From contig NZ_LT965928.1 of assembly GCF_900239935.1 (NCBI RefSeq), positions 420,945 through 484,944 on the forward strand: DNA of 64,000 bases, in the 5' to 3' direction. The DNA is from Pseudoalteromonas carrageenovora IAM 12662 (GTDB lineage Bacteria > Pseudomonadota > Gammaproteobacteria > Enterobacterales > Alteromonadaceae). The position numbers and the translations under genes were made by a program. The notes below the pieces were generated by a model, which worked only from the letters and a program-made list of their open reading frames with translations, made no database searches and was not told where the DNA came from. This document shows positions 1 through 64,000 of the stretch, piece after piece (the stretch's first letter is position 1; each line of letters begins with the position of its first letter).

Positions 1-2106
1 CCTGTGACTCTCGATCACTATCGCTTATCTATGAGTGATAATACGGGCTTAACGTGTGAAGCAAAAGAAATGACACTTACTGCCTGTGCAAACGATGCGT
101 GTGATTTATTGTTTGATGAACCGTCTAGTTTGAACTTATCGCCAGATAATAGCGGACAGCAGAGCTGGGTTACGGGAGAAAATATTAATTTTACAGGCTC
201 AACAAGTGTTGAGTTTGCCAAGCGCACAACCGGGAGCGTCACTTTTGGCTATAACACCGCAGACCCTTCGGCTCCGCTTCGCTGTTATATTGCAGGTAAT
301 AATGTTGGGCTTAGTGGCTGTAAAGTGACGTTTTCAGATGCAGGGTTTATTTTTAATAACGAAACCGATGGCAACACAACTATACCTACTCAGTTATCAG
401 CTAAACCTTCAAACACTGGTTTTAATGCCAAAGCGCTCTCAATTCAAGCAGTTAAAACAAATACTACTACCGGCGTATGTGAAGCTGCTTTTCCTGCGGG
501 CGGTGATGTAAACTTAGATTTAGCCTATACATGCAGTGCAGGGGCGAGCTGCACTGACCCTATTGTATTGAGCAATAACAATAATGACTATAGTGTTGAG
601 CAGGCATACCAGACTTTTACTATAAATTTTGATAATGATTCTAAAGCGCCCATTATTATTAATTATCCTGATGCAGGTAAACTCAGCCTAAATGTAAAAA
701 CCAATTTAATATTAGATCCCGTAACTAATTTATCGGTTAATTTAACAGGTAGCTCTAATGAATATGTTGTTAAACCATTTGGACTCGCAATGAGTGTTGA
801 AAACGATGGTTATGCAACAGATGCTAATGGCAGTTTGTTTAGACTAACTGGTGAAGCATTTAACTTAAAAATGAATGCTGTGCAATGGCTCTCAGGGCAA
901 GACACTAATAACGATGGCTACCCAGATAACTACAGCAACATTAATAGTAATCCTATTGCTAAACACTTTATCACAGAGCAACCGTTAGTAGCGGCAACAA
1001 TAAAAGCCCCTTTATCTGGTGTATCAGGTACGCTTGAAGCTATGAGTAATGTTGCCTTTAGTGATACAGGGGACTTAAGCGAATCTGTATCGCAGTATAA
1101 TTACGACCAAGTGGGTATTGTTGATTTAATAGCCGGATTGCAAGATGCAGATTACTTTGGGGCTGGTGATGTAAAAGGGGCGCTTTATAATGTAGGTCGC
1201 TTTGCACCTTCACAGTTTCAAATATTAGGAATACAAGCCGCTGCACAATGTACGCGCTATGGCAGCAACTTAACTTACCTTGAGCAACCTTTTGAGCTTA
1301 GCTTTACAGTGCAGGCTCAAAACCAAAATAATCAGTTAATGGCAAATTACCGTGATGGGTTTGATAAATCCTTAGTATCCATCAACGCTGAAAATAACGA
1401 GGCCGGTAATTATATACCTGCAACGAGTTTTACTAGCCGACTTGTAAACCTAGGTAATAGCAACTGGGGAGATATCAGCGACGGCCAGTGGCAAATGAGC
1501 GAACTCAACACCACACTTGAAAGATTAGGAGTAGGACAACCAGATGGGCCATTTGCCATGGTCAGTTTAATGGCAACAGTTACTAATATTGAGGGGGCGA
1601 TGCTTGTCGATGCTAACGAAAAGCCAAGCACACAAGCAGCGTGTACAACTGATTGTGATTCTTTGACGTTAAATACGCTGCCAATACAGTTTAGGTTTGG
1701 CCGTTTAGTATTAGGTAACAATGCAGGCTCAGATTTAGATCCATTACTTATTCCCATGCAAGCGCAATATTACAATGGCAGTGGGTTTGTTAATAATGCC
1801 GATGATAATTGCAGTGTGTTCGAGCATCCCCAAATTACGCAAGTATCACCTTCGAGCCCGCAACTGAGTTATGAATATGGCGCAGGGGGCGCTGGGCAAT
1901 TAGAGTCGGGCAGTTATCCTGCAAATAATGGTATTTATGCGCAGCCTAATGGTTTAGGAGAGTTTACCTTAGAATATAATACTTACGATTGGCTAAAATG
2001 GGATTGGCAAGGGGATGGCACACAACTTAATCCTCACGCTATTTTACAATTTGGTCGCTTTAGAGGAAATGATCGGGTTATTTACTGGCGTGAAACACGC
2101 GAATAG
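1..2106 (+). CDS. mshQ: MSHA biogenesis protein MshQ-like (DUF6701), 5'-truncated
   Basis: The frame is already open at base 1 and the first in-frame GTG at base 4 is internal, so this is the C-terminal ~700 residues of a larger extracellular protein. The sequence is Thr/Ser/Asn/Gly-rich and beta-strand-like, with several scattered Cys that would suit disulfides outside the cytoplasm. It ends FGRFRGNDRVIYWRETRE, the characteristic end of the DUF6701 region of MshQ-type proteins, which sit at the distal end of mannose-sensitive haemagglutinin (type IV pilus) clusters. MshQ is thought to be surface or pilus associated, but its exact role is not established. The other msh genes would lie upstream of the window. 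Family assignment is by recognition of the C-terminal region and the position before mreB; the N-terminal part cannot be judged. Confidence 0.8.
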   Translation, partial: PVTLDHYRLSMSDNTGLTCEAKEMTLTACANDACDLLFDEPSSLNLSPDNSGQQSWVTGENINFTGSTSVEFAKRTTGSVTFGYNTADPSAPLRCYIAGNNVGLSGCKVTFSDAGFIFNNETDGNTTIPTQLSAKPSNTGFNAKALSIQAVKTNTTTGVCEAAFPAGGDVNLDLAYTCSAGASCTDPIVLSNNNNDYSVEQAYQTFTINFDNDSKAPIIINYPDAGKLSLNVKTNLILDPVTNLSVNLTGSSNEYVVKPFGLAMSVENDGYATDANGSLFRLTGEAFNLKMNAVQWLSGQDTNNDGYPDNYSNINSNPIAKHFITEQPLVAATIKAPLSGVSGTLEAMSNVAFSDTGDLSESVSQYNYDQVGIVDLIAGLQDADYFGAGDVKGALYNVGRFAPSQFQILGIQAAAQCTRYGSNLTYLEQPFELSFTVQAQNQNNQLMANYRDGFDKSLVSINAENNEAGNYIPATSFTSRLVNLGNSNWGDISDGQWQMSELNTTLERLGVGQPDGPFAMVSLMATVTNIEGAMLVDANEKPSTQAACTTDCDSLTLNTLPIQFRFGRLVLGNNAGSDLDPLLIPMQAQYYNGSGFVNNADDNCSVFEHPQITQVSPSSPQLSYEYGAGGAGQLESGSYPANNGIYAQPNGLGEFTLEYNTYDWLKWDWQGDGTQLNPHAILQFGRFRGNDRVIYWRETRE

Positions 2107-2227
2107 TTGTAAACTAAGATAATAATTGAACAAAGCTTGTGTTTTGTGCTGCAAGTACATAGCATAAGGCTTTAATTATAAAAAATAATAACGACCAAAT
2201 AATTGCCGCTTTTTGGGACTGGAATAT

Positions 2228-4276
2228 ATGCGAATTACTCCTTTATCTCTGTTAATTTCAGCTAGTTTGTTAGCTAGTAGTGCATTTGCACAAGACACTG
2301 CTACAGTAACTGGAATTGAGTCAGAGATTAGTGTTAAACAGACAGAATACGATAACTCGACAAGAATACTTGAAAAACATCTTAAAGAAGAAAGTCAGTT
2401 ACAAAATCAATTAGAGCTACTTCGCTCTCGTTCTACAGAGCTAGATAAAGAAAAAAACCAAGCGCTCGATGCGATGAACGAAATGTACCGTCGTTTAATT
2501 GATGATCCAACTATAGATATTAGTGCAGCACAATCGCGCTATCAAAAAGCTGTGGTTGATCATAAGCAAAACAAAGATGATATTTCTATGCAGTTGGCGG
2601 CAATTGCATCCCACCGTAAAGACATCGAACAAATCCGCGTGGCTAAACACACGCTTTTAAATACGCTAGAGAGCTTAAAAGAGCAGTTAACTACAGCTCG
2701 AGTAGAGCGCTTACGCAACGAGTTTACGCGTGAAGGCACACTTGAAGTTAACCACACTATTAACTGTAAGCGCACCGAAACACTTGCGGCATGTGAGCAA
2801 CGCGGTCAGCAAATGGGCTTACAAAAAGCAACTAAGCGCTTTGTAGATCAAATATTTGCAAACTTAACAGAAGAGCGCATTGTTGAGCCAAAACGCAACT
2901 TAGCTGGCGCTCAAGTGCAAATTTTAAGTAGCCATGTAGTAAATAGTGCCTTTAGCGGACAAGGTAATTATAACGTTAATTTAAGCGTTACTATGCGCGG
3001 CGAAGTAAACAGTAGCCGTTTATGTAGCTTATTAAGTATTGATAACCGTTATTGCTCTGAATACGGCACGCCGCTTTCAGCAGCTTACCAACCAGCTTAT
3101 GGCACAACATTTACCGATAGTCAGTTAACATTCAGTAATACCAAGGATAATGCCAGCACAGTTTCGGTTTCTCGTTTAAATGAACAACCAGTGCGCGATT
3201 ATTCAGTTAAATCTGCGCCGGTAAAAAGAGATTACCCTAGCATTACTAACAAAAAGCAGGATCAAACAGTAGAGCTAACATTACGTTCTAATGTATATGA
3301 TGACGAAGTGTTTATTGACGGTGTTAGCTTTGGCTCTACACGTTTAATTACGCGTTTACCTCGCGGTGTGCATAACGTTGAAGTACGTAAGTTGGGCTAT
3401 AAACCGTTTCAGGTACGCGTGGATCTTAATAAAGCACAAACAATCCATGCAAATTTAGTAAAAAAGCCTGAGTCGATTGCTGCACCGACCTACACTCGTG
3501 AGCAACCAGAAGTTAAAACTCGTCAGGTTAGTGAAAACGTTAATGTACTCAATACAAACGTAAAAACGCCTATAGTAGTTATTCCTGCGGGCAAATTTAA
3601 AATGGGCGACATTAATGGCAATGGTTTAGCCAATGAACGCCCTGTAATTGAAAAAGTAATAGCGAGTTCTTTTGCTATGCAAAGCAAAGAAGTAACCGTA
3701 GGAGCCTACGAAAAATTTGTAGCTAATACTGGTTATAAAACGCAAGCAGAGCAAAATAAAGGGTGTGCGTATTATTTAAATGGCGAACCAGTATGGGAAG
3801 CTAATTTAAACTGGCGCAACCCAGGTTTTGAGCAAGGCAGTGATTTTCCGGCTGTATGTTTAACTTATAACGATGCTAAAGCTTATGCTGAGTGGTTATC
3901 AGGTCAAACAGGCCAACAGTTTCGTCTACCAAATGAAGTTGAGTGGGAATATGCAGCACGCGCAGGAACTGAAACAGAATACCCTTGGGGTAACGAAATT
4001 GGTAAAAACTTAGCAAACTGTGGTTGGTGTGGTAGTGAATGGTCAAACAGACGCGCAGCACCGGTAGGGTCTTTTTCTCCTAATGCATTTGGATTATACG
4101 ATACCGTAGGCAATGTATGGGAATGGACTAACAAAGAATCTGGTGAGTCGGATGTAGCGGTAAGAGGCGGAGCGTGGAACTTTGCACCAAGTCTTGCACG
4201 TGCATCTACGCGTTTAATTTTAGCGCCTGACTTTAGATCTAACTACATTGGTTTTCGCTTAGTTCGCGAACGATAA
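2228..4276 (+). CDS. Secreted coiled-coil / PEGA / SUMF1-like (formylglycine-generating-enzyme fold) protein
   Basis: The start is placed at ATG 2228 rather than an in-frame TTG at 2213, because it directly precedes a Sec signal peptide (MRITPLSLLISASLLASSAFA) and has GGGA/GGAA upstream. The mature 660-residue protein has a Glu/Gln/Lys-rich coiled coil (about 30-165), a middle region with a Cys pair, a PEGA domain (about 340-410; VFIDGVSFGSTR and LPRGVHNVEVRKLGYKPF) and a C-terminal SUMF1/FGE fold (about 460-682; IPAGKFKMG, FRLPNEVEWEYAARAG, YPWGNE, GLYDTVGNVWEW, FRLVRER). The catalytic Cys pair of true FGEs, expected just after the RGG motif, is not there (RGGAWNFAPSLARAST), so it is probably a binding or structural protein. 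It lies between mshQ and mreB and has its own terminator. Function unknown. Confidence 0.8.
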   Translation: MRITPLSLLISASLLASSAFAQDTATVTGIESEISVKQTEYDNSTRILEKHLKEESQLQNQLELLRSRSTELDKEKNQALDAMNEMYRRLIDDPTIDISAAQSRYQKAVVDHKQNKDDISMQLAAIASHRKDIEQIRVAKHTLLNTLESLKEQLTTARVERLRNEFTREGTLEVNHTINCKRTETLAACEQRGQQMGLQKATKRFVDQIFANLTEERIVEPKRNLAGAQVQILSSHVVNSAFSGQGNYNVNLSVTMRGEVNSSRLCSLLSIDNRYCSEYGTPLSAAYQPAYGTTFTDSQLTFSNTKDNASTVSVSRLNEQPVRDYSVKSAPVKRDYPSITNKKQDQTVELTLRSNVYDDEVFIDGVSFGSTRLITRLPRGVHNVEVRKLGYKPFQVRVDLNKAQTIHANLVKKPESIAAPTYTREQPEVKTRQVSENVNVLNTNVKTPIVVIPAGKFKMGDINGNGLANERPVIEKVIASSFAMQSKEVTVGAYEKFVANTGYKTQAEQNKGCAYYLNGEPVWEANLNWRNPGFEQGSDFPAVCLTYNDAKAYAEWLSGQTGQQFRLPNEVEWEYAARAGTETEYPWGNEIGKNLANCGWCGSEWSNRRAAPVGSFSPNAFGLYDTVGNVWEWTNKESGESDVAVRGGAWNFAPSLARASTRLILAPDFRSNYIGFRLVRER

Positions 4277-4285
4277 AAACTCAAT

Positions 4286-4308
4286 AAGGAAGCTTTGCTT
4301 CCTTTTTT
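4286..4308 (+). terminator. Rho-independent terminator after the SUMF1-like gene
   Basis: Perfect 8-bp stem (AAGGAAGC, 4286-4293, with GCTTCCTT, 4297-4304), 3-base loop and T-run to 4308, ten bases after the stop codon. It separates this gene from the mreB operon. Confidence 0.85.
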
Positions 4309-4378
4309 CACAAATTTACAAAGGCAGCTGCGCTTTATATTGCTCATCTATTTAAGCATGTTAAAGTGAGGCAGCTAA

Positions 4379-5454
<1,076 letters not shown>

Positions 5455-5455
<1 letters not shown>

Positions 5456-6297
5456 TGAAATTAATGTTTGGACGCACAGTCTCTTTGCAACTGCGACTTT
5501 TTGTCGCAGTGCTTTTGAGTATCGTACTCATAGCAGGAGACAAATATACACAAGGTGGTACGGTTGTCCGTACTAGTCTTAATACTCTTGTAAGCCCTCT
5601 AATTTACGTTGCTAATTTACCCTACGAATTATTTAGCTTAGGTGCTAAAAGCCTGCACACACGCGACCAACTCCTTACCGAAAATGAAGCGCTGAAAAAA
5701 AAGCAAATGCTTCAAAGCGAGCAATTGCAGCAGTACCAATTTTTAGCGAGAGAAAATCAAAAGCTACGTGCTTTGTTAGGCTCATCGGCTAAGCAATCTA
5801 ATCGTAAAATTATTGCTCAAGTACTCTCGGTACATTCAAACCCTTATAGTCATCAGGTTGTTATTAATCGTGGTACTACTGATGGGCTCAGTGAAGGGCA
5901 AGCTGTAATTGACGAAATGGGTGTAGTGGGGCAGCTTACTAAGGTGGGGTCAACTACGTCACGCGTTTTACTGATGACCGACACAACACATGCAACACCT
6001 GTTCGCATATTACGAAATGATGTACGTACCGTGGTTGAAGGCATAGGTAAAATTAACGTCGTCAAGCTTTCTCACGTGCCGCACAGTTTAGATGTACGAA
6101 TTGGTGATGTACTTGTTACATCAGGCTTAGGCGGAACCTTCCCAGAGGGTTACCCTGTAGCGGTAGTCACTGAAATAAACCGTGATGAAGGACGCCCATT
6201 TGCGCAAGTATTTGCAGAGCCTATAGCGCAGCTAGACCGTATTCGATTGCTTGTTATTTTATGGCGTAATCAACAGGAGCAAATCAACGATGATTAA
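5455..6297 (+). CDS. mreC: Rod-shape-determining protein MreC
   Basis: 280 residues: a short cytoplasmic N-terminus, one membrane segment (about 10-28, LRLFVAVLLSIVLIAG), a periplasmic coiled coil (about 70-110, QLLTENEALKKKQ...ENQKLRALLG) and the beta-rich MreC core with QVLSVHSNPYSHQVVINRGT, GVVGQL and VTSGLGGTFPEGYPVAVV. The bitopic protein activates PBP2 and links MreB to the wall machinery. It starts at the TAATG junction with mreB and overlaps mreD by 8 bp (ATGATTAA), indicating translational coupling. It is shorter than E. coli MreC (367), which has a variable C-terminal tail. Confidence 0.97.
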
Positions 6298-6769
6298 CCG
6301 TTATTCATTGTTAATTGCACTGAGCATCTTTTTTGCTTTAATAATGGCATTAATGCCACTGCCATTTTCATTTGAACCATTTAGACCCGACTGGGTTTTA
6401 CTTGTGCTTATGTATTGGTCACTGGCTGTACCGCACAGATTAAATATAGGCACAGCTTGGGTTGTTGGCTTACTCATAGATTTAGCGTCGGGTTCTCCGC
6501 TTGGCGTAAACTCGCTCACATTCTCAGTATGTATATTTGTTACCGCGAGTAACTTTCAAAAAATTCGTAACTTCTCGCTTTGGCAACAAAGCTTACTGAT
6601 TGGTCTATTTTTAACGCTGTATCATTTAATGCAGTTTTGGCTAAATCACTTTTTGTTAGGGGTTTATTTTAATCCTCAGTATTTATGGCCAGTAGCAACC
6701 GGTATGGTGAGTTGGTTTTGGGTATTTTTACTGCTTCGCAAATATCGTAGACACTTTAGGATCAGGTAA
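6290..6769 (+). CDS. mreD: Rod-shape-determining protein MreD
   Basis: 159-residue integral membrane protein with about five hydrophobic segments. The signature PFRPDWVLLVLMYWSLAVPHR near the N-terminus and the GTAWVVGLLIDLASGSPLG loop are typical of MreD. I take ATG 6290 (MINRYSLLIAL) as the start, overlapping mreC by 8 bp; the frame is open upstream to 6251 but that would add a polar extension inside mreC. It is part of the elongasome with MreB and MreC. The TAA overlaps the maf start (TAATG). Confidence 0.95.
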   Translation: MINRYSLLIALSIFFALIMALMPLPFSFEPFRPDWVLLVLMYWSLAVPHRLNIGTAWVVGLLIDLASGSPLGVNSLTFSVCIFVTASNFQKIRNFSLWQQSLLIGLFLTLYHLMQFWLNHFLLGVYFNPQYLWPVATGMVSWFWVFLLLRKYRRHFRIR

Positions 6770-7338
6770 TGACTTGTGCAGTATATTTGGCATCAGCCTC
6801 CCCACGTCGTAAAGAATTATTAAGTCAGTTAGGTATCGAGTTTACTCAATTTAGTGTTGATGCCGATGAAAGTCCATTACCAAACGAACAACCTAGAGCA
6901 CTTGTTGAACGCTTAGCAAGGTTAAAGGCGCAAAGTGGGGTTGCACTTGGTTATACCGACCGCCCAGTACTAGGCAGTGATACAGTGGTTGTTATCGATA
7001 ATCAGTCACTTGGTAAACCACGCGATAAAGACGATTTTACAGCCACTTTAAAACGCCTTTCAGGTAATACACATCAGGTGTTAACTGCCGTTGCATTTGC
7101 TAGTGAAACTGACGTCGTTAGCTGCGTAGTAAGTACCGATGTAACCTTTAAAACATTAACTGATCAAGAGATAAATGACTATTGGGAGTCAAAAGAGCCG
7201 CAAGATAAAGCCGGTGGCTATGGCATCCAAGGGTTAGGTGGTCGCTTTGTAACTCACATTGCGGGTAGCTATTTTGCCGTAGTAGGCTTACCTTTATACG
7301 AGACCGAACAATTATTACAAGCATTCTTAAGAAGGTAG
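6769..7338 (+). CDS. maf: Maf/YhdE nucleoside triphosphate pyrophosphatase
   Basis: 189 residues with the Maf signature LASASPRRKELLSQLG at the N-terminus, the acidic active-site stretch VLGSDTVV, LGKPRDKDDF and KAGGYGIQGLGGRFV. YhdE-type Maf proteins hydrolyse dTTP and UTP, and modified pyrimidine nucleotides, to the monophosphate and pyrophosphate in the cytosol, a house-cleaning role; overexpression inhibits septum formation. The position between mreD and rng is the conserved gammaproteobacterial order. One base separates its TAG from the rng start. The dTTP/UTP subtype is inferred from the neighbourhood. Confidence 0.93.
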   Translation: MTCAVYLASASPRRKELLSQLGIEFTQFSVDADESPLPNEQPRALVERLARLKAQSGVALGYTDRPVLGSDTVVVIDNQSLGKPRDKDDFTATLKRLSGNTHQVLTAVAFASETDVVSCVVSTDVTFKTLTDQEINDYWESKEPQDKAGGYGIQGLGGRFVTHIAGSYFAVVGLPLYETEQLLQAFLRR

Positions 7339-7339
7339 C

Positions 7340-8812
7340 ATGAGTACAGAATTACTAATAAATGTCACGCCAAGTGAAAGCCGTGTTGCCCTGATCGAAA
7401 ATGGTGTACTTCAAGAAATCCAATTAGAGCGAATTGGGAACCTCGGTATTGTAGGCAATATTTACCTAGGAAAAATTAGCCGTGTTTTACCCGGTATGCA
7501 AGCTGCATTTGTAGATATAGGCCTAGATAAAGCTGCTTTTTTGCACGCTTCAGATATTGTAAACAGCGCCTCAATTGTTGAAGGTGTTGACGACGAGCCT
7601 ATTAAAAAAGTACAAGATATTCGCGAGCTTGTCCGCCAAGGGCAATACATTATGGTACAAGTGGTTAAAGACCCATTAGGTACTAAAGGCGCAAGGCTCA
7701 CCACCGATATCACTATTCCATCTCGCTACTTAGTATTTATGCCAGATGCTACCCATGTAGGCGTAAGCCAGCGTATAGAAACAGAAGAAGAGCGCTCACG
7801 CCTTAAAAAAATAGTTGCTGAATATGGCGACGATAATGGCAGCTTTATTGTGCGTACCGCTGCCGAAGGGGCAAGTGAAGAAGAGCTACGTCACGATGCT
7901 GGTTTTTTAAGAAAGCTTTGGGAGAGAATTACTTCTCGTAGGCAAAAAACCAGTAAAGCCAGTATTTTGCATGAAGATTTAACGCTCGCTTTTAGAACCC
8001 TACGTGATTACGTAGGTGAGGACATGGAGCGTATTAGAGTCGACTCAAAGCTGACTTATGAAGAGCTAAAGTTATTTACAGAAGAGTTTGTACCGCTGCT
8101 TTCTCAAGTTTTAGAGTACTACCCGGGCGAGCGACCTATTTTTGATTTGTTTGATGTTGAAACAGAAATTCAAAAAGCACTACACCGTAAGGTAACGCTT
8201 AAATCGGGTGGTTATATTATTATTGACCAAACTGAAGCGATGACCACGGTTGATGTAAATACGGGGGCATTTGTAGGCCATCGTAATTTAGAAGAGACTA
8301 TTTTTAATACCAATGTAGAGGCAACGTCAGCAATTGCGCGTCAGCTTAGACTGCGTAATTTAGGCGGTATTATCATAATCGACTTTATTGATATGGTAAG
8401 TGAAGATCATAAGCGCCGTGTATTGCACTCACTTGAGTCAGCGCTTGCAAAAGATCGCACTAAAACAAATATTAATGGCCTTTCTGCGCTTGGCCTTGTT
8501 GAAATGACACGTAAACGAACGCGTGAAAGCTTAGAACATGTTTTGTGTGATGTTTGCCCTGCGTGTTCAGGACGCGGCTCGCAAAAAACAGTAGAGACCG
8601 TTTGCTACGAAATTTTACGTGAAATAGTGCGTGTAAACCGAGCTTATGCAGCCGACAAGTTTATGGTTTACGCGGCACCAGCAGTGAGCGAGGCATTACT
8701 GAATGATGAGTATCATAACCTGGCTGAGCTTGAACTATTTATAGGAAAGCAAGTCAACATTCAAACAGAGAGCTTATACAGCCAAGAGCAGTTTGATGTG
8801 GTAATGATGTAA
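7340..8812 (+). CDS. rng: Ribonuclease G
   Basis: 490 residues (E. coli RNase G has 489). The N-terminal S1-type RNA-binding region contains GNIYLGKISRVLPGMQAAFVDIG. Catalytic Asp residues lie in TTVDVNTGAFVGHRNLEETI and IIIIDFIDM. The Zn-link motif is CPACSGRG, and EMTRKRTRESL is conserved. It is a 5'-end-dependent endoribonuclease that matures the 16S rRNA 5' end and cleaves some mRNAs. Length and the lack of the long RNase E scaffold tail rule out RNase E. Its stop codon forms TAATG with the next start (8812), the same coupling seen at mreB/mreC and mreD/maf. Confidence 0.97.
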   Translation: MSTELLINVTPSESRVALIENGVLQEIQLERIGNLGIVGNIYLGKISRVLPGMQAAFVDIGLDKAAFLHASDIVNSASIVEGVDDEPIKKVQDIRELVRQGQYIMVQVVKDPLGTKGARLTTDITIPSRYLVFMPDATHVGVSQRIETEEERSRLKKIVAEYGDDNGSFIVRTAAEGASEEELRHDAGFLRKLWERITSRRQKTSKASILHEDLTLAFRTLRDYVGEDMERIRVDSKLTYEELKLFTEEFVPLLSQVLEYYPGERPIFDLFDVETEIQKALHRKVTLKSGGYIIIDQTEAMTTVDVNTGAFVGHRNLEETIFNTNVEATSAIARQLRLRNLGGIIIIDFIDMVSEDHKRRVLHSLESALAKDRTKTNINGLSALGLVEMTRKRTRESLEHVLCDVCPACSGRGSQKTVETVCYEILREIVRVNRAYAADKFMVYAAPAVSEALLNDEYHNLAELELFIGKQVNIQTESLYSQEQFDVVMM

Positions 8813-11800
8813 TGAAAGCAAAAGCGGTCTGTTTTTTTGTTTTAGAAAGTTATGGCAAACCTGCGCCATAATTTTAGTATTACTGGCCGTTATTGTTTCA
8901 ATCTTAAAGTACACTCTTCCTTATGCGAACGATTACAAAGGAAATATAGAAACCTACCTTCACGATAAGTTTGCAATTAGTCTATCAATAGGCGAAATAT
9001 CTGCAAGCTGGCAGGGCAATGGCCCTGCTCTTGTGCTTGAAGATTTATCGTTTAAAGATAACGAAATCGCCCCTATTTCACTCACCATTGCTAAAACTAG
9101 CCTAGAGCTTAATTTGTGGGAAAGCTTAAAATCCTTTCAGCTAAAATCTAATTACTTTGTTATTAATGGTTTTCATACAAGCGTAAAGGTCGAAAATTTA
9201 TTACAAAGCAATGATGAAGAAGTATCGTTTGAGCAAAAAGAGCTAATAGAAGAGCTATTTTTAGGTGAAACAGGCCACTTTGCAATAGAAAACTCTAGTA
9301 TTAGTTTTATTTTAGAAGATGGCAAAGAGCGTAAACTACTTTTAAAAAATATTGTATGGCAAAACGAAAATGAGCAGCACTTAGGCAGTGGGAGTTTAGC
9401 GTTACCGGGTATCTCCGTTGGAAACTTTGATGCACGCATCGCACTTACTGGCGATACTATAGAGCAAGTAGCAGGCAATATGTATGTACACGCTAATAAG
9501 GTCGATGTATCTAATTGGCTAGCGCAATATATTAATACCGAAAAACAGCAGCTGCACAGTGATATTAATTTACAAGCTTGGCTAAAATTAAATAAAGGCT
9601 TAGTGAGCGACGTAAAAATGCAGTGGCTACCAAGCTTTGTGCGCTGGCAACGAGAAGAGCAAAGTCAGCAAGTAAGCCTAAGCGAAGGTGGTTTTCATTT
9701 ATACCCCGAGCAAAATAGTTGGCATTTAAAAAGTACCGGCTTAACGTTTAATAGTAACGATAAAGCATGGCCAAGCCTTGAGTTTGAAGCGCAACTAGGT
9801 AAACAAAATAAAGTATGGCTTCAGCAAGTTGATTTAGAGCTATTAAGTAATTTGGCAGGGCTCAGTAATTTTAATGATTTAGAGGCGTTACTTGCGCGCC
9901 AACCAAGTGGGCAAATAGATCAAGCTTATTTAAGCTTTAGCAGTGCACAGCATTGGCAGTTATGGTTTGAGGCAAACAATATAGGCTGGCAAGAGTTAAA
10001 CTCTGTACCAGCAGCACAAGCACTTAGAGTTGATGGATTGCTTACGCAAAGCCGCGGCCGAATAAACCTATTTGGAGAAAATGGTACGCTGGTAACGGGC
10101 GAGAGCTTTAGTGGCGATATTAATTATAACCAACTCAATATTGAACTTGATTTAGCTAAACGTACAAACGGCTGGCAAATAAACAGCGATAATATTTGGT
10201 TTGATAATAACGAAGTGACACTCGCCGCTGAGTTACAAATTAGCTTAGGCGATGAGCCTCGTTTAGATCTTTACGCTGAAGCATTTGCTTCCGATGCCAA
10301 AATTGCAGGGCATTACTTTCCATTAAAAGCGATGAGCCCAGGCTTAGTGAGTTACTTAAATGGTGCGATTAAAGGGGGCGAAGTATCTAAAGCGCAAGTG
10401 CTCTTTGCAGGGCCGCTCTCAGGTTTTCCATTTACAGATGGTAGTGGACAGTTCGATGTTTTAGCACAAATAGATAACGCCACTTACCAGTTTGATCCAA
10501 ACTGGCCTACGGTCACTAACGCCAACATACAATTACATTTTGCTAATGAGCGAATGGACATTTATAGCCAGCAAGGCCAATTAGTTAATTTAGAGCTCGG
10601 TAATAGCGTAAAAGTAAGTATTGCCGATTTAATGAATGCCGATGAACTAATAGTACAAATTGATAAAAAAGCGCCGATGGAAAAGTTACATGACTTTTTT
10701 GCTGCCACGCCAATAGCAAACCCCCTTGCTAATATTTTTGAAGTTGTGCAAGGAAAAGGCGAAGTCGAGGCCAATATTGAGCTATTAGTTGGTGATAAAT
10801 TTAAAGGTGGCGCGAGTGTTAGTGGCAAAGTGGCACTTAAAGACTTACCACTTTACATTGCAAACCCAGGCATTGAACTTAAAAAGCTAAATGGCGAACT
10901 GACTTTTAAAAACGACAATATTCGTTTAAATAACGCCACTGCAACGTGGCTTGGCATGCCGATAAAAATTGATTACAACAGCCAAAGTGAAGCAAAAGAT
11001 TACACCGCAAATATTAATATTAAAGCGCAACTAGATGCAGATACGTTAATCGCTAAAGCTCAAGGCATATTAAAAGGCTACTTAAGCGGACAAAGTGAGG
11101 TAGATATTGGCCTTACATTAAACTTTACCGAACAAGGCTTTAATTACCGCGCTCAAGTAAACTCTGAACTGCTGGGTTTAACAAGTACCTTACCCGCGCC
11201 TTATAACAAAACTAGTCAGCAAGTTTGGCCGCTTGATGGGGTAGTGCAAGGTGATGATATTTCCAACCTGATCACTGCCAATGCTAACCAACAGCTATTT
11301 TTTAATGCTATTTTAGAAAGTGGGAAGCCACAGTTTAGCAATGTTAACATTGTACTAGGTAAGCAAGATTTAGGGCTTAACCAAAAAGATTTAAGTGTAA
11401 ATATAAACCTCGAAAAAACTAAATTATCGCCTTGGATAGAATTAATAGATCAAATTATACATGCCGCACAGTCTAAGCCTGATACGCAATCACAAGGCAT
11501 TATGCCGCCACTTAGCGAAGTCGTTGCAAATATAAACACGCTTGATGCAAGTAATATTATTTTTAACGATTTTGAAATGCGTTTAGCGCCGGCGCAAAGC
11601 GACTTATTTTTGAAATTAAATGCAAAGGAGTTGCGTGCAGGAGTACACATTCCTACATCACAACCTAGCCAACCAATTAGAATTAACGCTGATTACTTAA
11701 GGCTTAACTTTGCTGAAAAAGTAGAGCAAGCGCTTGAAGTCACAGACGTACTCCCAAAAGAAGATTTAAATTGGCTTACTAAAGTGCCCGCAATTGAGTT

Positions 11801-12665
11801 TGAATGCAGTGATTGTAAAATATCGAGTTACCAGCTTGATAAAGTGAGCGCGTCGCTTGTTGGCGATGGTAAGCGTTTATCAATTTCAGAGCTCGTGGTG
11901 GATAAAGGCGATCATATACTTCGTACTAGTGGCCAGTGGCAAAACGGGTTAACACAGCTCAGTGGAGAGCTTAAAAGTGATGATATAGGTGCGCTGTTTG
12001 ATGAGTTTGATATAACCACAGCCATTAAAGATTCTAAAGCAGATCTTAATTATGATCTTACTTGGCAAGCAGCCCCCTATGATTTTGATGTTAAAAGCCT
12101 AAGCGGCGAGGTAGATTGGGATTTAGGAGAAGGGCACTTAACTGGAATTAGTGATGGTGGCGCTCGCGTATTTTCATTGCTTAGCCTTGATTCGTTAGTG
12201 CGTAAGCTAAAGCTTGATTTTAGAGATGTATTTTCAAAAGGTTTTTTTTACAATAGCATGCAAGGCACTATGCAATTAGAAAACGGCATTGCTTATACAA
12301 AAGATACTAAAATGGATGGTGTACCCGCCGATTTAACTATTAAAGGCTATGCAAATTTAAACACCCTCGATATAGATTATGACCTAGCAGTAGCACCGCA
12401 AGTTACCTCAAGTATTCCTGTAATAGTGGCTTGGATGGTAAACCCTGTGATGGGGCTTGCAGCACTGGCTCTTGATAAAGTAATTCATTCAGCCAGAGTG
12501 ATCTCAGAGATCAATTTTAAGGTGACAGGTAAAATGAACGATCCGGTGGTACAAGAACTTGATAGAAAAAGCCGTGAAGTTACTTTGCCACAAGCGGCCC
12601 AAAACCAACCTCAAGCATCTACAGAGCTACGCCTAAAAGACGCAGAACTATCGGCAACGCAATGA
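8812..12665 (+). CDS. yhdP: YhdP-type AsmA-like envelope protein; N-terminus frameshifted at a T7 run
   Basis: A very large AsmA-like repeat protein (about 1284 residues if the shift is repaired), inner-membrane anchored with a long periplasmic beta-groove. YhdP/TamB/YdbH proteins carry phospholipid from the inner to the outer membrane. The region from GTG 9033 to the stop is intact, but the frame upstream of 9033 clearly encodes the rest of the N-terminus: a membrane segment (IILVLLAVIVSILKYTLPYA) and GEISASWQGNGPALVLEDL. That frame has no ATG, GTG or TTG back to its stop at 8805. The natural start, ATG 8812 at a TAATG junction with rng, lies in another frame and reads MKAKAVCFF into seven T (8832-8838). 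One extra T, or a -1 slip on T TTT TTT, joins the two. Sequencing error, mutation and programmed shift are all open. Confidence 0.85.
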
Positions 12666-13489
12666 TTGAGCACTCACCATGTATAGTTGCGCTACAAATG
12701 TGCTCTGGTTTAAATGCAGATGATAACATGCGTGATTTGGTCAGTAGTCTTAACACACTGCCCACAGCACGCCCTATGTTGGTGTGTTTACCTGAAGCTT
12801 TTTTAGTTTTTAGTAAAAGTGGTCACGATACCTTAGCCGTTGCTAAAAAAGCCGAGCATTACAAACAGCAGCTAAGTGCACTTTGTAAAGAGCATAATAT
12901 TTGGTTGAGCGCAGGCACAATGCCACAGCTTTATAATGAGCATAAATATTTTGCTGCCTCACATTTATTTAATAGCCTAGGTGAGTGCGTTGCAACGTAT
13001 AATAAAATTCACTTGTTTGATGTAAACGTTGCAGATCAAACGGGTAGTTACCGCGAATCAGATTTTACTCAAGCAGGTAATGAAGTCGTCGTTGTAGACT
13101 CCCCCTTTGGTAAAATTGGCTTAACAGTATGTTATGATCTGCGTTTCAGTGGGTTATTTAATGAACTTGCTCGCCAAGGCGCTGAGATTATTTTAGTACC
13201 CAGTGCCTTTACAGTTCCTACAGGGCTAGCACACTGGCAGCCGTTATTAACGGCGCGTGCAATAGAAACACAATGTTATGTAATTGCCGCTGCGCAATAC
13301 GGAACACATCAAAATGGCCGACAAACCTATGGCCACAGCATTATTATTTCACCGTGGGGCGAGCAACTTTCAGTGCTGCCAAGCGGAGTTGGGTTTATAA
13401 GCGGTCACGCAGATTTAAACCAGTTAAATAAAATTAGAAGAGATATGCCTGTGCAATCTCATCAACGATTTAGAGAGCATTTATTATGA
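12662..13489 (+). CDS. nit: Carbon-nitrogen hydrolase, Nit1-like (deaminated glutathione amidase family)
   Basis: 275 residues of the nitrilase superfamily with the catalytic triad visible: Glu in CLPEAFLVF, Lys in YNKIHLFDV, and Cys in [14 protein letters not shown]. The stretch [18 protein letters not shown] is typical of the Nit1/Nit2 branch, whose bacterial members (E. coli YbeM type) remove the amide from deaminated glutathione as metabolite repair. A related omega-amidase activity cannot be excluded. The ATG overlaps the yhdP stop (ATGA) and its own TGA overlaps the tldD start by 4 bp. Confidence 0.88.
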
Positions 13490-14925
13490 ATTCGGTTGAA
13501 CAGCATTTATTACACGACAGCCAGCTAAATCGAGAGGAACTCGAAAAAACGCTTGGCTATATTCATCAGCATAAAGTGGATTACGCCGATTTATACTTCC
13601 AATCAAGCCATCACGAATCGTGGGTGCTTGAAGACGGTTTAGTTAAAGAAGGCTCATACAATGTTGAACGTGGTGTAGGTGTACGTGCCGTAAGCGGCGA
13701 AAAAACAGGTTTTTCTTACTCTGATGCAATAAACCTAGAAGCGTTAAATAAGGCGGCTACTGCGGCTCGTAGCATCGCAGATGCTGGCGAAGATAAAGCA
13801 ATAAAAGTATTTAGTGATGTAAAAGCAAAAGAGCAATTTGCGCCGCATCAACCAATTTCAAGCATGAGCGATAACGACAAAGTAAGCTTATTACGTGAGC
13901 TTGAAAACTATATTCGTGAACTCGCACCTGATGCAGAGCAAGTAATTAGCTCAATGTCGGCAGTGTACGAAGAGGTATTGATTGCTGCAAGCGACGGTAC
14001 ATTTGCAACCGATATTCGTCCTCTTATTCGTTTAAACTGCTCAGTACTGCTTGAAAAAGATGGCCGTCGTGAACGCGGTGGCGCAGGCGGCGGCGCGCGT
14101 TTAGATTACGGTTATTTTAAAGAATTAGTTGATGGTAAACCGCGTTGGATGGAATTTGCAGAAGAAGCGGTACGTCAAGCTAAAGTAAACCTTGAAGCTA
14201 TTGATGCACCAGCAGGTACTATGGAAGTTGTACTTGGCAATGGTTGGCCTGGCGTGCTTTTACACGAAGCAGTAGGGCATGGCCTTGAAGGCGACTTTAA
14301 CCGTAAAGGCGCATCAGCATTTAGCGGCAAAGTAGGGCAAAAAGTAGCGTCAGAGTTATGTACCGTTGTTGATGATGGCACAATGGCAGACCGCCGAGGT
14401 TCACTAAATGTAGATGATGAAGGTACACCGGCTGCGTACAATGTACTTATCGAAAATGGTATTTTAAAAGGCTACATGCAAGATAAGCTAAACGCACGTT
14501 TAATGGGTGTAAACCCAACCGGTAACGCACGTCGTGAGTCTTATGCGCATTTACCAATGCCACGTATGACTAACACCTACATGTTGGGTGGAGAGTACAG
14601 CCAAGCCGATATTATAAGCTCAGTTAAAAAAGGCGTTTTTGCACCAAACTTTGGTGGCGGACAGGTAGATATTACCTCTGGTAAGTTTGTGTTTAGCGCA
14701 TCAGAAGCGTATTTAATCGAAAATGGTAAAATTACCCAGCCAATTAAAGGCGCAACGCTAATTGGTAACGGCCCAGAGGTTATGCAGCAAATCTCTATGG
14801 TGGGTAACGACCTTGCGCTTGATAAAGGCGTTGGTGTATGTGGTAAAGATGGCCAAAGCGTACCAGTAGGCGTGGGTCAGCCAAGTCTTAAAATTGATCA
14901 GCTTACTGTTGGCGGTACAGCTTAA
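13486..14925 (+). CDS. tldD: Metalloprotease TldD
   Basis: 479 residues (E. coli TldD 481). It has the zinc-binding HExxxH motif [11 protein letters not shown], followed by [29 protein letters not shown] and [25 protein letters not shown]. TldD forms a heterodimer with PmbA/TldE that degrades unfolded peptides, for example in microcin maturation and CcdA turnover. The PmbA partner is not in the window. It is the last gene of the operon, followed at once by a strong terminator. Confidence 0.97.
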
Positions 14926-14934
14926 ATATTGCCA

Positions 14935-14960
14935 AGCGCGAAGTGAATTCGCGCTTTTTT
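14935..14960 (+). terminator. Terminator of the mreB-tldD operon
   Basis: Perfect 8-bp GC-rich stem (AGCGCGAA, 14935-14942, with TTCGCGCT, 14948-14955), 5-base loop and a run of six T, ten bases after the tldD stop. It lies between the convergent tldD and the mscS-like gene. Confidence 0.88.
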
Positions 14961-14974
14961 GACGAAGGTAAAGT

Positions 14975-15811
14975 TTAGGCTTTTCCTTCATCCTCTTTAT
15001 TCTTTTTAGCCTCTTCGTACCATAATGCAAAAAAACACTCTGTTAATTTGTGCTCTATTTCAAGCGCTTTATCTGTTGGGCAAAATAGCGTAAAGCTTGC
15101 TTTAAATTCACCTAATTCGGTGGTGCCAAAATGTATAACTGGCTCTGGTCCTGATATTTTTGCATCTAACTTTCGTTCAATCATTGAGTTATAGCGACTG
15201 GCTACTTCTTCAAATTCTTCGCAGTATTGTTTTGCTTTTTCAGTGAGAGTGTCGTGAATAGGGTAGGGATTAAAGCTCTCTCTGCGCACAATAGTAAAGT
15301 GATGGGTTGCAAAGCGTTTTACAAAGTTTAAGTTTTTAATAGAACTGGTAATAAGCTTATTGTTTGGAATATAAATAGTCTTTCTTGAAAACTGATATGT
15401 ATGTATATCAATTTCATGCATAGTGGTTTTTATCCAATCGGTTTCGGCTACTTCACCAAAATAATCACCTACTTGTATCCAATCTCCCACTCTAAATGGG
15501 CGCGTTGTTACAAGATAAAAAAAGCCGATAACACACTGAATAAACTCACGTGTTGCGAGCACAATAGCAACTGCAAAGGCTGCAATTGAAAGAGCAAAAT
15601 TTTGAATTTCAGTCGACCACACAAATAATAGCGATAGCACCATTACAAAGTTAATAAAGTGCTTAATATTGTGTGATATATACCTGATGTCTTTTTCTTT
15701 TTTTTCAGCACGGTTTTTTGCTAGCTTATCTACAAGTACTTTTAAAACAAAAGCAACAACAAGCAAAAGCAGCGAAATAAGAAATGGATGAGACAAAATA
15801 TCTTTAAGCAT
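14975..15811 (-). CDS. MscS-family mechanosensitive channel protein
   Basis: 278 residues from ATG 15811, which has a GGAA Shine-Dalgarno element five bases upstream. A longer in-frame GTG at 15841 has none. Three N-terminal hydrophobic segments (about 5-25, 48-66, 70-92) are followed by the MscS beta-domain signature TTRPFRVGDWIQVGDYFGEV and a loop with TIYIPNNKLITSSIKNL. The pore-lining Gly/Ala pattern of canonical MscS is weak here (SIAAFAVAIVLATREF), so it is a divergent member. The C-terminal tail is Lys/Glu-rich (EEAKKNKEDEGKA). The likely role is release of solutes under hypo-osmotic stress. Confidence 0.85.
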   Translation of the reverse strand: MLKDILSHPFLISLLLLVVAFVLKVLVDKLAKNRAEKKEKDIRYISHNIKHFINFVMVLSLLFVWSTEIQNFALSIAAFAVAIVLATREFIQCVIGFFYLVTTRPFRVGDWIQVGDYFGEVAETDWIKTTMHEIDIHTYQFSRKTIYIPNNKLITSSIKNLNFVKRFATHHFTIVRRESFNPYPIHDTLTEKAKQYCEEFEEVASRYNSMIERKLDAKISGPEPVIHFGTTELGEFKASFTLFCPTDKALEIEHKLTECFFALWYEEAKKNKEDEGKA

Positions 15812-15932
15812 AAATTCCAAAACACGAGTAAATCTAAACACTAGTATATTGATTTATTAAATCAATTAGCAAACTTAACTTCAATGAGATGAAGACGGTT
15901 GAGATTACAGCTTCACCAATAGGATGAGGATA

Positions 15933-16532
15933 CTAGTTATTAAGTTGCTTGCGACACAAAAGTACAAGCTCAAAAGCTGAAATTAAAATTAAAGTATAAC
16001 CAAGTGTTTCTATCCCTTCTTCTACAATGTTTTTAACTACACGTACGTAGCTATCACCCATTATAGAGTGCCAAAATGCCCCTTTGCCCATCATACGAGA
16101 AAAAGCTAAAAGCGTAACTAAACCAGATAAGCAAATTCCATAACTTGGAGTTTGCGAATAGGCTTGGATAGAGCTAAAAATAGTCCCTCTTTTTGTTATT
16201 AAGTAAACGAATATACAAGCCAGTATTGAATAAACGATAGCTTGCCAAGCCCCATCAAAAACATACATATCAAGGTATGTATCAAATTCTCTCACGAACA
16301 TCATTGCAGTTAGAGTCGCTAGTAATACACAAGCTATCTTAAGTTGCGAGTTAATACGTGAGGCATAAAAAAACAGAATAGAACTTAGAAGCGTTAAAAT
16401 ATCTTGCATGTGTTCAGTAAGTGTTTCTTCGCTATAAAGTGCATTTTGCTGTAATTCGAAGCCTTCAAGCTGAATTAATGAAGCCACGCCAGCTAAGCAT
16501 AATAAGTAAATAAAAGATCGCAGTAAAAACAT
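15933..16532 (-). CDS. Unknown integral membrane protein
   Basis: 199 residues with about six hydrophobic segments (near 4-22, 46-60, 66-84, 97-115, 132-150 and 176-194). I recognise no family motif. Polar stretches such as MFVREFDTYLDMYVFDGAW and SYVRVVKNIVEEGIETLGY, with conserved-looking Arg/Glu/Asp near membrane edges, suggest a genuine conserved protein and not a chance frame. It lies alone between the mscS-like gene and gor, all on the minus strand, with about 90 bp to the downstream mscS-like gene, so cotranscription with it is possible. Function unknown. Confidence 0.7.
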   Translation of the reverse strand: MFLLRSFIYLLCLAGVASLIQLEGFELQQNALYSEETLTEHMQDILTLLSSILFFYASRINSQLKIACVLLATLTAMMFVREFDTYLDMYVFDGAWQAIVYSILACIFVYLITKRGTIFSSIQAYSQTPSYGICLSGLVTLLAFSRMMGKGAFWHSIMGDSYVRVVKNIVEEGIETLGYTLILISAFELVLLCRKQLNN

Positions 16533-16742
16533 GAAAAAACCAAATTGGTGACAATACGCGAGATTTTAATTACAAAAAGGACTGAAAGCCAAAACATTAT
16601 GGAAACTTTTTTTATATTTTTCGGTCTAATATTTTTGTTGTTAAATTAATGGGTTAGATGTATATTTAATGTGTTTGTGATGTTTTGTTTGTAATGGTTT
16701 TAGTATGATTGTTGTGCATTAAAGTATAAATATACTGAGCAT

Positions 16743-16775
16743 AAAAAAGCCCTTACTAAATAAATAGTAAAGGCT
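16743..16775 (-). terminator. Terminator of gor
   Basis: Read on the minus strand, an 11-bp stem (16765-16775 with 16748-16758, one G-T wobble) with a 6-base loop is followed by six T. It lies about 20 bases after the gor stop. Confidence 0.8.
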
Positions 16776-16796
16776 ATTATAGTTTCAAGTCGATGC

Positions 16797-18158
16797 TTAG
16801 CGCATCGTAACAAATTCTTCTGAGCCTGTTGGGTGTAAAGCCACAACAGCATCAAAATCAGCTTTAGTCGCGCCCATTTTCATGGCCACTGCAAAACCTT
16901 GAATCATTTCATCAACTGCAAAACCAATTCCGTGCAGGCCAACTACTTTTTCCTCTGGACCAGCACACACTAGTTTCATTTTACAAGGCTGGCGGTGTTT
17001 AGTTACTGCAGTGTACATCGCCGTAAAACCAGATTGATAAATTTTAACGTTTTCTTCGCCATACTGAGAAATAGCTTCTTGTTCAGTTAGGCCAATAGTA
17101 CCAATTGGTGGATGGCTAAATACAACTGTTGGAACTAAGTTGTAATCCATTTTTAAATCATCAGGGAGTTCTTTATTAAATAAACGCTCTGATAAAGTAC
17201 GCCCCGCTTTAACAGCTACAGGCGTAAGCTCAATACCGTTTTCGATGATATCGCCAACAGCATAAACGTTTTTAGCAGTGGTATTTTGAAACTCATCGAC
17301 TTTAACAAAACCATCGCTGTTAACTTCAACGCCAGCAGCCGCTACATTAATTGCGTCTGTTGTTGGCTGGCGGCCAATTGCCCAAATTACTTGGTCAACA
17401 TTTTGGCTTTTACCATTATCTAAATGAAGCGTTACAGAGCCATCATCTTCTTTAACTAATTTATGAGGTACAGATTCAGTATGAAGAGTAGGGCCTTCAG
17501 CAGCCATAACATCAACAAGTGTTTCAACTATATAAGGGTCAAAGTTACGAAGTGGAGAGTGCTTACGAACAAACAAGTGAGTCTCTGTACCTAGGCCATG
17601 TAAAACCCCAGCAAGCTCAACCGCAATGTAACCAGCACCAATTACAGCAACGCGCTTAGGCTGCTCTTTTAGCTCAAAAAAGCCATTAGAATCAATACCG
17701 TGTTCAGCACCTTCAATATTAGGGATACTTGGGCGCCCACCTACAGCAATTAAAATATGATCAGCGGTGTAATGCTCGCCGTTTACTTCAACCGTTTTGT
17801 TGTCTACAAATTTAGCAAACCCTTTAATTACAGTAACGCCGTTACTTGCAAGGCCACTATCGTAACCTTTATGAATTCGGCCAATGTAGGCTTCACGGCT
17901 TTCTACTAATTTGCTCCAATCAAAGCCTTTAACTTCAACATTAAAACCATAGTCAGGTGCATATAAATTAATTGCTTCAGCAACTTGAGCACCGTGCCAC
18001 ATAACTTTCTTAGGCACACAACCTACATTTACACAGGTGCCGCCCATGTGTTTTGCTTCAATAAGTGCAACTTTAGCACCACGCATTGCTGCACGGTTTG
18101 CAGAGGCTATGCCGCCACTACCGCCACCAATTGCTATGTAATCAAAATGCTGAGCCAT
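16797..18158 (-). CDS. gor: Glutathione reductase (NADPH)
   Basis: 453 residues (E. coli Gor 450). It has an N-terminal FAD Rossmann motif ([17 protein letters not shown]), the redox disulfide [13 protein letters not shown], the NADPH fold ([21 protein letters not shown]) with VRKHSPLR downstream, where Arg suits NADPH preference, the second FAD motif NVYAVGDI, and the C-terminal active-site His in [12 protein letters not shown] and [15 protein letters not shown]. It reduces oxidised glutathione in the cytosol. The ATG has a good GAGGA site. It is divergent from prlC, with a 225-bp shared upstream region. Confidence 0.96.
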
Positions 18159-18383
18159 GTTTAATCCTCAAAAATATATTTAACTATAATGTGCCGATGA
18201 TAGCATATGCTAAGTGCAAGTCACCTAAGGCGATGCTGTAAAAAACCGATAAATACAACAAACGAAATAGTTTATTATGGCGATCAGTTTTATCGTAAGC
18301 TATAACAGACCCATCAATCGAGGCTTGTATTTCATCGTTTTGCCCCAACTTCAAATTCATAGTTAATTAAATTGAGAGAATTC
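18159..18383. other. Divergent intergenic region between gor and prlC
   Basis: 225 bp that must carry the promoters of both genes. A TATAAT at 18185-18190 on the plus strand is a possible -10 for prlC but has no convincing -35. No regulator site or small gene is recognisable. Confidence 0.4.
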
Positions 18384-20435
18384 ATGAGCGAACTACAAAT
18401 TAACCCACTCATTGGCCTTGAAGGCTTACCACCATTTTCAAAAATAAAGCCAGAGTATGTAGTACCAGCACTAAAGCACGGTATTGAACAAAGTCGTAAA
18501 GCTATTGATGATGTTTTAGCTAAAGGCTCGTACACGTGGGATGATTTAGTATTACCGCTAGAAGAAGCCGATGATAAGTTATCGCGCATGTTTTCGCCGG
18601 TTTCGCATTTAAATTCTGTTATGAATAATGACGAGTTACGTCAAGCATACGAGCAGTGTTTACCGCTTATATCAGAGTATTCAACATTTGTAGGGCAGCA
18701 CCAAGGTTTATATGAGGCCTATAATGCGCTTTATAATAGCGACGAATTTAAAACGCTAACGACTGCTCAGCAAAAAACAATTACTAATGCACTTCGTGAC
18801 TTTAAGCTCTCGGGTATTGCACTTGGAGCTGACGATCAAAAGCGCTACGGCGAAATAAGCGTACGCTTATCTGAGCTGGCTTCTAAATTTGGTAATAATG
18901 TTATGGATGCAACACTTGCATGGCAAAAACACATTACTGACGAAAGCCAGTTAGCAGGCTTACCTGAGTCAGCTTTAGCGCTTGCAAGCGAAACGGCAAA
19001 AAGTAAAGATTTAGACGGTTGGGTATTCACGCTCGACTTTCCATCGTACTTGCCAGTAATGACTTACGCAGATGATCGTGAATTACGCAGAGAAACATAT
19101 ACCGCATTTTGTACACGCGCATCAGATCAAGGTCCTAATGCCGGGGAATACGATAACTCAGCAATTATGAGTGAGGAGCTTGCGCTTCGTCACGAGCTTG
19201 CACAGTTATTAGGATTTAGCAGTTATGCCGAAAAATCCCTTGCAACTAAAATGGCTGAATCTCCTGAGCAAGTGTTTTCCTTTTTAGAAGATCTAGCAGC
19301 TAAATCGAAGCCACAAGCAGAGCAAGAAGTCGCAGAGCTAAAAGCCTATGCTGAGCAAAAGCATGGTATATCTGGGCTTCAAGCATGGGATTTTGGCTAC
19401 TACAGTGAAAAATTAAAGCAAGAAAAATACGCTATTTCAGATGAAGTACTACGTCCGTATTTCCCTGCAAATAAAGTACTTAGCGGGTTATTTGAAACCG
19501 TTAACCGCTTATTTGGAATTACCGTAAAAGAAGTTAACAACTTTGATAGTTACCACAGCGACGTTCGTTTTTTCGAAATTTATGATAGTAGTAACGAATT
19601 ACGTGGTCGTTTTTACTTAGATTTATATGCACGAGACCGCAAACGTGGTGGGGCGTGGATGGACGACTGCATGGGGCGTAAAGTGCGTGCTAATGGCGAA
19701 CTGCAAACACCTGTTGCGTATTTAGTATGTAACTTTAATAAAGCCGTAGGTGACAAACCTGCGCTATTTACACATGATGAAGTAACTACATTATTCCATG
19801 AATTTGGTCATGGTATTCACCATATGTTGACCCAAGTTGATGCTGCGCCTGTAGCCGGTATTAATGGTGTTGCATGGGATGCGGTAGAGCTGCCAAGCCA
19901 ATTTTTAGAAAACTGGTGTTATGACGAAGAAGCACTTAGCTTTATTTCAGGGCATTACGAGACGGGCGAGGCGCTACCTAAAGAGTTACTAGATAAGCTA
20001 CTAGCTGCTAAAAATTATAACTCAGGCATGCAAATGCTACGTCAAATTGAGTTTTCGTTATTCGACTTTAAAATCCATAACGATTACAAAGCGGGTGAGC
20101 AGTGCCAAATTCAAGCGGTATTAGATGATGTGCGTAGCCGTACCTCAGTAGTTAAACCGCCAGAGTTTAATCGTTTTCAGCATGGTTTTAGCCACATATT
20201 CGCAGGTGGTTACAGCGCGGGTTACTACTCATATAAATGGGCAGAAGTACTTTCAGCGGATGCATTTTCTAAATTTGAAGAAGAGGGCATTTTTAACGCT
20301 GAAACAGGTCAAGCCTTTATGCAAAACATTTTAGAAAAAGGCGGTAGTGAAGAACCTATGGAACTGTTCAAAAAGTTTCGTGGTCGTGAGCCAAGTGTTG
20401 ACGCATTACTTCGTCACAGTGGTATAGCTGCTTAA
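18384..20435 (+). CDS. prlC: Oligopeptidase A (M3 metallopeptidase)
   Basis: 683 residues (E. coli OpdA 680). The zinc site is FHEFGHGIHHML, with the downstream M3 segment NGVAWDAVELPSQFLENWCYDEEAL supplying the third ligand, and HIFAGGYSAGYYSYKWAEVLSADAF is the usual substrate-binding region. It is a cytosolic endopeptidase that degrades short peptides, including cleaved signal peptides. ATG 18384, with GAGAG upstream, gives MSELQINPLIGLEGLPPF, the usual N-terminus; the in-frame TTG at 18372 would only add four residues. A monocistronic gene with its own terminator. Confidence 0.96.
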   Translation: MSELQINPLIGLEGLPPFSKIKPEYVVPALKHGIEQSRKAIDDVLAKGSYTWDDLVLPLEEADDKLSRMFSPVSHLNSVMNNDELRQAYEQCLPLISEYSTFVGQHQGLYEAYNALYNSDEFKTLTTAQQKTITNALRDFKLSGIALGADDQKRYGEISVRLSELASKFGNNVMDATLAWQKHITDESQLAGLPESALALASETAKSKDLDGWVFTLDFPSYLPVMTYADDRELRRETYTAFCTRASDQGPNAGEYDNSAIMSEELALRHELAQLLGFSSYAEKSLATKMAESPEQVFSFLEDLAAKSKPQAEQEVAELKAYAEQKHGISGLQAWDFGYYSEKLKQEKYAISDEVLRPYFPANKVLSGLFETVNRLFGITVKEVNNFDSYHSDVRFFEIYDSSNELRGRFYLDLYARDRKRGGAWMDDCMGRKVRANGELQTPVAYLVCNFNKAVGDKPALFTHDEVTTLFHEFGHGIHHMLTQVDAAPVAGINGVAWDAVELPSQFLENWCYDEEALSFISGHYETGEALPKELLDKLLAAKNYNSGMQMLRQIEFSLFDFKIHNDYKAGEQCQIQAVLDDVRSRTSVVKPPEFNRFQHGFSHIFAGGYSAGYYSYKWAEVLSADAFSKFEEEGIFNAETGQAFMQNILEKGGSEEPMELFKKFRGREPSVDALLRHSGIAA

Positions 20436-20460
20436 GGCAACTTTATACCCTATTATTACT

Positions 20461-20483
20461 AAAGCGCCTTATGGCGCTTTTTT
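20461..20483 (+). terminator. Terminator of prlC
   Basis: Perfect 8-bp stem (AAAGCGCC, 20461-20468, with GGCGCTTT, 20473-20480), 4-base loop TTAT and a T-run, 25 bases after the stop. Confidence 0.88.
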
Positions 20484-20571
20484 ATTGTTTTTAGGTTTTT
20501 AACTAATAATTTTTAGTAATTTTACCTTCTCGTACTATGCTTTTAACACACCTTTTAAAATGGACTAAGGC

Positions 20572-21750
20572 ATGGCAAAGTTGGTACTAGCAATTGATGA
20601 TGATAAGTATGTTCATCATATAATTGAAGAATCTTTAGCGGGGTTTTGTAAAATAATTAATGCTAAAGATGGCGATGAAGGATTACGGCTAACTAATAAG
20701 TACAACCCTGACATTATATTACTCGATATAGAAATGCCGGGCCTTTCTGGCTACGATGTGTGTAAAACCCTCAAACAAAATGAGAATACTAAAGATATTC
20801 CCGTCATGTTTCTTTCTTCAAAAGTTGAGCTAAGTGACCGCGTTAAAGGTTACAGTGTGGGTGCATCAGACTACATCATTAAACCCTTTAATGCCGAAGA
20901 ACTAATAGCGCGTATTAAAGTGTTATACGAATACCGGCAGCAATGTGTAAGGCTAAAGCTCGATATTGAAAAAGCCAATAAAACTGCCGAAATGGCAATG
21001 ACTGAATCTGGCGATATGGGGCGTATAATGCGTTACGTTGGGCAAAGTTATCATGCTAATAACTTTCAAACGTTGAGTGAGTATTTTTTAGCATTTTTCA
21101 CGCCATTAAACTTAGATGTAGTTGTCGTTTTTTGGTACAAAAGCAAAGGTATTTTTTACAGTCAACAAAGTGGTGTATGTCCGCTTGAGCAGGAATTACT
21201 CGAGCAGCACCGACACTCAAAGCGATTTGTAGATATTGGCAGCAGTACAATAATTAATTATCCAAAAGTCTCTTTACTTATAAAAAATATGCCAATAGAA
21301 AACAGCGCGTTATATGGACGATTCAAAGATTTATTTCCGCATATTTTAGAGGTTACAAACGAAAAGGTCGTTACTATGGAAAGAAGCGAAAGTAGCTATG
21401 AGCAGGCAGCTCAAATAAGCACAGCACTGCAAGACATTGTTAAACAGCTCAATAGTCAAAATATAGCGCAAAACTCTACAACTAAAGTGTTTATAGAGCA
21501 GCTGCATGAACTTGACTGTGCTGTAAAACACCAAAAAGAGCTGGCTAATCATGCCGACTTAACCCTTTATATTTCTCAGCTTGACGAAACGATGCAATTA
21601 TTCGCTTCAGCAAATAGTGACTTAGCATTTATTAAGTATCAGCTAAAACAGGTTACAGAGAGCCGTAACGAGCTGCTTGCAAATTTACGTAGCAAAGCCG
21701 AAGCCGCGCAGCAAAATATTAATCATCATAATGATATAGAGCTATTTTAG
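20572..21750 (+). CDS. Orphan response regulator with uncharacterised C-terminal domain
   Basis: 392 residues. The N-terminal ~120 form a complete receiver domain: acidic pair in VLAIDDDKYV, phospho-acceptor Asp in DIILLDIEMPGLSG, Ser in MFLSSK and Lys in YIIKPFNAEEL. After a helical linker (about 125-145) comes a region of about 190 residues that I do not assign (MRYVGQSYHANNFQTLSEYFLAFF, VVVFWYKSKGIFYSQQSG), faintly GAF-like, then a long C-terminal helical or coiled-coil stretch (about 270-392). There is no HTH, GGDEF, EAL or HD motif. No histidine kinase is nearby, so the partner is unknown. It probably signals through protein contacts. Confidence 0.85.
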   Translation: MAKLVLAIDDDKYVHHIIEESLAGFCKIINAKDGDEGLRLTNKYNPDIILLDIEMPGLSGYDVCKTLKQNENTKDIPVMFLSSKVELSDRVKGYSVGASDYIIKPFNAEELIARIKVLYEYRQQCVRLKLDIEKANKTAEMAMTESGDMGRIMRYVGQSYHANNFQTLSEYFLAFFTPLNLDVVVVFWYKSKGIFYSQQSGVCPLEQELLEQHRHSKRFVDIGSSTIINYPKVSLLIKNMPIENSALYGRFKDLFPHILEVTNEKVVTMERSESSYEQAAQISTALQDIVKQLNSQNIAQNSTTKVFIEQLHELDCAVKHQKELANHADLTLYISQLDETMQLFASANSDLAFIKYQLKQVTESRNELLANLRSKAEAAQQNINHHNDIELF

Positions 21751-21800
21751 GGCGTTAACGCTTGTTATACTGAAGGCGTATTTTATCGTCGGAGTGTGAA

Positions 21801-22556
21801 GTGGTTATTCAGTGTGCTTTTAAAGAGTTGCGCCCATATTTAAATGAGCTAGAAACGCGTTTTAACTTAGCTCAATGGGCACAAAGTTGCAGCGGCTTTA
21901 GCTTACATTATGACGATAAAGGGTTGAGCCTTTTAAAAACGGATGAGCCAAAATTAGGCGCCATTAATGTAGACTTTGTAACAGGCGCAGTTGCTCACAG
22001 GCGTAAATTTGGTGGTGGTAAAGGCCAATCAATAGCTAAAGCGGTTGGGCTAAATAAGGGGGCAACTCCCGTTGTACTTGATGCCACCGCAGGCCTTGGG
22101 CGAGATGGCTTTGTACTTGCCTCCCTAGGCTGTAAAGTAATATTACACGAGCGCCACCCGGTAGTAGCCGCTTTATTGTATGATGGTTTAAAGCGTGCCT
22201 ATGACGACATTGAAATAGGCCCTTGGATGCAACAAAATATGAGCCTTATATTTGGCTCAAGCCATACATTACTTGAGCAGTGCGAGAGTATGCCTGATGT
22301 AGTGTATTTAGATCCTATGTTCCCACACCGTGAAAAATCAGCCTTAGTAAAAAAGGAAATGCGTGTATTTCAAGCGCTCGTTGGCGCAGATACCGACGCG
22401 GATGGTTTACTCGATTTTGCCTATCCACTTGCCAGTAAGCGCGTTGTAGTAAAACGCCCTGATTACGCACCGTTTTTAAATAACAAAACCCCAAGCATGC
22501 AAATTAAAACCAAAAAGAATCGTTTTGACGTTTATGTAAAAGCGGCCATGGTTTAA
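21801..22556 (+). CDS. rsmJ: 16S rRNA (guanine1516-N2)-methyltransferase RsmJ
   Basis: 251 residues (E. coli RsmJ/YhiQ 250). Rossmann methyltransferase motif I is [20 protein letters not shown] with the acidic end at [20 protein letters not shown]. The catalytic motif IV region is [20 protein letters not shown], the diagnostic PMFP segment of the family. It uses SAM to methylate G1516 in the small subunit. It starts at GTG 21801 with GGAG six bases upstream. In other gammaproteobacteria rsmJ is linked to prlC, and here only the response regulator lies between them. Confidence 0.93.
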
Positions 22557-22659
22557 AGGCTGCTATTACGTTAGCTGATCGGCCTTAAGGATCTAGGATC
22601 TTATGTGGGTTTCATGTTAGAATTCGCGCAATTTTTTGGCATAGTTAAGTAGCACAGCA

Positions 22660-23385
22660 ATGATCTTAGATGATATTCGCATCGTTTTAGTAAATACCTC
22701 ACACTCAGGCAATATTGGTTCTGCGGCTCGCGCCATGAAAACCATGGGTTTATCAAAACTTTATTTAGTTGATCCTGCCTGTGAAGTAGACAGCCATGCA
22801 AGCGCACTTGCAGCTGGTGCTACAGATGTTTTAGGTAACGCGGTTATTGTTGATACAGTAGCAGATGCTATTGCTGATTGTGCGTTAACAATTGGTACAA
22901 GTGCACGTTCGCGAACGCTATCTTGGCCTATGGTTGAACCTCGTGAATGTGGTGAAAAACTAGTTGCTGAGGCTGTAAATGGCCCAGTAGCGCTTGTATT
23001 TGGCCGTGAAAATAGTGGCTTAACTAACGAAGAGCTACAACTTTGTAATTACCATGTATGTATTCCTGCAAACCCACAATACAGTTCGCTTAATTTAGCA
23101 ATGGCAGTACAAACACTGAGCTACGAAACGCGTATGGCATTTTTAAATCAACAGCCTGCAAAGGTTGAAGAAGACGATGCTGTTTACCCAAGCTCAAAAC
23201 AAACAGAGCTTTTTTACGACCACCTTGAAGACACGCTTTTCAAAACAGGCTTCATTATTAAACAACATCCAGGCTTAGTGATGACTAAGTTACGCCGTTT
23301 GTTTAACCGTGCTCGTCCTGAAGATGCCGAAATGAATATTTTACGCGGTATTCTTACATCAATTAATAAGTCTATTCCTAAGTAA
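22660..23385 (+). CDS. trmJ: tRNA (cytidine/uridine-2'-O)-methyltransferase TrmJ
   Basis: 241 residues of the SPOUT class. The N-terminal motif is [20 protein letters not shown] and the SAM-binding trefoil-knot motifs are [16 protein letters not shown] and [17 protein letters not shown]. The C-terminal extension ([13 protein letters not shown]) is typical of TrmJ. It methylates position 32 in the anticodon loop of several tRNAs. The location directly upstream of iscR matches E. coli, where trmJ precedes the isc operon. Confidence 0.95.
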
Positions 23386-23429
23386 GGTATAGCTATTGGT
23401 TATAAAAACCACGGTTAAATAGCTAGCTA

Positions 23430-23455
23430 ATACTTGACTAAAATACTCAGGTAAT
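23430..23455 (+). promoter_or_regulatory. IscR-like site 1 with an overlapping promoter
   Basis: A 26-bp element reading ATACTTGACT at its left end resembles a type 1 (Fe-S) IscR site. TTGACT at 23434-23439 and TACAAT at 23456-23461, 16 bp apart, would form a sigma-70 promoter over the site. It is nearly the same as site 3, 130 bp downstream. Confidence 0.6.
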
Positions 23456-23467
23456 TACAATGGCTGT

Positions 23468-23494
23468 AATACCTGACCAAACAGGTCAAGTATT
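23468..23494 (+). promoter_or_regulatory. IscR-like site 2 (most symmetrical)
   Basis: A 27-bp imperfect palindrome, AATACcTGACC then AAAC then AGGTCAaGTATT. It is the best match here to the published type 1 IscR consensus (ATA-YYGACT...AGTC-TAT). It lies between the two promoter-like elements, where bound IscR could affect both. Confidence 0.65.
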
Positions 23495-23559
23495 AAAAGT
23501 TTGTTAATGTACTTAGCTCAACGCGAGGTACTTTTTAATCAAATTTTTATCAAGTGATA

Positions 23560-23591
23560 ATACTTGACTATTTTACTCTGGTAATTAAAAT
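23560..23591 (+). promoter_or_regulatory. IscR-like site 3 and proximal iscR promoter
   Basis: The 26-bp site at 23560-23585 overlaps a good promoter: TTGACT at 23564-23569, 16-bp spacer, TAAAAT at 23586-23591. That is 26 bases before the iscR start codon, so the leader is short. Placement over the promoter suits the known negative autoregulation of iscR by its [2Fe-2S] form. Confidence 0.7.
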
Positions 23592-23617
23592 TTGCACTCT
23601 TTTGTGCAGGGGGCGTT

Positions 23618-24109
23618 ATGAAGTTAACATCAAAAGGCAGATACGCCGTTACAGCTATGCTGGATGTTGCACTACATGCAAGTGTAGGTCCTGTAGCCCT
23701 TGCTGATATTTCACAAAGACAAGAGATTTCTTTGTCTTACCTTGAACAATTATTTGCTCGTTTACGTAAAAATGGCCTAGTAAGTTCTGTTCGTGGACCT
23801 GGTGGTGGTTATTTACTAGGACGAGAAGCGAATGCAATTTCGGTTGGTGATGTAATTAGCGCCGTAGACGAATCTGTAGACGCAACACGTTGTCAAGGTG
23901 CCGATACCGGCTGTCAGAGTGGTATGCGTTGCTTAACTCATAATTTATGGTCTGATTTAAGTGCGCGTATAGAAGAATTTTTGAATAATATTACCCTTGC
24001 TGAATTGGTGGAAAAATCAGATGTGAAAGAAATCGCATCGCGCCAAGATAACAGTATCAATAATGCAATTAAGCAGTTGGAAAACATTCAAGTAAGCTGT
24101 CAACTTTAA
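23618..24109 (+). CDS. iscR: Fe-S cluster-sensing transcription factor IscR
   Basis: 163 residues (E. coli IscR 162), Rrf2 family. It has an N-terminal winged helix ([50 protein letters not shown]) and the three cluster-binding Cys in [14 protein letters not shown], followed by the usual THNLW. The [2Fe-2S] form represses the isc operon and the apo form regulates other genes. It is first in the operon and lies behind three candidate IscR sites, and the GGGG-type site upstream (AGGGGGCGTT) supports the ATG. Confidence 0.97.
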
Positions 24110-24133
24110 GGTTGACCCGCAGCGGAGAGAGAA

Positions 24134-25351
24134 ATGAAGTTACCGATTTATTTAGATTACGCAGCTACCACGCCTGTTGATGAGCGTGTTGCAAAAGAAA
24201 TGATGCAATGCCTTACAATGGACGGTAATTTTGGTAATCCTGCGTCACGTTCGCACCGTTTTGGTTGGCAAGCTGAAGAAGTGGTTGATCAAGCGCGTAC
24301 AGATATTGCTGATCTAATCAATGCAGACCCACGTGAAATTGTTTTCACATCGGGTGCTACAGAATCAAACAACCTTGCAATTAAAGGTGCAGCACAGTTT
24401 TACAAAAAGAAAGGTAAGCACGTTATTACCGCTAAAACTGAGCACAAAGCTGTAATCGATACATGTCGTGAACTAGAGCGCCAAGGTTTTGATGTTACTT
24501 ACATGGACGTTGAAGAAAACGGCCTATTAGATCTTAAAAAGCTTGAAGACACAATGCGTGAAGACACCGTGCTTGTAAGCATTATGCATGTAAATAACGA
24601 GCTAGGTGTAATTCAAGACATCAACACAATTGGCGAAATGTGCCGTGAACGTAAAATTATGTTCCACGTAGATGCAGCGCAAAGTGCAGGTAAAGTATTA
24701 ATCGACGTACAACAACTTAAAGTTGATTTTATGTCGTTCTCTGGTCATAAAGTATATGGCCCTAAAGGTGTTGGTGCACTTTACGTTCGTCGTAAGCCAC
24801 GTGCTCGCCTTGAAGCTCAAATGCACGGTGGCGGCCATGAACGTGGTATGCGCTCTGGCACATTAGCTACTCACCAATTAGTGGGTATGGGTGCAGCATT
24901 TAGAATTGCTAAGCAAGATTTTGAAAAAGATCACGCACATATCAGTGCATTACGTAAGCGTCTAATTGACGGCATTATGGCTGATATGGACGAGGTTTAC
25001 TTTAACGGCGCACAAGATCAGTCAGTACCAGGTATTGTAAACATCAGCTTTAACTTTGTTGAAGGTGAGTCGTTACTTATGGCAGTAAAAGACATTGCAG
25101 TATCGTCAGGTTCTGCGTGTACATCTGCAAGTTTAGAGCCTTCTTACGTACTGCGTGCGCTTGGCCGTAACGACGAATTAGCGCACAGCTCAATTCGTTT
25201 TAGTATTGGTCGCTTCACAACAGAAGAAGAGATTGATTACACCGTTGAATTAATGAAAAACTCTATCGGTCGCCTACGTGAAATGTCTCCTTTATGGGAA
25301 ATGCATCAAGAAGGTATTGATTTAGATTCAGTTGAATGGGCTCACCACTAA
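24134..25351 (+). CDS. iscS: Cysteine desulfurase IscS
   Basis: 405 residues (E. coli 404). Class V PLP enzyme: [16 protein letters not shown], the PLP Lys in [17 protein letters not shown], and the catalytic loop Cys in [21 protein letters not shown]. It takes sulfur from cysteine as a Cys persulfide and passes it to IscU, TusA, ThiI and others. It follows iscR by 24 bases with an excellent GGAGAGAG site. Confidence 0.98.
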
Positions 25352-25393
25352 TACGTGTGAGCACGTACCGTAGCAGGTAATGAGGATAGAATT

Positions 25394-25777
25394 ATGGCTT
25401 ATAGTGATAAAGTAATCGACCACGTAGAAAACCCACGTAACGTAGGTGTTCTAGATAAAAACGATCCGTCAGTGGCAACGGGTATGGTTGGCGCACCAGC
25501 ATGTGGTGACGTAATGAAATTGCAAATTAAAGTATCTGCCGAAGGCGTTATTGAAGATGCAAAATTCAAAACATATGGTTGTGGTAGCGCAATAGCTTCA
25601 TCTTCACTTGTAACAGAGTGGGTTAAAGGTAAAACGTTAGACGAAGCTGCAACAATTAAAAACACTGATATCAGTGCTGAGCTAGAATTACCACCAGTGA
25701 AGATTCACTGCTCAATTTTAGCCGAAGACGCAATTCAAGCAGCAATTGCAGATTACAAAAGCAAACAAGCGAACTAA
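25394..25777 (+). CDS. iscU: Fe-S cluster scaffold IscU
   Basis: 127 residues. The three cluster-ligand Cys are in GAPACGDVMKL, YGCGSAIASSS and KIHCSILAEDA, with the Asp after the first Cys (ACGD). The HscA recognition motif LPPVK is present just before the third Cys. [2Fe-2S] clusters are built here with IscS sulfur and electrons from ferredoxin, then handed on by HscA/HscB. Confidence 0.98.
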   Translation: MAYSDKVIDHVENPRNVGVLDKNDPSVATGMVGAPACGDVMKLQIKVSAEGVIEDAKFKTYGCGSAIASSSLVTEWVKGKTLDEAATIKNTDISAELELPPVKIHCSILAEDAIQAAIADYKSKQAN

Positions 25778-25786
25778 GAGAAATTC

Positions 25787-26110
25787 ATGGCAGTGACATT
25801 GACAGATGCGGCAGCAAACCGCGTACAATCATTTTTAGCAAACCGCGGTAAAGGTTTAGGCCTGCGCGTTGGCATTAAAACGACGGGCTGTTCAGGTCTT
25901 GCTTATGTACTTGAGTTTGTTGACGAGCTAAACGAAGACGATGAAACATTTGCAGCTAAAGGTGTTACCTTAATTGTTGACGCTAAAAGCCTTGTTTACA
26001 TTGATGGCACAGAGCTTGACTACACTAAAGAAGGCTTAAATGAAGGGTTTAAATTTAATAACCCTAATCAAGCCGACGAGTGTGGTTGTGGCGAAAGCTT
26101 TACCGTTTAA
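25787..26110 (+). CDS. iscA: A-type Fe-S carrier IscA
   Basis: 107 residues, exactly the E. coli length. The conserved Cys are in [16 protein letters not shown] and the C-terminal [11 protein letters not shown]. It binds iron or clusters and delivers them to [4Fe-4S] targets. It starts nine bases after the iscU stop. Confidence 0.97.
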
Positions 26111-26135
26111 GCTCAACTACCTTTGTAGTATTTAT

Positions 26136-26163
26136 AAGCCCTGCCAGTAATTGTAGGGCTTTA
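26136..26163 (+). terminator. Possible attenuator between iscA and hscB
   Basis: 7-bp stem (AAGCCCT, 26136-26142, with AGGGCTT, 26155-26161), a 12-base loop and only a mixed TTTATTATTT tail. It is weaker than the other terminators here. It could partly reduce transcription into the chaperone genes or stabilise the iscRSUA mRNA end. Confidence 0.45.
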
Positions 26164-26191
26164 TTATTTGTGAATTATATTGGTTGAAGTT

Positions 26192-26719
26192 ATGCGTTAT
26201 TTTGAGTTATTTGCAGTTCCCGTTGATTACAATATAGATTTAGCAACGATTAATAAGCACTACTTAGAGCTACAACGTACGGTGCATCCTGATCGCCACG
26301 CAAATGCAAGCGCCCGCGATAAGTTAATGGCTGTACAAAGTGCTGCTGAAATTAACGATGCGCTACAAACTTTAAAGCACCCAGTAAAACGTGCTGAGTA
26401 TATGCTCAGTGAGTTAGGTGTTGATATTCGTGCAGAGCAGCAAACGCTTCAAGATCCTATGTTCTTAATGCAACAAATGGAGTTACGAGAAGAGCTTGAA
26501 GAGCTCTCATCTGCAAGCGACCCTGATACCGCGATTGCCAATTTTGAAAAGCAAATAAAACAGTTAAATGAGCAATACAGCGCACAATTGGCCGAGCAGC
26601 TGGCGAGTAACAATGAGCAGCAGTATCAACTTGCGGCAGATAATATTCGTAAACTAAAGTTTGTTTATAAATTACGTGACGAACTTGAGCGCATTGAAGA
26701 CAGTTTATTCGACGATTAA
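26192..26719 (+). CDS. hscB: Fe-S cluster co-chaperone HscB
   Basis: 175 residues from ATG 26192 (MRYFELFAVPVDYNID); an in-frame TTG at 26180 would add four residues with no family match. The J domain carries HPD in LQRTVHPDRHANAS, and the C-terminal three-helix domain that binds IscU follows (QMELREELEEL). It stimulates the HscA ATPase and brings IscU to it. Confidence 0.95.
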   Translation: MRYFELFAVPVDYNIDLATINKHYLELQRTVHPDRHANASARDKLMAVQSAAEINDALQTLKHPVKRAEYMLSELGVDIRAEQQTLQDPMFLMQQMELREELEELSSASDPDTAIANFEKQIKQLNEQYSAQLAEQLASNNEQQYQLAADNIRKLKFVYKLRDELERIEDSLFDD

Positions 26720-26760
26720 TTACTTGCTAAACAGCAAGCAACACGAGTTTAAAGAGTATT

Positions 26761-28623
26761 ATGGCATTATTGCAAATTGCTGAGCCGGGGCAGAGCGCGG
26801 CACCACATGAGCACAAATTAGCAGTAGGTATTGACCTAGGTACCACTAACTCACTAGTGGCTACAGTACAAAGCGGTGAAGCCCGTACATTAACTGACGA
26901 GTTAGGCGCAGCGATGTTACCATCTGTTGTGCGTTATCAGGCTGGCGGTATTACAGTGGGTGCAGATGCAGTACAAGCTGCAACACAAGACCCCTCTAAT
27001 ACGCTTATTTCAGTTAAACGTTTTTTAGGTAAAACCCAAGCTGAAATTGAACAAAGTTATGGCCAGTTGCCTTATGACTTTTGCGAAGATAATGGCACTT
27101 TAGCGATTCAAACAGAGGCTGGAAAAATCAGCCCAGTTAAGGCGTCTAGCCATATTTTAGGGGCACTAAAAGCCCGCGCTGAAAAAAGCTTTGGTAACCA
27201 AGAAATTTTAGGTGCTGTTATTACAGTTCCTGCATACTTTGATGACGCTCAGCGCCAAAGTACTAAAGATGCTGCAGAACTTGCCGGTATTAACGTATTA
27301 CGTTTATTAAATGAACCTACAGCAGCAGCGGTAGCTTACGGCTTAGATTCTGGGCAAGAAGGTATTATTGCTGTTTACGATTTAGGTGGCGGTACATTTG
27401 ATATATCGATACTTCGTTTACACCAAGGTGTATTTGAAGTTATGGCCACTGGTGGCGACTCAAGCCTAGGTGGTGACGATTTTGATTCACTACTCGTTGA
27501 CTACTTTAAGCAGCAAACAGGTGTATCGGTGTTATCTCCTTCGGTATTGCGTTTATTTATTAATAAAGCAAAGGCCTGTAAAGAAGCGCTTAGCCAGTAT
27601 GCAAAAGTAAATGTAGTACTTGAGTTTGATGAGCAAAAATACACAGTAGAAGTAACGCGCGAAAAGTTTGATGAACTAGCAATACCTCTTGTGAAAAAAA
27701 CGCTTCGTTCATGTCGTCGTGCTGTAAAAGATGCAGGCATTGAAAACGAAGAAGTACTTCAAGTTATAATGGTTGGTGGCTCTACACGTATGCCACTTGT
27801 ACGCAGCCAAGTAGAAAGCTTTTTTGATAAAGAGCCTCTTACTTCAATCGATCCGGATCGGGTTGTTGCTCTTGGTGCTGCACTTCAAGCTGACGTATTA
27901 ATTGGCAATAAGCCTGATTCTGACATGTTATTGCTTGATGTATTACCGTTATCGCTAGGTCTTGAAACGATGGGCGGCTTAGTTGAGAAAATTATTCCGC
28001 GAAATACCACAATACCTGTAGCGCGTGCTCAAGAATTTACTACGTTTAAAGATGGCCAAACAGCCATGTCTTTACATGTACTGCAAGGTGAGCGTGAGCT
28101 CGTTGATGACTGTCGCTCGCTTGCTAAATTTAGCTTAAAAGGCATTCCACCAATGGCAGCCGGAGCTGCGCATATTCGGGTTACCTTTAAAGTAGACGCA
28201 GATGGCTTATTAAGTGTTTCGGCAATGGAAAAATCAACAGGTGTTCAAGCCGATATTCAAGTTAAGCCTTCATTTGGTTTATCTGACGACCAAGTAGCAA
28301 ATATGCTAAAAGAGTCGATGAGTAATGCTAAAGACGACATGCAAGCGCGTATGCTTAAAGAGCAACAAGTAGAAGCACTGCGAGTTATTGAAGCACTAGA
28401 AGCGTCGCTTGCTGTAGATGCAAACTTATTAGATGAAGTGCAATTAGCTAATCTAAAAGCCGAAATTGCAGAGCTTGCTAAAGTGCGCGAAAATGCACAG
28501 CAGCCAAGTGATATTAAAGCAGCGATTGAAAAAGTTGATAATGCGAGCAGTGAATTTGCATCACGCAGAATGGACGCATCAATTAAAAAGGCCCTTACAG
28601 GGCAGTCAGTAGACAACATTTAA
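26761..28623 (+). CDS. hscA: Fe-S cluster chaperone HscA (Hsp70 family)
   Basis: 620 residues (E. coli 616). Hsp70 nucleotide-binding motifs: [49 protein letters not shown] and [13 protein letters not shown]. The substrate-binding domain starts after the linker [17 protein letters not shown]. It works with HscB to release clusters from IscU through the LPPVK motif. Confidence 0.97.
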
Positions 28624-28634
28624 GAGAGATTAGA

Positions 28635-28973
28635 ATGCCACAAGTTATTTTTCTTCCACATCCGGAGTTGTGTCCTGACGGTGCAGCAATTGAAGCACCT
28701 GCTGGCCAAACGGTACTTGATGCAGCACTAAAAAATGGCATTAGTATTCCACATGCATGTGAAAAATCGTGTGCATGTACAACATGTCATTTAGTAATAC
28801 GTGAAGGCTTTGACTCACTTGAAGAAAGTGATGAACTAGAAGACGACATGCTAGATAAAGCCTGGGGCTTAGAGTCTGAATCGCGCCTAGGTTGCCAAGC
28901 AATTATTAGAGATGAAGACTTAGTGGTTGAAATACCAAAGTACAATCTCAATATCGTTAATGAAGAGCACTAG
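28635..28973 (+). CDS. fdx: [2Fe-2S] ferredoxin, ISC type
   Basis: 112 residues. The adrenodoxin-type cluster Cys are in HACEKSCACTTCHLVI and RLGCQAII, with the acidic helix DSLEESDELEDDMLDKAWGL. It supplies electrons for cluster assembly on IscU. It is the last gene of the operon. No iscX follows before the terminator. Confidence 0.96.
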   Translation: MPQVIFLPHPELCPDGAAIEAPAGQTVLDAALKNGISIPHACEKSCACTTCHLVIREGFDSLEESDELEDDMLDKAWGLESESRLGCQAIIRDEDLVVEIPKYNLNIVNEEH

Positions 28974-28997
28974 TTTTTAATTAACGTCTAATCTATT

Positions 28998-29028
28998 AAA
29001 AGCCGCTGTTTGATACAGCGGCTTTTTT
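28998..29028 (+). terminator. Terminator of the isc operon
   Basis: Long perfect 12-bp stem (28998-29009 with 29015-29026), 5-base loop and an uninterrupted T-run. It lies about 25 bases after fdx. Confidence 0.92.
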
Positions 29029-29348
29029 GTTTTTAAGATGTGTGTGCACGTAGCAGCGACTTTACGTCGCGTTTTTAAAGCAAAGCTCGTAAGTTATTTT
29101 GTAGACACGAAGCTTGCTTGCGTTGTGTGTTTTAACTCTAGGTTATAAATATAGAAGCTGCGCTTCTCACGTGAGCACGCTCAACGTCTACAGTATATTA
29201 AAACATTTACACCAAACCTGTAGACGCACAGCTTGCTGGCGTGACGAGCAAAGCTCGTATGTTATTTTGTAAACGTAAAAAAGTTAGCCTTGGTTCTATG
29301 CCACGCATTAAAAGCTAACACCTTAAAACGTAATTTTGGAGGTTTATT
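29029..29348. repeat. Repeat-bearing intergenic region
   Basis: No gene is visible. A 25-bp element occurs twice in direct orientation with one mismatch (29079-29103 and 29247-29271, beginning AGCAAAGCTCGTA). A related 23-bp element also occurs twice, three mismatches apart (29101-29123, GTAGACACGAAGCTTGC..., and 29220-29242, GTAGACGCACAGCTTGC...). Short hairpins are interspersed (GCGAC/GTCGC at 29056-29070, AGAAGC/GCTTCT near 29153-29167). It looks like remnants of an interspersed intergenic repeat family and not a promoter-rich leader. Confidence 0.6.
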
Positions 29349-30776
29349 TTGAGTAATCTAATTTTTTGTGACTCGTTTATTAATGGTGAATTTTATAAAA
29401 CAAATCAGCGCTTTAGCGTTGAGGATCCTGCTACCGAAAAAAGTATTGTAGAAGTAAGTGATATAGACGAGCAGGGTGTAAATAACGCTATAACTGCCGC
29501 ACAGGGCGCTTTTGTAAAGTTAAAGTCAACAAATGCTACCGAGCGTAGTGAAACGCTGATGCGCTGGTATGAACTAGTTATAAAGCACAAGCAAACACTT
29601 GCAGAGCTTATGACACAAGAGCAAGGTAAACCACTTAAAGAATCTCTTGGTGAAATAGACTACGGTGCAGGGTTTATTAAATGGTTTGCTGAAGAAGCAA
29701 AGCGTAGTTACGGTGATGTGATCCCACCTACCGACAATAACCACCATTTAACCAGCTTTAAACAGCCTGTAGGTGTTGTAGCAGGCATTACGCCATGGAA
29801 CTTCCCTGTTGCTATGGTGACTCGTAAAGTGGCCCCTGCTTATGCCGCAGGCTGTAGCTTTATATTAAAGCCTTCTGAACATACACCTCTTTGTGCCATC
29901 GCATTAGCATACCTTGCAGATCAAGCGGGCTTTGTAAAAGGTGCCTTTAACGTACTTGTATCACAAGATGCAAAAACAGTAGGCAAGATGCTTACTGACT
30001 CAGACGTTGTTCGCAAATTTACATTTACAGGCTCAACAGGGGTAGGTAAGCAATTACTTTCGCAATGTGCCGGTACAATTAAGCGTACATCTATGGAACT
30101 TGGCGGCAACGCACCGTTTATTATTTTTGACAATGCCGATATAGATGAAGCAATTGAAGGCCTCATGGCGGCTAAATTTAGAAACAGTGGGCAAGCGTGT
30201 GTTGCTGCAAATCGTATTTTTATACAGCGCGGAATTTTGGATGAAGTGCTTAATAAAATTACACCTAAAGTGGCAACACTTAAAGTGGCGAATGGCTTTG
30301 AGGACGATGTTGATATTGGCCCGCTGATTTACCCAAAAGCCAAAGATAAAGTACAACAGCTTGTTCAAGACGCACTTGATAAAGGCGCCAATTTAATTGG
30401 CGATAATAGTGATTTGGGCGGTAGTTTTCAAAATCCACTTATTGTTACTAACGTAACCACCGAGATGGATATTTATCACGAGGAAGTATTTGGCCCGGTA
30501 TTAACGGTTATTCCTTTTGATGAGGAAAGCGAAGTGCTCGCATTAGCTAATGACGTGCCTTACGGGTTAGCAGCGTATTTTTATAGCCAAAACATTAAGC
30601 AAATTTATCGTGTAAGCGAAGGGCTTGAGTTTGGCATGGTAGGTGTTAATGAAGGGGTTATATCAAACCCTGTAGCACCGTTTGGCGGCGTTAAGCAATC
30701 AGGACTTGGTCGCGAAGGTGGGCATCAGGGGCTAAATGAATACCTTGAAGAAAAATACGTATGTATAAAAATATAG
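29349..30776 (+). CDS. gabD: NAD(P)-dependent aldehyde dehydrogenase, succinate-semialdehyde dehydrogenase-like
   Basis: 475 residues of the ALDH superfamily. It has the cofactor-binding GITPWNFPVAMVTRKVAPA, the loop FTGSTGVGKQLL, the catalytic Glu in MELGGNAPFIIFDNAD and the catalytic Cys in NSGQACVAANRIF. Near the end APFGGVKQSGLGREGGHQGLNEYLEEKYVC matches the GabD class, which oxidises succinate semialdehyde to succinate. It is placed at TTG 29349 because GGAGG lies six bases upstream and this gives the expected N-terminus. No gabT neighbour is present, so the substrate is inferred from sequence alone. Confidence 0.82.
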   Translation: MSNLIFCDSFINGEFYKTNQRFSVEDPATEKSIVEVSDIDEQGVNNAITAAQGAFVKLKSTNATERSETLMRWYELVIKHKQTLAELMTQEQGKPLKESLGEIDYGAGFIKWFAEEAKRSYGDVIPPTDNNHHLTSFKQPVGVVAGITPWNFPVAMVTRKVAPAYAAGCSFILKPSEHTPLCAIALAYLADQAGFVKGAFNVLVSQDAKTVGKMLTDSDVVRKFTFTGSTGVGKQLLSQCAGTIKRTSMELGGNAPFIIFDNADIDEAIEGLMAAKFRNSGQACVAANRIFIQRGILDEVLNKITPKVATLKVANGFEDDVDIGPLIYPKAKDKVQQLVQDALDKGANLIGDNSDLGGSFQNPLIVTNVTTEMDIYHEEVFGPVLTVIPFDEESEVLALANDVPYGLAAYFYSQNIKQIYRVSEGLEFGMVGVNEGVISNPVAPFGGVKQSGLGREGGHQGLNEYLEEKYVCIKI

Positions 30777-30969
30777 TGTTTTTAAAAGCGTAACTTAATT
30801 ACGTTTAGGTTTATTTCATAAATATGTCAGAACGATGAACTTTCTTTTTTACGGTTGCTACATAAAGCGCTTAGTGCTACCTTTATGACCATATTTTTTG
30901 TTAAAAAATAACATTAAAATTGTAATAAAAAATGAAAGTATTTCTATAAGTAGAAATAACCCCGTGTGT

Positions 30970-30997
30970 AAATGCCACCGCAAGGTGGCATTTTTTT
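30970..30997 (+). terminator. Terminator between the convergent gabD-like gene and the HD-GYP gene
   Basis: Perfect 10-bp stem (30970-30979 with 30984-30993), GCAA loop and seven T on the plus strand. It is far (about 190 bp) from the plus-strand stop and only a few bases beyond the minus-strand stop. The T-run favours the plus direction. The 190 bp before it (30777-30969) hold no gene I can see. Confidence 0.8.
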
Positions 30998-31001
30998 AGT
31001 T

Positions 31002-32663
31002 TTAAACTATTGGACTGTAACCAGGCAGGTTATTAAGATCTACTTCATCTAGTTGCTCTGGATTAGCAAATTCTATTATATATTTTTTATATACTTCTGA
31101 TTCTATAAAAACTGCAAAAATGTCGGCATCAAGGTGGTTATTATTAACCATTACCCCCAGTATATTTAAGCATTCGCTTACCGGTTTTGCTTTTTTATAA
31201 GGTCGATCTACGGCAGATAGCGCTTCAAAAATGTCAGTTATTGCCATAAGCCTAGCGGGAATCGACATTTGATCTTTAGTAAGGCCTCTAGGGTAACCTG
31301 TACCGTCTAGTTTTTCATGATGTCCAAGCGCATACTCTTTAACATTACTCAAATGCTTAGGAAACGGTAGGGCATCTAAAATATTCTTAGTTACATCCAT
31401 ATGACGCTTCATAATATCACGCTCACCTTGAGTTAATGTGCCTCTGCGTATGGATAGGTTTTCTACTTCATCATCATTAAGTAATGGCATTGTTTTACCA
31501 TTAATTTCTAATGTGTATTTATTAGCAATTCTTTGAATTTCGTTAAGCTCATTACCACCTAAAAATTCACCACCTACATTAATACGCTTTAATAGCGCTC
31601 TATCTAAAGATAGCTGCTTGAGTTCTGTATCAAGTAGGCGTTCTAACTGTTTTACTTCAATAGGTTTATTTTGCTTAAGCGCAGAGATAATTTCTTGCTG
31701 GTAAGAAATGTTTAAATCTCGCTTAATAACTTCAAACTTTGCATCTATATATTTTATACGATCAAATATAGTTTCAAGCTTTGTCGATTTTTCCATAATG
31801 TGATCAGGTGTAGCGATTTTACCACAGTCGTGAAGCCAACCAGCTACATCAAGTTCATGCCTATCGGCCTCAGACATAGTAAATGATGCCAAAGGCCCTT
31901 TATTGCTATCGTGTACAGCATCGGCAAGCATTAAAGTGAGCGCTGGTACCCTTTTACAATGGCCGCCAGTGTGTGGTGATTTTTCATCAATTGCCATTGC
32001 AATTGTTTCTGCAAAGGTGGTGAATAACTCTTCCATGCCTTTAATAAGCGTAGAGTTAGTTAATGAAATTGCACCTAATGATGCAAAAGATCGCGTGAGT
32101 GTGACAAGCTCTTCGCTAAAGGGAATAATTTCGTCGTTTTCACCTTTAACGTTTATAAGCTGTATAACACCGATAATATCATCAACATGATCTTTTAAAG
32201 GGATCGTTAACATAGACTTAGTGCGATAGCCTGTTAGCGAATCCATATTACGAGCTGCGCTCATATCAAAAGGAAGCGCAGCATAAACATCAGGAATATT
32301 TATATACTTACCTGAGTTGACAGCATGCGCTACGATTGCAGTTTCGTTTTCTTTACCGTTTATAAAAAGGTCTATATTAGGAAAATCGATCGGGCTATCT
32401 TCATCGCCTCTTAGGTGCAAGCCTAGTGTTTTGTTAATTACCGTTTCAAACTTAAGCTGTTTATTGTCAGTTATAGAGTAAATGCTGCCAGCATCAGCGT
32501 TAGCAACAGACATCAGTACTTGCAAAATTTCGTTAAGTAATTTACTTGAATCTTTCTCTGTCGTTAACCTAATGCTTATATCAACTAGGTGGCGCAGATT
32601 TGTTTTATCTTTTATGTGTTGTGGCATATTTATATTACTTTGTTTGATGTCTGAAGGCGCCAT
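31002..32663 (-). CDS. GAF-HD-GYP cyclic-di-GMP phosphodiesterase with an inserted segment
   Basis: 553 residues. An N-terminal GAF domain (about 25-195; ADAGSIYSI, KSMLTIPLKDHVDDIIGVIQLIN) is followed by an HD-GYP domain with HTGGHCKRV, the HD pair in GWLHDCGKIATPDHIMEKS, GHHEKLDGTGYPRGL and ARLMAITDIFEALSAVDRPYKKA. HD-GYP enzymes cleave c-di-GMP to pGpG or GMP. About 110 residues, charged and helical, lie between the HD motif and the helix GERDIMKRHMDV, where most family members have only about ten. The GAF domain could bind a cyclic nucleotide. The ATG has AAAGG upstream and lies 29 bp inside the cyclase gene, so the two are coupled. Last gene of the operon. Confidence 0.88.
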   Translation of the reverse strand: MAPSDIKQSNINMPQHIKDKTNLRHLVDISIRLTTEKDSSKLLNEILQVLMSVANADAGSIYSITDNKQLKFETVINKTLGLHLRGDEDSPIDFPNIDLFINGKENETAIVAHAVNSGKYINIPDVYAALPFDMSAARNMDSLTGYRTKSMLTIPLKDHVDDIIGVIQLINVKGENDEIIPFSEELVTLTRSFASLGAISLTNSTLIKGMEELFTTFAETIAMAIDEKSPHTGGHCKRVPALTLMLADAVHDSNKGPLASFTMSEADRHELDVAGWLHDCGKIATPDHIMEKSTKLETIFDRIKYIDAKFEVIKRDLNISYQQEIISALKQNKPIEVKQLERLLDTELKQLSLDRALLKRINVGGEFLGGNELNEIQRIANKYTLEINGKTMPLLNDDEVENLSIRRGTLTQGERDIMKRHMDVTKNILDALPFPKHLSNVKEYALGHHEKLDGTGYPRGLTKDQMSIPARLMAITDIFEALSAVDRPYKKAKPVSECLNILGVMVNNNHLDADIFAVFIESEVYKKYIIEFANPEQLDEVDLNNLPGYSPIV

Positions 32664-34857
32664 TCCAGTCCTTTGATAATGTTTTCAAATTGGTTTCGTT
32701 AATTCGCTTAATAAAAATGGTGTAAATATGAGAACTAAATACTGATGTGCTCTCAAGCTCAGTAAGTAGTGAAAGTGATTGCTGCCAATTTTTATTATAA
32801 TAATGTGTCATAGCCACTTCAGACTTACTTAGCTCGGCTAGTTGGGTGGTATTTAAACTATCTGTAAAGTCGATAGGCTCAAATAACTCTGTAGCTGTGG
32901 TTTTTCCTACAACTTGCACTTTATCAATTAATCTAAAGGAAATATGTGGGCACGCTCTCATTGTTTCTTTAGTAACCAGAATAGCTACCTCATAAAACTT
33001 GGTCAAGCTTTCTACTCGCGAACCTAAATTTACAGCATCACCTAACACAGTATAAGCTTTACGGTATTTAGACCCCATATCTCCAACATTCATATCTGCG
33101 GTATTTAAACCAATGCCAATGTTTATGGCGGGGAGATTTTTTTCTAAAAATGTTTGGTTAATTGAGCTTAAGCCTTTTAGCATTGCCATAGCCGCTTCTA
33201 CGCCATGCTTTGCATGGTCATCGTCTTGTAGGGGGGCATTCCAAAAAGCCATTATCATATCGCCAACATACTTATCTATTGTGCCACTGTGTTTAAAAAT
33301 AATTTCGGTCGTCGCCGATAGATATTCATTTAAGTATTCACTTAATTGGTGAGCAGACATGTTTTCAGATAATGAGGTAAAACCACGAATATCTGCAAAT
33401 AATACAGTCATGTTTCTTTTAACACTTTGCTGAGGAAGATCGCTAGATTGGTTAATAAGCTGATTAATATGATCTGGAGGAACGTATTGATCAAACATAG
33501 ACTTTATTTTACGGCTGTGTTTCATTTCTGCTATTGAACCGACAAAAATATAGTAGCCAGATAAAAGTGTGATCAGTAAAAGAGGCATAAACAGTGGCAA
33601 ACTAATTTTCTCTATTGCCCAAAAGTAAAAGTTAAACAAGATGGCTAGAACTGCTATGCCTAATGTAACGACCACTATGTGTCTTGCGCTCTTTTGGTAA
33701 CTTAAAATAGTTAATAGACCACCTATAACTACGATCATAAATAACGTTGCGCCAGATGACCAACTAGGCTGTGCGGGAAGCAGCTCAGGATGAATTAGCC
33801 CTCGAAATATATTGGCATGCACTTCAACCCCAGGATACTGCAACCCTACAGGCGTAGCCCTTAAATCAGCTAAGCCAATGGCTGATGTACCAATGAAAAC
33901 AACTGAGCCCTCCAGCTCACTTTCCCCAATCTTATTTTTTAGGATATCGGTTGCTGAATAATACGTAAAACTACCTGCCGGGCCTTTGTATGGAATAAGT
34001 ATTTTTCCGTATTCATCAGTTTGAATCCATTGATCATTGAACTTAATACCATCAAATAATGTAATGTTATTTAAAATATGAGATCGCGTCTGTATTTTAT
34101 CAGCAAGCGTATAAAGCCTGGCTGCTTCAAGAGCTAAAGAGGGGTAAAGTGTATTACCTACTTTGTGCACAAGGGATGCTTTTCGAATAAAACCATCATT
34201 CTCACTATGTGCATTAATAAAGCCATTGCCAGAGGCTTTGTTTTGTAAAGTTGGTATATTAACAGCGGCGCCTGAGAACTCGATAAACTGTGAGTTGTTT
34301 TGATCATCAAGCATCCAATCAACACTACTGCTAGGTAGTGGGTTAATTTGCTGATGAGTCTCATTATTTAACAAAAAACCGAGTACGGTGTCGTTATTGG
34401 ACAGTACATTGGCAAACTTGGAATCAGCATCAATTTTTTTCTTAACCTCGTTAATTGTTAATTTGTTGCTGTTTATAAAGTTAGGGAACTCAGACTCTAT
34501 TTGGCTAACAGGGTTTATTTCAGGTTCAGAAAAAAATATATCAAAAGCAATAACTATAACGCCTGCTTCAGTTAGTTTACTAACTAGCTCGGCCATTTTT
34601 GAGCGGCTCCAAGGAAAGCGACCTTGCTCTGCCATGCTTTTATCATCTATATCAATAATAACCACCGATTCATCAAATTGCTGCGGGGTGGCTGGGAGAG
34701 TTAAAACTAATCTTGAGTCGTAAAGTATGCCTTCTACTCTATTTAGTAATTGAGCAATAGCTCCAGTAGAAAAAAGCTCAATAGCAGCAACTAAAAGCGT
34801 AATGGTTACGCCAATAAAAAAATGTCTATAAATTTTTGGAATAAGAGAGCTATTAAT
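32635..34857 (-). CDS. CHASE2-domain class III adenylate cyclase; proposed ATT start
   Basis: About 740 residues. An N-terminal membrane segment (FFIGVTITLLVAAIEL) and an extracytoplasmic CHASE2 sensor (LYDSRL...VVIIDIDDKSMAEQGRFPWSR to TPVGLQYPGVEVHANI) are followed by three membrane helices (about 355-450) and a class III cyclase domain. The metal Asp residues are in LFADIRGF and YVGDMIMAFW, the adenine Lys in GTIDKYVGD, the adenine Asp and transition-state Asn/Arg in VLGDAVNLGSR, so the product should be cAMP. The first usual start, GTG 34665, would remove the membrane anchor and the start of CHASE2. The open frame runs upstream to a stop at 34870 with no ATG, GTG or TTG. ATT 34857 has AAGGA nine bases upstream, inside the preceding gene's end. 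Confidence 0.85.
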   Translation of the reverse strand: MNSSLIPKIYRHFFIGVTITLLVAAIELFSTGAIAQLLNRVEGILYDSRLVLTLPATPQQFDESVVIIDIDDKSMAEQGRFPWSRSKMAELVSKLTEAGVIVIAFDIFFSEPEINPVSQIESEFPNFINSNKLTINEVKKKIDADSKFANVLSNNDTVLGFLLNNETHQQINPLPSSSVDWMLDDQNNSQFIEFSGAAVNIPTLQNKASGNGFINAHSENDGFIRKASLVHKVGNTLYPSLALEAARLYTLADKIQTRSHILNNITLFDGIKFNDQWIQTDEYGKILIPYKGPAGSFTYYSATDILKNKIGESELEGSVVFIGTSAIGLADLRATPVGLQYPGVEVHANIFRGLIHPELLPAQPSWSSGATLFMIVVIGGLLTILSYQKSARHIVVVTLGIAVLAILFNFYFWAIEKISLPLFMPLLLITLLSGYYIFVGSIAEMKHSRKIKSMFDQYVPPDHINQLINQSSDLPQQSVKRNMTVLFADIRGFTSLSENMSAHQLSEYLNEYLSATTEIIFKHSGTIDKYVGDMIMAFWNAPLQDDDHAKHGVEAAMAMLKGLSSINQTFLEKNLPAINIGIGLNTADMNVGDMGSKYRKAYTVLGDAVNLGSRVESLTKFYEVAILVTKETMRACPHISFRLIDKVQVVGKTTATELFEPIDFTDSLNTTQLAELSKSEVAMTHYYNKNWQQSLSLLTELESTSVFSSHIYTIFIKRINETNLKTLSKDWNGAFRHQTK

Positions 34858-34862
34858 TGGTG

Positions 34863-35708
34863 CTAATCCTTAACTGGGGCAAATTTGAAAACTCGACCTT
34901 CACGAGCGCACTCGATTGATAAGCTCTTATAGTTAGCTTGTAAGTACTGTTCTATTTCTAATAATTCGGTATCAGAACGCGCGGGATCGTGACTAATTAC
35001 AGCTATATTTTTAACGTCAGCTTTTACTGCAAGTTCAGCAACTTGGTTTATTGTGCTGTGCCCCCAACCATGCTTTATTGGCATGTCATCGTTAGTAAAC
35101 TGGGCATCATGTATTAATAAGTCAGCACCTTTTATAAACTGTGCCCACTCATTAACACTTGTTTTAACTTGCCCTGGTGGGTTGAGTTCATTATCGGTAA
35201 CGTAAGCTATTTTTACTCCATTTGCATTTACGCAATATGCAGTGCCGCCGCCAGGGTGGTTTAGTGGTGCTGTGGTTACAAAAAAATCGTTAACTGTGAA
35301 GCTTTTTTGTGAAGAGCGCTGTGTATTCAGCGTAATATTTGCAGGCAAATCTTGATGCTTAACTGGAAAGTAAGAACCTTCCATTTGTTTTAAAATTGCA
35401 TTTTTACTAGCTGCGTCGTCAACATCACCTACTGTAATAGTAATTTTACGATCCGCTTGATAAATAGGCTTAAAAAAGGGAAAGCCTTGAATGTGATCCC
35501 AATGATTGTGTGTTAGTAGAATATTTATAGGGTTTGTATTTTTTAATAAACGCTCACCTAGCTCTACTATGCCGGTACCTGAGTCTAAAACTAAACTTTG
35601 CCCATTACTTTGCTCTACATACACACAAGAAGTATTTCCACCAAACATATGTGTTTTTTTGCCGGGCGAGGGCATAGACCCTCTAACTCCAAAAAATTCA
35701 ACTCTCAT
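34863..35708 (-). CDS. Metallo-beta-lactamase-fold hydrolase (candidate cyclic-nucleotide phosphodiesterase)
   Basis: 281 residues. The MBL metal site is ILLTHNHWDHIQGFPFF (HxHxDH), with further ligands in LNHPGG, IHDAQFTNDDM and VISHDPARSD, and HGWGHSTINQVAEL. The N-terminal MRVEFFGVRGSMPSPG and GGNTSCVYVE mark a subgroup often annotated as beta-lactamase superfamily I hydrolases or class II cAMP-phosphodiesterase-like. That activity is only a suggestion here, drawn from the cyclase gene right after it. There is no signal peptide, so it acts in the cytosol. Two bases separate it from the giant lipoprotein gene, and the Shine-Dalgarno of the next gene is inside its last codons. Confidence 0.82.
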   Translation of the reverse strand: MRVEFFGVRGSMPSPGKKTHMFGGNTSCVYVEQSNGQSLVLDSGTGIVELGERLLKNTNPINILLTHNHWDHIQGFPFFKPIYQADRKITITVGDVDDAASKNAILKQMEGSYFPVKHQDLPANITLNTQRSSQKSFTVNDFFVTTAPLNHPGGGTAYCVNANGVKIAYVTDNELNPPGQVKTSVNEWAQFIKGADLLIHDAQFTNDDMPIKHGWGHSTINQVAELAVKADVKNIAVISHDPARSDTELLEIEQYLQANYKSLSIECAREGRVFKFAPVKD

Positions 35709-35710
35709 AT

Positions 35711-38700
35711 TTAAGGCTTAACTCCATCTGCGTAGAAATCAAACTTAGACACACTTACATCGTTAGATGTGCCGTCAAAACACGTACTGCTAAGCACAAC
35801 TTGAGCATCAGTTTGTAAAAGCATAGATGTAAATTGATGGGTGCTATCACATTGTTCAGCTTGATAATAACCAAGGGCATTTGGGCCAAATAAAGTGTCT
35901 AGTGTGCCGTCAGCTAAAATACGTGCAATCATGCCTTTTGATTCACTCATACCAGATAGAACTATATTGCCTGAAGTATCTAACGCTGCGTCGGTAACTT
36001 TAGTATTAAAGCTTGGTGCTAATTGGTATTGGCCCACACCACTCGCGGCAAAGCTTGAATCTTCGTTACCCTCAGGAGTTAATTTTATAATAACTGCTTG
36101 ATTAGGCGTTGTGCCTTCGTTTGCAATTAAGTAAAGGTTTCCTGCGCTATCGGCCAATACTTTTGTAGTGCTATCAGTTATATCTGCAGTGATACGGGTG
36201 TCAGTATAAGTAAATATTTCATTAGCATCATCGTCTATTTTTAGCATTATTAATTGTGAATCACTCCCTGATACTTGTTTGCCCGCTATAAATATTTCTT
36301 TATTTATATCTATATAGAGTGTTTCAAAAAACTCATCTATATTGCCGTAATAAGCCCCGCTTGTGCCAAAGCTATTCTCTAATGTGCCATTACTTTTTAA
36401 CATGGTCGCAAATGAGCGGGTAACACTTGATGCATTAGTCGAAGTGCCCACAGCAACAATATAGCCACCGCTATCTATAGCTACATCAACAAAGTTTATA
36501 TCGGTATTTAAAATATCTACCGTAGTATAAATCCCCTCTGTAGCAAAGCTGTCATCTAAGTAACCATCTTGGTCTACTTTTGCTATAAAGCCTTCTTCAG
36601 TTAAACCATTTATTTGCGTACCAGCAATGATGATACTGCCATCACTAAGCTCTTTTAATGTAACGGCTTTAAACGCCACATTTATGTTGAGTGCTTTAAT
36701 TCCATCAATGCTAAAGCTTGTATCAATAATTCCAGCGCTCGTATAACGGGTTAAAACCAGCTTATTAGTAGTATTAAATTGTGCAACAGAGGCACTTAAA
36801 TATTTATTAGCTTGAGCACCACTTTTGAGTTGCAGCATGTTCATTGATAAATCATCTGAACTCACAGTCAAATTATTCAAGCTCGTATAGCCATTTGTTG
36901 AAAAGTTAGTAAACAGGCTTGCATTACTGGTTACTGAAGTTATAAAAGGTTCATTAGTCGAGTCGTTAAATTTACCAGAGAGCCATACGCTATCATTTTC
37001 ATCAATAGTAATAGCGTTAGCTGATTGATTGCTAATTACGTTTGAAATTATATTAATGCCCGAAGCACCATAACTCGTATCAAGCTCTCCGTTACTCACT
37101 GATACGCGCGCAGTAAACAACTGCTCTTTTTGAGCTGTATCACTGCCATCAACTCCTGTAGTGCCCGAAAGAATTATTTGATTACTCATAGAAGCATATT
37201 TTACGCCGGTAATTATTGCACCGCCGTCACCTTTACCTGAGTTTCCATCGATATCATATATAGTAATTTCTTCGTCAATATCATCATCGTCAATATCGCC
37301 CGATCGGTTGAACGAAATCATAGCGGCTTCTTTTTCACCTGATGAACGAGTAATATAACCCCCTAAATAAGCAGTGAAATTAACTGCGTCTATGCCGCCA
37401 ATAGCAAGTAGCTCATCGTCACCTTCTTCATCAGATAAGTCTAATATAAGCGCATCGCCAGAGTTAAAACTTCCGCTATTGTTGCCATCAGGAATAAGGT
37501 ATCTAATTGTTGCATCTAAATCGTTTTCCTCCCCTATTACGCTACCTACAACCAAAAGTTCAGAGTTACCAAAGTTTCTAATAGCATGCGACACGTCATC
37601 ACGGTTATTACCGCTTACATCAACAATACCAGGGCTGCCCGCTTCAAAAGCGAGGGTTGATACATCGTATTTAAGAAATAAACTGTCTTTATCTAGGCCG
37701 TTTACTGAATAGCCTACGCCTTGCACTTTGTTATCTGTGAATTCAAGGTCGTGTATTACAGATTCACTCGCAAGCGTTGTACATTTAGTACCTGAGTTGC
37801 CGTCACCTGAATTTGTACTAACAATACCTGTCGCACTCATTTTTAATAGACACGCTTCGGTTTCCGTTCCATTAAAGCTTGTGTAGCCAATAAATAGCTC
37901 ACCATTACCAGAGATGATAGCAGTGCCTTTTTCATCTTCACCTAGGTCAATGGTTTTAAAACCGGTGCCATTAAATGCAGTGTTTACATCGCCGGTATTT
38001 GTGTAAGAGGCAACAATAATATCTGCGTCTTCATTGTTATTGTAACCAACAAAAAAAAGGTTGGTATTAAGCTCAATGCTGTCGTTAAATTCACCATCAG
38101 AAAAAACACGAGAAAGGTCTATTTGTCCACTAAGAGGGCGTCCAAATGTATCATCTTTCACTGGAATTAGCGGATCGACGTCATCAGTAACATTTACAGT
38201 AACAGTGATTGTTGTAGTTTCATTTGGCGAACCATCATCTGTAATATCAATATTTACAGAGTGTTGTGTAGCGGTTTCATAATTGAAAGGGCGTGTACCA
38301 TTTACGCTTAATAAGCCACTGGTGCTGTTTATATTAAATAGCCCTGTTTCACCACCACTTAAGCTAAAACTAAGAGTGTTATTTTCAATGTCGGACGCAG
38401 CAATAGTACCAATTGTTTCATCGTCAATTGCATTTTCTCCAATTGAAAATGTTTGGTTTATCGCAATGGGTGCATCATTCACAGGCGTTACTGTGATAGT
38501 CAATATGCCTGCTGCTGACTCTGTACCATCAGTGATAGTGTAATTAATTATAGCTTGGCCGTTAAAGTTTGCCTCTGGAGTATAAGCTAAGTTACTACCC
38601 GCGACAGACACTGAGCCTGTATTTGCAGCTGCGGTACTAATAGATAATGAATCATTGTCTTCATCGGTATCGTTACTTAATACGTTAACATTTGTTGTTA

Positions 38701-41700
38701 CGGAATCTTCTATAATGGTTGCAGTATCAGGGTTAGCAACGGGTACATCGTTCACAGGAGTTACAGTGATAGTTAATATGCCTGCTGCTGACTCTGCCCC
38801 ATCGGTGATAGTGTAATTAACGATGACTTGACCGTTGTAGTTTGCATCTGGAGTGTAAGCGATATTATTTCCCACAACAGACACCGAGCCTGTATTTGCA
38901 GTTGCGGCACTAATTGATAAAGCATCATTGTCTTCATTGGTATCATTGCTCAAAACGTTTATATTGGTCGTAGAGGCATCTTCTAAAATGGTTGCAGTAT
39001 CAGGATTAGCAACGGGTGCATCGTTCACAGGCGTTACAGTGATAGTTAATATGCCTGCAGCTGACTCTGTCCCATCGGTGATAGTGTAATTAACGATGGC
39101 TTGACCGTTGAAGTTTGCATCTGGAGTGTAGGCTAAGTTGCTACCGGCGACAGTTACCGATCCCGACGTTGTACTTGCTGAGCTAATAGAAAGCGTATCA
39201 TTGTCTATATCTGTATCATTGCTCAAAACGTTTATATTAGTCGTAGAGGCATCTTCTAAAATGGTTGCAGTATCAGGATTAGCAACGGGTGCGTCATTAA
39301 CGGGTGTAATTGTAACTGTTAATGTGCCAGTAGTACTCGCTATGCCATCTGTTAAACTATAAGTAATTGTTGCGGTGCCATCTTCATCAGCGCTAGGCGT
39401 ATATTGAATTAGGTTGTTTAGGATTGCTGCATTACCAATATCACTCACAACTGAGCTAATATTTAAGCTGTCACCATCTATATCTGTATCGTTGCTTAGC
39501 ACATTTATTAGCGTTCCCTGGGCATCTTCAGCAATTGTAATACTATCTGGATTGGCCACTGGTGCATCGTTAGTTGGGGATATAGTTATTTGTAAATTGG
39601 CACTCGCACTAGCTCCGTTACCATCTGATATTGTATAAGAAACAATTGCTACTCCGTTACTGTTAGGCGTTGGCGTATATTCTATTTTATTCTCAACAAT
39701 AGAAGCCATGCCTAGTTCAGTAACAACACGTGTAATTGTTAAGTTATCATCATCTACATCGCTATCGTTAGCGAGTACATCAATTAATATAGGTGATGCA
39801 TCTTCTATCATTGAGGCGCTATCTGAAGTGGCTATAGGCGCGTCATTTATAGGTATAATTGTAAGCCTTACAGTTGCAGTACTTGATTGCGGCGCATCAT
39901 CTGCAATGCCATCAGAAATTGTATAGCTTATAATGACTTCACCAAAGAAATTAGGCTCGGGTGTATATTCAATACTATTATTTACAATCTGCGCTGTGCC
40001 AACAGTATTTGTAATGTTTATAAGTGTGATTGTATCGCCATTAGCATCAGTATCATTCTCTAACACATTTAATATTATGCTAGGGCTGTCTTCAGCTAAC
40101 GTATACTGATCATCATTAGCTTTTGCTGGAGAGTTTGAGCCTGTTTTAGTGAGTACCACTTGTGCGGTGGCTGCTAAGCCTTGCTCATTAGTAACTGAAT
40201 AAGTAAAACTATCTACATCCAATGCATCTAAATTTGGCTCATAAGTAAATGAGCCATCATTACTCAGCGTTAGCGTACCACTTTGCACATTTACAACTGG
40301 GGTCGTGTTAATAGTTAGTCCGCCAGACTCTATATTTACATCATTTTTCAGTAAGCCATTTTCAGCTGTAATACTGAGAGTTTGATTATATTGAAATTGA
40401 TACTCGTCATTCTGCGCAATCGGGTTATCTGGCGTGCTATTAATTGTAAGTGTTGCTGTTGCCGTTGCCGTGGCGCCTAATGTATCAATTACTTGGTATT
40501 GAAATTCATCAATTCCATAATAATTAGGATCAGGGATGTATGAAAAACTCCCATCTGTGGCTAAAAATAATTGGCCATGAGCGGGTGAAACTAAATAAGT
40601 ATCATCAATAATAAAGGTGTCGTTATTAGGATCCGTATCGTTCGCTAGTAACCCTAGCGCAGCCTCAACAACAAGTGTGTTGTCTTCATTAACACTATAG
40701 CTATCGTTAGACGCAGATGGCGGACTATTTTGATCTAAAGGATTGATTGTTACATCTGCAACTGCCTGAGCACCTTGAGCATCAAAAATACGGTATTGAA
40801 AACTATCAGTGCCTTGCATGTTGGCGCTTCCTGTATATTCAAAGCTACCATCTGTATTGAGTGTTAAGTTACCTTTAAGAGGAGAGGTTACAGGTGTTGT
40901 ATCAACGGTAAGTGTATCAAGATCGATGTCGCTATCATTGGCTAATAAACCAGGAGCTGTGACAAATAAAGTACCGTCGGCGTTTATGTTATAGGTATTA
41001 TCTAGTGCACTTGGTACATCATTTACAGCATTTATAGTTATTTCTACAATACCTGTATCTGTCATACCAAGCTCGTTAATTACAAGGTAACTAAAAGCAT
41101 CAATACCATTAAAATTAGCGCGTGGAGTGTAAGTAAATTCGCCGCTTGAATTTATTATAACACTGCCATGTTGTGGGCTGACTAATGCAGTAGTATTTAC
41201 TGTAAGATCGCCTTGGTATTCATCTGCATCATTAGTTAATGCATTATTTAGCAGCGCTTGGTCTTCATTAACTTCAAATTGATCGTTAAATGCTTTTGGA
41301 GCAAAGTTCAAGGTACCACCTAAAGGAGCGATATTTATTACTTCAGCAAAGCCACTTTCGCCACTTCCATCAATTCCGGTGATTAAAATTTGATAGCTTT
41401 TATCAGTTAAAGTATCGCTAATACTAAATGTTGTTCCAGATAAACCTAAAAATTGTTGGCCGTTTTCTAAATCATTTATATTGGTTGTTGTAACGCCGGC
41501 TTCAGTCGCTAAGTAGATGTTATAACGGTTTAAGTTTTCATTTGCCTGCCATGAGAGGTTAATACTTTGTTCATCTCGCTGTGCAGTAGTACCTTCAATT
41601 TTATAAGGTTGCCAACTTACAGTAATAGCATCGGCCAGTACTTGGTTATTAAGGTTATCAGTGATCCATATTTCTAGGCGTAAATCACCTGCATCAATGC

Positions 41701-42145
41701 CATAAAAATAAGGACTAAGTCCTATTACTGATTGCTCAAAATTAGTACCACACTCTTGCGTACATATAGGCAAGCTTTTATTAACGCTTGGAAGCACTAA
41801 ATTTACTGCGTTTATACCATCAGGGTCCGATACGCCAAGTAAAAAGGTAATATTACCCTGTATTACTTCATTTATTTGAGAAAGGGTAATAGTAGCCTGA
41901 GAATTAGCTACGTTTGAACCTACAACACCTCTATTTGTAGAAACAGCACCAGAAACCAGCACTTTAGTTGTGATAGTTTCACCAGTAACACCCGTTAGGT
42001 TAATTGTGTTAGTTGAGGGGGTCGGGGACTCTTGACCCTCAGGTGTTGGTACAGATTCTTGTTGAGCTGCCTCTTCAGAGGAGCCGCCACAAGCACTTAG
42101 CAAAAAAACCATTAAACCGAGCAAAAAAGGGTTTTTTGCTGTCAT
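35711..42145 (-). CDS. Giant outer-membrane/surface lipoprotein with Ig/cadherin-like tandem repeats and delta-60-like propeller repeats
   Basis: 2144 residues. Lipoprotein signal with lipobox LLSAC (Cys19) followed by Gly-Gly, so sorting to the outer membrane is expected. Next come a Pro/Ser/Thr linker, a FnIII-like domain (about 180-275, INLSWQANENLNRYNIYL), about ten Ig/cadherin-like repeats of roughly 90-95 residues (VNDAPVANPD...NVLSNDTD), one cadherin-like repeat (INQTFSIGENAIDDETIGTI) and about 750 residues with delta-60-like units (LDTSYGASGINII, IDTSFSIDGIKAL, LDDSFATEGIYTT, LENSFGTSGAYYG). Such repeats make long Ca-binding stalks and beta-propellers. Three units are near-identical in DNA (273-bp period). 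It is likely the surface-exposed, adhesin-like partner of the operon. Ligand unknown. Confidence 0.87.
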   Translation of the reverse strand: MTAKNPFLLGLMVFLLSACGGSSEEAAQQESVPTPEGQESPTPSTNTINLTGVTGETITTKVLVSGAVSTNRGVVGSNVANSQATITLSQINEVIQGNITFLLGVSDPDGINAVNLVLPSVNKSLPICTQECGTNFEQSVIGLSPYFYGIDAGDLRLEIWITDNLNNQVLADAITVSWQPYKIEGTTAQRDEQSINLSWQANENLNRYNIYLATEAGVTTTNINDLENGQQFLGLSGTTFSISDTLTDKSYQILITGIDGSGESGFAEVINIAPLGGTLNFAPKAFNDQFEVNEDQALLNNALTNDADEYQGDLTVNTTALVSPQHGSVIINSSGEFTYTPRANFNGIDAFSYLVINELGMTDTGIVEITINAVNDVPSALDNTYNINADGTLFVTAPGLLANDSDIDLDTLTVDTTPVTSPLKGNLTLNTDGSFEYTGSANMQGTDSFQYRIFDAQGAQAVADVTINPLDQNSPPSASNDSYSVNEDNTLVVEAALGLLANDTDPNNDTFIIDDTYLVSPAHGQLFLATDGSFSYIPDPNYYGIDEFQYQVIDTLGATATATATLTINSTPDNPIAQNDEYQFQYNQTLSITAENGLLKNDVNIESGGLTINTTPVVNVQSGTLTLSNDGSFTYEPNLDALDVDSFTYSVTNEQGLAATAQVVLTKTGSNSPAKANDDQYTLAEDSPSIILNVLENDTDANGDTITLINITNTVGTAQIVNNSIEYTPEPNFFGEVIISYTISDGIADDAPQSSTATVRLTIIPINDAPIATSDSASMIEDASPILIDVLANDSDVDDDNLTITRVVTELGMASIVENKIEYTPTPNSNGVAIVSYTISDGNGASASANLQITISPTNDAPVANPDSITIAEDAQGTLINVLSNDTDIDGDSLNISSVVSDIGNAAILNNLIQYTPSADEDGTATITYSLTDGIASTTGTLTVTITPVNDAPVANPDTATILEDASTTNINVLSNDTDIDNDTLSISSASTTSGSVTVAGSNLAYTPDANFNGQAIVNYTITDGTESAAGILTITVTPVNDAPVANPDTATILEDASTTNINVLSNDTNEDNDALSISAATANTGSVSVVGNNIAYTPDANYNGQVIVNYTITDGAESAAGILTITVTPVNDVPVANPDTATIIEDSVTTNVNVLSNDTDEDNDSLSISTAAANTGSVSVAGSNLAYTPEANFNGQAIINYTITDGTESAAGILTITVTPVNDAPIAINQTFSIGENAIDDETIGTIAASDIENNTLSFSLSGGETGLFNINSTSGLLSVNGTRPFNYETATQHSVNIDITDDGSPNETTTITVTVNVTDDVDPLIPVKDDTFGRPLSGQIDLSRVFSDGEFNDSIELNTNLFFVGYNNNEDADIIVASYTNTGDVNTAFNGTGFKTIDLGEDEKGTAIISGNGELFIGYTSFNGTETEACLLKMSATGIVSTNSGDGNSGTKCTTLASESVIHDLEFTDNKVQGVGYSVNGLDKDSLFLKYDVSTLAFEAGSPGIVDVSGNNRDDVSHAIRNFGNSELLVVGSVIGEENDLDATIRYLIPDGNNSGSFNSGDALILDLSDEEGDDELLAIGGIDAVNFTAYLGGYITRSSGEKEAAMISFNRSGDIDDDDIDEEITIYDIDGNSGKGDGGAIITGVKYASMSNQIILSGTTGVDGSDTAQKEQLFTARVSVSNGELDTSYGASGINIISNVISNQSANAITIDENDSVWLSGKFNDSTNEPFITSVTSNASLFTNFSTNGYTSLNNLTVSSDDLSMNMLQLKSGAQANKYLSASVAQFNTTNKLVLTRYTSAGIIDTSFSIDGIKALNINVAFKAVTLKELSDGSIIIAGTQINGLTEEGFIAKVDQDGYLDDSFATEGIYTTVDILNTDINFVDVAIDSGGYIVAVGTSTNASSVTRSFATMLKSNGTLENSFGTSGAYYGNIDEFFETLYIDINKEIFIAGKQVSGSDSQLIMLKIDDDANEIFTYTDTRITADITDSTTKVLADSAGNLYLIANEGTTPNQAVIIKLTPEGNEDSSFAASGVGQYQLAPSFNTKVTDAALDTSGNIVLSGMSESKGMIARILADGTLDTLFGPNALGYYQAEQCDSTHQFTSMLLQTDAQVVLSSTCFDGTSNDVSVSKFDFYADGVKP
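38481..39299 (-). repeat. Three tandem 273-bp repeat units inside the giant lipoprotein gene
   Basis: The segments 38481-38753, 38754-39026 and 39027-39299 have exactly the same length (91 codons) and each starts with the same ACAGG(C/A)GTTAC(T/A)GTGATAG(T) pattern. The encoded domains differ at only a few residues. Flanking repeats have diverged. This is a substrate for recombination that adds or removes whole domains. Confidence 0.85.
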
Positions 42146-42183
42146 TCTACGTACTCCAATAAAAAGCTTTATATTCTATTCTG

Positions 42184-43308
42184 TTAAGGCTCTAATCTAA
42201 AAGAACCTGAGGAATTTACTGCGGGGTTACTTATTTCATTAAGGTTAAAATCACCAGTGATAGTATCTATATCATTTAAAAAAATAGCATCAATGTCACC
42301 CACTGCTTTATTGTTATTATGTGAGGCAAAAGTAACGGCCAAATCTAATTTGGTTAAATCAATAAAGCCACTATAAGCAGCGTACCAATTTCCGCCAGCA
42401 TCATTAAAACTTACTTCTCCGTCAGGAACAGTACCGTTGTCAAAATCGACTGACATAGACATAGAAAAATCACTTACTTCACCTAAACTTGATGAAACGT
42501 CAAAACTAGTTGCTTGATAGTTAAAAATACCTTGTCGCTGAGCTATTTGATCAATTAAAGCAGCATTACTAACCGCTTGAAACTGCTGCTCTGCGTATAC
42601 ATCTGCAAGTAAAGTATCGGCATCTTCATTATTTTCTGAAGCGCTATTTTCTGCTATTTGATCCTGTTCAGCTTCTGATTCATCATTACTGTTAATAGAG
42701 GCTATACTTTGAGTAAAAATAGCGGGTGCTTGAGTGGTCTTAATTACATCCCCTACAGAAGTTACTTGTGCAAAAGAAAACGCCTCATTACTACCAAGTG
42801 ATAAAATACTGTTGTCTTGTAAAGTAAGGTCGATAGCGCCATCCCATACTGCAACATACATATCACCATCTACTAGCTGTAGTTCAAAGTGTGTACCACG
42901 TATACCAATAGAGCCTACTGGCGTTTTTACATTATAAGAACCACCGTTCTTTTTTATAACACCCGAAATAGAACGTAACCCCCCTTTAATTAACTCTATT
43001 GACGCAGAGCCTTTTTGCGTACCCGCATCAAATTCATAGTTGGCAATATTTAGTACTGAATTTTCTTTTAATGCAATTAAGCCCCCATCAGACATCGAAA
43101 ACTGAGCCTTACTCTTTTCACCAGTCGTTATTTTGTCTACACCATATACAGTGTCGCGGCGCTTTAAGGATCTTTGCTGCTCGGAGGTCGCATCGGTTGC
43201 TACTACAGCACCTCTAGCCAAAATAGTTTTGCCAGCAGCTGTGGTATTAGCTTGCGAGTAGAAACTCACACAAAGTAAGGTGGTTAATACTGGGGTTAAA
43301 TGTTTCAT
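42184..43308 (-). CDS. Periplasmic FecR-domain protein
   Basis: 374 residues with an N-terminal signal peptide (MKHLTPVLTTLLCVSFYSQA) and a FecR domain at about 25-170 (KAQFSMSDGGLIALKENSVLNI, VKTPVGSIGIRGTHFELQL, VWDGAIDL). The rest has an acidic low-complexity linker (about 205-230) and a beta-rich C-terminal domain (about 255-374). Classic FecR is a membrane anti-sigma regulator, but this one has no transmembrane helix after the signal peptide and no sigma gene nearby. Stand-alone secreted FecR proteins occur beside CHASE2 cyclases in other bacteria, where a sensing or scaffold role is assumed. It follows the barrel gene by 12 bp. Confidence 0.85.
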   Translation of the reverse strand: MKHLTPVLTTLLCVSFYSQANTTAAGKTILARGAVVATDATSEQQRSLKRRDTVYGVDKITTGEKSKAQFSMSDGGLIALKENSVLNIANYEFDAGTQKGSASIELIKGGLRSISGVIKKNGGSYNVKTPVGSIGIRGTHFELQLVDGDMYVAVWDGAIDLTLQDNSILSLGSNEAFSFAQVTSVGDVIKTTQAPAIFTQSIASINSNDESEAEQDQIAENSASENNEDADTLLADVYAEQQFQAVSNAALIDQIAQRQGIFNYQATSFDVSSSLGEVSDFSMSMSVDFDNGTVPDGEVSFNDAGGNWYAAYSGFIDLTKLDLAVTFASHNNNKAVGDIDAIFLNDIDTITGDFNLNEISNPAVNSSGSFRLEP

Positions 43309-43320
43309 AATTACCTTAAA

Positions 43321-44646
43321 TTAAAATGAGTAACTAGCGCTTAAATTTGTATCAAAGCGGTCGTATTCAAACAGCGAAATATCACTTGTTTTATCTTGAT
43401 AGTTTAATGCTAACTGCAGCGCTAAGCTTTTATTAATTAGGTACCGTAATGAGCTTGAAAGTATTAATAAGTTATCATCGCGATTTTGCATAAATAATGG
43501 GTGCTCATCTTGATATTCAATCCACTGATAGCCAGTTTGAGCTGATAATTGCCACTGCTGAGCAAGTAATGCGGTTACCTGGTAGTAAATCCCATTAATA
43601 TTTCTCGCATTAAAGTCACCACTCTCAATACTAGCAATTTCGCTTTTATGACTCGCGCTAACACTCTGAAGCCACCTACTAGACATGTAACTAGCGCCAA
43701 TATTGAGCGCATAAAAAGAGTTGTCTAACTTTTCATCAAACGAATTGTTCATATCACCCAGAGTTAATGCACCAAACAGGCTCAGCTGTTTATCTATTTG
43801 GTAGCTAGCTCCGCCAGTTAATGTTGTTTCAGTTCTGTATAGATCGCCGTCTAATAATAAAGGGGTAACACCGGCCTGCACATACCAGCGAGTATTGTTT
43901 AGCTGGTACTGATAGCGAGCAGATAAATGAGTATTTATACGATCGTATTGTGATAGCTCATTAAATTTATACCAGTCAGTATTTATACCTATAGATAATG
44001 AACTTTGTTGATCAATCGGATGTGAGTAACGCCCTTTGTAATTTAGCTTTACATAGTTGTCGTCGGTACTTTTACTGTCAGAAGAAAGTAAAAACTCACC
44101 TAAATTAGGAATTAAAATAGTATCTTCTGATGTACCCGCATTAACGTTATCATCAACACCATAAGCAAGCTCAATACTTTGGTTAAACGAGCGTGCAGTA
44201 GTGCGTTGTTTACGTTGAGATATATCTAATAAAGTTTGCGCAGCCGTTTTCACTCTATCTGATGAAGTATTAGTATTTATTATAACTAGGGCTTGAGAAT
44301 TCGCTGCCGGTAAATTATTTGCCGCAATATACGATTTAATTAAATATAAACGTGCCTCATACCATTGAGGTTTGTCTTCAACGACTCTTTCAAATGCAAA
44401 TACAGCGGGGGCTGATTCACCTGAATTGAGAGCTGAAATTCCCAACAAATAATCGAAATCAGGTTCACCTAAATATTTATAATTTTTTTGGCTGCTTTTA
44501 TATGCTTCTGCATACTGTTTATTGGAAATTAAATGCTGTAATTCACCTAGTAATTTTACATAAGAAACGTTGTCTTCAGCTTTAGCGTTTAAACTATGTA
44601 AAGCAAGGTAACTAAGTAATATACTAAAAATAAGGTGCTTGATCAT
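43321..44646 (-). CDS. TPR-containing outer-membrane beta-barrel protein
   Basis: 441 residues: signal peptide (about 1-23, ending LNAKA), a helical TPR-like region (about 25-150; AYKSSQKNYKYLGEPDFDYLLGISALNSGES and AVFAFERVVEDKPQWYEARLYLIKSYI), then alternating beta strands to a terminal Phe (NLSASYSF), the signature of outer-membrane barrels. The layout resembles Slam-type surface lipoprotein assembly modulators (TPR plus 14-strand barrel), though I cannot confirm homology. First gene of the six-gene operon that includes the giant lipoprotein, so a role in placing that protein on the surface is a natural but unproven idea. Confidence 0.78.
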   Translation of the reverse strand: MIKHLIFSILLSYLALHSLNAKAEDNVSYVKLLGELQHLISNKQYAEAYKSSQKNYKYLGEPDFDYLLGISALNSGESAPAVFAFERVVEDKPQWYEARLYLIKSYIAANNLPAANSQALVIINTNTSSDRVKTAAQTLLDISQRKQRTTARSFNQSIELAYGVDDNVNAGTSEDTILIPNLGEFLLSSDSKSTDDNYVKLNYKGRYSHPIDQQSSLSIGINTDWYKFNELSQYDRINTHLSARYQYQLNNTRWYVQAGVTPLLLDGDLYRTETTLTGGASYQIDKQLSLFGALTLGDMNNSFDEKLDNSFYALNIGASYMSSRWLQSVSASHKSEIASIESGDFNARNINGIYYQVTALLAQQWQLSAQTGYQWIEYQDEHPLFMQNRDDNLLILSSSLRYLINKSLALQLALNYQDKTSDISLFEYDRFDTNLSASYSF

Positions 44647-44870
44647 GCCGGTGTGAAAATCCTATAAAGGTGACTAGTACTAAAAGCTATGAAACTATAA
44701 CTAAGGTAGCACTTTCCATTTATATGTAAAGCAGATTGGGTGGTTATTAAATAAATGTAAACAGTGAGTTTTGTTTTAACAACTTAAAAACAGCTTAACG
44801 ATTTGCTAAAAATATTTGTAGAGTAAGATTTTTAGTTTTTATTTTATAGAAATACAAAGGAGGGAAAAAA
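44647..44870. other. Region upstream of the TPR-barrel gene
   Basis: About 220 very AT-rich bases between the tRNA-His 3' end and the first operon gene. It must carry the operon's promoter on the minus strand unless transcription continues from the tRNA. I see no clear terminator after the tRNA, no operator and no small gene. Confidence 0.35.
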
Positions 44871-44947
44871 TGGGGCGATTGACGGGGCTTGAACCCGCGA
44901 CAACCGGAATCACAATCCGGGGCTCTACCAACTGAGCTACAACCGCC
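44871..44947 (-). tRNA. tRNA-His (GTG)
   Basis: 77-nt cloverleaf on the minus strand with encoded CCA (plus-strand TGG at 44871-44873). The acceptor stem is GCGGTTG/CAATCGC with one G-T pair. The extra G-1 opposite C73, unique to tRNA-His, is present. The D arm has GCTCAGTTGGTAGAGC, the anticodon stem-loop CCGGA-TTGTGAT-TCCGG carries anticodon GTG, and the T arm is GCGGGTTCAAGCCCCGT. An isolated single tRNA gene. Confidence 0.97.
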
Positions 44948-44953
44948 ACTACG

Positions 44954-44982
44954 ACACCTTGTTTGGTGTGGCGCGCATAATA
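44954..44982 (-). promoter_or_regulatory. Putative tRNA-His promoter -10 and 5' leader hairpin
   Basis: On the minus strand TATTAT (44982-44977) is followed by the GC-rich discriminator GCGCGCC typical of stringently controlled stable-RNA promoters. An ACACC/GGTGT hairpin then lies in the leader (44969-44954) before the tRNA. No good -35 is visible. Confidence 0.45.
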
Positions 44983-45217
44983 CATAAAATAATAAACCTT
45001 GGGAAGCCCTAAAAGCTAAAATTAATAAAAAAACTAAAAAAAGAACAACAAACATCTTAAGTTCATAAATAATAAGTAGTATGCGCGGCGAATATGTTGG
45101 CTAAAAAATCAAAAAACACCATGTTTTTAGTATTAATTTACTATTTTATGAGAACGAATTGTAAATTAATGTATAATCATGTCTGGAAAAACGCTTAAAA
45201 AATAATTTGGAGTAAAT

Positions 45218-46036
45218 ATGGATTCAGTACTTAATTGGCTAAATGAAAACTCAGGCCTAATTTTACATTATGGTATTCAAGCTGTTGTAGCGCTTGTTAT
45301 ATTTTTAATTGGTAGTCGTGTTGCTAAGTTTTGTTCTAACTTAACTGAAAAAGGCTTTGCTAAAAAGAAAGTAGACAAAGCTGTCGGCTCATTTGTTGCT
45401 AGCATAGTATTTACACTTGTGTTTGCTGTAACAATTTTAATGGCGCTTTCACAGATTGGTATAGAAACAACTTCATTTATAGCTATTTTGGGTGCTGCAG
45501 GTTTAGCTGTTGGTTTAGCACTACAAGGTTCATTATCTAACTTCGCCTCTGGTGTATTAATTATTTTGCTTCGTCCTTTCAAGTCTGGCGACTTTGTTGA
45601 AGCAGGCGGAAAAATGGGTACTGTTAAAAAAATAGAAATTTTCTCAACTGAGTTACGCACTCCAGATAATAAAGTAATCATTGTTCCTAACTCTCAAATT
45701 ATGTCTGGTGCTATTACTAACTTTTCACGTGAATCTACACGTCGTATCGATTTAGTTATTGGTGTTGGTTACGATGCTGATTTACGCCAAGCAAAAGAAG
45801 TATTAAAATCAGTGCTTGACGCAGAAACTCGTTTACTTAAAGATCCTGCTTACACAGTTGCTGTAAATGAGCTGGGTGATTCTAGCGTAAACTTTGTTGT
45901 TCGCCCTTGGGTTAACTCTGCTGATTACTGGCCAACATACTGGTCATTAATGGAAAATATTAAAATAGCACTAGATGATGCAGATATTAATATTCCATTT
46001 CCACAAATGGATGTTCATTTACACAAGCAAGACTAA
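45218..46036 (+). CDS. mscS: Small-conductance mechanosensitive channel MscS
   Basis: 272 residues (E. coli MscS 286). Three membrane segments (about 17-38, 60-82, 88-112). The pore helix with the Gly/Ala zip is LGAAGLAVGLALQGSLSNFASGVLII, followed by the beta domain LLRPFKSGDFVEAGGKMGTV and VIVPNSQIMSGAITNFSRE. The motif is far closer to canonical MscS than the gene at 15 kb. It is a homoheptamer in the inner membrane that opens on membrane tension. A TTGGAG site precedes the ATG, and TATAAT at 45172-45177 is a likely -10. Confidence 0.95.
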   Translation: MDSVLNWLNENSGLILHYGIQAVVALVIFLIGSRVAKFCSNLTEKGFAKKKVDKAVGSFVASIVFTLVFAVTILMALSQIGIETTSFIAILGAAGLAVGLALQGSLSNFASGVLIILLRPFKSGDFVEAGGKMGTVKKIEIFSTELRTPDNKVIIVPNSQIMSGAITNFSRESTRRIDLVIGVGYDADLRQAKEVLKSVLDAETRLLKDPAYTVAVNELGDSSVNFVVRPWVNSADYWPTYWSLMENIKIALDDADINIPFPQMDVHLHKQD

Positions 46037-46063
46037 TTTTTAGAATCAAATAGGTTATTTTTA

Positions 46064-46846
46064 ATGAAATTGAAGCTTTTAACACTTTTAGTTGCAGCAT
46101 CTGCTGCAACTAACGCATTCGCTGAAGACGCAGATAGAAAAACGTGGGAAGTAACTAGTGAAGTAGGTGCAATCATTACTAGTGGTAATACTGAAACAAC
46201 TACCTTAAAAGGCGGTCTTAAAGTATTACATAACCTAGAAAATTGGAATAACGAGTACAAAATCGACGGCATCTATAAAGAAGATGAAGTAGAAGATGAC
46301 AACGGCGATAAAGACAAGCAACGTACTAACGAAAAGTACTCTGCATCAGCGCAAGGTAATTACAAATTAAATGAAAAGAATTCTCATTTATTCATTTATG
46401 GTTCACACGTTTCAGGCTACTTTGGCGCGAATAGAACAGAATCTGTAATTTCTGCTGGTTACGGCTTACGCTTACTTGACCAACAAAATATGTGGCTAAA
46501 TGCGGAGTTTGGTCCGGGTTACAAGTTTTTTGAATACTCAGACGATAGTACTCAAGTAGACGACAACGGCAACCTACTTGCTGGCGAAAGCGACAGTGAA
46601 ATAATTGCTTTAGGTAAGCTTGATTACAATTGGCAGATTTCTGAAAGCGCACGTTTTACTCAATTAGTGGCTGTAGAATACGGTGACTCGAATACTAAAA
46701 CACGCTCAGAAACTGCACTGCTTGCTAAAATCAACGGTTCATTACAAATGAAAGTTGCTTTTAATCTAACCAACAACTCAGACGTTGCTGATGATGAAGA
46801 AAGCACAGACACTGAAACATCATTGACCCTGGTTTACAGTTTTTAA
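46064..46846 (+). CDS. DUF481 (YdiY-type) outer-membrane protein
   Basis: 260 residues: cleavable signal peptide (MKLKLLTLLVAASAATNAFAED), then alternating beta strands with the DUF481 opening WEVTSEVGAIITSGNTETTTLKGGLKV and a C-terminal aromatic strand ending LTLVYSF, as in outer-membrane barrels. Acidic loops (KEDEVEDDNGDKDKQRTNEKY) would face outside or the periplasm. E. coli YdiY is acid-inducible, but function is unknown. It follows mscS by 27 bp and may be cotranscribed. A terminator ends the unit. Confidence 0.88.
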   Translation: MKLKLLTLLVAASAATNAFAEDADRKTWEVTSEVGAIITSGNTETTTLKGGLKVLHNLENWNNEYKIDGIYKEDEVEDDNGDKDKQRTNEKYSASAQGNYKLNEKNSHLFIYGSHVSGYFGANRTESVISAGYGLRLLDQQNMWLNAEFGPGYKFFEYSDDSTQVDDNGNLLAGESDSEIIALGKLDYNWQISESARFTQLVAVEYGDSNTKTRSETALLAKINGSLQMKVAFNLTNNSDVADDEESTDTETSLTLVYSF

Positions 46847-46880
46847 CCAAACCAGCAAGTTTAATGACATTTAAGTGACA

Positions 46881-46903
46881 AAAGGGACGAAAGTCCCTTT
46901 TTT
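46881..46903 (+). terminator. Terminator after the DUF481 gene
   Basis: Perfect 8-bp stem (AAAGGGAC, 46881-46888, with GTCCCTTT, 46893-46900), a GAAA tetraloop and a T-run. It separates mscS-DUF481 from the polysaccharide cluster. Confidence 0.92.
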
Positions 46904-46968
46904 ATTTGTGCAAATTTAATGTATTATAGCCACCAATTTTGGTTGTAGACCTAGGGATATACCTACTC

Positions 46969-49644
46969 GTGAAAGTTTTTACACAATTTATTAGTGCTTT
47001 TATTCTACTTTGTAGTTTTAGTACGCTGGCTTTTACGCCAACAGCGTCACAAATTGAGCAATTTAAAAAATTGCCTAAATCTCAGCAGGAAGCCCTAGCA
47101 AAGCAGTACGGTGTGGATATTTCTACAATTACCGGTGCAAATCAGTCAAATGAAGAAAATGATAAAGAAGAAAAATCAACTATAGGTGAACGTCCTGAAA
47201 AGGAAGAAGAAGATTTAACGGACGAAGAACGCTTTAAGCCAAAAACAGATGAATTAAAACCATACGGTTATGAGTTATTTGCAGGCGAACCTGCGACCTT
47301 TATGCCAAATGAAAATGCGGCAGTACCTGATACCTATATAGTAGGTGCAGGCGATCAATTAAAAATAAATTTTTACGGTAAAGAAAGTGACAGTTTTAAT
47401 GTAACTGTTGACCGTGAAGGGCGTATAAATATTCCAGATTTAAGCCCTGTAGAAGTTGCAGGTTTGACCTTTGCCGAAATCAAAGAATTAATTAAAGTTA
47501 AAGTTGAACAAGAAGTCATAGGCGTAAAAGCTTTTGTATCGCTTGGTCAACTTCGTAGCATGCGTATTTTAGTACTTGGTGAAGCTTATAAGCCAGGAAG
47601 TTATAGCGTATCGTCTTTAACGACTGTATCTCATGCTTTATTTGTAAGCGGTGGTGTGTCAGATATTGCTTCTCTTCGTAATATACAGGTTAAACGTGCA
47701 GGTAAAGTTATTACTAACTTCGACCTTTATGACTTACTGATCAAAGGTGATAGCAGTAACGATATAGTTTTAAAATCTGGCGATGTTGTTTTCGTACCTC
47801 CTGTAGGAGCTCAAGTTAGAGTTGAAGGCTTAGTTAAGCGCCCCGCAATATTTGAGCTAAAAAAAGGCGAGACTGCAAAGCAATTATTAACTATGGCGGG
47901 AGGCCTTAAACCTGGCGCTTACGCTAAAAATGCAGTAGTAGAGCGCTTTAATTTTGACCGTAAAGAAGTGCTATCTGTCGATTTTTCAAAATCTCAAATA
48001 AACTACATTCCTCAAGATGGCGACCGAATTCGTTTTAACTCTATTAGTGCACAATATCAAAATTCAATTAGCCTAATTGGCGCTGTAGCGCGCCCGGGTA
48101 ACTATCAGTGGTATCAAGGTAAACGTATTTCTGATGTTTTAAAATCAGTTCGAGGCGACTTATTGCCACAAGCGGATTTAAGCTATGGCTTAGTGATTCG
48201 CGAAATAAATATTAATGGTGATATAGAAGCGCACCAATTTGATGTAGCTCAAGCGATAATAAAGAATCCAGAAAATAACTTAACGTTAAAAGCGAATGAT
48301 AAAATAATCGTATTTAGCCGCTTTGAAGAAAAAGAAGCTGAAAAATCGGCACTTGCTAATATGGCTTTAAGCCAAGAACAGCAAGAGCAACAGTTAAAGG
48401 CTGAACAATGGCATACATACCAGCAAAAAGAATTTGAAAAATACATTGGTATAAATCAAGAAGAGGAGTTTATTTTTGAAGAAAATAAAGCTCTTACACT
48501 CGCTGAAATGTCAAAACGCAAAGCTAAAGAAGAAGCTGAGCTTGAATTAAAACCAGAAGACTACGCTTTATTCAGCCGCCACAATTTACTGGCCCCACTT
48601 ATTGCAAAATTTAAGCAACAGGCTTCTGTTAATCAGGCTATTCAGCTTGTAGAAATTAACGGCAACGTTACATTCCCTGGTGTGTATCCGTTAATGATAG
48701 GCGGTGAAGTGCGTGATTTAGTAACAGCTGCTGGCGGGTTGTTAGAGTCTGCTTACGTAAAACAAGCAGAAATCACTCGAATTGTTGAAAACGATGGCTC
48801 CAAGATAGAGCATTTACGTTTAGATTTAGAAAGCGCGATGCGCGGCGACCTACAAAGTAATATCACTCTACAAAGCAAAGACAGCATTAACGTGTTTGCT
48901 ATCCCAAACTGGCAAGAAAACGTAAAAGTAGAATTAAAAGGTGAGCTTAAATTCCCTGGTGTATACACAATCCGTCGCGGCGAAACACTAACGGAGCTAT
49001 TAGAGCGCGCAGGTGGCTTCTCTGAGTTTGCAGAGCAAAAAGCGGCAGTATTTACTCGCGCCTCTATAAAAGAGCAAGAACAAGAGCAACTAGCCCGATT
49101 ATCAACCGAGTTACGTCGTGATATCGCATCAAAAAGTTTTCAAAATTCAGTAAGCAGTAATTCACTTTCATATGATGAAATGAATAAGCTGTTAAATGAT
49201 TTAGCAAGTGTGGAAGCTGTAGGGCGCTTAGTTATCGACTTACCACTTATTGTCGAGAATAAGCAAAACTTAGTCCTTCAAGACGGTGATATTTTATATG
49301 TACCAAGCAAGCGTGATTCAATTAGCGTAATCGGTGAAGTTAATTATTCGACCTCCCATTTATATAAATCAGGGGTTACACTTGAAGATTATATTGACCT
49401 AAGTGGTGGCCTAAAAGATCGTGCAGATGAAGACAGTATTTATATAATTAAAGCTAATGGCTCAGTTAAAATTCCTGCTAAAGGAGGGTGGTTTGCCGCA
49501 AATGATCCTACAGAGTTAGAAGCTGGCGATACAATCGTAATCCCAATGGACGCGAGTCATATGGATAAGCTTACCCTGTGGAGTACCGCAACCCAAATAG
49601 TGTACCAATTAGGTGTCGCTGTCGCTGCAATTACCAATATTTAA
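46969..49644 (+). CDS. Large SLBB-domain polysaccharide export protein (Wza-like)
   Basis: 891 residues from GTG 46969 (MKVFTQFISAFILLCSFSTLAF, a signal peptide); an earlier in-frame TTG at 46939 would put ten residues before it. After an acidic linker (about 50-95) comes a Poly_export domain (about 110-180; YIVGAGDQLKINFYGKES, VTVDREGRINIPDLSPVEVAG) and then several SLBB beta-grasp repeats (MRILVLGEAYKPGSYSV, VRVEGLVKRPAIFELKKGE, ISLIGAVARPGNYQWYQGK, VEINGNVTFPGVYPLMIGGE, VELKGELKFPGVYTIRRGE, ISVIGEVNYSTSHLYKSG). A charged coiled coil lies near 465-540. There is no lipobox Cys. It is likely an outer-membrane or periplasmic export channel for the polymer, first gene of the cluster. Confidence 0.9.
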   Translation: MKVFTQFISAFILLCSFSTLAFTPTASQIEQFKKLPKSQQEALAKQYGVDISTITGANQSNEENDKEEKSTIGERPEKEEEDLTDEERFKPKTDELKPYGYELFAGEPATFMPNENAAVPDTYIVGAGDQLKINFYGKESDSFNVTVDREGRINIPDLSPVEVAGLTFAEIKELIKVKVEQEVIGVKAFVSLGQLRSMRILVLGEAYKPGSYSVSSLTTVSHALFVSGGVSDIASLRNIQVKRAGKVITNFDLYDLLIKGDSSNDIVLKSGDVVFVPPVGAQVRVEGLVKRPAIFELKKGETAKQLLTMAGGLKPGAYAKNAVVERFNFDRKEVLSVDFSKSQINYIPQDGDRIRFNSISAQYQNSISLIGAVARPGNYQWYQGKRISDVLKSVRGDLLPQADLSYGLVIREININGDIEAHQFDVAQAIIKNPENNLTLKANDKIIVFSRFEEKEAEKSALANMALSQEQQEQQLKAEQWHTYQQKEFEKYIGINQEEEFIFEENKALTLAEMSKRKAKEEAELELKPEDYALFSRHNLLAPLIAKFKQQASVNQAIQLVEINGNVTFPGVYPLMIGGEVRDLVTAAGGLLESAYVKQAEITRIVENDGSKIEHLRLDLESAMRGDLQSNITLQSKDSINVFAIPNWQENVKVELKGELKFPGVYTIRRGETLTELLERAGGFSEFAEQKAAVFTRASIKEQEQEQLARLSTELRRDIASKSFQNSVSSNSLSYDEMNKLLNDLASVEAVGRLVIDLPLIVENKQNLVLQDGDILYVPSKRDSISVIGEVNYSTSHLYKSGVTLEDYIDLSGGLKDRADEDSIYIIKANGSVKIPAKGGWFAANDPTELEAGDTIVIPMDASHMDKLTLWSTATQIVYQLGVAVAAITNI

Positions 49645-49735
49645 AGTATAAACTTGCTCTATTGAGTAAATTAAGTATGCGAACAGTAATTATTGCTTTA
49701 ATAATTAGATTAGAAAGTGGAACTAGATCAACTAT

Positions 49736-50695
49736 ATGAAAACAGATTTGAGAACACAAAGCTCTGAGCTAGAGCAAAACAGATATCCGCCTGTTGATGA
49801 TGAAATAGATTTAGGTGAACTGCTATCTGTTATTTGGAGAGGAAAGTGGATAATAGCAGTGATCACTTTTCTGTTTGTTTTGTTCTCAGTCATTTTTGCC
49901 TTAAAGCAGCCAAATTTATACAGATCTGAAGTGTTATTAGCACCTGCGGAGGCAAAAAGTAATGGTGGTTTATCAGCTTTAGCTGGTCAGTTTGGTGGAT
50001 TAGCAAGCCTAGCAGGAGTAAATATAGGCGGGCAAAGTACCAATAAAACACAATTAGCCCTTGAAGTTTTGAAATCCAGAAAATTCGTAGCGAGTTTTAT
50101 TGAAAAACATAATATTTTACCAGATCTAATGGCTGTAGAGTCTTGGGATATAGATAAGGGGGTGCTCTATGATCCTGAGGTTTATGATAGTAGTTCAAAA
50201 AAATGGTTGAGGGATGTTGAAGCGCCACGTATAGCTAAACCATCGGACCAAGAAGCTTATAAAATTTTTAGTGATTTAATTTTATTAAAAACTAATAAAG
50301 AAACGGCAATGATAACTTTATCTATAGTTCACCAGTCCCCTTTGATTGCGAAGCAATGGGTCAACTGGTTAGTAAAAGATATTAATAAAGAAATGAGAGA
50401 TAGAGACGTAGTGGAGGCTCAAAAAAGTGCTGACTTCCTTTCTAAGCAATTAGAAGATACTAAAATTGCTGATATACGAATCATTCTTTATAAATTAATT
50501 GAAGAGCAAGCAAAAACAATCATGTTTGCTAGTGTTCGAGATGAGTATGCCTTTAAAACGATAGATCCAGCACTTGTTCCAGAAGTAAGAGACAGTCCAA
50601 AGCGAACTCTAATTGTAATCTTAGGCTTTGCATTAGGGCTAGTTTTTAGTTGTATGATCGTTATCCTCAAGCACTATATTAGGATCAAAGATTAA
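49736..50695 (+). CDS. wzz: O-antigen/polysaccharide chain-length determinant (Wzz family)
   Basis: 319 residues with two membrane segments (about 36-56, WIIAVITFLFVLFSVIFAL; about 290-312, TLIVILGFALGLVFSCMIVIL) around a periplasmic helical domain. The N-terminal DEIDLGELLSVIWRGKW and the Pro-rich element before TM2 (VPEVRDSPKRTL) are standard Wzz features. It sets the modal length of the Wzy-made polymer. It has no C-terminal BY-kinase domain. The 233 bp that follow (50696-50928) hold no gene, though they may contain a promoter for the sugar genes. Confidence 0.9.
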   Translation: MKTDLRTQSSELEQNRYPPVDDEIDLGELLSVIWRGKWIIAVITFLFVLFSVIFALKQPNLYRSEVLLAPAEAKSNGGLSALAGQFGGLASLAGVNIGGQSTNKTQLALEVLKSRKFVASFIEKHNILPDLMAVESWDIDKGVLYDPEVYDSSSKKWLRDVEAPRIAKPSDQEAYKIFSDLILLKTNKETAMITLSIVHQSPLIAKQWVNWLVKDINKEMRDRDVVEAQKSADFLSKQLEDTKIADIRIILYKLIEEQAKTIMFASVRDEYAFKTIDPALVPEVRDSPKRTLIVILGFALGLVFSCMIVILKHYIRIKD

Positions 50696-50928
50696 AATAC
50701 GTTTACTTCTACACATCAGATAATAAATGCAACTAATTAACTAACTACTTTGAGAGCTGAAGTAATACAGTTTTAATCGGATAAAATTTTTATATCAATT
50801 GAATTAAATTACTGTACTTCATTGCAAAGAGTAAAAGACTTTTGCATGTATGACGCGAATTAAGACTACTTAATTCACAAAGATTAGTATCAGCTCAGTA
50901 AAAGTGATAATTACTACATAGGATTAAT
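50696..50928. other. AT-rich intergenic region before rmlB
   Basis: 233 bp without an open frame, terminator or recognisable operator; no JUMPstart or ops element found. Possibly an internal promoter. Confidence 0.3.
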
Positions 50929-51996
50929 GTGAAAATACTTATAACGGGGGGGGCAGGCTTTATAGGCTCAGCTGTAGTTCGCCATATCATAAAAAACACC
51001 AGTGATTCAGTGATTAACCTCGATAAATTAACTTATGCTGGGAATTTAGAGTCATTAAAGTCAGTAGATTGCAATGACAGGTATACATTCGAGCAGGTCG
51101 ACATTTGTAACCGTGAAGAGCTAGATCGGGTTTTTAAATCGCATAAACCAGACGCAGTAATGCATTTGGCTGCTGAAAGCCATGTCGACCGTTCTATAAC
51201 TGGGCCTGCCGAATTTATACAAACTAATATAGTAGGCACTTATAATCTATTAGAAGCGGCTCGTGAATACTGGAATACATTAAATGAGGGTGATAAAAAA
51301 TCGTTTAGGTTTCACCATATCTCAACTGATGAGGTATATGGTGATCTTCCTCACCCAGATGAGCAAGAAGGTGAACTTCCATTATTTACTGAAGAAACAT
51401 CTTACGCGCCAAGTAGTCCTTATTCTGCAAGTAAAGCGTCAAGTGATCATTTAGTTCGAGCATGGCTGCGCACGTATAGTTTTCCAACAATTGTTACTAA
51501 TTGTTCAAATAATTATGGGCCTTACCACTTTCCTGAGAAGCTAATTCCTTTAGTGATACTTAATGCCCTAGAAGGAAAAGACTTACCTATTTATGGTAAA
51601 GGCGACCAAATACGTGACTGGCTATACGTAGAAGACCATGCGCGCGCTCTATATAAAGTAGTGACCGAAGGTATTGTTGGAGAAACCTATAATATAGGCG
51701 GTCATAATGAAAAGCAAAACTTAGAAGTAGTGCAAACTATTTGTGAAATTTTAGATACGTTAGTACCAAAAAAATCTAAGTACGCTGAGCAAATTATATA
51801 CGTAACAGATCGCCCTGGGCATGACAGACGCTATGCGATTGATTCATCAAAAATGAGTAAAGAGCTTAACTGGATGCCAGTGGAAACATTCGAAACAGGT
51901 TTGCGTAAAACTATCGAGTGGTACTTATCGAATCAGCAATGGTGCAAAAATGTTCAAGACGGATCGTATCAGCGCGAACGTCTTGGCGAGTTATAA
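50929..51996 (+). CDS. rmlB: dTDP-glucose 4,6-dehydratase
   Basis: 355 residues. NAD-binding [16 protein letters not shown], conserved [14 protein letters not shown], catalytic [16 protein letters not shown] (Thr-Asp-Glu) and [15 protein letters not shown] (Tyr/Lys), and [14 protein letters not shown]. It converts dTDP-glucose into dTDP-4-keto-6-deoxyglucose. It starts at GTG 50929 with AGGA five bases upstream. Codons 6-8 form a run of eight G (50946-50953), including two GGG Gly codons, unusual in this AT-rich genome and prone to slippage. rmlC and rmlD are not adjacent, so the product probably does not go to rhamnose. Confidence 0.96.
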
Positions 51997-52010
51997 AAAG
52001 GAGCTATGTA

Positions 52011-52886
52011 ATGAAAGGAATAATCTTAGCGGGTGGTTCAGGTACTCGTTTATACCCAATTACCATGGGCGTATCTAAACAGCTGCTTCCTATTTATGAT
52101 AAACCAATGATTTATTACCCACTTTCGGTGTTAATGTTGGCTGGTATTAGAGAAATTTTAATCATTACAACACTCGAAGATTCAGATTCTTTCAAGCGCT
52201 TATTAGGTGATGGCTCACAATTTGGAATTGAGCTTAATTATACAGTTCAACCAGAACCTGAAGGTCTAGCGCAAGCCTTTATTTTAGGTGAACGTTTTAT
52301 TGGTAATGATGATGTTTGCTTAGTGCTTGGTGATAATATTTTTTACGGTGAAGGTTTTACACCTAAACTTAAAAATGCCGTCGACAATGCAAAGAATGGT
52401 TTAGGCGCAACGGTGTTCGGTTATCAAGTGAAGGATCCCGAGCGCTTTGGAGTTGTAGAGTTTAATAAAAATAAAAAAGCTATCTCCATAGAAGAGAAAC
52501 CGGAAGTACCCAAGTCTAATTTTGCTGTAACAGGTTTATATTTTTATGATAATTCTGTTGTTCAGTTAGCTAAAAAAGTAGAGCCTTCACACCGAGGTGA
52601 GCTAGAGATTACTTGCCTCAATGAAATGTATTTGAACCAAAATAAGCTAAATGTTGAACGCTTAGGGCGCGGCTTTGCTTGGTTAGACACTGGTACACAT
52701 GAAAGCTTACTTGAAGCCGCACAATTCGTAGAAACAATTGAAAAACGCCAAGGCTATAAAATAGCCTGCTTAGAAGAAATCGCATTTAACAATAATTGGA
52801 TAAATGAGTCTCAATTAGTATTTAGGGCAGATTTATTTAAAAAGAATAGTTATGGTACATACCTTAATAACTTATTAAAACTGTAA
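52011..52886 (+). CDS. rmlA: Glucose-1-phosphate thymidylyltransferase
   Basis: 291 residues. N-terminal nucleotidyltransferase signature [70 protein letters not shown] and [18 protein letters not shown]. It makes dTDP-glucose from glucose 1-phosphate and dTTP for RmlB. ATG 52011 has a GGAG site; the frame is open upstream into rmlB but that extension has no family match. Confidence 0.97.
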
Positions 52887-52962
52887 TCTATTTAGAATAT
52901 TTAATATGCTGAAGATTCATAAATGTGAGCCTTTAGTTTCAGGTGATATGAAGTAGGATTTT

Positions 52963-54054
52963 ATGAAAAAGTTTTTGGTGCTAGGAATTGGTAATGCTCA
53001 GGTAGATCTATATCGAAAACTGCAAGGTAGCTTTGAAGTACATGGGCTTAGTAATACAAATATTGGTCGAGGTTACAAATATTGTGACCATTTTGAATGT
53101 ATAGATATAACTGATTATAATCAAGTTCTTGAATATTCGAAACAAAACCAAATTGATTACATCTATAGTGTCGGGTCCGATGTCGCTATGCCTACAGTTG
53201 CTTATGTTTCAGAAAAGCTTAACCTTCCTCACTTTGTAAACTATGAAGTGGCAAAGGCATGTAATAATAAGGCTTTATTTAGAGATGTGCTCAGAGGTGT
53301 GTATGGAGCAGTTCCTTTTCAGGTTGAGAGTGACTTACCTGAATCTCTAGATGTTGATTTTCCAATGATAGTAAAACCTGTTGATAGCCAGGGCCAAAGA
53401 GGGGTATCCACAGCTCATAATAAACATGAACTTATTAAATCATTTTCATTTGCAAAAAAACATTCTCGTTGTGGAGATGTCATTTTGGAAAGAAAAGTAA
53501 ATGGCGAAGAGATTTCGGTTAATGCATATGTAATTGATGGAGAGTTGATTTTCTTCCTACCCTCAGATCGCGAAAGTTGGAATGATTACGATGGGGGAAT
53601 TATTCGAAAGCATATTTTACCTGTTACAATTAATGAACCAGCAATCAAAAATGTAGAAAGGCTTGTTCGAGAAACAATTCACGCAATTGGAATTACAAAT
53701 GGACCTGTTTATTTTCAGATAAAAATGGAAAAAGATAATCCATTTTTAATTGAAGTAACCCCAAGATTTGATGGGTGCCATATGTGGAATCTGATTAAGT
53801 TTTCAACCGATATAGATTTGTTATCTATTTGTATAGACCATTTATTAAGTAAAAAGTTGAATAAGTTACCAATATATACTGTTAATCCTTCTGCTCTTGA
53901 GTTTATTTGTCAAGCTCCCGGGGAAATAGTTTCCAAATATAATGCTGACGCTTGTTCACTTTACCAAGAGCATTATTACTTAGTTGGTGAAGTAGTAAAT
54001 GAGATGAATGGAATTATGGAAAAATGTGGATATAAGATTAATTTGGTAGATTAA
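52963..54054 (+). CDS. ATP-grasp ligase in the polysaccharide cluster
   Basis: 363 residues. An N-terminal Rossmann-like subdomain (MKKFLVLGIGNAQVDLYRKL) is followed by an ATP-grasp core: FPMIVKPVDSQGQRGVS (Lys and Gly-rich loop), VILERKVNGEEISVNAYV and the metal-binding end FLIEVTPRFDGCHMWNLI. It is similar to carbamoyl-phosphate-synthase-type ATP-grasp ligases that join a carboxylate to an amine through an acyl phosphate. Next to the genes for a 4-amino-6-deoxy sugar it may attach an amino acid or other acid to the sugar amine, but the substrate is unknown. Two bases separate it from the next gene. Base composition looks more AT-rich than rmlAB. Confidence 0.8.
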   Translation: MKKFLVLGIGNAQVDLYRKLQGSFEVHGLSNTNIGRGYKYCDHFECIDITDYNQVLEYSKQNQIDYIYSVGSDVAMPTVAYVSEKLNLPHFVNYEVAKACNNKALFRDVLRGVYGAVPFQVESDLPESLDVDFPMIVKPVDSQGQRGVSTAHNKHELIKSFSFAKKHSRCGDVILERKVNGEEISVNAYVIDGELIFFLPSDRESWNDYDGGIIRKHILPVTINEPAIKNVERLVRETIHAIGITNGPVYFQIKMEKDNPFLIEVTPRFDGCHMWNLIKFSTDIDLLSICIDHLLSKKLNKLPIYTVNPSALEFICQAPGEIVSKYNADACSLYQEHYYLVGEVVNEMNGIMEKCGYKINLVD

Positions 54055-54055
54055 C

Positions 54056-54907
54056 ATGAGAATAGCAATAACTGGAGCAACAGGATTAATCGGTAAAGCT
54101 TTTATTGAGAAGTATTCAAATAATTTTGAACTAGTAGCAATATCAAGAAAGCCGGAACAAGAAAATTGTATTTACTCTGATTTCTCTTTTAATTCCTTAT
54201 GCCATATATTTGAAAATGTTGATGCATTAATCCATTTAGCGGGAGAAAGACTTCATAAATTAGAAAGTCTAGAAACAACCTCAGACTTAGATGAAATTGT
54301 ACTTTTAGCTGCAAAAAACGCTGGGCTTCAAAACATAGTATTAGCTTCTTCCCGAGGGGTGTATGGTAAAAATAAAAGCCCATGGCATGAGTCTACCAAC
54401 GTTTCTCCAACTAATTTTTACTCATTAAAAAAAGCTCAAACAGAGCTATTATGTAATTATTTAAATAACTCTCATGGATTAAAAATTAAATGTCTTAGAA
54501 TTGCACAGGTACTTTCAGAGAATGAATATGAAGGTAGTATGATTAGAGTCTTTTTGGATAGCGCTGTGAAAGCTGAGAACTTGCACGTTACAGTCAGCGG
54601 TATAACTAGAGAATATATATATATTCTTGATTTAGTTGATGCCATTTATACAGCAGTTAAACATGACTCTGAGTACGGGATATATAATGTTGGCACAGGT
54701 GTTGGCGTTAATATTGAAGAGATTGCTACCATTATATCTAAAACCTTTGATAATGGTTGTAAGGTAATTGTTAATGATAATTTAACAGAGGTTTCTGAAA
54801 ACTCTGTTATGGCAGTTAACTTATTTAGGCAAACTTTTGATTGGTCGCCTGCATTTACATTCGAAACAGCGATTAAAGACATAGAAGGAAAAATTTCAGG
54901 TGTTTGA
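54056..54907 (+). CDS. NAD-dependent epimerase/dehydratase (extended SDR)
   Basis: 283 residues. Nucleotide-binding [25 protein letters not shown], a Ser-rich active-site strand ([13 protein letters not shown]) and the catalytic Tyr-x3-Lys in [10 protein letters not shown]. The end [16 protein letters not shown] is the usual sugar-binding part of extended SDRs. It is probably a sugar-nucleotide epimerase or 4-ketoreductase in the pathway, but the substrate cannot be read from the sequence. It overlaps the acyltransferase by 8 bp. Confidence 0.83.
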
Positions 54908-55592
54908 TTATAAAAATGATAACTCTGTAATTAGCAAAGACGCTAAGATTTATAAATATTCTAGAGTGAAAGAGTCAGCCGTTCATGATAAATCTAGTGT
55001 AGGTGATAACAGCAGAGTTGATTTTTCAACTCTTCACAAAAATGTTCGGATAGATAGAAATAACCATATTTTTCAAAGCTTAATATCTAGGTACACTTAT
55101 ACAGGCATGAACACAGTAATTATGCATGCGTCTATTGGTTCATTTACTTCCATATCTTGGAATGTATCTATTGGCGGTGCAAACCACGATTATAACCGTA
55201 CTACCCAACACTCGTTCCTTTATAATGATATTGACAATATACGAGCTTCTAGTGAAAGTGCGCCATACGATAGGTTTGAGGCTCCTGTTTCAGTAGGTAA
55301 TGATGTATGGATTGCTGCAGGTGCTGTTGTTACAAGAGGTGTAGTAATCGGGGACGGTGCTGTAGTAGGTGCGAATGCGGTTGTTACAAAAGACGTGCCG
55401 CCTTACTCTATTGTTGCTGGCTCTCCTGCTAAAATTATTAAATATCGTTTTTCTGCAGAGATAATAGAATTGCTACTAAAAATAAAGTGGTGGGAATGGC
55501 CAATTGAAAAAATAAAGGCAAATTACTCATTATTAGCTGAGCAACCTAGCGCTAAAGGATTAAAAGAAATTTTAAGGGTAAGTAATGATTGA
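54900..55592 (+). CDS. Left-handed beta-helix acyltransferase (CatB/WbbJ-like)
   Basis: 230 residues with hexapeptide repeats ([39 protein letters not shown]) and the catalytic His in [15 protein letters not shown]. The last ~45 residues are the usual C-terminal helix ([23 protein letters not shown]). Such enzymes transfer acetyl groups to sugar hydroxyls or amines. Because the next gene is a WecE-like 4-aminotransferase and no WecD-like GNAT gene is near, N-acylation of the 4-amino sugar is a fair guess; O-acetylation of the chain is the alternative. Starts at GTG 54900 with GAAGGA upstream. Confidence 0.85.
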
Positions 55593-56715
55593 ATTTAATA
55601 AAACGCCTTACACCGGTAACGAAGAACAGTATGTTTTAGAAGCAATGAAAAATGGTAGACTCTCTGGGGATAGTCAATTTACTAAGCTGTGCCATAAATG
55701 GTTCAACGACCAATTAGGGTGTCAAAAGGCATTATTAACGCCTTCTTGCACTCATGCATTAGAAATGGCTGCAATACTTATAGATACAAAGCCGGGTGAC
55801 GAAATAATAATGCCTAGCTATACTTTTGTTAGTACGGCAAATGCCTTTTTATTAAGAGGCGCAAAAATAGTCTTTGTAGATATTAGGCCCGATACTATGA
55901 ATATAGATGAATCACTAATAGAGGCCGCTATTACAGATCAAACAAAAGCTATTGTACCAGTACATTATGCTGGCGTTGCTTGTGAAATGGATGAAATTCT
56001 ATCTATTGCTAAAAAGTATAACCTATATGTTATAGAGGACGCAGCGCAAGGAGTTAACTCGAGTTATAAAGGAAAAGCACTTGGTACTATTGGTGACATC
56101 GGCGCTTTTAGTTTTCATGATACTAAGAATTATACCAGTGGCGGTGAAGGTGGTTTATTAATAGTAAATAACCTTGAATTCTCTGAGCGAGCTGAAATTA
56201 TCAGAGAAAAGGGGACCAATAGAAGCAACTTTATGCGCGGAGTTGTAGATAAGTATACTTGGGTAGACATTGGTAGCAGCTTTCTCCCAAGCGACTTACA
56301 AGCAGCTTATTTATGGGGGCAATTAGAGAAATTTGATGACATAAATGCAGACCGTTTAAATACGTGGAATACATATTTCGAATCTTTTGCAGCTCTTCAA
56401 GAGTCAGGTAAGCTTGAGTTACCGAAAATACCTAAAGGTTGCGATCATAATGCCCATATGTTTTATGTAAAGCTCGTTGACGAGGCTACACGGGCAAAAT
56501 TTATAGATCATTTAAAGTTATCAGACGTTTCTGCTGTATTTCATTATGTACCATTACATAGCTCACCTAATGGTATTCAAGCTAGTTACTTTCATGGTGA
56601 AGATAAATACACTACTCAAGAGAGTGGGAGGTTAGTACGTTTACCAATTTATTTTGGTATGAGTGAACAAGAGCAAAACAAAGTAATTAGGGCTGTGTTG
56701 GAGTTTTTTGTTTGA
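55585..56715 (+). CDS. wecE: dTDP-4-amino-4,6-dideoxygalactose transaminase (WecE/RffA)
   Basis: 376 residues, equal to E. coli WecE, and very similar along its length. DegT/AryC1 family: [55 protein letters not shown] Lys in [17 protein letters not shown] (Lys-Asn-Tyr), [14 protein letters not shown] and [13 protein letters not shown] [11 protein letters not shown]. It transfers an amino group to dTDP-4-keto-6-deoxyglucose, giving dTDP-Fuc4N, and so completes the RmlA-RmlB route in this cluster. It overlaps the acyltransferase gene by 8 bp and wzx by 4 bp. Confidence 0.93.
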
Positions 56716-58127
56716 ACCTACAAAAAGTAGTGCATTTTGCTATTGGGCCTATCGCCGCTGCTGCTCTAGGCTTAATTACATTACCTTTTGTTGCTTGGTT
56801 TTTTTCTGTTGAAGATGTCGGTAGATTAACAATGATGCAGGTTGTGTTGAGTTTATCTGTCTCTTTGTTTAGCTTAGCAATGCACCAAGCATATGTACGT
56901 GAATACCACGAAGAAGATGATAAAAATGCACTATTAAAGTTGAGCATGTTGCCTGGTCTAATTTTTTTAACGGTAACTACTTTAGTCATTGTATTACTGC
57001 CTTATTCCTTATCGGTACTGTTATTTGGAATAGAATCTGAACTTCTTACATTCTTTTTAATACTTGGTGTATATGCAAGTTTTGTTATTAATTTTCTCTC
57101 ACATATATTACGCATGGAAGAGAGAGGCCTCGCGTTTTCAGCTACTAAGATAGCACCCAAAATATTTTTTATACTATTTATTGCTTTAATAATGCTTCTG
57201 GATTTAAATTCAGATTTTAACACCTTAATGCTGATGAATGCTCTTGCAGTTATATTTTCTTTGATTATTTTTTTGTGGATTACAAAAGAAACTTGTATAG
57301 CTGCTATAAGAAAAAAAATTGATATAGCCCTCATGAAGAAAATGCTTTTATTTAGCTTACCTTTAGTTGCAGGAGGACTCGCTTATTGGGGATTAACAAC
57401 GATGGATCGTTTTTTTCTTCGTAGTATGTCTGGTTTTGAGGAGTTAGGTGTTTATGCACTCGCAGCTTCATTAGCAGGGGCTGTATCTGTTATATCGACT
57501 GTTTTTTCAAATTTATGGCACCCTACTTTGTATAAGTGGGTTCAGCAAGGAGTTAAGCCTGATAAAATACAAGGTGTCATCGAGAATATGATGCTAGCTG
57601 TAGCTGTAATTTGGTCTTTTGTTGGACTGTTTTCCTTCATTTTACCGCTATTATTACCTAAAGAATATGAGTCAATTGAATATTTAATAGTAGCGTGTGT
57701 GTCAATGCCATTGTTTTATATGCTTGCTCAAACAACTGGCGTTGGTATTGGTATAACTCGCAAGTCACTATATTCTATGCTTGCATCGATAGTTGCATTT
57801 ATTGCAAATGCTATTCTTAATTACTTTCTAATACCTAAACATGGCGCAGCAGGTGCAGCATTAGCTACTGTTATTTCATTTTTCATTTTTTTCATTGTTA
57901 GAACAGAAGCAAGCTCTAAACTTTGGTATTCACTTCCACGAAAGAAGGTTTATCTAATATTATTTGTTTATACATTGGCTACTACGTGTGAACTATTAGT
58001 TAAAAACAAAGTTCCGTTTTTCTCTTTTATTTGGATAGGGACATTATTTTTTGTATATCTTTTATTTTACCAACGAATTTATGCGAATTTTCAACTTATT
58101 AAAAAATATATAAAAGGTAGAAGCTAA
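56712..58127 (+). CDS. wzx: Wzx-type polysaccharide flippase
   Basis: 471 residues with about 12-14 hydrophobic segments. MOP-superfamily polysaccharide transporter features: VVHFAIGPIAAAALGLITLPFVAWFFS at the N-terminus, LPLVAGGLAYWGLTTMDRFFLR and YALAASLAGAVSVI in the middle, and HGAAGAALATVISFFIFF near the end. It moves lipid-linked repeat units across the inner membrane. The start is TTG 56712, overlapping the wecE TGA (TTGA), with TGGAG eight bases upstream. Confidence 0.9.
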   Translation: MNLQKVVHFAIGPIAAAALGLITLPFVAWFFSVEDVGRLTMMQVVLSLSVSLFSLAMHQAYVREYHEEDDKNALLKLSMLPGLIFLTVTTLVIVLLPYSLSVLLFGIESELLTFFLILGVYASFVINFLSHILRMEERGLAFSATKIAPKIFFILFIALIMLLDLNSDFNTLMLMNALAVIFSLIIFLWITKETCIAAIRKKIDIALMKKMLLFSLPLVAGGLAYWGLTTMDRFFLRSMSGFEELGVYALAASLAGAVSVISTVFSNLWHPTLYKWVQQGVKPDKIQGVIENMMLAVAVIWSFVGLFSFILPLLLPKEYESIEYLIVACVSMPLFYMLAQTTGVGIGITRKSLYSMLASIVAFIANAILNYFLIPKHGAAGAALATVISFFIFFIVRTEASSKLWYSLPRKKVYLILFVYTLATTCELLVKNKVPFFSFIWIGTLFFVYLLFYQRIYANFQLIKKYIKGRS

Positions 58128-59390
58128 ATGTTATTTATTTATGGCTCTTTGTCTGTTGGGGGAATTGAAACATTTTTTGTACGTATGGCAAAAGAAAGAG
58201 CAAGGTTAGGCCTATCAACTTCTATGTTATTACTGTCTAAGCCTGAAAGTGGGAATGACGAATTACTGGCTGAAGCTAAAAAGTATGCACGAGTAATGTT
58301 TGCTGAAGAAATTTTCTTATTTAAACCTTCAATAAGCTCTCGATTGTGCTTATTGGCACCTATTAATAAGGATAACTTAACACTGCTTTTTAAGTACGTA
58401 GATCAAATTCATACTTTTGATGGAATGCACGCGTTATTTGGATTGCGCCTTTCTAAAATAGTTAACAGGCGAATTCCGATTACTATCGGTTTTTATCACT
58501 ACATTAAATATTTATGGGGGGGAGACAAGGTTGCTTTACATGAGAAAATTAACCGGCAATTTGTATTTGATTATTTACCATCAGAATCATTGCTTTTCTT
58601 TTCTAAAGGTAGTCGAGATCTTTATTCTAAACATCAAAAGAAAAATTTCGATAGATCAAATGTCTTTAGGCTAGGAGTGGTAGATCACAAAGAAGTTCCT
58701 ATTTCTGGGAGTGTTAATACCCCATTTAAAGTAGTTGCAATTGGACGCTTAGTGGAGTTCAAGACTTATAATTTTTATATGATCGATGTCATGAAAAGCC
58801 TTATTGATAAAGGGTTTAATATTCAGTTCGATATTTATGGTGATGGACCGTTATTTAGTAAATTAAAACAAAGAATTGAAAATGAAGGATTAACCGAACA
58901 TATAAAATTAAATGGGACACTGAATTATTCAAAATTTGATCAGGTAGTTTCTCAAAGTGACATGTTTATCGGAGATGGTACAGCTATAATTCAGGCAAGC
59001 GCATTAGGTGTTCCTTCAATAGTCGGAGTACAAAATGTAGTTGAACCTAAAACATACGGCTATTTTTGTAATGTTTTTGAATTTCAATATGGCAGGAAAG
59101 GGTTAGATATTCCTCTGATATCCGTTGAGGAACTTATATTGAAATATATCAGAATGGATGCAAGTGAGCGATTGGAAATAAAACAACAGCACTTAAATTG
59201 TATTGATCAATTTACGAATGAATCATGTCAAGCGTCTATGGATCGGTTAAAGAATATAGAGATGCCGCTCAAAAATTTTAGGTTTAATAGGTTGACTTAT
59301 TTATTTTCCTCTATAACAGACAATTTAAATAAAAGATTTAATAAGAAGCACTCATTTAACATGCGACATGAGGAATTAAAAAATGAGTGA
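58128..59390 (+). CDS. Glycosyltransferase (GT4-like, GT-B fold)
   Basis: 420 residues. An N-terminal acceptor domain starts LFIYGSLSVGGIETFFVRMAKERA, and the GT-B donor domain carries VVAIGRLVEFKTYNFYMIDVM, FDIYGDGPLFSKLKQRIE and MFIGDGTAIIQASALGVPSIVG, replacing the usual E-x7-E end with a divergent version. It should add one sugar to the lipid-linked repeat unit. The ATG directly follows the wzx stop. A G7 run lies at 58516-58522 inside the gene. The last eight bp overlap capA. Confidence 0.84.
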   Translation: MLFIYGSLSVGGIETFFVRMAKERARLGLSTSMLLLSKPESGNDELLAEAKKYARVMFAEEIFLFKPSISSRLCLLAPINKDNLTLLFKYVDQIHTFDGMHALFGLRLSKIVNRRIPITIGFYHYIKYLWGGDKVALHEKINRQFVFDYLPSESLLFFSKGSRDLYSKHQKKNFDRSNVFRLGVVDHKEVPISGSVNTPFKVVAIGRLVEFKTYNFYMIDVMKSLIDKGFNIQFDIYGDGPLFSKLKQRIENEGLTEHIKLNGTLNYSKFDQVVSQSDMFIGDGTAIIQASALGVPSIVGVQNVVEPKTYGYFCNVFEFQYGRKGLDIPLISVEELILKYIRMDASERLEIKQQHLNCIDQFTNESCQASMDRLKNIEMPLKNFRFNRLTYLFSSITDNLNKRFNKKHSFNMRHEELKNE

Positions 59391-60534
59391 AATTAAAGTA
59401 TTGTTTTGTGGTGACTTTGCTCCATGCCGTCGTTTTGAGCCTTTAGTTTTAAGTAAAAAAAAGCAGGTTCTGGGCGATGCTCTACCAATAATAGAAGATT
59501 CAGACCTATCATTTGTAAATTTAGAATGTCCATTAACAGGGTCAACCAAAGCTATTAACAAGTCAGGGCCAACTTTACGTGCTGATATTAAATGTGTAGA
59601 AGCTTTGGAACCCTTTAGCATTATTGGCTTGGCAAATAATCATATTTTAGATTATGGGGCGGCAGGCTTGGCGGATACCTTGACTAGTTGCCATGATTTA
59701 AACCTGACGACAGTTGGGGCTGGGCTTGATAAGGCGCATACAAAAGAGATTGCAATTAAAGAAGTTAAAGGAGTTAGGTTTGCCGTTATTGCTATTGCTG
59801 AACATGAGTTTAACCAATCAGAATGTAATAGCGCTGGGGCTGCCTCAATTGATTTAATTGAAAATTATCAGCAAATCCAGATCGCGAAGAGTCAAGCTGA
59901 TATAGTTATTGTAACTTTGCATGGAGGCAACGAATTTTTTTGTTACCCGCGCCCCGGGTTACGGAGGGTTTGTCAGCATTTTGTTGATTTAGGTGTTGAT
60001 GCTGTGATCTGTCATCATCCACATGTGCCGGGAGCATACGAATTTTATCGTGATAAACCGATAGTATATTCACTTGGAAACTTTATTTTTGATGAAAATA
60101 ACCCTCCAGCTGATTGGAAGTTCGGATATATGGTTCAATTGGGTTTTGATGCTAATTCGAAGCAGCGAGTGAATTTTGAGCTTATACCTTATGAGCAATC
60201 GATTGAATTAAAGGGAATAAAAATTTTAAAGGGTAATGAAAGAGAATTACTTTTGAGCAGGCTTGAAGAATACCGAAAAAACCTCGAAAGTATTGAGCGG
60301 TGGCTAATTGAATGGGAAAGTTTTGTAGCTAAAAGGCGCCCTAGCGTTTTAGTAAAGCAGTTTTTGCCATTCAGCTTCCCAGGTGCCGGCTTCTTATTCA
60401 GAAATACTCCAATAAGTAAGTTTTTTGTTAATGAGCGAAATGGTTTAGCAAAGCTGAATTTAATACGTTGTGAGTCTCACTTAGAATTACTTACTAGCAT
60501 TCTTAAATCTGAAGGGGCTTCGAGAGATGATTAA
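59383..60534 (+). CDS. CapA-family (PGA_cap) metallophosphatase-like protein
   Basis: 383 residues. CapA/PgsA-type motifs: VLFCGDFAPCRRF, FVNLECPLTGS, GLANNHILDYGAAGLADT, VTLHGGNEFFCYPRPGLRRV, VDAVICHHPHVPGAYEFYRDKPIVYSLGNFIFDEN (quoted in part: HHPHVPGAYEFY, YSLGNFIFD). The calcineurin-like metal site (Asp, Asn-His, His-x-His) is kept. Related proteins act in poly-gamma-glutamate capsule synthesis, but homologues occur in many polysaccharide loci with unknown roles. No signal peptide or membrane helix is seen, so it should act in the cytosol. No capBC-like genes are adjacent. GAGGA precedes the ATG. Confidence 0.85.
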   Translation: MSEIKVLFCGDFAPCRRFEPLVLSKKKQVLGDALPIIEDSDLSFVNLECPLTGSTKAINKSGPTLRADIKCVEALEPFSIIGLANNHILDYGAAGLADTLTSCHDLNLTTVGAGLDKAHTKEIAIKEVKGVRFAVIAIAEHEFNQSECNSAGAASIDLIENYQQIQIAKSQADIVIVTLHGGNEFFCYPRPGLRRVCQHFVDLGVDAVICHHPHVPGAYEFYRDKPIVYSLGNFIFDENNPPADWKFGYMVQLGFDANSKQRVNFELIPYEQSIELKGIKILKGNERELLLSRLEEYRKNLESIERWLIEWESFVAKRRPSVLVKQFLPFSFPGAGFLFRNTPISKFFVNERNGLAKLNLIRCESHLELLTSILKSEGASRDD

Positions 60535-62029
60535 TCAATATAAGATCAATAGCTCTAGTATCACTTTACAATCTGACTTGGCTGGGGAATACCCTATATA
60601 CGTCTATTTATCACAAGATAATCGAGAGTTATTATATTCATATTCAATCACGGAATTACTTGATGATAGCAGGGTAGAAAAGCCACTAAAAGTATCAAAT
60701 AAAGGAGTCTCTTTTTTACTGCAAAGCAGCGTTATTCCTCCACCGTTAACAGCTTACCAAAATGTGTTTATTATAGGTATAGGTGATACAGCTAGAATAG
60801 AAACCGTAGATGGTAAAGTAAAAATTAATTTTTCACATGGGTTTCCTTTTGCAGCAGAAAAAAGAGAGTCATTAGCTTCTTACAAAGAGCCAAATTATGA
60901 TGAAATTTTAAAAATATTAGCTGACGAAACAATAAATAAGCTAGATAAAACTAAAAAGACTTTTTTGTTTCATAGTGCAGGAAAAGACAGTAATAGCGTT
61001 GCGTTAGCATTGGCAGAAGCAGGCTTTCAGGAAAATGTAACTCTAGTAACACATAGGTCTAAAGGTAACCTAGACGAAAGTGTTGTTAGTGAGCAGATAG
61101 CTGAAAAGTTGGGCTTTTCTCACCAAATATTACACGAAGTAGACACCTTGCAAGATGAGCATTTAGATTTTATTAATGACTACTTTGCTAAAGCGCCACT
61201 TCCGTGTGTGGATAACTTATGCTTAGCGTATCCTTTATATGCTAAGCAACTCCCAGAGCTATTCAACGCAAATATAATCTTTGGGGATGGCAACGACAGC
61301 CATATGATTAGCCCACCTTCTGCTAAAGATAGCTTAAAAACAAAAGTCAGTAATTTTACCTCACGGTTTTCTTTTTTTAGAAAGTTTATAGATTCAGAAA
61401 ATAAATATAGTTCATTATTAAGAACACCAGCTGAATGGTTTGGACAATCTGGATTTTCATTAAAAGATAGTCGAAAGGTATTTCCAAATACAGTATCAAC
61501 TTATTCGTACTGGAGAAAAGAGTCTAATTTGAGAAAGAGTTGGGATTTATTTTATTTTAAATCTGATATTTACTCCACGCGTGTAATTAGCGAAAAAATG
61601 ATTCGTAAACTATTTAACTTCTCAGATTACCTAGGTGCTCAAATAGTACTTCCCTTTGCAACTAAAAGGGTTGCAGAATACTTTGGAAAGATGCCTGAAC
61701 AGTATTTATTTGATCGTCAAACTTTTAAAAATAAGCTCATTTTAAGAGATTTACTAAAGGATAAATTAAATCTTGATTCTGATGAAATAGGAAAGATGGG
61801 CTGGTCTTATGATACTAAAGCAATCGTCAATAATAATTGGCATATTATTACAGCTGAGATAAGTCAATGTTCTTTGTGGGATCATAGTGAAGTAGACCGT
61901 ATTATTCTCAGACTAAAAAATTCTATGGATAAAGATACAAAGTACTCCCAACTTTCATGCCGATTGATTTACCGACTCTACTTATTATCTATGTGGAAAA
62001 ACAAATGCAGATATTTAAATGAAAGATAA
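60527..62029 (+). CDS. Asparagine-synthase-like ATP-pyrophosphatase protein without the glutaminase Cys
   Basis: 500 residues. The C-terminal two-thirds match the asparagine synthetase class B synthetase domain: PP-loop FHSAGKDSNSVALALAEAG (a variant of SGGxDS), FGDGNDSHM, and QIVLPFATKRVAEYFGKMP with FKNKLILRDLL. In AsnB the residue after Met is the catalytic Cys of the glutaminase domain; here the protein begins MINQYK, and the N-terminal ~120 residues are short and lack glutaminase motifs. So it could use free ammonia, a neighbouring amine, or an amino sugar in an amide-forming or adenylation reaction. It overlaps capA by 8 bp and the next glycosyltransferase by 11 bp. Confidence 0.83.
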   Translation: MINQYKINSSSITLQSDLAGEYPIYVYLSQDNRELLYSYSITELLDDSRVEKPLKVSNKGVSFLLQSSVIPPPLTAYQNVFIIGIGDTARIETVDGKVKINFSHGFPFAAEKRESLASYKEPNYDEILKILADETINKLDKTKKTFLFHSAGKDSNSVALALAEAGFQENVTLVTHRSKGNLDESVVSEQIAEKLGFSHQILHEVDTLQDEHLDFINDYFAKAPLPCVDNLCLAYPLYAKQLPELFNANIIFGDGNDSHMISPPSAKDSLKTKVSNFTSRFSFFRKFIDSENKYSSLLRTPAEWFGQSGFSLKDSRKVFPNTVSTYSYWRKESNLRKSWDLFYFKSDIYSTRVISEKMIRKLFNFSDYLGAQIVLPFATKRVAEYFGKMPEQYLFDRQTFKNKLILRDLLKDKLNLDSDEIGKMGWSYDTKAIVNNNWHIITAEISQCSLWDHSEVDRIILRLKNSMDKDTKYSQLSCRLIYRLYLLSMWKNKCRYLNER

Positions 62030-63119
62030 TAAAATAACACTTTTTGTTAGCTCTTTGGCCGGAGGCGGGGCAGAAGGAGTTTGTGTTAATGTAGCAAATG
62101 GACTAGCCAAAAACGGCTGGGATGTAGACTTAATTGTATTACATTTAAAAAATGCAGCTTATTTAGATCGTGTTAACGAAAACGTAAATTTAATATCGTT
62201 AAATGCAGGCAATGCAAGGTACGCTATTGTTCCGTTATTAAAATATATTCGCCAAAACAAAATAGAAAAAATCGTTGTATTTAAATATGAACTAGCGGTA
62301 TTACTTATTCTATTAAAAAGTGTTTTAAGACTTAACATAAAAGTCATAGCACGGAATATTAATACTTTTTCTCAATCTAGTGGCCAAGGTAAAGGGATAT
62401 GGCGTAGATATATTGCCAACCCATTAATCCAACATTACTTTTGTAAAGCTGATCATGTAATAAATCAATGTGAAGCAATGCAGGAAGATTTATTAACTGC
62501 GTTTCCTGAATTAAAAGGAAGAACCAGTGTAATCTTAAATCCTGTAGCAAAGCATGTTGAAGACTATGTGGAAAACCATAATAAAGAAAATAATAACAAG
62601 CAGAACTATATACTATGTGTAGGGCGTTTGGAGAAACAAAAGGCCTTTCATTTTGCATTAGAAGCGTTCGCTAAAATAAGTAATAACTCCCCAAACTTAC
62701 GACTAAAAATTGTAGGGCAAGGTAGCCTTGAAAGTGAGCTTAAAAGCTTAGCGAAGCAGCTTAAAATAAGTCAAAGCGTAGACTTTGAAGGCTTCCAACC
62801 TCACATGCTCGATTATTATTTAAATGCTAAAGTTACTTTATTAACTTCTATTTACGAAGGCTTTCCTAACGTACTCGTAGAGTCCATAACCTTAGGCACT
62901 CCTGTTGTTTCGTTTGACTGTCCGAGTGGACCAAGTGAAATAATAAACCAAGGGAGCAATGGCTACCTTGTAGAATATCAAAATATTGACGACCTTATAT
63001 TTTATTTAGACAAAAGCTTAAATACTCAGTTTGACTCTAAAGTTGTAATGGAAACAGCTAAAAAAAATAAAGTGTCAGAAGTTATTAAAAAATATTCAGA
63101 ACTTTTAAAGAATATTTAA
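62019..63119 (+). CDS. Glycosyltransferase family 4
   Basis: 366 residues. N-terminal acceptor motif VSSLAGGGAEGVCVNVANGLAKN. The GT4 donor domain has ILCVGRLEKQKAFHFALEAF, LKIVGQGSLESELKSLAKQL, VDFEGFQPHM and the E-x7-E region LTSIYEGFPNVLVESITLGTPVVS, followed by FDCPSGPSEII, which is frequent in GalNAc- and Glc-transferring family members. Donor and linkage are unknown. Confidence 0.92.
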   Translation: MKDNKITLFVSSLAGGGAEGVCVNVANGLAKNGWDVDLIVLHLKNAAYLDRVNENVNLISLNAGNARYAIVPLLKYIRQNKIEKIVVFKYELAVLLILLKSVLRLNIKVIARNINTFSQSSGQGKGIWRRYIANPLIQHYFCKADHVINQCEAMQEDLLTAFPELKGRTSVILNPVAKHVEDYVENHNKENNNKQNYILCVGRLEKQKAFHFALEAFAKISNNSPNLRLKIVGQGSLESELKSLAKQLKISQSVDFEGFQPHMLDYYLNAKVTLLTSIYEGFPNVLVESITLGTPVVSFDCPSGPSEIINQGSNGYLVEYQNIDDLIFYLDKSLNTQFDSKVVMETAKKNKVSEVIKKYSELLKNI

Positions 63120-63132
63120 CTGGGTTAATAGA

Positions 63133-64000
63133 ATGACTTCAATTGAAAAGCAGCTAATAAAATACAGAAACACCAAGCTTATTTATAGTTTAGCGGTACT
63201 GGCCTTAGCATTTTTATATGCTTTGGTTCTATCGAATTACATCCCGATGGATGTAACTATAAAAGATCGTGTAAACTACATCGAATATGCAAGCAGTCCA
63301 GAAATAATATTTGTTAGGTATTGGTCTAGCGGTATAATTTCTAGCTTTTTTAACGAACCAGTTTGGTTGGGGTTAAATTTTATATTTAGCCGCTTCTTAA
63401 CCCCTGAACAAGTTGTAGCAACAATAATATTTTTTTCAGCTTTTAGCTCTGCGTTCGTAGTACTTAAAATAAACCCAAGGTACGTTTTTTTTCTTGTTTT
63501 TATTTTGCTTTTCCCACAAGTGATAACTAAATATGTTGTCCACATCAGGCAGGGATTTGCTATTAGCTTATTTTTGTTGGGGTGGTTTTGCCAATCTCGT
63601 TCTTGGCGGTGGTTCTTCTTTGCTTTAACTCCTTTAATACATGCTAGCTTCTTTTTTATATTATTTTTATATGCATTTACTCACATTCTTAGAGATGTAA
63701 AGCTATCTAGTGACATAAGAACAATAGCGGTTATTTTATTTGGTTTGACGATAGGGGTAGGCCTTGGATTTTTAGCCGGTGCAGTAGGTGCAAGACAAGC
63801 AAACGTGTATGAGTTTAGTGCCAGCTCGGTCAGTGGTTTAGGTTTTGTTTTATGGTTATGTGTTTTTACTTTGTATTACTTGCAAGGACGAACATTCGCC
63901 AAAAAGAATGCTTTTGCAATGAGCATAATAGCCTTTTATCTATCCACTTACTTTTTGATTGAAGTTACAGGGCGAATTTTCGAAAGCTCTGTCGTAATAG
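63133..64000 (+). CDS. EpsG/Wzy-type polysaccharide polymerase, 3'-truncated by the window end
   Basis: ATG 63133 opens a frame that runs to the end (289 codons and counting). It begins with polar MTSIEKQLIKYRNTKL, then a hydrophobic segment (IYSLAVLALAFLYALVL). It has the motif YVVHIRQGFAISLFLLGW, the Arg-Gln-Gly-x-Ala signature of EpsG-family polymerases, and several more membrane segments. As the only polymerase-like gene after wzx it is the likely Wzy joining repeat units in the periplasm. C-terminus not seen. Confidence 0.85.
   Translation, partial: MTSIEKQLIKYRNTKLIYSLAVLALAFLYALVLSNYIPMDVTIKDRVNYIEYASSPEIIFVRYWSSGIISSFFNEPVWLGLNFIFSRFLTPEQVVATIIFFSAFSSAFVVLKINPRYVFFLVFILLFPQVITKYVVHIRQGFAISLFLLGWFCQSRSWRWFFFALTPLIHASFFFILFLYAFTHILRDVKLSSDIRTIAVILFGLTIGVGLGFLAGAVGARQANVYEFSASSVSGLGFVLWLCVFTLYYLQGRTFAKKNAFAMSIIAFYLSTYFLIEVTGRIFESSVVI

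Follow-up and report, generated by a model that had tools for sequence, protein, structure and literature searches.

Organisation of the locus

The window, a 64,000-nucleotide stretch of the Pseudoalteromonas carrageenovora IAM 12662 genome, contains a block of six genes encoding a TPR-barrel outer-membrane protein, a secreted FecR protein, a giant lipoprotein, an MBL-fold hydrolase, a CHASE2 adenylate cyclase and a GAF-HD-GYP protein. The block and its boundaries comprise the following features:

44871..44946, minus strand: tRNA-His, directly upstream on the same strand; a boundary, outside the system
43321..44646, minus strand: TPR-barrel outer-membrane protein of 441 aa, resembling Slam/T11SS; TPR helices followed by 14 predicted strands
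42184..43308, minus strand: secreted FecR protein, 374 aa; FecR domain at residues 58-159, predicted C-terminal 8-stranded barrel at residues ~251-374
42187..42558, minus strand: segment of the FecR gene that encodes residues 251-374, the cargo-type barrel
35711..42145, minus strand: lipoprotein, 2144 aa; lipobox LSAC, about 10 cadherin-like/tandem-95 repeats, delta-60 (beta-propeller-type) C-terminal region
34863..35708, minus strand: MBL-fold hydrolase, 281 aa, PF12706; candidate atypical class-II cyclic-nucleotide phosphodiesterase
34855..34857, minus strand: putative start of the cyclase at a rare AUU codon; an AAGGA 9 nt upstream overlaps the end of the MBL gene
32635..34857, minus strand: CHASE2 class III adenylate cyclase, 740 aa from the ATT start
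31002..32663, minus strand: GAF-HD-GYP c-di-GMP phosphodiesterase of 553 aa, retaining its catalytic motifs
30970..30993: hairpin 3' of the last gene; a good terminator on the plus strand, with a weak T-run on the minus strand

The six ORFs are all on the minus strand and match the coordinates given in the initial annotation, whose description of very short gaps and overlaps was borne out, adjacent genes being separated by 12, 38, 2 and about 5 bp, with a final overlap of 29 bp. A consensus scan of the block gave no minus-strand terminator-like site in the intergenic gaps and one weak site just within the cyclase gene (34812-34796). The promoter scan returned 43 sites against a shuffle mean of 52.6, and since such sites are no commoner than in shuffles, it is uninformative with regard to internal promoters. 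A run of polysaccharide-type genes, recognised by eye, follows the block on the plus strand. Domain searches confirmed FecR, tandem-95/cadherin-like repeats with delta-60, the PF12706 MBL domain, CHASE2 with a class III cyclase, and GAF with HD-GYP; the earlier suggestion that the parts span the envelope is likewise supported.

The value of about 5 bp for the MBL-cyclase gap is valid only with the cyclase starting at the ATT codon (34857-34855). The mechanically called ORF begins at GTG 34665, whereby the first membrane segment is lost; upstream, the reading frame stays open as far as 34869. When the window is aligned with 14 relatives, ATT occupies the start position in 14/15 sequences, preceded by a Shine-Dalgarno-like AAGGA/AGGAG stretch; of the 31 invariant Ile columns, 2 are ATT in all 14.

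The TPR-barrel protein and its FecR partner

The TPR-barrel protein resembles a Slam-like (type 11 secretion-like) outer-membrane channel, as judged from profiles and a predicted model. It possesses the N-terminal TPR domain and the predicted C-terminal SlipAM (DUF560) 14-stranded barrel of the T11SS/Slam family, matches SlipAM at 25 bits (Pfam cut-off 22) and is the sole SlipAM match in a genome scan (20.8 bits, or 26.7 including neighbours in frame). This score is modest, and other barrel families (Phage_OMP, BBP2_2, DUF2860) score similarly on the protein. Among 33 family members at E 0.1, SlipAM is matched by 14 and not by the other 19, TPR_Slam by 10 and TPR_19 by 27. The predicted model (pLDDT 84) has N-terminal helices and 14 strands, its top match being BcsC in Foldseek and CymA/OmpG in VIA; no solved Slam structure occurs among the 50 matches listed by either, which counts neither for nor against, so that the basis of the Slam assignment is the Pfam profiles together with the number of strands. 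A PDB sequence search with the TPR-barrel profile gave 131 matches, and the best 60 of these 131 cover the TPR part only.

In the FecR protein, a signal-peptide-like N-terminus (by eye) precedes a periplasmic FecR domain that structurally matches the PupR signalling domain. It lacks the N-terminal cytoplasmic part of an anti-sigma factor, and there is no sigma factor among the six genes. The predicted model, which was built from six sequences and has middling pLDDT in the FecR domain, ends in an 8-stranded barrel of the TbpB/fHbp type found in T11SS cargo; 46 of its best 50 structural matches are Slam-cargo-type surface or haemophore proteins, including NHBA, fHbp, TbpB and hemophilin. At the sequence level, a Pfam search of the C-terminus gave noise only and Pfam Slam-cargo profiles matched 0/35 FecR members at E 0.1; DUF7354 matched 16/35 (best 1.6e-4), and a PDB search with the FecR profile gave two matches (best E 0.11). 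Solved Slam cargo are themselves described as sharing no sequence similarity (PMC5449769).

The FecR barrel is paired with the TPR-barrel protein across loci. All FecR ORFs with a detected barrel (86/86) lie in TPR-barrel loci, and the barrel is found in 0/10 FecR ORFs from loci without a TPR-barrel; in seven FecR ORFs from TPR-barrel loci no barrel was detected. Shorter FecR proteins occur near CHASE2 cyclases with no TPR-barrel in the stretch read, and a search of viral contigs with the FecR profile returned 17 distant FecR loci, which were set aside.

Conservation of the block

Within the genus Pseudoalteromonas, 46 cyclase loci were defined by a cyclase match at E<=1e-60. All six genes occur in order at 37 of them, the TPR-barrel and FecR genes at 43 (the three misses being contig ends) and the giant lipoprotein at 45. 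Among 108 genomes, at the thresholds used, FecR is present in 43/45 cyclase-bearing genomes vs 0/63 others. The profiles behind the locus counts were built from an earlier locus set, which makes up 43 of the 92 loci counted. In line with the initial annotation, conservation of the six-gene block across Pseudoalteromonas and its family is far above chance. Since the parts are mostly inherited as a set among related bacteria, the block is probably one sensing system linking an outer-membrane protein to a cAMP-making enzyme.

The grouping of TPR-barrel, FecR and cyclase also persists in distant loci with divergent gene orders, in several of which the TPR-barrel and FecR genes run divergently from the cyclase. 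Other parts are more variable. No lipoprotein was detected at four loci (L149, L203, L207 and L209) that retain the TPR-barrel, FecR, MBL and cyclase genes, and in two more (L009 and L110) a TPR-barrel is paired with FecR with no lipoprotein match. Five family loci stop inside the lipoprotein gene; L197 is instead a true exception, having lipoprotein, MBL and cyclase, while the 2.2 kb read upstream of them contains neither FecR nor TPR-barrel. At three loci (L140, L142 and L219) the stretch read around the CHASE2 cyclase contains no other gene of the six. The MBL gene is not beside the cyclase in 16 core loci, MBL and HD-GYP are absent or located elsewhere in some genomes, and the HD-GYP gene is missing or replaced at some loci, the last gene in some others encoding a channel that has a cyclic-nucleotide-binding domain.

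The giant lipoprotein counts as an accessory surface component and probably acts as an adhesin or ligand binder. It had been proposed as the surface sensor; the four loci that do without it show that it is not a constant one.

The cytoplasmic enzymes

The catalytic domain of the cyclase matches PF00211 at 73.3 bits (cut-off 21.9). The genome yielded no other cyclase of class I or III, and a class I adenylate cyclase was not found in 107/108 genus genomes. Six cNMP-binding places are listed for the genome, one of which fits the simple phosphate-cassette pattern.

The MBL hydrolase combines PF12706 with the [T/S]HXHXDH motif of the atypical class-II phosphodiesterases (Rv1339/YfhI/CpdA), its H67, H69, D71 and H72 being invariant in 22/22 sequences; the fit to a cAMP phosphodiesterase is at the level of motif and Pfam family. 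N and W fill the X positions here and differ in part from the small or hydrophobic ones of the motif as given in the available text of PMC9293780. Assignment to the NF041851 equivalog was rejected because the near-full-length match scores far under the cut-off (38.9 vs 400 bits).

The HD and HHExxDGxGYP residues of the last protein are present (H278 D279, H448 H449 E450, D453 G454 G456 Y457 P458) and invariant in 24/24 sequences. NKFDE is the motif of cyclic-nucleotide GAF domains. By eye it is not conserved here, and the GAF domain was set aside as a cAMP sensor. The earlier idea that this domain passes the signal on to c-di-GMP finds no direct support, given both this and the absence or replacement of HD-GYP at some loci.

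Proposed relay and competing readings

The reading that we put forward, with confidence evenly divided for and against, is that the state of the outer membrane is relayed to the CHASE2 cyclase by a Slam-like channel together with a FecR protein bearing a cargo-type domain, and that cAMP is controlled in this way. The FecR barrel would dock in, or pass, the channel formed by its TPR-barrel partner, and so set where the FecR domain lies or how it is exposed; this domain might then touch the periplasmic CHASE2 of the inner-membrane cyclase, inhibition would be relieved or imposed, and cAMP would change. The co-encoded MBL enzyme would probably degrade cAMP, resetting the signal, and the last gene may be a variable output, here GAF-HD-GYP lowering c-di-GMP, with the lipoprotein as an accessory surface part. 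A fully exported FecR protein could not contact CHASE2, which counts against the relay. More tentatively, and with greater doubt than hope, the secretion channel itself may be the sensor, the occupancy of a type 11-like channel being reported through the fusion of FecR to its barrel, or handle; the cyclase, perhaps the main or only source of cAMP, would then have its activity tied to export at the outer membrane or to contact with a surface.

A rather unlikely alternative makes the TPR-barrel a simple receptor or channel at the surface, the role proposed for NsrA, and FecR a purely periplasmic relay like FecR/PupR, with no export. NsrA is indeed an outer-membrane barrel required for CyaK signalling (PMC7529298), and the PupR-like FecR domain and the shorter FecR proteins near CHASE2 cyclases suit this account, yet it leaves unexplained why the cargo-type barrel tracks the TPR-barrel and why the latter has a Slam-like profile. 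Were the TPR-barrel a dedicated exporter of the giant lipoprotein, its export merely monitored by FecR and cyclase, one would expect the lipoprotein gene where it lies in most loci, between FecR and cyclase, and in nearly all genus loci; lipoproteins are exported by Slam channels (PMC5449769), and L197 has the lipoprotein without FecR, though also without the TPR-barrel. This is nevertheless unlikely in view of the four loci that have the other core genes and no detected lipoprotein, the two TPR-barrel and FecR pairs with no lipoprotein match, and the handle profile, which matches FecR ORFs and no lipoprotein ORF.

An exopolysaccharide-export channel (BcsC, PelB), the cluster regulating polysaccharide secretion, would agree with the best Foldseek match, the c-di-GMP enzyme within the operon and the polysaccharide-type genes next on the plus strand; the 14 predicted strands, the CymA/OmpG matches in VIA and the lack of a synthase among the six genes make it highly improbable. 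Hardly any weight is given to adjacency through history only, with no joint function. The compared genomes are related, and MBL and HD-GYP do stray, but co-occurrence is near-perfect across 108 genomes and TPR-barrel, FecR and cyclase stay grouped in distant loci despite divergent orders.

Relation to known systems

What is recognised by CHASE2 domains was not known as of 2016, according to the available text of PMC5192318. The locus offers a concrete candidate partner set for CHASE2, a FecR domain with a Slam-cargo-type barrel matched to a Slam-like channel. If true, the relay would connect type 11 secretion with second-messenger signalling and give surface state a way to set cAMP, and perhaps c-di-GMP, in marine bacteria.

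Like type 11 secretion/Slam systems, the block has a TPR and 14-strand barrel protein adjoining a protein with a terminal 8-stranded barrel (PMC5449769, PMC8406197, PMC12282271, in the portions available), but its cargo-type protein includes a FecR domain, and a cyclase is linked to the pair. Neither FecR nor cyclase is mentioned in the main texts of PMC8406197 and PMC12282271, and the block predicts a T11SS-like cargo class absent from both. The FecR domain fold is shared with FecI-FecR-FecA/PupR signalling, from which the block differs in having no sigma factor in its six genes and no cytoplasmic anti-sigma part in its FecR protein. The Burkholderia BiofilmReg operon also places a FecR protein beside a CHASE2 sensor, there a histidine kinase with LysM-FecR and a response regulator, no cyclase or barrel figuring in the description available (PMC5192318).

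The link of CHASE2 and FecR to cAMP drawn in the initial annotation has precedents in Campylobacterota (PMC9239204) and S. meliloti (PMC7529298, PMC13001267), as far as the accessible portions go. In the S. meliloti NsrA-CyaK / CyaD1-D2 pathway, an outer-membrane barrel is needed for signalling by inner-membrane CHASE2 adenylate cyclases (PMC7529298, PMC13001267, PMC5498481), as proposed for the block; NsrA is larger than the TPR-barrel, its barrel lying at residues 600-1200, and the available accounts describe no FecR-handle protein, MBL or HD-GYP partner. Literature searches on related terms returned no description of the six-gene set; a four-gene core is in print. The Campylobacterota cluster comprises a CHASE2 adenylate cyclase, a cAMP phosphodiesterase, a FecR outer-membrane protein and a TPR protein (PMC9239204). 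Compared by description only, the available text of that paper mentions no giant lipoprotein, HD-GYP, Slam-like barrel or cargo-type barrel on FecR. CHASE2 cyclase, FecR and TPR protein are clustered in both, with the MBL enzyme here as candidate for the fourth kind of part, the phosphodiesterase; the four were proposed there as one pathway, and the present block is a variation on this published core.

Organisation of the Gene Block

In the window, six open reading frames (ORFs) occupy the minus strand from 44646 to 31002, as the initial annotation had it. They are listed in gene order, with Pfam/NCBIfam domains as the basis of identification.

TPR-barrel, a Slam-like (type 11 secretion, T11SS) outer-membrane protein; 441 aa; minus strand
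FecR protein; 374 aa; minus strand
Giant lipoprotein; 2144 aa; minus strand
MBL hydrolase; 281 aa; minus strand
CHASE2 adenylate cyclase; minus strand
GAF-HD-GYP protein; 553 aa; minus strand

The host genome (4.58 Mb, 3 contigs) has an estimated completeness of 100%, and the closest named locus found is that of Pseudoalteromonas sp. MMG007, with a cyclase identity of 88%. A tRNA-His lies directly upstream of the block, while a hairpin stands 3' of its last gene, GAF-HD-GYP, with a good T-run on the plus strand only. A terminator scan returned no terminator-like site in the intergenic gaps and one weak site just within the cyclase gene.

The lipoprotein gene contains three tandem repeats of 273 bp (84% matches; window 38463–39292), and its open frames in relatives range from 751 to 3866 aa, some being cut or split. 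Adjoining the operon, a plus-strand gene run at window 46939–63119 forms a possible exopolysaccharide cluster, the first ORF of which (901 aa) has by eye a polysaccharide-export (SLBB-type) look.

Conservation and Co-inheritance

Cyclase matches (E ≤ 1e-60) were found in 45 of 108 Pseudoalteromonas genomes, at 46 places, and in 43 of 147 genomes of its family, at 48; with G000 and G285 (two places) common to both sets, 92 distinct places were read and scored. Synteny, the check put forward in the initial annotation, supports a conserved block: all six genes keep their order and strand in 37 of the 46 genus loci, and the full set is present in 15 of the 46 family loci. Taken singly, the genus loci contain the TPR-barrel in 43 cases, FecR in 43, the lipoprotein in 45, MBL in 39 and HD-GYP in 40, those lacking TPR-barrel and FecR (L122, L128, L194) each lying at a contig end. 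Across the family, TPR-barrel and FecR stand upstream on the same strand in 31 loci, with the lipoprotein present in 35, MBL in 27 and HD-GYP in 28 (23 on the same strand).

Fifteen family loci fall outside this core arrangement of TPR-barrel and FecR upstream of the cyclase, among which L147, L198 and L200–L202 end within the lipoprotein gene and are uninformative on the upstream genes. L197 is a true exception, having lipoprotein, MBL and cyclase with FecR and TPR-barrel missing from the 2.2 kb upstream. The TPR-barrel is downstream instead in L217, and none is seen in the stretch read in L140, L142, L153, L154, L214, L216, L218 and L219; L214 also holds another match to the lipoprotein profile on the opposite strand. 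The lipoprotein is undetected in L149, L203, L207 and L209, despite TPR-barrel, FecR, MBL and cyclase being present, and MBL is not adjacent in 16 core loci.

Within the 108 genus genomes the genes tend to be inherited together. FecR (E ≤ 1e-15) occurs in 43 of 45 cyclase genomes vs 0 of 63 cyclase-less ones, and MBL (E ≤ 1e-40) in 44 of 45 vs 1 of 63, although these genomes are related and Fisher p-values for co-occurrence exaggerate their independence. FecR is missing from two cyclase genomes: in G239 a profile search does recover a FecR ORF (L196), and G244 is a truncated contig. The MBL match lies away from the cyclase, yet in the same genome, in G209, G239, G266, G298 and G299.

Pairing of the FecR Handle with the TPR-Barrel

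The FecR protein ends in a predicted eight-stranded barrel of the Slam-cargo type, here termed the handle, and the TPR-barrel combines TPR helices with 14 predicted strands. Profiles for the FecR domain, handle and TPR-barrel were run over 128 loci, yielding 103 FecR ORFs: in 86 cases the handle is accompanied by a TPR-barrel at the same locus, in seven there is a TPR-barrel with the handle undetected, in ten neither is present, and a handle without a TPR-barrel never occurs. Among the seven, L136 gives a very weak match, L217 is cut by the edge of the read stretch, and in L237 the handle appears with filters off (i-E 6e-4). Beyond the genus and family sets, FecR was found in 19 of 36 loci, with the handle in 10 of 13 that have a TPR-barrel vs 0 of 6 that do not (p = 0.003, an optimistic value given kinship among loci, L230 and L231 being one genus). 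Shorter FecR proteins (frames of 158–308 aa) close to the cyclase point to FecR-CHASE2 as the minimal contact, with the handle accompanying the channel.

Several variants were also observed. L008 has a handle-only ORF on a small contig, with TPR-barrel and FecR not in view; L226 encodes FecR proteins bearing three and four handle barrels; and L010:282-4790 encodes a FecR protein of 1502 aa in which a single handle was detected, adjoining FecR and TPR-barrel genes. In L153, a handle-less FecR and CHASE2 cyclase are followed by a large repeat protein (1353-aa ORF) with an N-terminal CxxCH, possibly haem-binding.

Start Codon of the Cyclase

GTG 34665 is the earliest ATG, GTG or TTG codon in the cyclase frame, and a start there would lose the first membrane segment. 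A further candidate was located upstream.

34855–34857; putative AUU start of the cyclase, with a Shine-Dalgarno-like stretch and conserved ATT

In an alignment of the window with 14 close relatives, ATT occupies this position in 14 of 15 sequences (ATA in L128), preceded by AAGGA or AGGAG, and only two of 31 invariant isoleucine columns, the start column included, are ATT in all 14. Alternative starts occur within three codons in L116 (in-frame GTG) and L126/L127 (TTG). Rare AUU starts are known from E. coli infC and pcnB. Judged from the alignment, the cyclase gene likely uses a rare AUU start in this clade, which would account for the MBL-cyclase gap of about 5 bp in the initial annotation; if so, gene callers would shorten the protein.

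cAMP Enzymes and Output Genes

In searches of the host genome for class I and class III enzymes, no class I cyclase was found and the CHASE2 cyclase carries the only class III catalytic domain. Among the 108 Pseudoalteromonas genomes, a class I adenylate cyclase was found in just one, and 63 are also without the CHASE2 cyclase at E 1e-60.

The MBL, a PF12706 member, carries THNHWDH, which fits the motif [T/S]HXHXDH given for Rv1339-type cAMP phosphodiesterases in PMC9293780. Its score for the Rv1339-type equivalog model is 38.9, below the cut-off of 400; two RNase Z models give higher values (68.5 and 64 bits), and these too fall short of their cut-offs. Distant MBLs adjoining CHASE2 cyclases in L154 and L239:10929-11693 differ from the window's enzyme and pass the class-II phosphodiesterase cut-off, scoring as class-II cAMP phosphodiesterases. 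An MscS-type channel replaces HD-GYP in L105, L144 and L198. Pfam assigns cNMP-binding and MS-channel domains to the L105 channel protein and to a protein directly 3' of the cyclase in L007 (Alcaligenaceae), and a cyclic-nucleotide-binding domain to a related channel gene 2 kb downstream, beside FecR, in L013:14366-15880.

Proposed Mechanism and Known Systems

What the data show is the set of parts, their order, their co-inheritance, the predicted folds and the handle pairing; beyond this, we infer a route in which the handle would dock in, or pass through, the TPR-barrel, and the FecR domain would touch CHASE2. CHASE2 would restrain the cyclase, a precedent being CyaD1, which is constitutive without CHASE2 (PMC5498481). 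MBL would reset the signal, and HD-GYP would lower c-di-GMP in parallel.

A four-gene CHASE2 cluster has already been published from Campylobacterota (PMC9239204). A full-text search of open-licence papers, weak as evidence of absence, found no Slam-like channel/handle pairing with FecR and cyclase, and the main texts of two T11SS papers (PMC8406197, PMC12282271) mention neither FecR nor cyclase. The best functional precedent for the block is the NsrA-CyaK system of S. meliloti, in which, according to PMC7529298, the outer-membrane protein NsrA is needed for CyaK signalling.
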